From a virus, in the IMG/VR virus record IMGVR_UViG_3300021085_000090, positions 1 through 36,782 of that record: a stretch of DNA of 36,782 nt; one strand, given 5' to 3'. Of this stretch, positions 1-36,782 are shown in pieces. Position 1 is the first letter of the stretch. Every line of letters starts with the position of its first letter. The notes beneath the pieces are model-generated. The model saw only the letters and a program-made list of their open reading frames with translations. It was not told where the DNA came from and did not search any database. The position numbers were made by a program, and so were the translations under genes.

Positions 1-484
1 TACCGTGTGTCTTGTCAAAGTATCCGTTCTCCATGCCACCAACCCAGTGACTCTTGCCTACACATACTAGATTGTCGTTATCATCAAACTTCCAATGCTG
101 GAATGGTGGAAAGTTTAGTTTAGTTTTATGATCTGCAACTGTTTTAGGATTCTTTTTACGTCCGGGTTCGTCTGGAACATGATCAAATGTCATAATACGA
201 AACACAAGGTCAGTTTTTTCAATTGTTCGATAGTCAACTTCAAATTCTGCTTGTTTTACTTTACGGCCAGCAGCCTTTGCTGCTTCGTATGCCTGAGACC
301 CTTGTTTCTTTGCTTTGTTTCTTTTAGCTTCGGCCACTGTTCTAATGTTTATTTTAGACAGTTCGGGAAGTATAATGTCATACAGTGTGTACTCTGGTGC
401 TACATAACTACAAAACGTACTTTTAGACTTGTGTATTTCGGATAACATATCCTTATTATTCAAATAATTTACTTTTCTTGCCAT
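1..484 (-). CDS. Conserved phage protein, 5' part only; possible late sigma-factor relative
   Basis: An open frame reads leftward from an ATG at 484 to the window edge (about 161 residues) with no stop. It begins MARKVNYLNNKD and has a lysine/alanine-rich stretch at about residues 50-75. A good Shine-Dalgarno (AGGAG, read on the minus strand, about 492-497) and a perfect host-type promoter lie upstream. From memory, proteins with this N-terminus are conserved in marine T4-like phages, and their C-terminal half, outside the window, resembles the T4 gp55 late sigma factor. The opening words NYLNNKD also echo NYVNNKE of T4 gp55. That link is recall plus weak similarity, so no symbol is given. 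It is the only clear minus-strand gene and is divergent from the tail block. A late sigma factor made early would fit its promoter. Confidence 0.8.
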   Translation of the reverse strand, partial: MARKVNYLNNKDMLSEIHKSKSTFCSYVAPEYTLYDIILPELSKINIRTVAEAKRNKAKKQGSQAYEAAKAAGRKVKQAEFEVDYRTIEKTDLVFRIMTFDHVPDEPGRKKNPKTVADHKTKLNFPPFQHWKFDDNDNLVCVGKSHWVGGMENGYFDKTHG

Positions 485-505
485 ATTTTAAGGCTCCTTT
501 AGTTT

Positions 506-534
506 ATTATAATATACGCACATATATTTGTCAA
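506..534 (-). promoter_or_regulatory. Consensus sigma70-type promoter for the minus-strand gene
   Basis: Read on the minus strand, TTGACA (529-534) is followed after exactly 17 nt by TATAAT (506-511). Both hexamers match the bacterial housekeeping consensus perfectly. The expected start is near 499, giving a leader of about 15 nt that holds the Shine-Dalgarno and leads to the ATG at 484. Such promoters are typical of phage early genes read by unmodified host polymerase. Confidence 0.88.
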
Positions 535-541
535 CTAAATA
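534..541 (+). promoter_or_regulatory. T4-late-like box (ACTAAATA) before the gp48-like gene
   Basis: ACTAAATA differs from the T4 late consensus TATAAATA at the first two positions. With T4 spacing, transcription would start near 547, giving an 11-nt leader containing AGGAG (548-552) before the ATG at 558. The box abuts the -35 hexamer of the divergent minus-strand promoter. Similar boxes sit before other tail genes here, which supports the assignment. Confidence 0.5.
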
Positions 542-557
542 GTATATAGGAGTGAAC

Positions 558-1367
558 ATGGCTAATAACCCCAGACAATCTAATAACTTAGGAAATGTAT
601 CAGCACAAAACAGAACAACTTTTGGTTCTGTTGGGTCTCGCGACATTGTTATCACAAATCCAAACGATATTACAAGACAAAGACGCTTAAATAATTTGCC
701 AAATGGTGCAGAACCTAGTCAGCGTTTAGCACAAACTGCAACATTTTTACCTACCGACGATACACAACCGGATTGGCGTGTAAAAGTAAGTGTACCTACG
801 TTGTCGACCTATCGTAGCAGCAGAATTTTATCACCCTTGGCTACAACTGGATATAATGTTGTATTTCCTGTTACTCCTGTTATTACTTTTGTGACTAGTG
901 CCAGCTACAACGATATGACACCTGTACATAGTAATTATCCTTTTCCTGCATATAGCAGTAGCCGAACAGAGGATATTAATATCGCCGGCGCTTTTCCAGT
1001 ACAAACACAAGAAGATGGGCTATATTGGATAGCCGCAGTGCATTATTTCCGTAGTGTCACTAAAATGTTTTATGGAGATACCAGCGAAAAAGGTGCTCCG
1101 CCACCAGTTGTAAAGTTAAATGGATACGGAAGTTATGTTATGAATAACATTTCTGTAGTAATTACACAATTTACATTTGATTTGCCTAATAATGTTGATT
1201 ACATGCAAGTAGGAGCAACTGGTATTACTCCAGACAAGTATCAAATGGTACCAACAAACAGTACATTTAACATATCATGTAAAGTAGTACACAGTAGAGC
1301 AAAAGTTAGTGAATTTAGCATGGATAACTTTATTTCTGGCAACCTTGCTGATAAAGGATTTATCTAA
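558..1367 (+). CDS. gp48: Baseplate tail-tube cap / tube initiator, gp48-like
   Basis: 269 residues. In T4, gp48 and gp54 sit on the central baseplate hub and nucleate the tail tube; T4 gp48 has 364 residues, so this is a compact version. Recognisable features are a TRQRRLNNLPNG segment near residue 40, a DWRV strand opening the tube-like beta domain at about residue 75, and a conserved block with YFRSVTKMF followed by a proline-rich turn and LNGYG (about residues 160-195). The ATG at 558 is chosen over the in-frame GTG at 552 because AGGAG at 548-552 is correctly spaced for the ATG and overlaps the GTG. The stop overlaps the gp53 start by one base (TAATG). Assignment rests on recalled marine T4-like gp48 sequences and gene order; a gp54 role cannot be excluded. 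Confidence 0.75.
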   Translation: MANNPRQSNNLGNVSAQNRTTFGSVGSRDIVITNPNDITRQRRLNNLPNGAEPSQRLAQTATFLPTDDTQPDWRVKVSVPTLSTYRSSRILSPLATTGYNVVFPVTPVITFVTSASYNDMTPVHSNYPFPAYSSSRTEDINIAGAFPVQTQEDGLYWIAAVHYFRSVTKMFYGDTSEKGAPPPVVKLNGYGSYVMNNISVVITQFTFDLPNNVDYMQVGATGITPDKYQMVPTNSTFNISCKVVHSRAKVSEFSMDNFISGNLADKGFI

Positions 1368-1669
1368 TGGCACAATATGGTAAAACAAGTCCATGGGGCA
1401 ATACAGATTATAGTAAAACTGGTGAGCTAGATATACTTAGAATTCGACCAGTGCCTGCTGAAGACGATGATATATTATATACAATTGAAGCTCAGTACAC
1501 TTATCGACCTGATTTACTTTCTTTTGACCTTTACGGTACATCTAAACTATGGTGGGTATTTGCACAAAGGAACATAGATACATTAAAAGATCCTGTATTT
1601 GATTTTATACCTGGTACAAAAATATATTTGCCAAAATCTTCTTCTGTAAAAAAAGGTCTTAATTTATAA
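1367..1669 (+). CDS. gp53: Baseplate wedge subunit gp53
   Basis: 100 residues, about half the length of T4 gp53 (196). gp53 joins neighbouring baseplate wedges around the hub and carries a LysM-like fold. The diagnostic C-terminal signature is clear: LYGTSKLWWVFAQRN, then a Lys-Asp-Pro turn, then FIPGTKIYLP, matching the family's pattern of LWW, N, DP and GT.IY.P. The N-terminal half is short and has the YTYRPDLLSFDLYG lead-in. Both ends overlap the neighbouring genes by one base (TAATG), so translation is probably coupled. Position between the gp48-like gene and the hub genes fits. Confidence 0.88.
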   Translation: MAQYGKTSPWGNTDYSKTGELDILRIRPVPAEDDDILYTIEAQYTYRPDLLSFDLYGTSKLWWVFAQRNIDTLKDPVFDFIPGTKIYLPKSSSVKKGLNL

Positions 1670-4005
1670 TGGCAATTGAAACAAACTCTTTACATCAGTT
1701 TAGTAGTTTTAACACTATATTCACGCTTAGTTGCTTAACTCGTGAAGAAATTGCAATGCCTAACGACACTTATCGTGTAAACGGCCCGGCAAATGTAATT
1801 TTTCAGAGTGGAGGTACTTCAACTAACAAAGTCACAACAGCATATGAACAAGCAATAGGCGGTAAACTTGAATATTATGTAGATAATGTAATGATAGAAG
1901 CATTGTGTGTTCCAAATACAAAATCACGCAGTACAAATGCAACTTATATAGAATTTACTGTCACAGAACCATATAGTATGGGTTTATTTTTACAAACTTG
2001 TCAGTTAGCTGCTACAATGAGTGGCTTTTCTAATTATCAACGTGCTCCGTATATGTTGAGTATGGAATTTGTAGGTTATGATGATGACGGAGACATAATT
2101 GTCACAGAAAGCGGACAAAATTTACGTAGAGATGTACCTGTTAAACTTACAAATATAACTTTTGAAGTCAATGAAGGCGGAACTACTTATAATGTAGAAG
2201 CAATGCCTTGGAATGAACAAGCATATTTAGATGATAAAACTGGTGTTCCTGTTGATCTTAGTATAAAAGGAAATAGTGTAGAAAAATGTTTGCAAAGCGG
2301 CGAACAAAGTTTGTGTACAATAATGAATGGATACTTTGAAGAACTAAGACAAGAAAATAAATTATTAGAAGCTGATGAATTTATTGTCACATTTCCAGCA
2401 GATATTTCAACAAAGTTTAATCCGGCACAAGCATCAAGTACAAGCGATGCTGGCGCAACAACTAAAAGCTCTAGTAGTAAAAGTGGAAGTAGCATTTTTG
2501 GTAAAATAGCAGCAGGTGCCGTTGGCGGCATTATCAGCGGCGGTTTAGCAGGAAACAAAAATATAGGACAAAATGCACTAGGCGGTGCTCTAGGCGGAGT
2601 ATTTGGCGGCGGTCTTGGAGGATTTGGCGGAGGTCTAATTGGAGGATTGCTTACTAATTTTAAAAGTGGAGACGTTCAAGGACTATTTGAAGGTATTAGC
2701 GGCTTCCTTGGAGCACAAGCACCTCAAAACTTTGAAGGATTTCTAAGTATGATAACCGGACAAGTGCTTACAAAAAGCAGTATCGGAGAAAATCTAGCTA
2801 GAATTGCGCAAGATCCTGGTAGTTTAAATAATTTAGGCCAATCAGGTATTATTAATGGACACGAAGAACAAGGTAAAGCGCCTATGGCTCAAACTGGCCA
2901 AGTCTACGATAAGAAAAACAAAGTTATGACTAGAGGTAAAAACACTGTTAGCAATGATGAGCGTGTTTTTGAATATGGCTCAGGCACAAGTATGATTAAA
3001 ATAATAGAAGATATTGTTTTAACCAGCAGCTGGGCAAAAGAATTAAAAGATCGTGCTCCAGATGAAAACGGTATGGTACCTTGGTTTAGAATTGATGCAG
3101 AAACTTATTTAAAAGCCAATGCTGATCAAGAAAATGTGTACGGTGAGGATGCAAAAGTATTTCATTATAAAGTTGTAGAATACATGGTACACAGCAGCCA
3201 CTTACAAAGACCAGGAGATCCTGGCTTGAGTTATAATGCACTCCGTGAAAGCGCTAAAAAAGAATACAATTATATCTACAGTGGCGAAAATACAGATATC
3301 TTAAATTTTGATATACAATTTAATGCAGCGTTCTTCCAGTTTATACAGCCGGATTACGGACAAGGCAACTTTGATTTTAAAACAGGAGGATTGCAACAAA
3401 ATACTGTGCTAAAAACTCCCGAAACTTTAACAATGAAAACTGAAAATTCGGGTGCAAATAGTGCAACAGGTTTAACAGTTCAAAGTTTTAATCAAAGTAC
3501 TAGTACCCAAGGCGGCGGAGGAGCCGGAATAGATAATAGTAAAATACGTTGGGCAAGACAATTTCACGATAACATCCTTGGATCGGGTAGCATGGACTTG
3601 GTAGAAGTTGATTTAGAAATATTTGGCGATCCGTATTTTATTGTAGACAGCGGAATGGGCAATTGGACAGACTCACCTGGCGACTTAAACAGTACAGCAA
3701 ACGGGCAGATTGATTATCAGCGTAGTGAGTCAGATGTTTTACTAAATTTTAGAACTCCTATAGATTATAATCCTGAAACAGGAGGAATGATATTTCCAGA
3801 AGACACAATTCCTGTACAACAGTTTAGTGGACTTTACAGAGTCACAAAAATAACAAACGAAATTAGAGGAAATCAATTTACTCAAACATTAAAACTTCTG
3901 CGTAGAAGAGGGCAACCGGAAGATACTAATACAAGTGGCGACAATCCTGTAAAAATTAAGGATAGTACTGACGCACAAAATATGAATTCGCCATACAAAG
4001 GTTAA
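1669..4005 (+). CDS. Large baseplate hub-type structural protein (gp27-like)
   Basis: 778 residues in the hub position directly before the gp5-like spike gene. Residues 1-245 form a mixed beta-rich domain. Residues about 250-275 are a Ser/Thr/Ala linker, and 275-330 are an extreme Gly/Ala hydrophobic stretch with many GxxxG spacings. Residues 430-560 (SMIKIIEDIVLTSSWAKEL, then WFRIDAETYLKAN and YKVVEYMVHSS) resemble, from memory, hub proteins of marine T4-like phages that stand for T4 gp27 (391 residues). Residues 610-750 form a final beta domain with a conserved LEIFGDPYFI. T4 gp27 is a trimer capping the gp5 spike. The large size suggests fusion of hub functions. Start overlaps the gp53 stop (TAATG). 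Structural role is confident; the gp27 equivalence is inferred from position and similarity. Confidence 0.65.
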   Translation: MAIETNSLHQFSSFNTIFTLSCLTREEIAMPNDTYRVNGPANVIFQSGGTSTNKVTTAYEQAIGGKLEYYVDNVMIEALCVPNTKSRSTNATYIEFTVTEPYSMGLFLQTCQLAATMSGFSNYQRAPYMLSMEFVGYDDDGDIIVTESGQNLRRDVPVKLTNITFEVNEGGTTYNVEAMPWNEQAYLDDKTGVPVDLSIKGNSVEKCLQSGEQSLCTIMNGYFEELRQENKLLEADEFIVTFPADISTKFNPAQASSTSDAGATTKSSSSKSGSSIFGKIAAGAVGGIISGGLAGNKNIGQNALGGALGGVFGGGLGGFGGGLIGGLLTNFKSGDVQGLFEGISGFLGAQAPQNFEGFLSMITGQVLTKSSIGENLARIAQDPGSLNNLGQSGIINGHEEQGKAPMAQTGQVYDKKNKVMTRGKNTVSNDERVFEYGSGTSMIKIIEDIVLTSSWAKELKDRAPDENGMVPWFRIDAETYLKANADQENVYGEDAKVFHYKVVEYMVHSSHLQRPGDPGLSYNALRESAKKEYNYIYSGENTDILNFDIQFNAAFFQFIQPDYGQGNFDFKTGGLQQNTVLKTPETLTMKTENSGANSATGLTVQSFNQSTSTQGGGGAGIDNSKIRWARQFHDNILGSGSMDLVEVDLEIFGDPYFIVDSGMGNWTDSPGDLNSTANGQIDYQRSESDVLLNFRTPIDYNPETGGMIFPEDTIPVQQFSGLYRVTKITNEIRGNQFTQTLKLLRRRGQPEDTNTSGDNPVKIKDSTDAQNMNSPYKG
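2491..2658 (+). other. Glycine-zipper-like hydrophobic segment in the hub protein
   Basis: Codes for residues 275-330 of the hub protein, nearly all Gly, Ala, Ile, Leu, Val and Phe, with dense GxxxG and GG pairs (for example GGALGGVFGGGLGGFGGG). This composition is typical of membrane-inserting glycine zippers and is flanked by polar linkers. It occurs in frame inside a single intact gene. Confidence 0.75.
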
Positions 4006-4007
4006 AC

Positions 4008-5696
4008 ATGGAAAAGAAAACAGTAAGTAATGAATCTCCAGAACAAAAACGTACAGCAGGCATAGCTGAACCTGCTAAAAATGCCGGCCCTTTTATTGCT
4101 CGTGTAATCAAGCATTCCGATCCTTATTATTTAGGAGGCTTGGAAGTTGAATTATTAAAAACTACAGAAGCAGGAAACATCGGCGAAACACTTGGTCAAA
4201 CAGCTATTGTTTATTATGCTAGTCCGTTTTACGGAGTTACAGGATCTCAGCATTTAGGTAAAAATGACAAATATAGTGATACACAAAAAAGTTATGGTTT
4301 TTGGATGGTACCACCGGATCCAGGAACATTAGTTCTTGTGACCTTTGTTGAAGGCAGCAGAGAATTTGGTTATTGGTTTGCTTGTATTCCTGAAAAAGGA
4401 ATGACATATATGTTGCCCGGTGGACAACCTGCAACTGAACAAACTTCAAATGCAACAGGCGATCTAAAAGGCAAAAAATTACCTGTTGGAGAATACAACA
4501 AAAAGATTACTAAACCGAGTACAAATAATGTTGTAAAATACAAAAGACCAGTAAACGATGATTTTGTTGATACATTAAAAGAACAGGGAACACTTGAAGA
4601 TGATATTAGAGGTATAACAACTACAAGTGCGCAAAGAGAATTTCCTAGTGCTGTATACGGATTTAGTACACCTGGCCCGTTAGATAAGCGTGGAGGATCT
4701 CCACAAGGTAGAATAGGTGTAAAAGAAAGTCAAGCAACTGTTCATGTCAATCGTTTAGGCAGTAGTAGTTTTGTAATTGATGACGGTGACGATAAGTTTT
4801 TACGTAAAGGATCTCCTGAAGATACTCCTTATGAATACCTAAACAAAGAAGCCAGCGAAGCAGGTGGTGATGTGACTAGACCTGCAAACGAGATGATACG
4901 CTTCAGAACACGTACTGGTGCGCAAATAATGATCAACACCAGCGAGGATTTAGTTTACATCAACAACAGTAGAGGTACTGCATGGATAGAAATGTCAAGT
5001 AATGGTAAACTTGATGTGTATGCAAAAGACAGTATTAGTTTCCATACAGAAACAGATTTTAACTTTGTTGCAGACAGAGATATTAACTTTGAAGCTGGTA
5101 GAAACATCAATATGATTGTTAATGAAAACATTTTTACAAGTTGCGGGTTGAATTATGAATTATTAGTGGGCGTTGATGGCAAACTAAAGTTTAAAAACAA
5201 TTTAGATACAACTGTTTCTAAAGATATGAAAACAACAGTGTTGAATGACAAACATGTATTAGTGACAAATAATTTATTTGAAACTGCACAGACCGATGTA
5301 AACATTAGTGCAGGCAATAATTTAAACTGGAGTGGCGCAGCAGGTGTAGGCGGATACAGTGGCGGAGATATGAAACTTACAGCAGCAGGTACAAGCAATA
5401 TTAAATCTAGTCATCATAAAGAAACAGCTGACCGTATCGATATGAATGGTCCGGCAGCCGCTGCCTCGGAGCCTGCACCAGAAGCATCAGAATCAGTTTT
5501 ACCTTTAAAAGCAAAATTTCCACAGCGTGTTCCACAACACGAACCGTGGCAAGGTCACGAAAATTGGAACCCATTGGAAACTGCTCCAGATAAAACAGAA
5601 GCAGTTGACACAGAAAGCCAAGATATACACATGGAAGAACGTCCTGTACATACAGATAGGACACTTATGAATGAATTAAAACCGGAGGATGATTGA
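4008..5696 (+). CDS. gp5: Central spike / baseplate hub gp5-like protein, without lysozyme
   Basis: 562 residues. T4 gp5 has an OB-fold, a lysozyme domain and a triple beta-helix needle. Here residues 28-140 match the OB-fold (ARVIKHSDPYYLGGLEVEL to the GFWMVPPDPGTLVLVTF and FGYWFACIP strands). Residues 240-475 give the beta-helix: short strand repeats such as INTSEDLVYINN, YAKDSISFHTETDFNF and DRDINFEAGRNINM. The stretch between them (140-240) is charged linker, too short for the roughly 165-residue T4 lysozyme domain and without a recognisable lysozyme signature. The C-terminus holds VPQHEPWQGHENW (508-520), which I recall from related marine phages, then an acidic tail. It starts 3 nt after the hub gene and ends overlapping the next gene. 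Confidence 0.82.
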   Translation: MEKKTVSNESPEQKRTAGIAEPAKNAGPFIARVIKHSDPYYLGGLEVELLKTTEAGNIGETLGQTAIVYYASPFYGVTGSQHLGKNDKYSDTQKSYGFWMVPPDPGTLVLVTFVEGSREFGYWFACIPEKGMTYMLPGGQPATEQTSNATGDLKGKKLPVGEYNKKITKPSTNNVVKYKRPVNDDFVDTLKEQGTLEDDIRGITTTSAQREFPSAVYGFSTPGPLDKRGGSPQGRIGVKESQATVHVNRLGSSSFVIDDGDDKFLRKGSPEDTPYEYLNKEASEAGGDVTRPANEMIRFRTRTGAQIMINTSEDLVYINNSRGTAWIEMSSNGKLDVYAKDSISFHTETDFNFVADRDINFEAGRNINMIVNENIFTSCGLNYELLVGVDGKLKFKNNLDTTVSKDMKTTVLNDKHVLVTNNLFETAQTDVNISAGNNLNWSGAAGVGGYSGGDMKLTAAGTSNIKSSHHKETADRIDMNGPAAAASEPAPEASESVLPLKAKFPQRVPQHEPWQGHENWNPLETAPDKTEAVDTESQDIHMEERPVHTDRTLMNELKPEDD

Positions 5697-6901
5697 TGTT
5701 TCAAGCAATCGGGGGCGAACTTAGAAACGCAGCACTTAGAGAAAGTAATAGGGTATTAGGAGATGCAGTAAATCAACTAGCAAGAAAAAGTCCTATACCT
5801 ACTATAGCAACTGTAGGTGCAATACAAGGTGGATTACAAGGTGGGTTGCAAGGAGCAATAAGAGGAGCAGCACAAGGAGTATTATCTGCAGGAATATCTC
5901 AACTGCAAAATCAAATTCCACCGCAGTTTGCACAAGCTGCTGCTGCATTACAAGGTATTGCAAACCCAGCTGCATTTACTCCAGGCGGGTGGATAAACCC
6001 GGATCAACTAGCTGCTGGGTTTACACAACCTTTTGGTCAACAGCAACAAAGAGGTACTGCAACTACAACGTATGCAGGAACTCCGGTTGCTGATAATCCT
6101 AGTACAGTTAGAACACAAATTGTTGACGCAACCAGCGGCGAAGTAAACCTTATCAAAGACAGTTTTTTACAAGGTTTACAAGGTGGTCTAAGTAGTATTA
6201 TAGGACAAGGATTAAACAACTTGTTAGGAAGTTTGCCTAGCACGATGCAAAACTTATTAAGTTCTACAGGGTTAACTGGCGCACTTGGCAGTGCATTAGG
6301 CGCAATCGACGGTGCAATAGGAAAAGCCTTAGGCGGACTAGGAGATGCATTAGGAGACGCAGCAGGCAAATTAGCAAGTGGTTTAGGTTCAGCAATTAGT
6401 AGCATACCAGGTGTTGGCCCAGTGTTTGATGGGTTTACAAAAGGAATAGGCGACTTTACAAAAAACTTATCAAGTGCAGTAGACGGATTGCCTGTAGGAT
6501 TAAGAAGTGTTATAAGCGAAGCATCAGCTCAAGTTGGAGCAAATTTAATTGGCAAAGCACTGAACAGGCCAAATGTTGTAAAAGATGTAGGCAGACAAGT
6601 TGCAAATAACATAAGATTTAAAGAAAACCCTGCGACACAAGCAAATGCAATTGCTAGTGCAGCAAATTCACTTCACAAGAAAACATTTAGAACAACTGGA
6701 GATAAAACGTTTGCAAATGTAGCTAATGCTGCTAAAAAAACAGCTAAAAAGTTTGGTACAAAACTAGTAAAGAAAAGAGATTTGTACGGCTTTACTACTC
6801 AAGGACCAATCATTATACAACCAGTACAAAAATTTGTAAATGGCACACTTGTAAGTATTACACCAAAGGCAAACGATCTTTATGAAAAAGTTTTAGTATA
6901 A
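5696..6901 (+). CDS. Ala/Gly-rich structural protein of unknown role
   Basis: 401 residues, family not recognised. Residues 35-65 are GGLQGGLQGAIRGAAQG-type helical repeats. Residues 150-260 are almost entirely Gly, Ala, Leu and Ser with periodic hydrophobics, suggesting helix bundles or membrane interaction. The C-terminal 100 residues are basic (KKTAKKFGTKLVKKRD) and end in a beta-like segment. The ATG at 5696 is preferred to the in-frame TTG at 5693: GGAGG at 5684-5688 is 7 nt from the ATG, and the ATG overlaps the gp5-like stop. Its place between gp5 and gp25 and its composition suggest a hub-associated or tape-like component. No signal peptide or enzyme motif is visible. Confidence 0.75.
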   Translation: MFQAIGGELRNAALRESNRVLGDAVNQLARKSPIPTIATVGAIQGGLQGGLQGAIRGAAQGVLSAGISQLQNQIPPQFAQAAAALQGIANPAAFTPGGWINPDQLAAGFTQPFGQQQQRGTATTTYAGTPVADNPSTVRTQIVDATSGEVNLIKDSFLQGLQGGLSSIIGQGLNNLLGSLPSTMQNLLSSTGLTGALGSALGAIDGAIGKALGGLGDALGDAAGKLASGLGSAISSIPGVGPVFDGFTKGIGDFTKNLSSAVDGLPVGLRSVISEASAQVGANLIGKALNRPNVVKDVGRQVANNIRFKENPATQANAIASAANSLHKKTFRTTGDKTFANVANAAKKTAKKFGTKLVKKRDLYGFTTQGPIIIQPVQKFVNGTLVSITPKANDLYEKVLV

Positions 6902-6904
6902 ATA
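6897..6904 (+). promoter_or_regulatory. Perfect T4-type late promoter box TATAAATA at the gp25 start
   Basis: TATAAATA is an exact match to the T4 late promoter. It contains the TAA stop of the upstream gene (6899-6901). With T4 spacing the start site would fall at about 6909-6911, on the gp25 ATG (6909), and no Shine-Dalgarno lies between. It may therefore make a leaderless or nearly leaderless message, or be a chance match. Confidence 0.5.
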
Positions 6905-6908
6905 CAGT

Positions 6909-7346
6909 ATGGCTACAAATGAAAAACCACTTTATAAGAACGTGACAATATCTTCTCCTGGAGAAGAAGCACCAGTGACTTCTAAGCAATACAGGGGTAT
7001 CAGCACTGTAGCTAATCCACGTGGATTTAATCTATTTGATTTAGAAATAATCAAACAAGATGTTATAAACCATTTTCATATTCGCAAAGGCGAAAAACTA
7101 GAAAACCCTACATTTGGCACTGTAATCTGGGATGTATTATTTGAGCCATTTACTGAAGATTTAAAAGAGCTAATAATCAAAGATATTACCGAAGTAATCA
7201 ATTTTGATCCACGTATAAATGTAAATTCTGTCACAGTTGATACCTACGAAAGCGGGTTGCAAGTAGATTGCAGCATTACATACCTTCCTTACAGCATTAG
7301 CGAAACAATGCGTATAAAATTTGACCAAAACAACGGCCTTCTTTAA
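6909..7346 (+). CDS. gp25: Baseplate wedge subunit gp25
   Basis: 145 residues (T4 gp25: 132). gp25 (GPW_gp25 family) binds the gp6-gp7 wedge and helps start the sheath. The signature is plain: HFHIRKGEKLENPTFGT, then IWDVLFEPFTEDLKELI, then a conserved D-PRI-V segment and a C-terminal beta strand pair. The first 35 residues are a short N-terminal extension. No clear Shine-Dalgarno precedes the ATG; the exact late-promoter-like box 6897-6904 sits immediately before it. It is followed after 51 nt by gp6, its known partner. Confidence 0.93.
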   Translation: MATNEKPLYKNVTISSPGEEAPVTSKQYRGISTVANPRGFNLFDLEIIKQDVINHFHIRKGEKLENPTFGTVIWDVLFEPFTEDLKELIIKDITEVINFDPRINVNSVTVDTYESGLQVDCSITYLPYSISETMRIKFDQNNGLL

Positions 7347-7374
7347 ATACGCACATTATTACTTCAGGTAAATA
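7342..7374 (+). promoter_or_regulatory. Two late-like TAAATA boxes before gp6
   Basis: This 51-nt gap holds TTTAAATA (7342-7349, containing the gp25 stop) and GGTAAATA (7367-7374). The second, continuing as CACTGTA, gives an expected start near 7380 and an 18-nt leader with GAGGA (7386-7390), 7 nt before the ATG at 7398. The same TAAATACACT string recurs at 24584-24593 before another tail gene, which supports a real late promoter. Confidence 0.5.
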
Positions 7375-7397
7375 CACTGTAAAGTGAGGAATGGCAT

Positions 7398-10300
7398 ATG
7401 TCAACGACAGATAGGCAAAATCGACTTCTATTAGCAGAAGATTGGAAAGCAATATATCAAAGTTTTAAATACGCTGATTTTCAAAGTTATGACTTTGACA
7501 ATCTACGTAGAACAATGATTTCTTATATTAGAGAAAATTATCCTGAAGACTACAACGACTATATTGAAAGTTCAGAATATCTTGCACTGATTGATTTGAT
7601 TGCATTTTTAGGTCAAAACCTAGCCTTCCGCACAGACCTAAATGCTAGAGAAAATTATATCGAAACAGCAGAACGTAGAGAAAGCATTCTCCGTTTGGCA
7701 AGATTGATTAGCTATAATGCAAGTAGAAATACAACTGCAAATGGCTTACTAAAAATTGATAGTATAAGTACAACCGAAGATGTGTTTGATGCAAATAATA
7801 ACAATCTTAGTGGACAAACTGTACTTTGGAACGATGCAACAAACAGTGACTGGTATGAGCAATTTATTAAAATAATGAATTCTGCTCTACCTGCAAATTC
7901 ACGTTTTGGACGTCCTGTAAAAAAATCTACAGTTGACGGCATTATAACTGAACAATATAGATTTAATGGAACAAACACTGATATTCCAGTATTCAGTTTT
8001 ACTAAATCAGTTGACAGCAAAAGTAGAAAATTTGAAATTACTAGTGCAGGTATTGACACTGGAGATAATTTCATTTATGAAGAAGAACCGTTTCCAGGAA
8101 ACAAATTAGCGTTTTTATACAGAGACAGCGGACAAGGTGCAGGCAGTGCAAACAGTGGATTCTTTTTACACTTTAGACAAGGTACTCTAAAAAACAATGT
8201 TTTTACTATAGATAATCCTGTTCCAAACACAACTGTAAATATTGATACAGATAATATAAATGAATCTGACGTTTGGTTATACAAACTAGACAGCAACGGC
8301 ACTGAGCAAGATATTTGGACAAAAGTTAGCAATATCGAGGGCAACAATATTGTGTACAACAGTGTTGAAAAAGGCGTCAGAGATATATATGGTGTACTCA
8401 GTAGAATTAGCGATCGTATAAGTTTAATTTTCAGTGATGGTGTTTTTGGCACATTGCCAAAAGGAAGTTTTAAAGTTTATTACAGAACCAGTGCTAATGA
8501 ACAATATAAAATTAATCCTGCAGACCTAGTAGGAATACAAATACAAATACCTTACCTAAGTAAAAGCGGTACAACAGAAACGCTAAATTTAGTTTTAGAT
8601 TTACAAGTTCCTGTATCTAATGCAGATACTAGTGAAACAAATGAAAGTATTAAAACAAATGCACCTAGTACGTTTTACACACAAAATAGACTTATTACAG
8701 GCGAAGATTATAATATCGGTCCTTTAGGAGTAAGTCAACAGATTATTAAAACAAAAAGCATTAATAGAACTAGTAGTGGAATAAGTCGCTATTATGATTT
8801 ACGTGATGCAACTGGCAAGTACAGCAACACATTAATGTTTGGTGATGACGGTAGCGTTTACAGTGAAGATTTAGCAAAGAAATTTAGTTTTGGATTTACA
8901 ACAAGAACTGACATCGAAGCAGTGATTAATTCAAAAGTTTTAGAAATTGTTAAACATACACAAACAAAAAACTTTTATTACAAAAACTTTGATAGAAATA
9001 TTAGTGTAGAAGACTTGAATTTTACTTGGAACCCAACTACTAATGATACCAATCAAAGTTCAGGTATATTTCAAGATCAATTTAACATTCCTGTTGCAGT
9101 TAGTAGTTTTACAGCTAACACAATGAGATTTGTAGCACCTGGTAGTTTAATTAAATTTATTGCTCCTACTGGTCAGTATTTTGATAAAAACAATAAATTG
9201 GTTGTAGGCAATCCTACTAAGCTAGGAGACAAAACTTATATTTGGACAAAAGTTGTAAGTGTTTTTGAAAATGGTACAATACAAGACATTGATAGCGATT
9301 TAGGACCTGTTATTTTAAATGATAATATTCCGTCAGGTGCGCAATTATCTGAGATTATTTCAGTATTAAATTTAAGCATTGTAGCAGATACATTATCTCA
9401 AATGGTGGATCAAGCATTTAGTTATAAAACTTTTGGATTGCGTTATGATGTAGAAACTTCGAATTGGAAAGTTATTACATCAACAAACTTAGATAAAACT
9501 AGTGCATTTAGCACAGGTAGAGCAGGTGATGCTACAGGCTCAAATCAAGACAGTAGTTGGATTTTCTTGTTTGAAACCAACGGAGAAACTTATACTGTGA
9601 CTCATCGTGGATTGAGATATGTGTTTGAAAGCGATGAACAAATACGTTTCTACTTTGATGGCAATGATAGAATATATGATAGCAAAACTGGAAAAATTGT
9701 GACTGATACAATTGATGTATTAAGTAATAATAATGTTCCTGATAGTTTAACAAATTTTACACAAGATTATAAATTCCAAGTTATTTCTTCTTATAGATCA
9801 GTTGCAGGTTATGTTGACAGTAAAAAATTAGAAGTAGGATTTGTTGACACAGACGGCGACGGTGTGATCGACGATCCAGATGTGTTTACACAAATTGTTG
9901 CACCTGATTATTTGCCAGATACAAAATATATATTTGCAAAAAAAGTGCTAATGAACGATGTTGAAACATTTGAATATGCAAATGCAGAAACAAATAACAT
10001 TATTGTAAAAAATACAGAAGCTGCTGTTGGAGCATTTAGCAATTACACCGGCAATGAAGTTTTTTATATAAGCAGCACAGATGTGTTTAAAAAAATTAAT
10101 TCGACAATGACAAGATTGGAATTAGATATAAATTGGCGTGCTTACAAAGGCAGAGATAGTTTACGATTTAATTACAGACATGCAGCAGCAGAAAATCGTA
10201 GAATAGATCCTAGCAGCAGCAACATTATTGATTTGTATCTTTTAGAAAAAACATATGATACAGAATTTAGAAAATATCTTATTGGCAATTTAGATGAAAA

Positions 10301-10862
10301 ACCGTTGCCTCCTAGCAGTGATAGTTTATTTTTAAGCTACGGACAAGATATTAAAAAAATTAAAAGTATTTCCGATGAACTAATATATCATCCTGTAAAA
10401 TACAAACCGTTGTTTGGTAGTTTAGCAGACGAAGATTTACAAGCAACTATAAAAATAGTTAAAAACTCAGGCAGAGTTGTAAATGATAATGACATAAAGT
10501 CTCGAGTTGTTGATGCAATAAATGAATATTTTAGTTTAGAAAATTGGGACTTTGGTGAAACATTTTATTTTAGTGAATTAGCAGCATATGTTATGACACA
10601 GGTTTCTCCAGATGCAGCAAGTATAGTTTTAGTACCAAAAAGCGAAACACAAGTGTTTGGTAGTTTGTACGAAATAGTTTGCGAAAATGATGAAATATTT
10701 GTAAATGCAGCAAATGTTTCTGATGTAGAAGTTATTGATAGTATTACTGCCGCACGTTTAAAAGCCACAGGTACAGTTATAACTAGCGACGAAGTGTTGA
10801 ATGTAGGAATACAAAGCTCAGTCACAAATACAAATATTATTACCGAAGGAAATGATTACTAA
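7398..10862 (+). CDS. gp6: Baseplate wedge subunit gp6, enlarged
   Basis: 1,154 residues against 660 in T4. gp6 dimers form the inner ring that links wedges. The N-terminal 120 residues are characteristic (YADFQSYDFDNLRRTMISYI, then ESSEYLALIDLIAFLGQNLA and RTDLNARENYIETAERRES). A baseplate-J-like block with APSTFYTQNRLITGEDY lies near residues 415-440. The C-terminal signature NEYFSLENWDFGETFYFSEL (about 1045-1065) is intact. The extra length lies mostly between about 500 and 1000 and includes a calcium-loop-like DTDGDGVIDD at 817-826. The ATG at 7398 is used because GAGGA is 7 nt upstream; the ATG at 7391 opens only a 7-codon frame. The stop overlaps the next start. Confidence 0.92.
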   Translation: MSTTDRQNRLLLAEDWKAIYQSFKYADFQSYDFDNLRRTMISYIRENYPEDYNDYIESSEYLALIDLIAFLGQNLAFRTDLNARENYIETAERRESILRLARLISYNASRNTTANGLLKIDSISTTEDVFDANNNNLSGQTVLWNDATNSDWYEQFIKIMNSALPANSRFGRPVKKSTVDGIITEQYRFNGTNTDIPVFSFTKSVDSKSRKFEITSAGIDTGDNFIYEEEPFPGNKLAFLYRDSGQGAGSANSGFFLHFRQGTLKNNVFTIDNPVPNTTVNIDTDNINESDVWLYKLDSNGTEQDIWTKVSNIEGNNIVYNSVEKGVRDIYGVLSRISDRISLIFSDGVFGTLPKGSFKVYYRTSANEQYKINPADLVGIQIQIPYLSKSGTTETLNLVLDLQVPVSNADTSETNESIKTNAPSTFYTQNRLITGEDYNIGPLGVSQQIIKTKSINRTSSGISRYYDLRDATGKYSNTLMFGDDGSVYSEDLAKKFSFGFTTRTDIEAVINSKVLEIVKHTQTKNFYYKNFDRNISVEDLNFTWNPTTNDTNQSSGIFQDQFNIPVAVSSFTANTMRFVAPGSLIKFIAPTGQYFDKNNKLVVGNPTKLGDKTYIWTKVVSVFENGTIQDIDSDLGPVILNDNIPSGAQLSEIISVLNLSIVADTLSQMVDQAFSYKTFGLRYDVETSNWKVITSTNLDKTSAFSTGRAGDATGSNQDSSWIFLFETNGETYTVTHRGLRYVFESDEQIRFYFDGNDRIYDSKTGKIVTDTIDVLSNNNVPDSLTNFTQDYKFQVISSYRSVAGYVDSKKLEVGFVDTDGDGVIDDPDVFTQIVAPDYLPDTKYIFAKKVLMNDVETFEYANAETNNIIVKNTEAAVGAFSNYTGNEVFYISSTDVFKKINSTMTRLELDINWRAYKGRDSLRFNYRHAAAENRRIDPSSSNIIDLYLLEKTYDTEFRKYLIGNLDEKPLPPSSDSLFLSYGQDIKKIKSISDELIYHPVKYKPLFGSLADEDLQATIKIVKNSGRVVNDNDIKSRVVDAINEYFSLENWDFGETFYFSELAAYVMTQVSPDAASIVLVPKSETQVFGSLYEIVCENDEIFVNAANVSDVEVIDSITAARLKATGTVITSDEVLNVGIQSSVTNTNIITEGNDY
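9846..9875 (+). other. Calcium-loop-like motif in gp6
   Basis: Codes for DTDGDGVIDD (residues 817-826): Asp at positions 1, 3, 5, 9 and 10, Gly at 4 and 6, Ile at 8. This is the DxDxDGxxD loop of EF-hands, dockerins and thrombospondin type 3 repeats. It lies in the region of gp6 that T4 gp6 lacks. Confidence 0.6.
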
Positions 10863-13800
10863 TGGCATACGAAGACAATCAAAACGAATATCCTGTTCCA
10901 GGACGTAATGATAGTAAAAGAACTACTTCTTCATTATTACCAAGATACTTTCGCACTGATACAAACAAGAAATTTATTGGTAGTACATTAGACCAATTAA
11001 CATCACCCGGTGTAGTTGAAAAATTAAATGGATTTGTTGGTAGCAGAGAAGCTAAAGCAGCAATTGTTGATGACAACTATATTTCTGATGTAAGTAAACA
11101 ACGTGAAGATTATCAATTAGAGCCATACACAATTATTGAAGATAATATTGGAAATATTGAGTTCAATGCTGATTATATTGATTTGCTAGGACAGATCGAA
11201 GCATTTAACAGCACAACTAAAAACCATGATAAACTTTTTGCACAAGAATTTTATGCGTGGAACCCACATATTGATTTTGATAAATTTACAAATTTCCGTG
11301 AGTATTATTGGTTGCCTAATGGTGCCCAAGAAGTTCCAGTAAGAGGAAATGGCGTTGAAGTTGTAAGCACATACAAAGTCACAGTTGAATTTGATGGCGG
11401 GGATCCAGCATTTGTATTCTCTCCAGATGGAGTCACACGTAATAAAAAGCTAACACTGTACAGAGGACAAACTTACATCTTTGAAGTTGATACAAAAGGA
11501 CATCCTTTTGGTATTGCTCTTAGTAGATTAAAAAATGTACCTTATGCAGATAGTGCAGTATATGCAGAAAATCTTTATTTAGATGGTGTTGAAATTACAG
11601 AAGAATACGACGATACTGTAAAATTTAGAGATGATTATATAGATAATGGATTTATTGAAAAAGGTACATTAAAATTTACTGTACCTACAAACGCTCCAGC
11701 TGAATTGTACTATATAAGTCAAAACGACATAAATGTCAGCGGCAACCTAAACTTATTTGATATAGAAGAATCTACTGAAATAAATGTAGTAGAAGAAATA
11801 TTAGGAAAGAAAACTTACAAAACATCAGATGGCTGGGACTTTTCAAATGGTATGAAAATTTATTTCCAAGGAAATGTCACACCTGCATCTTATGCACAAG
11901 GTTTGTACTATGTTGAAGGTGTTGGAGAAAGTATCGAATTAGTTGCAGTAAAAGATCTGCAAGTTCCTGCAATTTTTACACAAGATACACAAGTTCCTTT
12001 TGATATTAATCCGTTTGATAGAGTACCATTTGGCGATGCTAAAAGTTTTGCTGGCACAAAGGACTATGTTTGTATTAACCGTAGAGACAAAAGTAAAAAT
12101 CCATGGAGTAGATACAATAGATGGACACATCGTAGTGTAATTGAAAAAAGTGCAGAAATTAATAATCAGCCTATTGAGATTTTTGAAGACCTAAGAGCAC
12201 GTAGACCTATTATTGAATTTGAACCAAATTTACGTTTGTTCAATCATGGTAATAGTGCAAAAGCCGCGGTAGACTTAGTAGACACATTTACACAAGATGT
12301 TTTTAGTACAATCGAAGGTAGTGTTGGATACAACGTTGACGGCATTGATTTGGCAGACGGTATGCGTGTATTATTTACAGCAGATCCTGATAGCCTAGTA
12401 AATGGCAAAATATATGAAGTAAATTTTATAACACATAATAATAATTTACAAATTAGTTTAACAGAAACTACAGATACAATGCCTGTAGAAAACGAAACTA
12501 TTCTAATTTTAGATGGCGATGTAAATGCTGGCTGCATGTACTGGTATGATGGCATTGTGTGGAACAAAGCACAAGATAAAACTGGATTAAATCAGTCACC
12601 TAGATTTGATTTGTTTGACAAAGACGAAAATAGTATTGGCGATAGTAATGTTTACGATAGTACAGAATTTGTAGGAAATAGAATTTTTAATTATCGTGTC
12701 GGCGAAGGCGCTAATGATCCAGAACTTGGATTTCCTTTAACATACAAAAACTTTGTTAACATTGGCGATATTGTTTTTGATTTTTCATTATTGGAGAAAA
12801 AATACAATTACAAAGTTGACAATGAGTTTGTTAAAATTTCAAGTGATACACTATTTTTAAAGAAATACACAAATGAAAAAGATAGCTTTGTAAATGCATG
12901 GAAAAAAGCAACAATTAAATCTCAGCAGTTTGTAGTACGAAAATTTACAGGTACAGAGTTTACAAATAATCTACCTATAGATGTTTACAATAACAGTGCA
13001 GATTTACAAGACTTAAAAGTAAAAGTGTATGTAAATAGTTTGTTTCAAACACCAGATGTTGATTATGTTCTAACAAATAACAACCATTTTAAAAATATTG
13101 TTTTTACAGATGATTTAGAATTTGAAGATATAGTTGTTGTAAAAACACACAGCAACGCTGATAAAAATGCAAACGGATATTATGAGGTACCTTATAATTT
13201 AGAAAGAAATCCGTTAAACAGTAATATTACTGAATTTACATTAGGCGAAGTTAATGATCATGTTGAAGGACTGATTAGTGAGCTCAACGGATTCAACGGT
13301 TTACAACCAGGTGTGAGCAATCTTAGAGACTTAGGCGATGTAGCAGGATTTGGTAGAAAATTTGTACAACATAGTGGGCCTATTAATCTAGCAATGTATA
13401 ATCTAGTATCTAAAGATGCTAATGTTATCAAGGCTGTTAGATTTGCATCTAATGAATATCAAAAATTCAAAAGACAATTTATTCAAATAGCAACTGATGA
13501 TTTTTACGAAGGTACAGCTAAAGAACACGTTGATTATGTTTTTAATACACTCAATGAAGATAAAGTTCAAACTATGAATTTTTACAGCACTGATATGGCC
13601 GGCACTGGCGGCAGTGTTGAAATTGAATATGAAGTCTTTGATAATAGATTAAAGACATATGCATTAAGCAAAGTATTTCAAAAAAATGTAATTAGCAATA
13701 CAGCAGTTTACATTTATATTAACGATGAGCAACTTGTACATAATACTGATTATACATTTACAGACACAGGGTTTGTTAGTATTATAAAAGACCTAAACAA

Positions 13801-16800
13801 TGGCGACATTATTAAAATACAAGAATATGCAAATACTGAAGGAAGTTTTATTCCTCCAACACCTACAAAGATTGGATTATATCCTGCATACAAGCCTGAA
13901 AAGTTTTTAGATACAACATACCAAGTGCAATACGATGAAAACGGTAATGAAATCCGAGGTACTGGACCGTTAAATGTTATACGTGGACATGACGGTAGTA
14001 TGATGGTTGCGTATGACGATTATCGTGATGATTTGATTCTCGAGCTAGAAAAGAGAATTTACAATAACTTAAAGATTACATACGACACGGACATTTTTGA
14101 TATCCATGATGTAGTAGGTGGGTTAAGTAGAGACACTAAAGTGTCAAACAGTGACATTAATAATATTACTATCACTGATTTTACAAAATGGCTAGAAGTT
14201 GCAAAAATTAATGATTATACTGACAACAGTTTTGTTAGACTAGATGAAAGTTTTACTTATAATTATAGTCAAACTGTAAACCTAAACAATCAAAATGTTC
14301 CTGGATTTTGGAGAGGTGTATATATTGAAGCATATGATACAGACCGTCCGCATACACATCCATGGGAAATGTTAGGATTTAGTTCTCAACCAACATGGTG
14401 GGAAAGTGTTTATGGCCCTGCTCCTTATACAAGTAATAATTTAATATTATGGACAGACATTAAAAACGGCACAGTAAGAGAGCCAGGAAAACCTGTAAGT
14501 ATTCGAAGCAAGTATGTAAGAAGTAAATTGTTAAGTCACATACCGGTAAACGAAAACGGACAACTACTATCTCCACTTGAAAGTGGTTATGTACAAAATT
14601 TCAGTTATGCGGTGCAAAGAAATATTCCTTTCAAGTTTGGAGATCATGCCCCAGAAGAAACAGCATGGAGACGCAGTAGTGATTATCCATTTGCATTATT
14701 AGTTGCAATGATTTTATTACGTCCAGCGCATACTATTGGTATAGGATATGATAGATCACGTATTAGCAGAGACAAAGCAGGTAATTATGTCTATACAGAT
14801 ACGGATAAAAGAATCACTACAAAGGACATTGTATTTCCAAAAATAAATGGAAACATTTCAAGCGGTTTAATTAACTTTGTATCAGAATATGTAAGTTTAA
14901 ATAACGAATTTACTTACAGTAAATATATTAGTGATATTACAAATATCAAAAATAAATTAGGATTTAAACTTGCAGGATTTGCAAATAAAGAAAAATTAAA
15001 ATTAGTTCTTGATAGTAAAACACCTTTGAATCAAGGAAATGTTTTTGTACCATTTGAAAATTACAACTTAGAATTTAGAAGCAGCGCACCTCAAAAGGTA
15101 GTGACATACAGTGGTGTGATTGTAGAAAAAACTACTAAAGGATTTAAAATTAGCGGCTACGATACAACACAGCCGTATTTTTCATATTATGAAGCAATAG
15201 AATCATCTAACGATCCAAATATTAACGTAGGCGGCATCAGTGAAAGTTTTGCTATATGGAGCGAAAACAAAACATATATAGCTGGAAAAATAGTAGAATT
15301 TGAAGATGTATATTATAGAACAAAAGTCAATCATACATCTACTGATACGTTTGATGATACCAAATATACTAAATTGCCTAAACTTCCTGAAGTAGGCGGA
15401 GTTAATGCAAAATTTAGAAAACGCTATAAAGATACTCCTTCGCAATTAGATTACGGTACTATACTTGTAGATATACAAAGTGTTGTAGACTTCTTGTTGG
15501 GTTATGAAAAACATATGATCGACGAAGGATTTGTGTTTGACTATTTTAACAAACAAACCGAAGCTATAGAAAACTGGAAATTAGCAGCAAAAGAATTTAT
15601 GTTCTGGACTTCGCAAAATTGGGCATCTAGTAGTATTATAACTCTAAGTCCATCGGCAAATAATGTTTTATTTTCAAAAGAATATTATGTTGTTGATGAT
15701 GTGTTTGATAGCTTTTATAACTATCAAATTTTAAATCAAAACGGTAAGAAATTAAATAGATCATTTTTTAATGTATATAGAGATAATATTAATAACTTCC
15801 AATTAACTTCAACTGAAGATGGAATATTTTTATTAAAATTACCACTTATACAAAAAGAACACGTAGTGTTTATTGACAACACTACAGTATTCAATGATAC
15901 AATTTATAGTCTAAGTACCGGATATAGACAGCAGCGTTTAAAGGTAGTAGGTTATAGAACCGACGAATGGAACGGTAGTTTAAATATTCCAGGATTTTTA
16001 TATGATGATGCACGTATTACAGAATGGAAATCATATAAAGATTACACTGTTGGCGAATTAATAAAGTTTAAAGAATTCTATTATGCTGCACAATTTACAC
16101 ACAGCGGTACTGAAAACTTTGACTTTGATTTGTGGAATCGTTTGCCTAGTAAGCCTGAAAATCAATTACAGCCAAACTGGGACTATAGAGCAAATCAGTT
16201 TGCAGATTTTTACGACTTAGATACTGACAACTTTGATGCAGAACAACAACGACTAGCACAACATTTAATCGGTTATCAAAAACGTGGTTATCTATCTAAT
16301 ATTATTCAAGACGATGTTAGTCAGTACAAATTCTACCAAGGATTTATTCAAGACAAAGGTACTGCAAATAGTATAACTAAATTGTTTGATAAATTAGGCA
16401 GTGCTAATAAAGATAGTATTGAATTATTTGAAGAATGGGCAATACGTGTTGGACAATACGGAGCACTAAAAAGTTTTGATGAAGTTGAATTTAAATTAGA
16501 TGAAAAGCAATTTAGAATTGAACCTCAAACTATGCAGCTAGTAAATCAAGTAGATCAAACAAGAACTGATCTAGTTTACCAGTTTCCAAAATCTGATGTA
16601 CTAATTGCTCCAGCAAATTATGACACAGGATTTTTACCAACTCAAAATGCAGTAAATGAATATACTAAAACAGCAGGATATGTAAAATTAGATCAAATTA
16701 ATTTCCTTGCAAAAACAATTGAAGATATTTTAACGGTAGATATTGATTCAGTTGATATTGGAAATTATGTATGGGTCACAAAGGATTTAAATACCTGGGC

Positions 16801-19800
16801 AATGTATAGGCATATGATATCTGATATTTCTATTACAAAAGTAGAAAGCACAGAACTTGGCTTTAAAATGTATTTTAACAAACCTATTGAGTTTGATGAA
16901 GATTCGGTTATTGGTGTAAACAATATACATCCTGATGTAAATGGGTTTTGGTTGGTCACTAATGTGCAAAGAAATATTGTTTACAATACAGACGGTACAA
17001 TTTCTCAGCCAAATATAGAAATTGAAACTGATAATCCTATTAGCGAAAGTGTTATAGATGTAGAAGATAGTACACTAGGTATTGTATCTGAATTCTGTAT
17101 ACGTAGAGTATCTGAGCCATCAGAGTCTAATTTAATTTTACAAGCATATGACTTAAATGCAAACGATAGAATTTGGATAGACGATATCGGTGATGGCGTA
17201 AGTGCAGTGTATGACAGAAATGTAATACGCAATAAATTACAAGATATTACTGCACCTGAGGAAAACAGCAACGAATACGGTAGAAGTGTTTCTGCAAGTT
17301 TTAATAATACTATAATGGCAGTTGGCACACCTGATATTGATGACGGTAGAGTTTACATTTATACAAGAAGCAGTGATGCTATTCCGTTTACAGTTAAACA
17401 AACATTACAGCCTCAGCCTCAATATCATAGTAAAGGTGATTTTGGTAGCAGTGTTTCAATTACACCAAACGGACAATATTTGTATGTTGGTGCTCCTACT
17501 GCAAGTAATGTTAAATCAAGATACAAAGGTGCATTAGATCCTTTACAAGAATACCAGCAAGCTGATATTGTTAGCAGCAAAGGTGTGCTATGGCAGGCCT
17601 TAAGAACTGTGACAGTAGAAAGTAGCACAATTAATTTAGAAAGCCAGGACTGGCAGCGTGTAAACATGATTACAGCAGATCCGTCGGCAACTAATCTGGG
17701 ATACAACGATCAAGGTGTTGTATACATTTACAAAAAATTAATAGATAATAGTTTTGAGCTAATAGATATTATATGCAGTAGTGCGCCTGGCGAAAATGAA
17801 AAGTTTGGACTTGGTATAAAAGCAGTTAGCCCAGGTGACTTTGATCATAGTTTATATGTAAGAAGTTTAGCCGATAATGGTAGAGTTTATATTATTAACA
17901 ATCTCGGTGTCGATAATATAGAAGAATATGAATATAATATTGATCCTAGTTATAGAGGCGAATGGCAAACAATTGCAAAATACATCGAGAATGAAATTGT
18001 ATACTACGACGGTGAACTATATCAAGCTAACCAAACAGTGTTTGCAGGCAATACTTTTGATACAGATTCTTGGAACCTTTTAGATACATTTGTAGATTAC
18101 ACTGGATACATAACTAGCGATCTAACTAGCACTACTGATCTTTACAACGAGGATAGTAGCGGATTTGGATTAGCAACAGATATTGGTGTCACATATGATA
18201 TAAGTGCAAATGGCGAAGTAATTGCACTATCTGGTATTTTAGCCGGCGACGAATACAGAGTTGCAATTTACAGAAAAGAAAACAACAGATATGTATTTGA
18301 TCAAAACATTGATGGTCCAGTTGATGATGAATATTTTGGTTATAGTATTTCTTTAAATAGTGTAGGAAACAAACTTGCTATTGGTGCTCCTAATTCAAAA
18401 GATAAAGGCATTTTAAATGGTAAAGTTTATGTTTATAAACTAGCTAATCAGCAATTTGAATTAGATCAACAATTATATGCACCCGATGGTGAGAAAAACA
18501 ATAGATTTGGTGTTTATGTAGTTTTAGATGATAACAGACTTGCTGTCACAAGTGAAAACGGCGATACTAATTTTGCATTAGAATTTGACAACGGAGAAAC
18601 AATATTTGATAATGCAGCTACTAATATTGTAGATACTGTAGAAGATAATAACCAAGTTTATATGTTTGAAAATATAAGCAATAAATTAATCTACTCAGAA
18701 AAATTATATTCAAGTACTGACATCTCCGGAGCAAAAAATGCATACGGATATCTAAATAGAAATCATTTGTATGTTGTTGCGCCTGCACAGGACTTAACAA
18801 ATATACTTGCAGATAGCACAAACAATAAAGGAATTATACAAGATTATAGATCAGATATTGGCAAAACTGCATGGACTATAAACAGCAGTGTAGATCCTTT
18901 TGTAGATTTAAGCAAAATCAAAGGCGTGTGGCTATATGATACTAAGACTAAAGATCTAATTAGTTATATAGATTATATTGATCCTATACAAGGACGTATT
19001 GCTGGGCCAGCAGAACAAGAATTAAGTTATAAACTGTATTATGATCCAGCAGTTTACAATACAGGATCAACTAACACAGGTGATAAAGATTTATGGTCAA
19101 CTAATTATGTTGGAAAATTGTGGTGGAATCTTACTACTGTAAGGTGGTATAATCCATACACTGGAGATATCCAGTACAAAACAAATAATTGGAACCAGTT
19201 AATTCCAGGATATGATGTTGACATTTATGAATGGGTTGAAAGCAACTACTTACCAAGCGAATGGGATAGTATTGCCGATACAACTGAAGGTTTATCAGAA
19301 GGTATAAGTGGTTTAAGTTTATACGGAGACGAAACATATACAATACAAAATTCTTATGATCCAATTACAGGTGTAGCAGCATCTAGATATTATTTCTGGG
19401 TAAAATCTAAAACAACTTTACCTAACACATACGGTAGAAAAATTTCAGCGTTAGATGTTGAAAACTTAATTAGAGATCCTGCAGGTCAGGGATATAGATT
19501 TGTAAACTTGTTTGATAGTAAAAACTTTGCCTTACACAATGTAAGAAATTTAATTAAAGACAAAGATACTGTATTACATATTGATTATTATACCACTGAA
19601 GATCGTGATGATAATATTCATAGTGAATATCATTTGTTAACTGAAGGGTTGGCAAGTAGTAAACCTAACAGCGATCTTGTTGCCAAGTGGGTAGATAGTT
19701 TAGTTGGTTATAACGAACAAAATATTCAGTTGCCTGATACTAGAGTTAGTATTGCAAGAAGATTTGGTATTTTAAACGAACCAAATCAAAGTATGTTTGT

Positions 19801-22800
19801 AAACAGAAAAGAAGCACTAAAACAAATAATCGAAAGAGTAAACGGAATCTTAAACGAATATGTGGTTGTTGACGAATTTGATATTTCTCCTTTATTGCAA
19901 GCTGATCCAGCTCCTAGCAAGTTTAGTAATCTTTGGGATACAGAAATAGACAGTGAATCTTTATTAAGATTTATAGGTACTGCAAAAATTTCTCAAGCAG
20001 TTCTTACACCTACTATTGTTGATGGCAGAATTACAGAAGTTTCAATTACTAATTCGGGTAGAGGCTATATTGATAGCAATTATACCACAGGTAGTACAAG
20101 ACATGGTCCTACAGTCACAATCGAAGGCACAGGTACAGATGCTGAATTAAAAACTTATATTAACAACTTAGGTCAGATTGTAGATGTAGAAATAGTAAAC
20201 AGTGGTAAAAATTATTTAGATAACACAGTGTTGATTGTACGTCCGTTTAGTGTGCTTGTTAAAAACGACAGTGACATTGGCGGGTTCTGGGCAGTATACA
20301 ATTGGATTAGTAGTACAGGCGAATGGTTTAGAAATCAAATACAAGACTACGATGTTAGTCTTTATTGGGATTATAAAGATTGGTATGCTGAAGGCTACAA
20401 TGCAGAAACTGCAATCAACTTTATTATACCAGGTGCTTATGCACTAGAAGCAACACCAGATAGAATTGGTAGTGTAGTAAAAATTGAAACAATCGGAACT
20501 GGTGGTTGGTTATTACTAGAAAAAATTGACAATCAACAAAATGTTGACTACACTGTAAACTACAAAAGTATAGGTAGGCAAAATGGTACAATTTGTTTAA
20601 GTAGCCAATTGTATCAAAATGAAAGTGTTGGTTATGACAAGCAAATTTACGATACAAGTTTTTATGATAGAGAACCAAGTGAAGAAATTAAAATCATTCT
20701 TAAAGCAATTGAAGAAAACTTATTTGTTGATCAATTAGAAGTAGAATGGAATAAACTTTTCTTTAGTAGTGTTCGTTATGCAATAAGCGAGCAAGTAGAT
20801 GTTGATTGGATATTCAAATCTAGCTTTGTCACTGCTAAACACAATGTTGGAGAATTGCAACAAAAAATAACATATCAAAATGATAACTTACCTAATTATC
20901 AAGAGTATATAAATGAAGTAAAACCATTTAGTGCAAAGGTTCGTGAATATATAAGTGCATATGAAAAAGTAGATCCTACTCAAACAAATGTCACTGACTT
21001 TGATTTACCTCCTAGTTATGATTCAGAATTAGGCAAAGTTGTTCCATCGGCAATACAGTTTGTTAACAATCAACTTGTAAATGTTCCTACAAGTGTATTA
21101 ACATATCCTAATCGTAATTGGTATGACAACGTTGGCTTTGAAATAAAAGAATTTGTTATTTTTGACGGCGGTAGCGGCTATACTAATACTGCAAACGTCA
21201 CTGTTAGTGGCGGCGGTGGTCCTACATTAGAAGGATCGGCATACTTAGGCGGCAACACTATTAACTTTATCGAAGTTGATACTGTAGGTGCAAAATACTT
21301 TAACACACCTACTGTCACAATAAACGGAAGTTTAAATGAAGACGGTAGAGAAGCAATTGTGTATGCAATTATAGGAAATAACCTTGTGCGTAATACGCAC
21401 ATGCGTATGAAGTTTGATAGAGTGACTGGTAGTTATTTGTTTACTACATTAGACGAAACAGAAACATTCTTAGGCAATGGTGGCTCAACAGACTTTAACT
21501 TAAAATGGCCTCTAAGTACTCGTTCTGCTGATTTAACTATTACAGTAGGCGGAGTAGAACAATTAATCAGTGATTACACTTCGTCAAATGAACTTGATAA
21601 AACAAGAAGTTTTGAAAGATACAAAGGTAAAATTTCTTTTACAACAGCACCAGCAAACAATGCAGAAGTTGTAATTAATTATAAAAAGTCTACAGACTTA
21701 CTTACAGCAGCAGACAGAATTAATTTCTTCTACAATCCGACTACAGGTATGCCAGGCAAAGACTTAGCACAACTTATGGATGGCATTGATTACAGTGGTG
21801 TGCAAATGGATAGTATTGACTTTGGTGAAAGCCTAGGTTGGGACCTACAAGGTTTTGGCGTAGACTTTGATTCATATGATACTGCTAACGAAGATGAAAT
21901 TATTGTTTTAGATGGTAGTACACAAACTGTAAGTCTATCCACAGAATTAGAAGCCGGAGTTGTTTATAACGTATACTTAAACAATGTAAGAATAGATGAT
22001 CCTAGTTATCCTCTACCTGGCACAAATCCAAATGCTAAGATGGTATCGCCTGTAGGTGATGGTATTACAAAGAATGTTTTCTTAGATAGCGATGTGATTA
22101 CAACGCAAATGGACGATGTTGTTATAGTGCGTAAGAGCACAAGTGACGGATCGTTTACTCCAGAAAGCACAGCATTTGATGTAAGTTTAAGAGGCGGTAC
22201 ATTTGAAAATACTTCGGCACTTGGTATCGATCCGGCAGAAATTACTGTTGACGGCGATGGATTTGTCACAGAAACAACATCAAAAGGTCCAGAAGAACAA
22301 GTTCCAGGACAAGTACTTGACACATTAGATATGACAATATATAATAGAGTTAGCCAAGGTCAGGGTATTATTGCTGTAAGGAATTATATTACAGACGGAA
22401 ATACACTAAACTGGAATTTTGACTTATTTCCACAGACTGAAAAAACAATTATAGTGACCATAGATGGTGAGGTAATTCCAAACAGCGACCTAGTAGTAGA
22501 TTATGAAAACAAATACATTGCATTAGGTGATAGTACAGTAATAGAAGCTGGCAAGAATCTTAGTATTTTAAGTATAGGAACTAACGGTGTTGATATTATC
22601 GATAGTGATAATATTATATCAACAGGTAATTCAAGAACTTTTGAATTACCTATTAGATTTACAACAGAACAAAGTACATTTGTCACACTAAACGGTGTGA
22701 AACAAGAACCAGCCACACAGTATGGTTATGATACAAATGATGCTGGTTTTGGTGTAATTGAATTTCCTACTGCACCAAGTGCAAATACTGTAATTGGGTA

Positions 22801-24586
22801 TACTGTTTATAGTGCAAACATAAATCAATTTAGCGAAATGGTAATTGATAAAACAATGACTGTAGACGGCGACAATCGTGTTCATAGATTTGATAATGAT
22901 GTTGCTTTACCGTTTGTTAAAAAACCATACTCGCATAACATACTTGTACAGCGTTCTAAAGGAAGTAAATTCTTAAATCCAGGGTATAGAAAATCTTACA
23001 TAATGACTATACAACGTGATTATGATATCGATGCTTGGCAGTTTGAAGACACAACACTAGTGAATAGTAGCGATGTTGTAATATACCTAAATGGAGAAGT
23101 CTTAGCAGAAACATTATGGAATTATGATCCACTGAATGGCCGTGTAGAAATACTATCCAATAATATCGGTTTGCCAGGAGATTTACTAGAAATTTTCATA
23201 ATTAGAGATGCTGAATATTTCTTCTTTAATACAATAGCAGTTGTCAAAGGAGGTAGTGCTCTTGCACAAATTCCTCAAGGTACAGATGTAGCATTTGCAC
23301 TAACTGACGATAGTACAGTTGTAAATGCAAGAGTTGAAAGTTTTAAATACAGCGGCGAAAATGATGCTATAATTGAACTTCAAGGCTATGTAAGAGATTT
23401 ATTTGATTTAAAGAGTACTGATTCTACACCTGCAATGATTGCAGGAGACGACAGCACACAGAATTTAGAAATTGAAGAAGTTAGATTACAAGAAACAGAT
23501 GTTCTTTGTTTACTAGAAACTCCTGAAGATTGGGAAACAGTAGATATCTATACATTTAGTAATCACGATATAAATGAACTTGAAAGAAACAGTTATGATG
23601 TAGTTTGGAATACTAACCAAGCACCAGAAGGAACACAAGAATATATTGATAAAAACTTGTTGAGTACTGGATATGTAAAATTACAAAAACCTGCAATAAG
23701 TGCAAATTATGTTTGGGTGTTTAAAAATGGCATTATACTTGTACCACAAAAAGATTATAAGATTGTAGATAAAAAAGACGGAGTTCAAATGTATGAAAAG
23801 GTTGATCCAAATGATACAATTGATGTACTACAATTTGCAGCACCTGTTAGTAAGCCAAAATTTGGATATAGAATATTTAAAGATATGCTCAATAGATTCC
23901 ATTACAAGCGTCTTAACAAAGACAACGAGTATGAATTACAGCAGCCATTAAATTACTATGATCAAACAATTCAATTAAAAGATGCAACAGGTATTCAATC
24001 TCCAAACAGAGCAATTGGTTTACCGGGTGTAGTTTATATTGACAAAGAGCGTATTGAGTATTTTGCGGTTGACAACAACCAGCTACGTCAAATTCGTAGA
24101 GGTACATTAGGCACAGGTATTAAAGAAACATACGCTGTGAATACAAAAGTAATCGGACAAGGCATAGAAGAAAATATTCCTTACAAAGATGAAATATATA
24201 AAACAAAATATGTAGGTGATAGTAGTACAAAACAATTCTTGTTAGATTGGATACCTACTAGCGTTAATGAATTTGATGTTTATTTAGGCGGTATAAAATT
24301 ACGCAAAGATGTAATAACATCGTTTGATCCTACAAAAGATCAAGACTCACCAGAAGGCGATATTACAATTGCACCTGAATATACAATGGAAACCATTATA
24401 TTTGGTGAAGCTACAGTGACAGCAATTTATCTTGCAGATTATCTTAATCCCCCTGCAGATGGAACTTTAGTTGAAGTTGTAAGAAAAACAGGCAGAGTTT
24501 GGTCAGAACAAGGCAAAACAATTGCAGATAGCGAAAATCAAATATGCAAATTTATAACAGACAAAACAATATCGCTACCACGATAA
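10862..24586 (+). CDS. Giant modular virion protein (4,574 residues) in the gp7 position
   Basis: One unbroken 13.7 kb frame. The N-terminus (residues about 15-160, with LLPRYFRTDTNKKFIGSTLD, SPGVVEKLNGFVGSREAK and EFYAWNPHIDFDKF) matches, from memory, the large structural protein found after gp6 in marine T4-like phages. Position suggests it replaces or contains gp7 (1,032 residues in T4) and perhaps other wedge or fibre parts. Recognisable modules: four short aromatic carbohydrate-binding-like repeats (about 1461-1510, 1717-1766, 2227-2268, 2365-2410), an FG-GAP-like beta-propeller region (about 2137-2663), two glycine-rich beta repeats (about 3046-3128 and 3428-3508), and from about 3540 a run of beta domains each with a hydrophobic-x-GG/NG-V/E turn. 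No coiled coil or protease motif was noticed. It overlaps the gp6 stop and ends inside a late-like box. Virion role is confident; wedge identity is inferred. Confidence 0.82.
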   Translation: MAYEDNQNEYPVPGRNDSKRTTSSLLPRYFRTDTNKKFIGSTLDQLTSPGVVEKLNGFVGSREAKAAIVDDNYISDVSKQREDYQLEPYTIIEDNIGNIEFNADYIDLLGQIEAFNSTTKNHDKLFAQEFYAWNPHIDFDKFTNFREYYWLPNGAQEVPVRGNGVEVVSTYKVTVEFDGGDPAFVFSPDGVTRNKKLTLYRGQTYIFEVDTKGHPFGIALSRLKNVPYADSAVYAENLYLDGVEITEEYDDTVKFRDDYIDNGFIEKGTLKFTVPTNAPAELYYISQNDINVSGNLNLFDIEESTEINVVEEILGKKTYKTSDGWDFSNGMKIYFQGNVTPASYAQGLYYVEGVGESIELVAVKDLQVPAIFTQDTQVPFDINPFDRVPFGDAKSFAGTKDYVCINRRDKSKNPWSRYNRWTHRSVIEKSAEINNQPIEIFEDLRARRPIIEFEPNLRLFNHGNSAKAAVDLVDTFTQDVFSTIEGSVGYNVDGIDLADGMRVLFTADPDSLVNGKIYEVNFITHNNNLQISLTETTDTMPVENETILILDGDVNAGCMYWYDGIVWNKAQDKTGLNQSPRFDLFDKDENSIGDSNVYDSTEFVGNRIFNYRVGEGANDPELGFPLTYKNFVNIGDIVFDFSLLEKKYNYKVDNEFVKISSDTLFLKKYTNEKDSFVNAWKKATIKSQQFVVRKFTGTEFTNNLPIDVYNNSADLQDLKVKVYVNSLFQTPDVDYVLTNNNHFKNIVFTDDLEFEDIVVVKTHSNADKNANGYYEVPYNLERNPLNSNITEFTLGEVNDHVEGLISELNGFNGLQPGVSNLRDLGDVAGFGRKFVQHSGPINLAMYNLVSKDANVIKAVRFASNEYQKFKRQFIQIATDDFYEGTAKEHVDYVFNTLNEDKVQTMNFYSTDMAGTGGSVEIEYEVFDNRLKTYALSKVFQKNVISNTAVYIYINDEQLVHNTDYTFTDTGFVSIIKDLNNGDIIKIQEYANTEGSFIPPTPTKIGLYPAYKPEKFLDTTYQVQYDENGNEIRGTGPLNVIRGHDGSMMVAYDDYRDDLILELEKRIYNNLKITYDTDIFDIHDVVGGLSRDTKVSNSDINNITITDFTKWLEVAKINDYTDNSFVRLDESFTYNYSQTVNLNNQNVPGFWRGVYIEAYDTDRPHTHPWEMLGFSSQPTWWESVYGPAPYTSNNLILWTDIKNGTVREPGKPVSIRSKYVRSKLLSHIPVNENGQLLSPLESGYVQNFSYAVQRNIPFKFGDHAPEETAWRRSSDYPFALLVAMILLRPAHTIGIGYDRSRISRDKAGNYVYTDTDKRITTKDIVFPKINGNISSGLINFVSEYVSLNNEFTYSKYISDITNIKNKLGFKLAGFANKEKLKLVLDSKTPLNQGNVFVPFENYNLEFRSSAPQKVVTYSGVIVEKTTKGFKISGYDTTQPYFSYYEAIESSNDPNINVGGISESFAIWSENKTYIAGKIVEFEDVYYRTKVNHTSTDTFDDTKYTKLPKLPEVGGVNAKFRKRYKDTPSQLDYGTILVDIQSVVDFLLGYEKHMIDEGFVFDYFNKQTEAIENWKLAAKEFMFWTSQNWASSSIITLSPSANNVLFSKEYYVVDDVFDSFYNYQILNQNGKKLNRSFFNVYRDNINNFQLTSTEDGIFLLKLPLIQKEHVVFIDNTTVFNDTIYSLSTGYRQQRLKVVGYRTDEWNGSLNIPGFLYDDARITEWKSYKDYTVGELIKFKEFYYAAQFTHSGTENFDFDLWNRLPSKPENQLQPNWDYRANQFADFYDLDTDNFDAEQQRLAQHLIGYQKRGYLSNIIQDDVSQYKFYQGFIQDKGTANSITKLFDKLGSANKDSIELFEEWAIRVGQYGALKSFDEVEFKLDEKQFRIEPQTMQLVNQVDQTRTDLVYQFPKSDVLIAPANYDTGFLPTQNAVNEYTKTAGYVKLDQINFLAKTIEDILTVDIDSVDIGNYVWVTKDLNTWAMYRHMISDISITKVESTELGFKMYFNKPIEFDEDSVIGVNNIHPDVNGFWLVTNVQRNIVYNTDGTISQPNIEIETDNPISESVIDVEDSTLGIVSEFCIRRVSEPSESNLILQAYDLNANDRIWIDDIGDGVSAVYDRNVIRNKLQDITAPEENSNEYGRSVSASFNNTIMAVGTPDIDDGRVYIYTRSSDAIPFTVKQTLQPQPQYHSKGDFGSSVSITPNGQYLYVGAPTASNVKSRYKGALDPLQEYQQADIVSSKGVLWQALRTVTVESSTINLESQDWQRVNMITADPSATNLGYNDQGVVYIYKKLIDNSFELIDIICSSAPGENEKFGLGIKAVSPGDFDHSLYVRSLADNGRVYIINNLGVDNIEEYEYNIDPSYRGEWQTIAKYIENEIVYYDGELYQANQTVFAGNTFDTDSWNLLDTFVDYTGYITSDLTSTTDLYNEDSSGFGLATDIGVTYDISANGEVIALSGILAGDEYRVAIYRKENNRYVFDQNIDGPVDDEYFGYSISLNSVGNKLAIGAPNSKDKGILNGKVYVYKLANQQFELDQQLYAPDGEKNNRFGVYVVLDDNRLAVTSENGDTNFALEFDNGETIFDNAATNIVDTVEDNNQVYMFENISNKLIYSEKLYSSTDISGAKNAYGYLNRNHLYVVAPAQDLTNILADSTNNKGIIQDYRSDIGKTAWTINSSVDPFVDLSKIKGVWLYDTKTKDLISYIDYIDPIQGRIAGPAEQELSYKLYYDPAVYNTGSTNTGDKDLWSTNYVGKLWWNLTTVRWYNPYTGDIQYKTNNWNQLIPGYDVDIYEWVESNYLPSEWDSIADTTEGLSEGISGLSLYGDETYTIQNSYDPITGVAASRYYFWVKSKTTLPNTYGRKISALDVENLIRDPAGQGYRFVNLFDSKNFALHNVRNLIKDKDTVLHIDYYTTEDRDDNIHSEYHLLTEGLASSKPNSDLVAKWVDSLVGYNEQNIQLPDTRVSIARRFGILNEPNQSMFVNRKEALKQIIERVNGILNEYVVVDEFDISPLLQADPAPSKFSNLWDTEIDSESLLRFIGTAKISQAVLTPTIVDGRITEVSITNSGRGYIDSNYTTGSTRHGPTVTIEGTGTDAELKTYINNLGQIVDVEIVNSGKNYLDNTVLIVRPFSVLVKNDSDIGGFWAVYNWISSTGEWFRNQIQDYDVSLYWDYKDWYAEGYNAETAINFIIPGAYALEATPDRIGSVVKIETIGTGGWLLLEKIDNQQNVDYTVNYKSIGRQNGTICLSSQLYQNESVGYDKQIYDTSFYDREPSEEIKIILKAIEENLFVDQLEVEWNKLFFSSVRYAISEQVDVDWIFKSSFVTAKHNVGELQQKITYQNDNLPNYQEYINEVKPFSAKVREYISAYEKVDPTQTNVTDFDLPPSYDSELGKVVPSAIQFVNNQLVNVPTSVLTYPNRNWYDNVGFEIKEFVIFDGGSGYTNTANVTVSGGGGPTLEGSAYLGGNTINFIEVDTVGAKYFNTPTVTINGSLNEDGREAIVYAIIGNNLVRNTHMRMKFDRVTGSYLFTTLDETETFLGNGGSTDFNLKWPLSTRSADLTITVGGVEQLISDYTSSNELDKTRSFERYKGKISFTTAPANNAEVVINYKKSTDLLTAADRINFFYNPTTGMPGKDLAQLMDGIDYSGVQMDSIDFGESLGWDLQGFGVDFDSYDTANEDEIIVLDGSTQTVSLSTELEAGVVYNVYLNNVRIDDPSYPLPGTNPNAKMVSPVGDGITKNVFLDSDVITTQMDDVVIVRKSTSDGSFTPESTAFDVSLRGGTFENTSALGIDPAEITVDGDGFVTETTSKGPEEQVPGQVLDTLDMTIYNRVSQGQGIIAVRNYITDGNTLNWNFDLFPQTEKTIIVTIDGEVIPNSDLVVDYENKYIALGDSTVIEAGKNLSILSIGTNGVDIIDSDNIISTGNSRTFELPIRFTTEQSTFVTLNGVKQEPATQYGYDTNDAGFGVIEFPTAPSANTVIGYTVYSANINQFSEMVIDKTMTVDGDNRVHRFDNDVALPFVKKPYSHNILVQRSKGSKFLNPGYRKSYIMTIQRDYDIDAWQFEDTTLVNSSDVVIYLNGEVLAETLWNYDPLNGRVEILSNNIGLPGDLLEIFIIRDAEYFFFNTIAVVKGGSALAQIPQGTDVAFALTDDSTVVNARVESFKYSGENDAIIELQGYVRDLFDLKSTDSTPAMIAGDDSTQNLEIEEVRLQETDVLCLLETPEDWETVDIYTFSNHDINELERNSYDVVWNTNQAPEGTQEYIDKNLLSTGYVKLQKPAISANYVWVFKNGIILVPQKDYKIVDKKDGVQMYEKVDPNDTIDVLQFAAPVSKPKFGYRIFKDMLNRFHYKRLNKDNEYELQQPLNYYDQTIQLKDATGIQSPNRAIGLPGVVYIDKERIEYFAVDNNQLRQIRRGTLGTGIKETYAVNTKVIGQGIEENIPYKDEIYKTKYVGDSSTKQFLLDWIPTSVNEFDVYLGGIKLRKDVITSFDPTKDQDSPEGDITIAPEYTMETIIFGEATVTAIYLADYLNPPADGTLVEVVRKTGRVWSEQGKTIADSENQICKFITDKTISLPR
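15244..15390 (+). repeat. Carbohydrate-binding-like module 1 of the giant protein
   Basis: Residues about 1461-1510. Pattern: W, about 5 residues, Y-x-x-G-x-x-V-x-F, then V-Y-Y-R, about 10 residues, then a spaced aromatic and LPKLP. This spacing resembles small CBM5/12-type chitin-binding modules, W..Y..G..V.Y....Y.A......W. Similarity is to the pattern only. Confidence 0.45.
16012..16158 (+). repeat. Carbohydrate-binding-like module 2 of the giant protein
   Basis: Residues about 1717-1766: TEWKSYKDYTVGELIKF, FYYAAQFTHSG, then DLWNRLPSKP. It is the clearest copy and aligns directly with module 1, sharing the aromatic ladder and the closing LP-K-P. Confidence 0.5.
17542..17664 (+). repeat. 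Carbohydrate-binding-like module 3, between propeller blades
   Basis: Residues about 2227-2268: EYQQADIVSSKGVLWQALRT followed by SQDWQRVN. It keeps the V/I-x-x-x-G-x-L-W-x-A strand and the closing W, but has lost the first Trp. It lies between FG-GAP-like units. Confidence 0.4.
17956..18090 (+). repeat. Carbohydrate-binding-like module 4, between propeller blades
   Basis: Residues about 2365-2410: GEWQTIAKYIENEIVYYDGE, LYQAN, then FDTDSWNLLD. The W..Y....V.Y.G.LY.A......F....W pattern is complete and close to small chitin-binding modules. Confidence 0.5.
19998..20244 (+). repeat. Glycine-rich beta repeat A of the giant protein
   Basis: Residues about 3046-3128. Two half-units of the form G-x-I-x-x-V-x-I-x-N-S-G-x-G/N-Y followed by P-T-V-T-I-x-G-x-G are visible (TEVSITNSGRGYID, then VDVEIVNSGKNYLD). 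This pattern recurs at 21142-21384 and is common in phage tail proteins. Confidence 0.55.
21142..21384 (+). repeat. Glycine-rich beta repeat B of the giant protein
   Basis: Residues about 3428-3508: FVIFDGGSGYTNTANVTVSG, then NFIEVDTVGAKYFNTPTVTI. It shows the same two half-unit architecture as repeat A, about 380 residues downstream, so it is probably an internal duplication. Confidence 0.55.
21548..24300 (+). repeat. C-terminal array of related beta domains in the giant protein
   Basis: From about residue 3540 to the end, domains recur with a strand-turn-strand core of hydrophobic-x-GG/NG/DG-V/E/I. Cores lie near residues 3563 (VGGVEQ), 3868 (IDGEVI), 3944 (LNGVKQ), 4077 (LNGEVL), 4289 (KNGIIL) and 4476 (LGGIKL). 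Several are followed by a Y/D turn and an I-x-F/I strand. Spacing is irregular, so this is domain duplication, not a tandem nucleotide repeat. Confidence 0.5.
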
Positions 24587-24589
24587 ATA
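24582..24589 (+). promoter_or_regulatory. Late-like box GATAAATA
   Basis: GATAAATA differs from the T4 late box only in the first base and contains the stop (24584-24586) of the giant gene. The expected start near 24595 leaves a leader of about 19 nt with purine-rich AGGAAC to the ATG at 24614. The following CACTATAGG resembles the strings after the boxes at 534-541 and 7367-7374. Confidence 0.55.
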
Positions 24590-24613
24590 CACTATAGGAA
24601 CGGAACAAAAACA

Positions 24614-25216
24614 ATGATTAATGAACAAAGTGGTGTACACATTGAAGGACATATAAAAATACACAATCCAGATTCTGGACACGTATTTATAAACAAGCGT
24701 AATGCTATTCATTATGAAAATATGAGTATCAGCCTTGCAGAAAGTTTAGGTAATGCCGGCGAAGGATTTATCTACGAAATGGCGTTTGGAAATGGAGGTA
24801 CTAGTGTTGATCCAACAGGTATTATAACATACTTAACACCAAACTCAACAGGAACAAATGCAAGTTTGTATAACCAAACATATTCAAAAGTTGTTGACGA
24901 CCGTTCTGTTAACAACGTTGATCCGCAGCGTAATAAAATTGAAACACGACACGTGACTGGTACAAATTATACAGATATTGTAGTTAGTGCATTACTTGAT
25001 TATGGCGAGCCAGATGGGCAAGATGCATTTGATACTGCTGCTGATACTGAACAACAGTTTGTTTTTGACGAACTAGGATTAGTTGGATATTCACCTAGTG
25101 GATCAGGACGATTGCTTACACACGTAATTTTCCATCCTGTGCAAAAATCACTTAACAGATTAATACAAATTGATTATACTGTAAGAGTCCAAAGTTTAAG
25201 TGGGGGTAATACCTAA
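24614..25216 (+). CDS. Conserved small virion structural protein
   Basis: 200 residues. It resembles, from memory, an uncharacterised protein conserved at this place in marine T4-like phages. Landmarks: a short N-terminal beta segment (GHIKIHNPDSGHVFINKRNA), then IYEMAFGNGGT at about 54-64, a central block with QRNKIETRHV and YTDIVVSALLDYGEP, FVFDELGLVGYS near 155, and the C-terminal HVIFHPVQKSLNR. It is soluble and beta-rich, with no signal peptide or catalytic motif. It sits between the giant protein and the fibre paralogues, and its stop overlaps the next start. A wedge or fibre-connector role (gp8/gp9/gp10 position in T4) is possible but not shown. Confidence 0.8.
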   Translation: MINEQSGVHIEGHIKIHNPDSGHVFINKRNAIHYENMSISLAESLGNAGEGFIYEMAFGNGGTSVDPTGIITYLTPNSTGTNASLYNQTYSKVVDDRSVNNVDPQRNKIETRHVTGTNYTDIVVSALLDYGEPDGQDAFDTAADTEQQFVFDELGLVGYSPSGSGRLLTHVIFHPVQKSLNRLIQIDYTVRVQSLSGGNT

Positions 25217-27237
25217 TGCCATACAATATTCCGTTTACTGATGAAGCAAACAAAGGCAACATTACAGTAGAAGATCAAAGCATTAATACTGAAACTAGTG
25301 TAAAATTACCAGGCAGACTAACAACCGACTATGGCCAAAGTGTTAATGAAAACTTTTTACATTTGCTAGAAAATTTTGCTAATGCTAATCCTCCTGCTAA
25401 TCCAGTTGAAGGACAGTTATGGTACGATACAACACAAGAAATAGATCAATTAAAAATATACGATGGTACAAACTGGGTAGCAGCAGGCGGTCTTAAAAAA
25501 GGAAGTTTTGAACCAGAATTAACAAATAGTGTCAAAGGCGACCTTTGGGTAAACACTAGCACTAGTCAACTTTATTTGTACACAGGCAGCGGCTGGTTGC
25601 TTATAGGTCCTAACTATAGCGACGGCAACAAAAGCGGAGCATTAGTTGAAGAAATAGTTGATACAGCTAGTAATATTAGAACAGTTATTATTAATTATAT
25701 TGAAGATATTCCTGTCACAATTTACACTAGAATTGAGTTTTCGCCAAAGACACCTTTTGCAGGATATAGTAGCTCAACGCCATTTAAAGTAGGGATAAAT
25801 TTTAACAAAAGTTTAAATGATGCAAAATTTAATGGTACAGCAAATTTAGCAGAAAATTTATTAATTAGCGGTGCAACTATACCTGCATCCAACTTTATGC
25901 GAAATAATATTGTAAACCAAGTTAGTGAAAAACTACAAATTAAAGCTAACCAAGGTATTGAAGTAGGAAATGCAAAAACAATTAGTATGCTAGTTGAAGG
26001 AAACAACGGTATACTTGAAAATACAATACCTGGAGCACCTTTAGATTTCCGTGTAAATAATAATGGTACATTTGTAGTTCCATTTAGAATAAAAAGCAAT
26101 ACAAATATTGGTGTAAACAATTTAAATCCTACAGAAAGTTTAGATGTAGTTGGTAATATAAAAACTGATAGTACAGTTATTGTAAACGGAACAACAGAAA
26201 GCAACAACCCAACTACTGGTGCTTTAAAAGTTGCTGGCGGAATTGGTGTTGCAAAAAACATAAATGTAGGCGGTAATGCTGTAGTTGATGGAAATATTAC
26301 ACTAGCTAACTTGCTTCCAGATATTGCAAATACTAGAAATATAGGTTCAACTGTTTTACCATTTGACACATTATTTGCAAATAGAATTACAGGAAATTTA
26401 ACAGGTAATGTGACAGGTAATGTAAGTGGAACAGCAGGCAGTACAGCCAAATTAAATAGTGCTACTACATTTTCAATGACAGGACAAATTACTAGTAATA
26501 GTTTTGTATTTGATGGACAGACAGGCGGTAGTACAAAATCTTTTGGAACACAGGCTGCTCCTGCAATTATTTCAGATCAGACAACAGCTACTAGTGTAAA
26601 CAGAGCAACAGACGAAGTTTTAATTAACCAAGGCGGCGTACTAGCAAAAGCAACACCTGATCAACTAATTGGTAGTATTGACACAATGCCAGTAGGTACA
26701 ATTATCATGTTCGGTGGTCCAACAGCACCTACAGGATGGTTTATTTGCGATGGCGATGAATACGATAGAACAACATATACAGAATTAGCTGATGCGTTAG
26801 GATTTAATCCTGCAAACAGTAGCACATGGTATTATGGAAATCCAGCAACAACTGGCTTTTTTAGAGTTCCTGATTTAAGAGGACAATTACCATTAATGTC
26901 AACTGATCCTACATTGTCAGGAAGGGCATTATCAGCAAGTGCAATAACAACTGGAAACTTGGGTAGTACCGGCGGTAGCACCGACGTAACTATTCAACAA
27001 GAAAACTTACCAGAACACAAACATGACTTAGAAGACGGCGACGGCAACCAGTATTATGCAGCTACAACAGCAACCTACACAGGAACAGATAGTGTACCAA
27101 CCAATGGTGATATATCTGGAGCAGGAACAAGACTAGAAACAAGTGGTGGTGTTATTGATTTACAAAATACGCCAGTGAATGTTGTTAACCCGTTCTTGGC
27201 ATTGAACTTTATTATATATCACGGAGTAACAGCATAA
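25216..27237 (+). CDS. Fibre-type protein 1 with C-terminal collar domain (gp12-like)
   Basis: 673 residues. Residues about 10-175 are the N-terminal module shared with the next two genes (NENFLHLLENF, EGQLWYD, GDLWVNTSTSQLY). Residues about 330-360 (NPTTGALKVAGGIGVAKNI) are a fibre-shaft motif. Residues 491-560 match the phage tail collar domain: PVGTIIMFGG, APTGWFICDG, FFRVPDLRGQLPL. The LPEHKHDL at 598-605 gives the His-x-His (601, 603) that in T4 gp12 chelates the metal at the trimer axis. The role is probably a short tail fibre or adhesin that contacts the cell surface. Two of the four GTWAC words seen in the window lie in its last 260 bp. One-base overlaps join it to both neighbours. 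Confidence 0.83.
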   Translation: MPYNIPFTDEANKGNITVEDQSINTETSVKLPGRLTTDYGQSVNENFLHLLENFANANPPANPVEGQLWYDTTQEIDQLKIYDGTNWVAAGGLKKGSFEPELTNSVKGDLWVNTSTSQLYLYTGSGWLLIGPNYSDGNKSGALVEEIVDTASNIRTVIINYIEDIPVTIYTRIEFSPKTPFAGYSSSTPFKVGINFNKSLNDAKFNGTANLAENLLISGATIPASNFMRNNIVNQVSEKLQIKANQGIEVGNAKTISMLVEGNNGILENTIPGAPLDFRVNNNGTFVVPFRIKSNTNIGVNNLNPTESLDVVGNIKTDSTVIVNGTTESNNPTTGALKVAGGIGVAKNINVGGNAVVDGNITLANLLPDIANTRNIGSTVLPFDTLFANRITGNLTGNVTGNVSGTAGSTAKLNSATTFSMTGQITSNSFVFDGQTGGSTKSFGTQAAPAIISDQTTATSVNRATDEVLINQGGVLAKATPDQLIGSIDTMPVGTIIMFGGPTAPTGWFICDGDEYDRTTYTELADALGFNPANSSTWYYGNPATTGFFRVPDLRGQLPLMSTDPTLSGRALSASAITTGNLGSTGGSTDVTIQQENLPEHKHDLEDGDGNQYYAATTATYTGTDSVPTNGDISGAGTRLETSGGVIDLQNTPVNVVNPFLALNFIIYHGVTA

Positions 27238-29123
27238 TGGCCTATAAATTAAATAAAACAGACGGATCATTATTAGTAGAACTAGTAGATGGAAGACTGG
27301 ATACTACATCCGCAGATATAAATCTAATAGGCAAAAATTATCAAGGATTTGGAGAAAGTATAAATGAAAACTTTATCAAAATGCTTGAAAACTTTTCAAA
27401 CACAACTGCTCCTAGCAAACCAATCGAAGGGCAACTTTGGTATGACAGAGCAACTGCTAGATTAAAAGTATATGACGGTATTACATTTAGAAGTACAGAT
27501 AGTACAATTTATAGTTCTACTCAACCAGATGAACTTATTGAAGGCGATATATGGATTGACGGATCAAAAGACCAAGTGTTCTTTTGGAACGGAACAGAAA
27601 CAGTATTAGTAGGTCCCCAATTTACAAAAACACAATCACGTACAGGCGATGTTATCGAAACACTCAAAGATACACTTGGACAAAATAAAACAGTAATTAA
27701 AAAGTATATAAATGGAAGTTTAATTGCAATTGAATCAAAAGAAAACTTTACTCCTTTTCCGAGTATTGCAGGATTTACAAGTTTAAAAACTGGTTTTAAC
27801 ATTAATTCAGGATTTGGAACTTATACATTTTTAGGTGCTGCTGATAGTGCAAAACAACTTATCGATGATTTAGGAAATGTATATGATCAAAGTAGTTTCC
27901 TAAGTTCAAACAACAACAGTACTACAACAGGTAGTATTAGTATTAAAGATGATAACGGCTTATTCCTTGGCGATGATTTTGATTTAAATATTAGACAAGA
28001 CGGCACAATTACCAACTTAAAAATGCAAAAAACAAATCAAGACTTTAAAATTGCATTTAATGGTAGCAACGATATTGCACAAAGTGTATATTTTGATAGT
28101 AGTGAGCAACGTGTAGGTTTTTTCCAAAGTGCGTTGCCTGCTTATACAGTTGATATTGCAGGAGACTTGCGTGTCACAGGAAACATCTTAGTCGAAGGCG
28201 ACAGTGTTAGTTTAGATGTTGCAAAATTGCGTGTTGAAGATCACAGAATCGAGCTTGCAATTCAAGACGATAGTACACTAATTAGTGAAGCAGACCTAGC
28301 AGGTCTTGAAGCAGCAAACGGACCAGCAGGAATTGTAATTAGAGTAAGCGGCGATGACAAAGAATGGGCATTCAGAACAGGAACCAACCGCTGGACAAGT
28401 TCGCATGGCATTGCATTAGAATCAGCATTTGACAGCTATCATATTGAAAATACAAATGTATTATCATTGGATACATTAGGTAGCACGATTGTAAATAGTG
28501 AACTTAGGAATGTAGGAAAATTAGTTAATCTAACAGTTGGACCTGAAGGTGGCGAAACAATGACCATCACAGAAAACACAATTTCAACTACTACTGGCTT
28601 GCAAATTACAAGTGTTGAAGACATTGAACTTACTAATCCAAAAAGAATTAAAAATGTTTTAGAACCTGCTGATCCTACTGACGTAGCACATAAAAAATAT
28701 GTTGACGAAGCTGTTGAAGCAACACCAGTTGTTATGGGTGTAGATATTACTAATTTAGGAACAACATACAATCCTGGAGCATACGGCGACGGAACATGTG
28801 ATGACGGACTAATAGTAAAAATTGCAACTATGTTGGCAGAAATATCAACACCTACTACAGCAAGAAATGGAACTGTAGCAAAGATTCATGCTTACTATTA
28901 TGATGCAACCACAGATCCAATTGATGTACAAGGCGGCATTGCTAAAACATTAATTGCAGTAGACAGCGCAGGTGTGCAAAACGTCAATGTTATAGGTGAC
29001 TTTGCAATTAGCGACCCAACAGCGACAGTGACTCTTACAGTCACAAGGCGTGTAATAACAATAGAAATATCAAGCGGCCTTTGGGACGTGAATACCGGCG
29101 TTATTAGCACATCATCAGTATAA
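27237..29123 (+). CDS. Fibre-type protein 2, paralogue of the preceding gene
   Basis: 628 residues. The N-terminal module (about 10-185) aligns with fibre protein 1: INENFIKMLENFSN, IEGQLWYDR, GDIWIDGSKDQVF. Its middle has VEDHRIELAIQDD and GIVIRVSGDDKEWAFR (about 332-390), a motif I recall from marine T4-like fibre proteins. Residues about 465-490 (RIKNVLEPADPTDVAHKKYV) match the D-TDVA-KKYVD motif that precedes the C-terminal domain in many phage fibres. The last 130 residues are a beta domain that differs from fibres 1 and 3, so the tip is variable and the base conserved. No collar domain. Confidence 0.8.
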   Translation: MAYKLNKTDGSLLVELVDGRLDTTSADINLIGKNYQGFGESINENFIKMLENFSNTTAPSKPIEGQLWYDRATARLKVYDGITFRSTDSTIYSSTQPDELIEGDIWIDGSKDQVFFWNGTETVLVGPQFTKTQSRTGDVIETLKDTLGQNKTVIKKYINGSLIAIESKENFTPFPSIAGFTSLKTGFNINSGFGTYTFLGAADSAKQLIDDLGNVYDQSSFLSSNNNSTTTGSISIKDDNGLFLGDDFDLNIRQDGTITNLKMQKTNQDFKIAFNGSNDIAQSVYFDSSEQRVGFFQSALPAYTVDIAGDLRVTGNILVEGDSVSLDVAKLRVEDHRIELAIQDDSTLISEADLAGLEAANGPAGIVIRVSGDDKEWAFRTGTNRWTSSHGIALESAFDSYHIENTNVLSLDTLGSTIVNSELRNVGKLVNLTVGPEGGETMTITENTISTTTGLQITSVEDIELTNPKRIKNVLEPADPTDVAHKKYVDEAVEATPVVMGVDITNLGTTYNPGAYGDGTCDDGLIVKIATMLAEISTPTTARNGTVAKIHAYYYDATTDPIDVQGGIAKTLIAVDSAGVQNVNVIGDFAISDPTATVTLTVTRRVITIEISSGLWDVNTGVISTSSV

Positions 29124-29124
29124 C

Positions 29125-29132
29125 GATAAATA
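29125..29132 (+). promoter_or_regulatory. Late-like box GATAAATA before fibre gene 3
   Basis: Same sequence as the box at 24582-24589, one base from the T4 late consensus. It lies 2 nt after the stop of fibre gene 2. The expected start near 29138 gives a leader of about 17 nt carrying GAGGA before the ATG at 29155. Confidence 0.55.
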
Positions 29133-29154
29133 ACATAAGCGAGGAACAACAATA

Positions 29155-30675
29155 ATGGCATATATTGTAAATAGATTTAACGGTACACAACTTACTGTTG
29201 TAGAAGATGGTACAATTGATCAAACCACTGATATTAAATTTGTGGGAAGAAATTATAGTGGATATGGTGAAGTTCAAAACGAAAACTATCTTCATTTACT
29301 AGAAAATTTTAGTGGCACTTCTGCACCAGTGAAAGCAATCGACGGACAAGTTTGGTACGATGCAAGCACTACAAAATTAAAATTTTACACAGGCAGTGCC
29401 TGGAAAACAGCAGGCGGCACAGAAGTTAGTCCAAGTGAACCAATTGGTTTAGACGAAGGCGACTTATGGTGGAGTAGTACAAGTAATCAGTTATACGGCA
29501 AAACTGCTGCTGGTGAATTTATCCTTGTTGGTCCTCAGAGTGCTGGTAGTGGCACAACGCAAATGCTTAGTGTTAATGTATTAGATAATGCCGATAACGA
29601 AAAAACAATTATTGTTGCAATAATTAATGATGTAGCAGTTTATGTTATATCTAATGAAGAATTTACACTTGCTAATTTACAGCCAGATGGTGTTCCTACT
29701 TTAACTGGGTTTAGTTTAATAAAACGTGGTATGACACTAGTAAACAGTGCAACAGGGTTAACGCAAAATAATGTAAATGAATATATCAGTGGTGCAAGCA
29801 ATGAACCTATCATTTGGGGAACTGCAAACGATGCGCTTAGACTAGGCGGCACACTTTACAGCGATTATTTAAAGAGAACCGATTCTATTACCTTTGGAGA
29901 TGCTGGATTTACAGTAGGTGACAGTAATGACTTAAGAATTAAAATTGAATCAGACAATCAAGCAAAGTTTGAAAACCGCGGACCTAAAATTGTATTTGAA
30001 GCAAGTCAAGCAGGCGAAGATCCAACAGCTATTGTTAGTGTAAGAAATGTAGTCGGCGAGATTAAAGGATTGTATCCTGAAGCAGATGGCGTATACAACA
30101 TTGGTAGTACAAGTGAAAGATTTGCAGAAATCCATTCAACAACTTTTGTAGGTAATGCAACAAAAGCTTCTACAGTAGACGTTGCCGGTACAGGGCGTAG
30201 TGCAAGCACAGCAGCAACAGCAAATACTGTTGCAGTAAGAGATGCAAACGCAGATTTAACAGCAAGATTTTTTAATGGTACTGCTACAAAAGCACAGTAT
30301 GCAGATTTAGCAGAAAAATATACAACTTCAGAAGAACATCCAGTTGGCACTGCAATGGCAGTTGCTCCTGAAAAGTTTAGCGAAGAACAGGAAGTAAGCG
30401 ATGAAACTAGACCTGCAAGAAGTAGTGATTTAGCAATTGGAGTAATAAGTGAAAATCCGGCTTATTTGATGAACTCGGATATCGACGGACAAGCAATTGC
30501 ATTAAGAGGTCGTGTTCCTGTAAGATGTACAGGTGCTATCAAAAAAGGCGAGCCTGTATATGCTTGGGAAGATGGAGTATGTACTACAACTGCAACTAGA
30601 GCATTAGTTGGAATAGCATTAGAAACAAATGTAGACGAAGGCGAAAAACTTGTCGAGTGTGTTATAAAAACATAA
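29155..30675 (+). CDS. Fibre-type protein 3, paralogue, with distinct C-terminal domain
   Basis: 506 residues. The N-terminal module (about 8-175) is shared with fibres 1 and 2 (NENYLHLLENFSG, IDGQVWYDAS, GDLWWSSTSNQLY). Residues about 330-375 are Ala/Thr-rich shaft. The C-terminus from about 377 (YADLAEKYTTSEEHPVGTAM, then AIGVISENPAYLMN, LRGRVPVRCTG, GEPVYAWEDG) is a compact beta domain. Its DLAE start and GVIS/RVPV strands recall the C-terminal domains of phage proteins related to Peptidase_G2 autocleaving chaperones, but no catalytic residues could be assigned. It has its own late-like box and a GAGGA Shine-Dalgarno. Confidence 0.8.
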   Translation: MAYIVNRFNGTQLTVVEDGTIDQTTDIKFVGRNYSGYGEVQNENYLHLLENFSGTSAPVKAIDGQVWYDASTTKLKFYTGSAWKTAGGTEVSPSEPIGLDEGDLWWSSTSNQLYGKTAAGEFILVGPQSAGSGTTQMLSVNVLDNADNEKTIIVAIINDVAVYVISNEEFTLANLQPDGVPTLTGFSLIKRGMTLVNSATGLTQNNVNEYISGASNEPIIWGTANDALRLGGTLYSDYLKRTDSITFGDAGFTVGDSNDLRIKIESDNQAKFENRGPKIVFEASQAGEDPTAIVSVRNVVGEIKGLYPEADGVYNIGSTSERFAEIHSTTFVGNATKASTVDVAGTGRSASTAATANTVAVRDANADLTARFFNGTATKAQYADLAEKYTTSEEHPVGTAMAVAPEKFSEEQEVSDETRPARSSDLAIGVISENPAYLMNSDIDGQAIALRGRVPVRCTGAIKKGEPVYAWEDGVCTTTATRALVGIALETNVDEGEKLVECVIKT

Positions 30676-30690
30676 TGTTAGGAGAATTAT

Positions 30691-31593
30691 ATGCCAGAAA
30701 TTATTTCAGCAGCACGTTATAACGAATTACAAGGACGTATATCCGGCCTTTTAGGAGTAGGAAATTTAGATAAGGGATACAATCAAACTGTATCTTCTAA
30801 TGCCGAGCCTGTGTTAACCGAAGCACAAGCACAGCATATAAATGCATTATATAACGATTTTGAAAAAGTTTTTGTTCATATAAATGGAACAGCTCCTTCG
30901 GGGATTGCTACAGTCACTATCAACGATGAAATAACTGATGCATTGTATGCAGAATTTGAAAGTTTAATAACTGATTTAGAAGATGACAGGTTCATTTTAC
31001 ATCCATCGCAGGCTTCTGTTGAATCTGCAGGCGTAAACAGTATTAAGAATGGTGCAGCTAGTCAATGGGGCGGAACTTCAACTCCGCAACAGATTAATCA
31101 TACAATTGATGTAGGGTTTTCTAGTGCAAACGAACGTAGAGCATTTTTTAATGCCGGCGGCCAAATTAGATTTAATGCTAGTATTGATATTACTAATGTT
31201 GGCGGCGCTAATTTAGCAAAAAATCAAGCATGGGAAGAAATGCTCACTAACAGTGGACAAGTACAGTTTGGAAGAGCAGCAACTACATCAACAGGAACCG
31301 GAATAGGTTATTCTATAGGCAATGAAGATTTAACATCTAGTTATCAAACAGTGTATCTAAAAGAAGGAGATCCTTCAGGTACATACGCTGAAAATAATTG
31401 GTTTGTTCAAGCAAAAGTAAAAAATAGTAGCACTATTACTTTCAACATTGTATTTTATGATCAAGATGTAGGCTCGGGCGGTGCAGATGAATATGTAGCA
31501 GGCGTGTTAACAAGTTCTGTGTCTCATATACGAGCTACTGGTATATATGTACAAAATGATGCTCCAGCGTATACAAAAACTAGCGAATTATGA
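30691..31593 (+). CDS. Virion structural-type protein A, paralogue of the following gene
   Basis: 300 residues, not assigned to a named family. The N-terminus (ISAARYNELQGRISGLLGVG) resembles that of the next gene (ILASHYNAIRELVAGRLGNV). Shared later features: a beta segment INHTIDVGFSSANERRAFFNAGGQIRFNAS at about 135-165, written here in two parts because it aligns as HTIDVGFSS / NAGGQIRF, then the W-x-x-ML/VL-x-x-xG-xVxFxR region near 185-205. The C-terminal third is beta-rich. A similar protein is, from memory, found among structural genes of marine T4-like phages. AGGAG lies 6-10 nt before the ATG. It ends immediately before the sigma70-type promoter of the next gene. Confidence 0.75.
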   Translation: MPEIISAARYNELQGRISGLLGVGNLDKGYNQTVSSNAEPVLTEAQAQHINALYNDFEKVFVHINGTAPSGIATVTINDEITDALYAEFESLITDLEDDRFILHPSQASVESAGVNSIKNGAASQWGGTSTPQQINHTIDVGFSSANERRAFFNAGGQIRFNASIDITNVGGANLAKNQAWEEMLTNSGQVQFGRAATTSTGTGIGYSIGNEDLTSSYQTVYLKEGDPSGTYAENNWFVQAKVKNSSTITFNIVFYDQDVGSGGADEYVAGVLTSSVSHIRATGIYVQNDAPAYTKTSEL

Positions 31594-31622
31594 TTGACAA
31601 ATATAAAGTTAAGCATTATAAT
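31594..31622 (+). promoter_or_regulatory. Consensus sigma70-type promoter between the structural paralogues
   Basis: TTGACA (31594-31599), exactly 17 nt, then TATAAT (31617-31622). Both hexamers are perfect. The -35 starts on the base after the upstream stop codon. The expected start near 31629 gives a leader of about 13 nt containing GAGGA, ahead of the ATG at 31642. Confidence 0.88.
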
Positions 31623-31641
31623 GTTTAAAAGAGGATTTTAA

Positions 31642-32742
31642 ATGGCCGTAGGAACACCGATATTAGCATCGCATTACAATGCAATAAGAGAGCTGGTCGC
31701 AGGCAGGCTTGGTAATGTTTCTGTATACAATGACTACGGCAGTTTGTCTACTCCTCTTACAACATCTGGAGGATACGGAAGAAATTTTAGTAGTGATCCT
31801 GTAATAGCTGCAACTGATACTGTCACAGAACAACAGCACTTAGATTTATGGCTTGATTTGCAAGCAGGATATAATCATTGTTTTTCTTCTTTATCAGGTG
31901 TAATAGATGCAAATCAAATGGAAAACACTGATCTTGTAGAATGGCAGCATAAATTAGATTTAGACACCTTAGCTGATAGTGTGCTTGCATTTAATCATGC
32001 TTCTACAGAATTTCCTGCAACTAGCTTTACAGGTTTAGAACCGTTAGAAACAGCCGGCGGTGCAAGTACATCGAGTACAAGAACAACTACATTCGGCGGT
32101 AGCAGCGATGCTGCAAAAATAATTACACACGAAGTCAGTGTTGATTTTGGAAGCCATGCTAATTTAATTTATTATCTTGCAGCAGGCGGAGAAATTTTAT
32201 TTCAATCTTCTGCTACTAGTGGTACTACAGGAACTCCGTACACAAAGGATTGGGACTGGGCACAAGTATTAAGTGATGCCGGAACAGTACGTTTTCGCAG
32301 ACGTAATCAAACTGATTGGATATGCGAAGCAATTGCACCAGGAAGTGGAACAGGATATAGTTCGGCAAATATTGGCAGCGGTGGCACTTGGACTAAAATA
32401 TTCGAAAAGCAAGGCGGCGGCAGAGCTGGCGGTAATACAGGTGTTATTCCAGTAGAACAAATTTATGACGATAACTTTTTTAGAATTTATGCTAGAACAA
32501 ATACTGCATTTTCTACAGCTACTAAATTAGAATTTAAAATTGAATTAGATGACGGCGATACCGGAACAGGTGGCCAGCAAGCAGACGGCTTTATTGGTCC
32601 AAAAACTGACGAAAGTGTGACAGCTAATATTACTAGCACTGTGTATACAAAAACACCTTCTAGTACGTTTTTATACGGCGGCATTATTTACAATGGCATT
32701 GTATTAGATACACCAACTGGAACAAAAGATTCCGACTTTTAA
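31642..32742 (+). CDS. Virion structural-type protein B, behind its own host-type promoter
   Basis: 366 residues. It is a diverged paralogue of the preceding protein: both open with a short helix ending in R-L/I-G-N/V, both have a HTIDVGF/HEVSVDFG strand followed by AGG-I/E-I-R/L-F, and both have a W-x-x-x-L-x-x-AG/SGxVxF block. This copy has a longer Ser/Thr-rich middle and ends LYGGIIYNGIVLDTPTGTKD. No enzyme motif was found. Unusually for a structural-type gene, it is preceded by a perfect early-type promoter instead of a late box, so it may be an early protein or be expressed throughout infection. The next promoter begins one base after its stop. Confidence 0.75.
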   Translation: MAVGTPILASHYNAIRELVAGRLGNVSVYNDYGSLSTPLTTSGGYGRNFSSDPVIAATDTVTEQQHLDLWLDLQAGYNHCFSSLSGVIDANQMENTDLVEWQHKLDLDTLADSVLAFNHASTEFPATSFTGLEPLETAGGASTSSTRTTTFGGSSDAAKIITHEVSVDFGSHANLIYYLAAGGEILFQSSATSGTTGTPYTKDWDWAQVLSDAGTVRFRRRNQTDWICEAIAPGSGTGYSSANIGSGGTWTKIFEKQGGGRAGGNTGVIPVEQIYDDNFFRIYARTNTAFSTATKLEFKIELDDGDTGTGGQQADGFIGPKTDESVTANITSTVYTKTPSSTFLYGGIIYNGIVLDTPTGTKDSDF

Positions 32743-32771
32743 TTGACAAAATCTTAAAAATACTATATACT
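32743..32771 (+). promoter_or_regulatory. Sigma70-type promoter of the glycosyltransferase/radical SAM operon
   Basis: TTGACA (32743-32748), exactly 17 nt, then TATACT (32766-32771), one mismatch from TATAAT. The expected start near 32778 leaves about 13 nt with GGAG (32781-32784) before the ATG at 32791. No other promoter is evident before the overlapping genes that follow, so it probably drives them all. Confidence 0.83.
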
Positions 32772-32790
32772 AAGTGCAAAGGAGTATAGT

Positions 32791-33138
32791 ATGGACGAAC
32801 GGCTACAAAAAGCATTAGATCACAGCAATTATATGGTCACGTTAAACAATCAGAAAAGATTATTAGCTGCGCAGTATAAAGAAAATCTTGTATACTATTA
32901 CAATGGTGGGCAATTTACAGTGACACAGGAACTTGTAAGTTTTTGCCAGAGTCTAGTTGCAATGGATCAATCAAGTACAATTTTAATTGATGACAATGAG
33001 TTGCCTATTACAGTTGAAAATTTATCAACATTTGCAAATGAAATTTATACAAAATATTTTGAAGCTGCAAACAAGTATTTTATGGAATACAACAAATTGA
33101 AAAAAAGCAGAAGCGTAGAAAGTATTGTTAGTTTATGA
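32791..33138 (+). CDS. Small helical protein, first gene of the right-end operon
   Basis: 115 residues, function unknown. Sequence suggests an N-terminal helix (RLQKALDHSNYMVTLNNQKR), a short beta strand pair (NLVYYYNGGQFTVTQ), an acidic turn (LIDDNELPI) and a long C-terminal helix with aromatics ending in basic KLKKSR. From memory, close relatives occur as uncharacterised small proteins in marine T4-like phages. Its stop overlaps the next start as ATGA, so translation is likely coupled to the glycosyltransferase. A role as a chaperone or partner for that enzyme is only inference. Confidence 0.8.
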   Translation: MDERLQKALDHSNYMVTLNNQKRLLAAQYKENLVYYYNGGQFTVTQELVSFCQSLVAMDQSSTILIDDNELPITVENLSTFANEIYTKYFEAANKYFMEYNKLKKSRSVESIVSL

Positions 33139-33968
33139 CAAAAGGTGTTCTGTTATTTGCAAACAATAACAAATCAATAGATTATGTAAAGCAAGCTGTT
33201 TTCCTTGCTAAACGTATACGCAAGTATATGAATTTGCCTACTAGCATTGTGACATCTACTGAACTCACCGACGAACAAGAAAGTTGTTTTGATAAGGTGA
33301 TAGCACATGCTATTAATGAAAATAAGACTACAAACAAAAGACATCACGACGGCGATATGTATAATAAAATAACTAGATTTTATAATTACAATCGTGCTGA
33401 TGCATATGATATATCTCCTTACGATGAAACAATTGTAATGGATACTGATTTTATTATTAGTAATGATATTTTAAATAATTGTTTTGTACAGCAAAAAGAT
33501 CTTTTGCTATACAATGATGCAACACACGTTGGTATACATAATGGTACCAGTGAATTTAAAAGAATAAGTGATACTGGTGTAGATTTTTATTGGGCTACTG
33601 TATTCTTTTTTAAGAAGACAAACGAAACAAAAATTTTCTTTGATTTAATAAAACATATATCAAAAAACTATATGCATTATAGAAGCATGTATCAGTTTCG
33701 CACAACAGTATTTAGGAATGATTTTGCATTTAGTATTGCAATCCATATTATGAACGGTTATCAAGCAGGCGAATTTGCAGGAAAATTACCAGGTACTAAA
33801 TTCTTTAGTATAGACAAAGATGTACTAATAGATATAGTTGATGACGAAATAAAAATACTAGTACAAAAACAAAGCCGATTAGGTGAGTATACCGCTGTAA
33901 ATTTAAAAGGCAGTAATTGTCATGTTATGAATAAATTTAGTTTGGAGAGAATTATTGACAACAAATAA
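33135..33968 (+). CDS. GT-A-like glycosyltransferase 1 (DxD type)
   Basis: 277 residues. The N-terminus is a Rossmann-like strand (GVLLFANNN) followed by an amphipathic helix, as in GT8-like enzymes. The key motif is Asp-Thr-Asp at 103-105 in ETIVMDTDFII, the metal and nucleotide-sugar binding DxD of GT-A folds. MYNKITRFYNYNRA (75-88) before it resembles the acceptor/UDP loop that precedes DxD in GT8-like proteins. A later segment FKRISDTGVDFYWATVFFFK is consistent with the acceptor region. No membrane segment or signal peptide is seen, so it should act in the host cytoplasm. It is related to the next gene: same length and same motif order. Acceptor and sugar are unknown. Confidence 0.65.
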   Translation: MTKGVLLFANNNKSIDYVKQAVFLAKRIRKYMNLPTSIVTSTELTDEQESCFDKVIAHAINENKTTNKRHHDGDMYNKITRFYNYNRADAYDISPYDETIVMDTDFIISNDILNNCFVQQKDLLLYNDATHVGIHNGTSEFKRISDTGVDFYWATVFFFKKTNETKIFFDLIKHISKNYMHYRSMYQFRTTVFRNDFAFSIAIHIMNGYQAGEFAGKLPGTKFFSIDKDVLIDIVDDEIKILVQKQSRLGEYTAVNLKGSNCHVMNKFSLERIIDNK

Positions 33969-34803
33969 TTTTACAATGCTTGCTCAAAATAGTGAATTTG
34001 ATTATATTAGACAAGCCTACCTTGCAGCAATGAGTATCAAAGCAACTAATAAAAATAGTAATACATGTTTAATTACAAACGACCCTGTTCCTACAAAATA
34101 CAAACAAGTTTTTGATCATGTAGTTGAAATACCATGGGGCGATCATGCACAAGAAGAAAACTGGAAGGTAAGTAATAGATGGAAAATATACCATGCAGTT
34201 CCTTATAAAGAAACATTAGTAATTGATACTGATATGTTAGTGTTAGACGATCTTTCTTTATGGTTTGATTTTTTAAAAACATACGATCTATTTTATACAA
34301 CTAATGTCACAACTTACCGGGGTGAAACAATTCCTGCAGACTCTTTTTATAGACAACGTTTTTATAAAAACAATCTGCCAAATTTATACAATGGATGCCA
34401 CTATTTTAAAAAGAGTGATATGGCACACGAATTTAACAACTGGTTAGAAATAATTACAAATAATTGGCAACAATTTTACAAACAAGTTGATAATCAATTC
34501 AAGCATTTGCCACATCCAAGTATGGACATTACTGCATCTATAGCAACAATGATTATGGATAACTTGCATCTTATTACTAATGAAAAAACAAAGTATCCGA
34601 GTTTTGTACATATGAAATCAAGATGCCAAAACTGGGAAGAGCAATTTGCTTATAGATGGCAAGATAGATTAGGCGTATATATAGACGATGATTTACAATT
34701 AAAAATTGGAAATTATAAACAATCAGGTGTTTTTCATTATACTGAAAAAGATTTTGTCACAAACAAACTAGTCAAAAAGTACGAAAAATATTTAGGAATA
34801 TAA
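33955..34803 (+). CDS. GT-A-like glycosyltransferase 2, TTG start
   Basis: 282 residues, a paralogue of the preceding gene. The N-terminus (FTMLAQNSEFDYIRQAYLAAMSIKA) aligns with the strand and helix of glycosyltransferase 1. Asp-Thr-Asp is at 91-93 in KETLVIDTDMLVLDD. A further NLYNGCHYFKKSD at about 140-152 matches the position of an acceptor-side loop. TTG at 33955 is taken as start because GGAG (33944-33947) is 7 nt upstream and coding similarity begins right after it; the next ATG (33976) would cut into the first strand. It overlaps its neighbour by 14 nt. An alternative is an inactive paralogue, but DxD is intact. Confidence 0.65.
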   Translation: MTTNNFTMLAQNSEFDYIRQAYLAAMSIKATNKNSNTCLITNDPVPTKYKQVFDHVVEIPWGDHAQEENWKVSNRWKIYHAVPYKETLVIDTDMLVLDDLSLWFDFLKTYDLFYTTNVTTYRGETIPADSFYRQRFYKNNLPNLYNGCHYFKKSDMAHEFNNWLEIITNNWQQFYKQVDNQFKHLPHPSMDITASIATMIMDNLHLITNEKTKYPSFVHMKSRCQNWEEQFAYRWQDRLGVYIDDDLQLKIGNYKQSGVFHYTEKDFVTNKLVKKYEKYLGI

Positions 34804-34804
34804 A

Positions 34805-35353
34805 ATGAATCTAAAAAGATATGTATGTTTTGAAGACGATGGAACAATCTATAAAGTCACTAATAAGCCAGATGAACGATTCAAAAACTTAGAGTTAGAC
34901 TTTGCAGAAGTTGAAGACTTTATCACTGGTAAATTAAGTTTGTTAGAACATAAAGTTGAATTTGATTTTTTAGAGAAAAAATATAGTATCAAAAGTTTAA
35001 AACAAGTCGACGATGAAAAACTTATGTGGGCATTTTTGTATGAAATTCCAAAAGAAAAACCTGATGAAAATCAAATTATTATAACTAAAGATAATATCAA
35101 GAAATGTTGGAGAGTTAAAGTTGATGAAAAATTTGCACAAGGCTTACAACAACAAAATATAGAAATTAATTTACAAAATTATTATTTTAGTGTGACAAAA
35201 AAAGATGATCCTAACGTGCTGTATAAGTTATTACAATTTCCAGATAGTTTAGAAGTTGCGTTTGAAAATGATTTTGAGTTTGACAATGAAGAAGTTTCCG
35301 TATATACTATGCGTAGATTCGATACTTATCATTATGAGGAAGTAAATGACTAA
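34805..35353 (+). CDS. Uncharacterised acidic protein in the glycosyltransferase operon
   Basis: 182 residues, not recognised. It is rich in Glu, Asp, Lys and Phe and seems to be an alpha/beta protein: strands RYVCFEDDGTIYKV and KVEFDFLEKKYSIKSL, then NYYFSVTKKDDPNVLYKLLQ, and an acidic C-terminus with VYTMRRFDTYHYEEV. The repeated pattern of DD-x-x-x-hydrophobic-Y-K may be two copies of a small beta domain. It starts 1 nt after glycosyltransferase 2 with AGGA 7 nt upstream, and overlaps the next gene by 8 nt. Context suggests an accessory or acceptor protein for the modification genes around it. Confidence 0.75.
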   Translation: MNLKRYVCFEDDGTIYKVTNKPDERFKNLELDFAEVEDFITGKLSLLEHKVEFDFLEKKYSIKSLKQVDDEKLMWAFLYEIPKEKPDENQIIITKDNIKKCWRVKVDEKFAQGLQQQNIEINLQNYYFSVTKKDDPNVLYKLLQFPDSLEVAFENDFEFDNEEVSVYTMRRFDTYHYEEVND

Positions 35354-36269
35354 TACTTTTAGAGTAGTAGACTATGATGTAATTTATCTAAGCTACGATG
35401 AGCCTAATGCAGAAAAAAACTTTGCCGATTTAGTCAGCAAATGTCCTTGGGCAGAACATGTTAAAGGAGTCAAAGGCAGTGATAGCGCACACAAAGCAGC
35501 GGCAGAAAGATCCACAACAGATCGATTTATTACTGTAGATGCAGATAACATTATAAACGCAGACTTTTTAAATCAGGCAATTGATTTTAATACTGATACT
35601 GATCTTACAAACAAAGTTATTAGTTGGACTGCACTTAACACTATCAATAATCTTACATACGGAAATGGCGGCATTAAGTGCTGGCCCAAACAACATGTAT
35701 TAAATATGCGTACACACGAAAATGCGCCAGATGATAACCCACATGCACAAGTAGATTTTTGCTGGGACACACAATACATCCAGATGAATGGAACTTTTAG
35801 CACTATTATGAATAATGCTACACCTCATCAAGCATGGCGTGCTGGATTTAGAGAAGGTGTTAAAATGGCACTGGATCAAGGCATGCGTGTTAGTGTAGAG
35901 GACTTTCATAAAAATCACTGGAAGAACTTGCACCGTTTGTATATCTGGCTAATGATTGGTGCAGATGTTGAAAACGGCCGTTGGGCTATCTACGGTGCAA
36001 GAGAAGGACTGTACAAAACTATGTGTACAGACTGGGACTTTATAAATGTACGTGACTTTGAATGGCTCAATGAGTATTGGAATAGCAAAGATATAGATGA
36101 AGACCAAATGGAAACAGAAACTGTTGGACTTGGATATTCACTGATAGACGAACTTGAGTTGCCTATTGCTGCTGAACCACTTGATGGAAATCAAAGTAAA
36201 TTTTTTAAAACTGTATACCAAAATCCAGTTAGAGATAACAGCAATAAATTTTTAGATAGAGAGCAATAA
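35346..36269 (+). CDS. Third DxD-type protein, probable glycosyltransferase-like
   Basis: 307 residues. The N-terminus VIYLSYDEPNAEKNF opens a GT-A-like Rossmann unit, and Asp-Ala-Asp (65-67, in DRFITVDADNII) is in the position of a GT2-like DxD. Middle residues hold YGNGGIKCWPKQHV and FCWDTQYIQMNGTFSTIMNN, then GFREGVKMALDQG and HWKNLHRLYIWLMIGADVENG. It has little visible similarity to glycosyltransferases 1 and 2 outside the DxD. From memory, such proteins neighbour radical SAM genes in marine T4-like phages. Start chosen for AGGA (35337-35340). Its stop overlaps the radical SAM start by one base. Enzymatic activity is inferred from the motif and fold pattern only. Confidence 0.6.
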   Translation: MTNTFRVVDYDVIYLSYDEPNAEKNFADLVSKCPWAEHVKGVKGSDSAHKAAAERSTTDRFITVDADNIINADFLNQAIDFNTDTDLTNKVISWTALNTINNLTYGNGGIKCWPKQHVLNMRTHENAPDDNPHAQVDFCWDTQYIQMNGTFSTIMNNATPHQAWRAGFREGVKMALDQGMRVSVEDFHKNHWKNLHRLYIWLMIGADVENGRWAIYGAREGLYKTMCTDWDFINVRDFEWLNEYWNSKDIDEDQMETETVGLGYSLIDELELPIAAEPLDGNQSKFFKTVYQNPVRDNSNKFLDREQ

Positions 36270-36782
36270 TGGAACGCAGCGAAAGCGAAGAAATCAAGCG
36301 TATCGATAAGATTACGCAGGAAATATCTCCTACGTTTTGTTTTGCAAAATGGTATCATGCAAACATCTATTTCCAGACAGGTGAAACACACAGTTGTTAT
36401 CATCCTGCTCCTCACAAGATTGATGCAGCACCTCTATTAGAGAATCCTAGTGCTATACACAACACAGCACAAAAGAAAGCAGAACGTGCCGCTATGATGA
36501 AAGGTGAACAACCTAGTGGATGCAACTATTGCTGGAAGATTGAAGCAATGGGCAAAGACTATGTTAGTGATAGAAAACAACGCAACCAAACTATCTTTTT
36601 CAAAGAACGCTTGAAAGCTGTCAAAGAAGGTGGTGCAGAGTTTGATGTTAATCCAGAATACCTAGAAGTTTCTTTTGGCAACGAGTGCAACTTCCGTTGC
36701 GGATATTGTCATCCAAAAGCCAGCAGTAGATATCATCAAGAGATCAAGCAACACGGTCCTTATACAAACGTAAAGAATCATA
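36269..36782 (+). CDS. Radical SAM protein with N-terminal twitch-like cysteines, 3' end missing
   Basis: 171 residues to the window edge, no stop. The radical SAM cluster motif CxxxCxxC is present as CNFRCGYC (C140, C144, C147), preceded by the usual strand YLEVSFGNE. Upstream, C24 (SPTFCFAKWYH), C43, and the pair C85/C88 (GCNYCW) form the cysteine set expected of a twitch/SPASM-type auxiliary Fe-S domain, here placed before the radical SAM domain. Such enzymes cleave S-adenosylmethionine to a 5'-deoxyadenosyl radical and often modify peptides or sugars. It is the last gene seen in an operon with three DxD-type proteins, so a shared modification pathway is plausible. The substrate cannot be told. 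Confidence 0.88.
   Translation, partial: MERSESEEIKRIDKITQEISPTFCFAKWYHANIYFQTGETHSCYHPAPHKIDAAPLLENPSAIHNTAQKKAERAAMMKGEQPSGCNYCWKIEAMGKDYVSDRKQRNQTIFFKERLKAVKEGGAEFDVNPEYLEVSFGNECNFRCGYCHPKASSRYHQEIKQHGPYTNVKNH

Follow-up and report, generated by a model that had tools for sequence, protein, structure and literature searches.

Late transcription in T4 and related systems

Phage T4 provides the classical example of late transcription by a phage-encoded sigma factor whose promoters lack a -35 element. The T4 late promoters contain the box TATAAATA, and no conserved sequence is found in them at -35 (PMC2988020). By the T4 convention this box covers positions -13 to -6, and the late motif published for the T4-like Aeromonas phage Aeh1 is CTAAATA, beginning at -12 (PMC1524935). 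For phage CBB, one of the Rak2-like jumbo phages, ATAAATA has been predicted as the late motif before structural genes (PMC5259590). Overlapping divergent promoters are known from plasmid pLS20, where Pc and Pr have been reported not to be occupied by polymerase together (PMC4207663).

The locus described in this work lies at the beginning of a stretch of viral DNA of 36,782 nucleotides (the window; IMG/VR record IMGVR_UViG_3300021085_000090), where a late sigma gene and a baseplate operon diverge, and it can be compared with each of these systems. As in T4, the sigma factor shows homology in sigma region 2 and carries the motif YxNNKxLL, the box has the same predicted spacing to the start site and structural genes follow downstream; the sigma factors of the marine clade to which the window belongs differ from T4 gp55 in having about 120 extra residues and no obvious clamp-binding C-terminus. 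Besides, some promoters of these marine phages have a further element upstream, roughly from -33 to -24, whereas T4 shows no conservation at -35 (PMC2988020). The box CTAAATA is identical in sequence to that of Aeh1, although in the clade of the window boxes with C at -12 occur beside ATAAATA and GTAAATA boxes; neither an upstream element nor an overlap with a sigma promoter is mentioned in the accessible part of the Aeh1 study (PMC1524935). In the Rak2-like phages CBB and GAP32 the gene order is the same, a gp55-like gene lies beside a predicted promoter and ATAAATA is the predicted late motif (PMC5259590), but the -35 of the sigma promoter is of the TGAAACG type, the late box is located 4-5 bp away and no upstream element was seen. 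pLS20 also has two overlapping divergent promoters and provides a precedent for exclusion; it adds a repressor/activator and DNA looping, whereas at the marine locus the product of one promoter is the sigma factor expected to read the other (PMC4207663). A search of the literature, limited to open-access text, yielded no description of the interleaved arrangement presented below.

Architecture and conservation of the promoter pair

The initial annotation had described a perfect host-type promoter on the minus strand whose -35 stands directly against a CTAAATA box on the plus strand, the two being regarded as abutting divergent early and late promoters. Direct reading of the minus strand gives TTGACA (529-534), a spacer of 17 bp and TATAAT (506-511), which constitute a promoter of the host sigma70 type, presumed to act early; the plus-strand letters at these positions are TGTCAA (529-534) and ATTATA (506-511), the respective reverse complements. 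The CTAAATA of the plus strand (535-541) adjoins the minus-strand -35 directly, and when the late box is taken as the 8-mer ACTAAATA (534-541, plus strand; -13 to -6) both elements overlap by 1 bp, the -13 base of the box pairing with the first T of the minus-strand -35. This reading and the conservation in relatives confirm the promoter and its contact with the box. The description of both promoters as abutting, however, needs to be modified: the direct contact is correct, but a second element of the late promoter, ATACGCACAT (514-523, plus strand), lies inside the early spacer, so that the promoters are interleaved across the 36 bp from 506 to 541, within the 73-bp gap between the sigma gene and the baseplate operon.

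The predicted start sites, at about 499 on the minus strand (from the spacing to the -10) and at 547 on the plus strand (box end + 6, from the T4 convention and the peak of box-to-ATG distances at 4-5 nt in relatives), are consistent with the promoter geometry. The Shine-Dalgarno sequence of the sigma gene is AAAGGAG (494-500, minus strand) and that of the structural gene is AGGAG (548-552, plus strand), the start codon of the latter gene being most likely ATG 558 rather than GTG 552.

A promoter scanner applied to positions 1-20000 gave the minus-strand promoter 12/12, the top score. Two other perfect TTGACA-17-TATAAT sequences are present in the window, at 22317 (inside a giant open reading frame) and at 31594 (in an intergenic gap), and a perfect sigma70 promoter by itself is therefore weak evidence; it is because of conservation that chance is ruled out for the promoter pair. 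In an unselected set of 80 informative loci, made up of the window and 79 relatives from a protein search (L042 was left out as too short) and not chosen by motif, TATTTA(G)TTGAC plus a 17-bp spacer to a -10 was found in 80/80, the -10 being TATAAT, TATTAT, TAAAAT or TATATT, always at 17 bp. An enlarged set of distinct informative sigma upstream regions, which is partly motif-selected, contains 144 matches among 145 regions, and in the sole non-matching one (L329, with TATTTATTGCAT) the promoters still overlap. At the junction base, 140 of these regions have G and 2 have T; the base is missing from 2 others and from L329, and no region has a longer junction. The distances from the box and from the -10 to their start codons vary among the marine relatives. 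Since the internal spacing of each promoter is fixed and both use the same bases, the junction cannot drift.

When seven long contigs were searched, the composite motif was found once each in five of them (98-169 kb), its exact form being missing from the other two. A chance origin of the composite was rejected, given that in motif-selected contigs 102 of the 117 distinct occurrences are located at the sigma/baseplate gene pair and only 15 are unrelated chance sites.

The late sigma factor

The open reading frame of the minus strand (2-484), cut by the end of the window, encodes the N-terminal 161 residues of a protein of about 275 aa and matches phrog_12791, annotated as sigma factor for late transcription, along its entire length (E 4.3e-34). 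Related proteins occur, among others, in PA5oct, Atu_ph07, GAP32, CBB and Munch, and the complete proteins of the marine clade have 272-283 aa. The frame in the window stops before sigma region 2; homology to gp55 and fold were analysed with full-length relatives. A profile of ten family members matched T4 gp55 (7d7c_F, E 3.2e-9), the N-terminal YxNNKxLL motif included, which is the outcome of the profile search against gp55 proposed in the initial annotation. All ten members also matched phrog_234, late sigma transcription factor (best E 4.8e-25; L002, E 1.8e-21). An AlphaFold2 model of a sigma relative (pLDDT 88), compared with the PDB by Foldseek, had 7d7c_F as its best match, with an rmsd of 1.5 A over 89 columns, 29% identity and a probability of 1.00, the E value being only 9.8e-3. 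These matches to phrog_12791, phrog_234, the gp55 profile and the gp55 fold bear out what had been put forward conditionally, namely that the minus-strand gene is a relative of late sigma factors; judged from homology and modelled structure, it is a gp55-type late sigma factor.

Inspection of the family alignment by eye revealed no obvious hydrophobic/acidic, T4-like clamp-binding motif at the C-terminus, so the late activation of this sigma factor may differ from that of T4. Searches for the clamp families PF02916 and PF09116 gave no matches, controls having shown that such searches are uninformative. In L002, the residues that are extra with respect to T4 gp55 (about 120) correspond to positions 25-150 approximately, between the N-terminal motif and sigma region 2, and they are predicted to be well folded. 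Two relatives of the PA5oct clade carry an intein-like insertion in the sigma gene (L274, 2441-4348; L278, 2501-4414), placed within sigma region 2 between NWRGY and TYLDEM, where the inserted sequence begins with C and ends with GN.

The baseplate operon and the late box

The plus side had been taken for a tail block, and the genes identified there agree with it. The first gene of the operon (558-1367, once its start was moved from GTG 552) encodes a virion structural (baseplate) protein (phrog_12050, E 1.6e-41), and the plus strand further encodes a gp53-like baseplate wedge subunit (1367-1669; phrog_7145, E 4.4e-22), a gp5-like baseplate hub subunit (4008-5696; phrog_13211, E 6.4e-42), a protein with a gp25 domain starting at ATG 6909, a gp6-like baseplate wedge subunit (7398-10862; phrog_10646, E 3.7e-294) and tail fibre proteins. 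Inside the tail block there is also one open reading frame of 4574 aa (10862-24586). Farther along the window, promoters of the TTGACA-17-TATAAT/TATACT type at 31594-31622 and 32743-32771, each just before an ATG, mark where the late tail block gives way to genes with weak or no PHROG matches.

A TAAATA box before late and structural genes, which is a trait of T4-type late promoters, is present in these phages. Upstream of the genes of the window and two long relatives, TAAATA occurs 54 times in sense and 19 times in antisense orientation (binomial p 5e-5). In 1717 genes of clade contigs, a sample that includes related phages, so that its counts are not independent, and a minority of unrelated contigs fetched by motif, TAAATA lies 4-5 nt before the ATG in 116 cases (57 + 59), followed by few cases at 6-12 nt and a hump at about 15-27 nt; eight permuted hexamers gave in the same genes at most 8 cases at 4-5 nt combined. 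This positional signal near start codons, together with the identical published motif of Aeh1 (PMC1524935), upholds the earlier assignment of CTAAATA as a late-type box. For boxes of the 4-5 nt class, transcription is predicted to start at the ATG or right next to it. This supports a promoter function of the box and leads to the prediction that many late messengers are leaderless, among them that of the gp25-like gene of the window, whose box TATAAATA (6897-6904, plus strand) is located 4 nt before ATG 6909, and that of a tail gene with TAAATATTAGTATGG.

An element upstream of the late box

Read on the plus strand, the sigma promoter spacer contains ATACGCACAT (514-523), of the form ATACGYASWT, at a distance of exactly 12 nt from the TAAATA that follows. 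This 10-mer recurs on the plus strand at 7347-7356, again 12 nt before a TAAATA box, that of the gp6-like gene (7369-7374), and the chance of such a run was estimated by simulation as 2.5e-5 per pair of boxes. In relatives, 20 non-composite boxes have TAC at the distance of the element, compared with 0-7 boxes at other distances; 19 of the 20 belong to gp6, and when the gp6 promoters are aligned, most of them contain the element or a close variant. Viral contigs were also scanned with ATACGYASTT-N12-TAAATA, requiring a base other than C at -12 and thereby excluding the sigma/baseplate composite; the 51 sites obtained at gp6, 28 at another tail gene (with the box mostly 5 nt before the ATG) and a few others represent a few promoters seen across many related phages, not many independent ones. 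Most other late boxes have no such element. The presence of the element at a -35-like position of some late promoters departs from the absence of a conserved -35 that characterises the T4 type.

A role of the element as part of the early promoter was considered and rejected: GTA is missing at that position in 27 of 31 strong sigma70-like matches, three of the four matches that bear it are sigma promoters themselves, and gp6 promoters have the element without any divergent gene. GTA being rare at other sigma70-like matches, and the element being found with late boxes, it goes with the late box. A dyad operator was also discarded, as AACTACGTAGTT is a perfect palindrome in a few loci and most are asymmetric. 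The late promoter, as far as it can be read from the sequence, appears to be bipartite and interleaved with the early one. It is possible, as a tentative reading, that ATACGYASTT, as a -35-like element, is read along with TAAATA, either by a gp55-type sigma factor that has an additional domain or by a partner of it, and that, with this late promoter interleaved with the early promoter of its own gene, the sigma factor would directly repress itself while activating the tail genes.

Alternatively, ATACGYASWT could be an operator by which a separate phage regulator, either an activator at about -30 or a repressor, acts on both promoters, the element then not being a core part of the late promoter. 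Such a role would suit its occurrence at only a few tail promoters and not at most late boxes, as well as its sequence variation among phages, and the distance from the element to the -10-like box resembles the spacing of the T4 MotA box. Nevertheless, the fixed distance of 12 nt to the late box fits a -35-like contact equally; we regard the operator as rather unlikely.

Related phages outside the marine clade

The pairing of the sigma gene with the baseplate operon extends to PA5oct, Atu_ph07, GAP32 and Munch. In the isolated jumbo phages examined, the structural genes diverge from the sigma gene and the genes after sigma, where named, are mostly of the gp47/gp46 type. A late-type box is kept on the structural side in PA5oct, a Vibrio phage, Phosso, GAP32 and Munch, where it stands 4 to more than 25 bp away from the sigma promoter; in the non-marine relatives as a whole, the gap is mostly of 4-40 bp or more. 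PA5oct-like contigs show sigma promoters of the TTGAC-17-TATACT type and late boxes at variable distances. In Atu_ph07, TATTTAGTTGAC and part of the spacer sequence are kept with no -10 at 17 bp, and its sigma promoter seems to have been relocated; in the Atu_ph07 locus L083, upstream of 3995, TATTTAGTTGACAAATTAACTAC is retained without a -10 at that distance. L254 and Atu_ph07 both have a late box and a similar element separated by an 11-nt gap, although their sigma promoters are elsewhere. Close relatives of the sigma factor were sought in IMG/VR, where the query from Atu_ph07 recovered only itself and that from Vibrio 2.275 recovered none. The promoter overlap is a trait of the marine clade, perhaps with an older origin. 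Because the gene pair is kept with separated promoters in related phages, an early-to-late handover does not depend on the overlap.

A proposed early-to-late handover

The best explanation of the locus, to which a probability of about 0.6 is assigned, is that the interleaved promoters serve a self-limiting early-to-late handover, whose timing, mutual exclusion and self-repression we infer. Early in infection, host polymerase with sigma70 would read the consensus promoter of the minus strand and produce the late sigma factor, with gp47 and gp46 downstream in relatives. Loaded on the polymerase, the late sigma factor would recognise the plus-strand box ACTAAATA, aided by ATACGYASWT 12 nt further upstream, and the late complex would then cover the early promoter, switching on the transcription of the tail genes and switching off the gene of the sigma factor itself.

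Sequence and conservation establish that there are two promoters and that they interleave, that the minus-strand gene encodes a gp55-type late sigma factor, and that the upstream element is shared. The initial annotation had anticipated that polymerase on one promoter would cover the other, and this steric conflict follows from the geometry, positions 506-541 being common to both. To judge from known polymerase footprints, the two complexes would be unable to bind together, and polymerase carrying the late sigma factor is therefore expected to turn off the sigma gene as it begins to transcribe the tail operon. With both promoters on the same 36 bp, only one would probably be usable at a time, and mutual occlusion and self-limitation of the sigma factor would be its likely consequences.

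The main rival to the switch is compact packing without regulatory meaning, that is, two independent promoters placed in a short gap, with a timing set by the availability of the sigma factor and of the host polymerase. The gaps are short, the overlap is dispensable for the gene pair, as the PA5oct clade, Phosso and the Vibrio phage show, the promoters of the same pair being separated by 4-40 bp or more in related clades, and the interleaved elements alone account for the fixed junction, their relative position being locked by the internal spacing of each. The fixed junction may thus reflect only the spacing rules of two promoters on the same DNA and not selection for a switch. However, no informative member of the marine clade has separated promoters, though the leaders vary in length on both sides, and the steric conflict is unavoidable at this distance; packing alone is considered unlikely. 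It is highly improbable that CTAAATA, despite touching the early -35 directly in the marine clade, is no promoter but belongs to an extended early promoter or forms a binding site located upstream of the -35, as TAAATA is found at fixed distances before many structural genes without an adjoining TTGACA, CTAAATA is the published late motif of Aeh1 (PMC1524935), and the late box is set apart from the -35 in L254 and in the PA5oct clade.

The types of sigma factor and late box were already known from T4 and Aeh1; what is new here is ATACGYASWT in the spacer of the sigma promoter, 12 nt before TAAATA. A widespread marine relative appears to have gained a second promoter element at some of its tail genes, and the feedback control of its late sigma factor appears to be built into the common promoter DNA.
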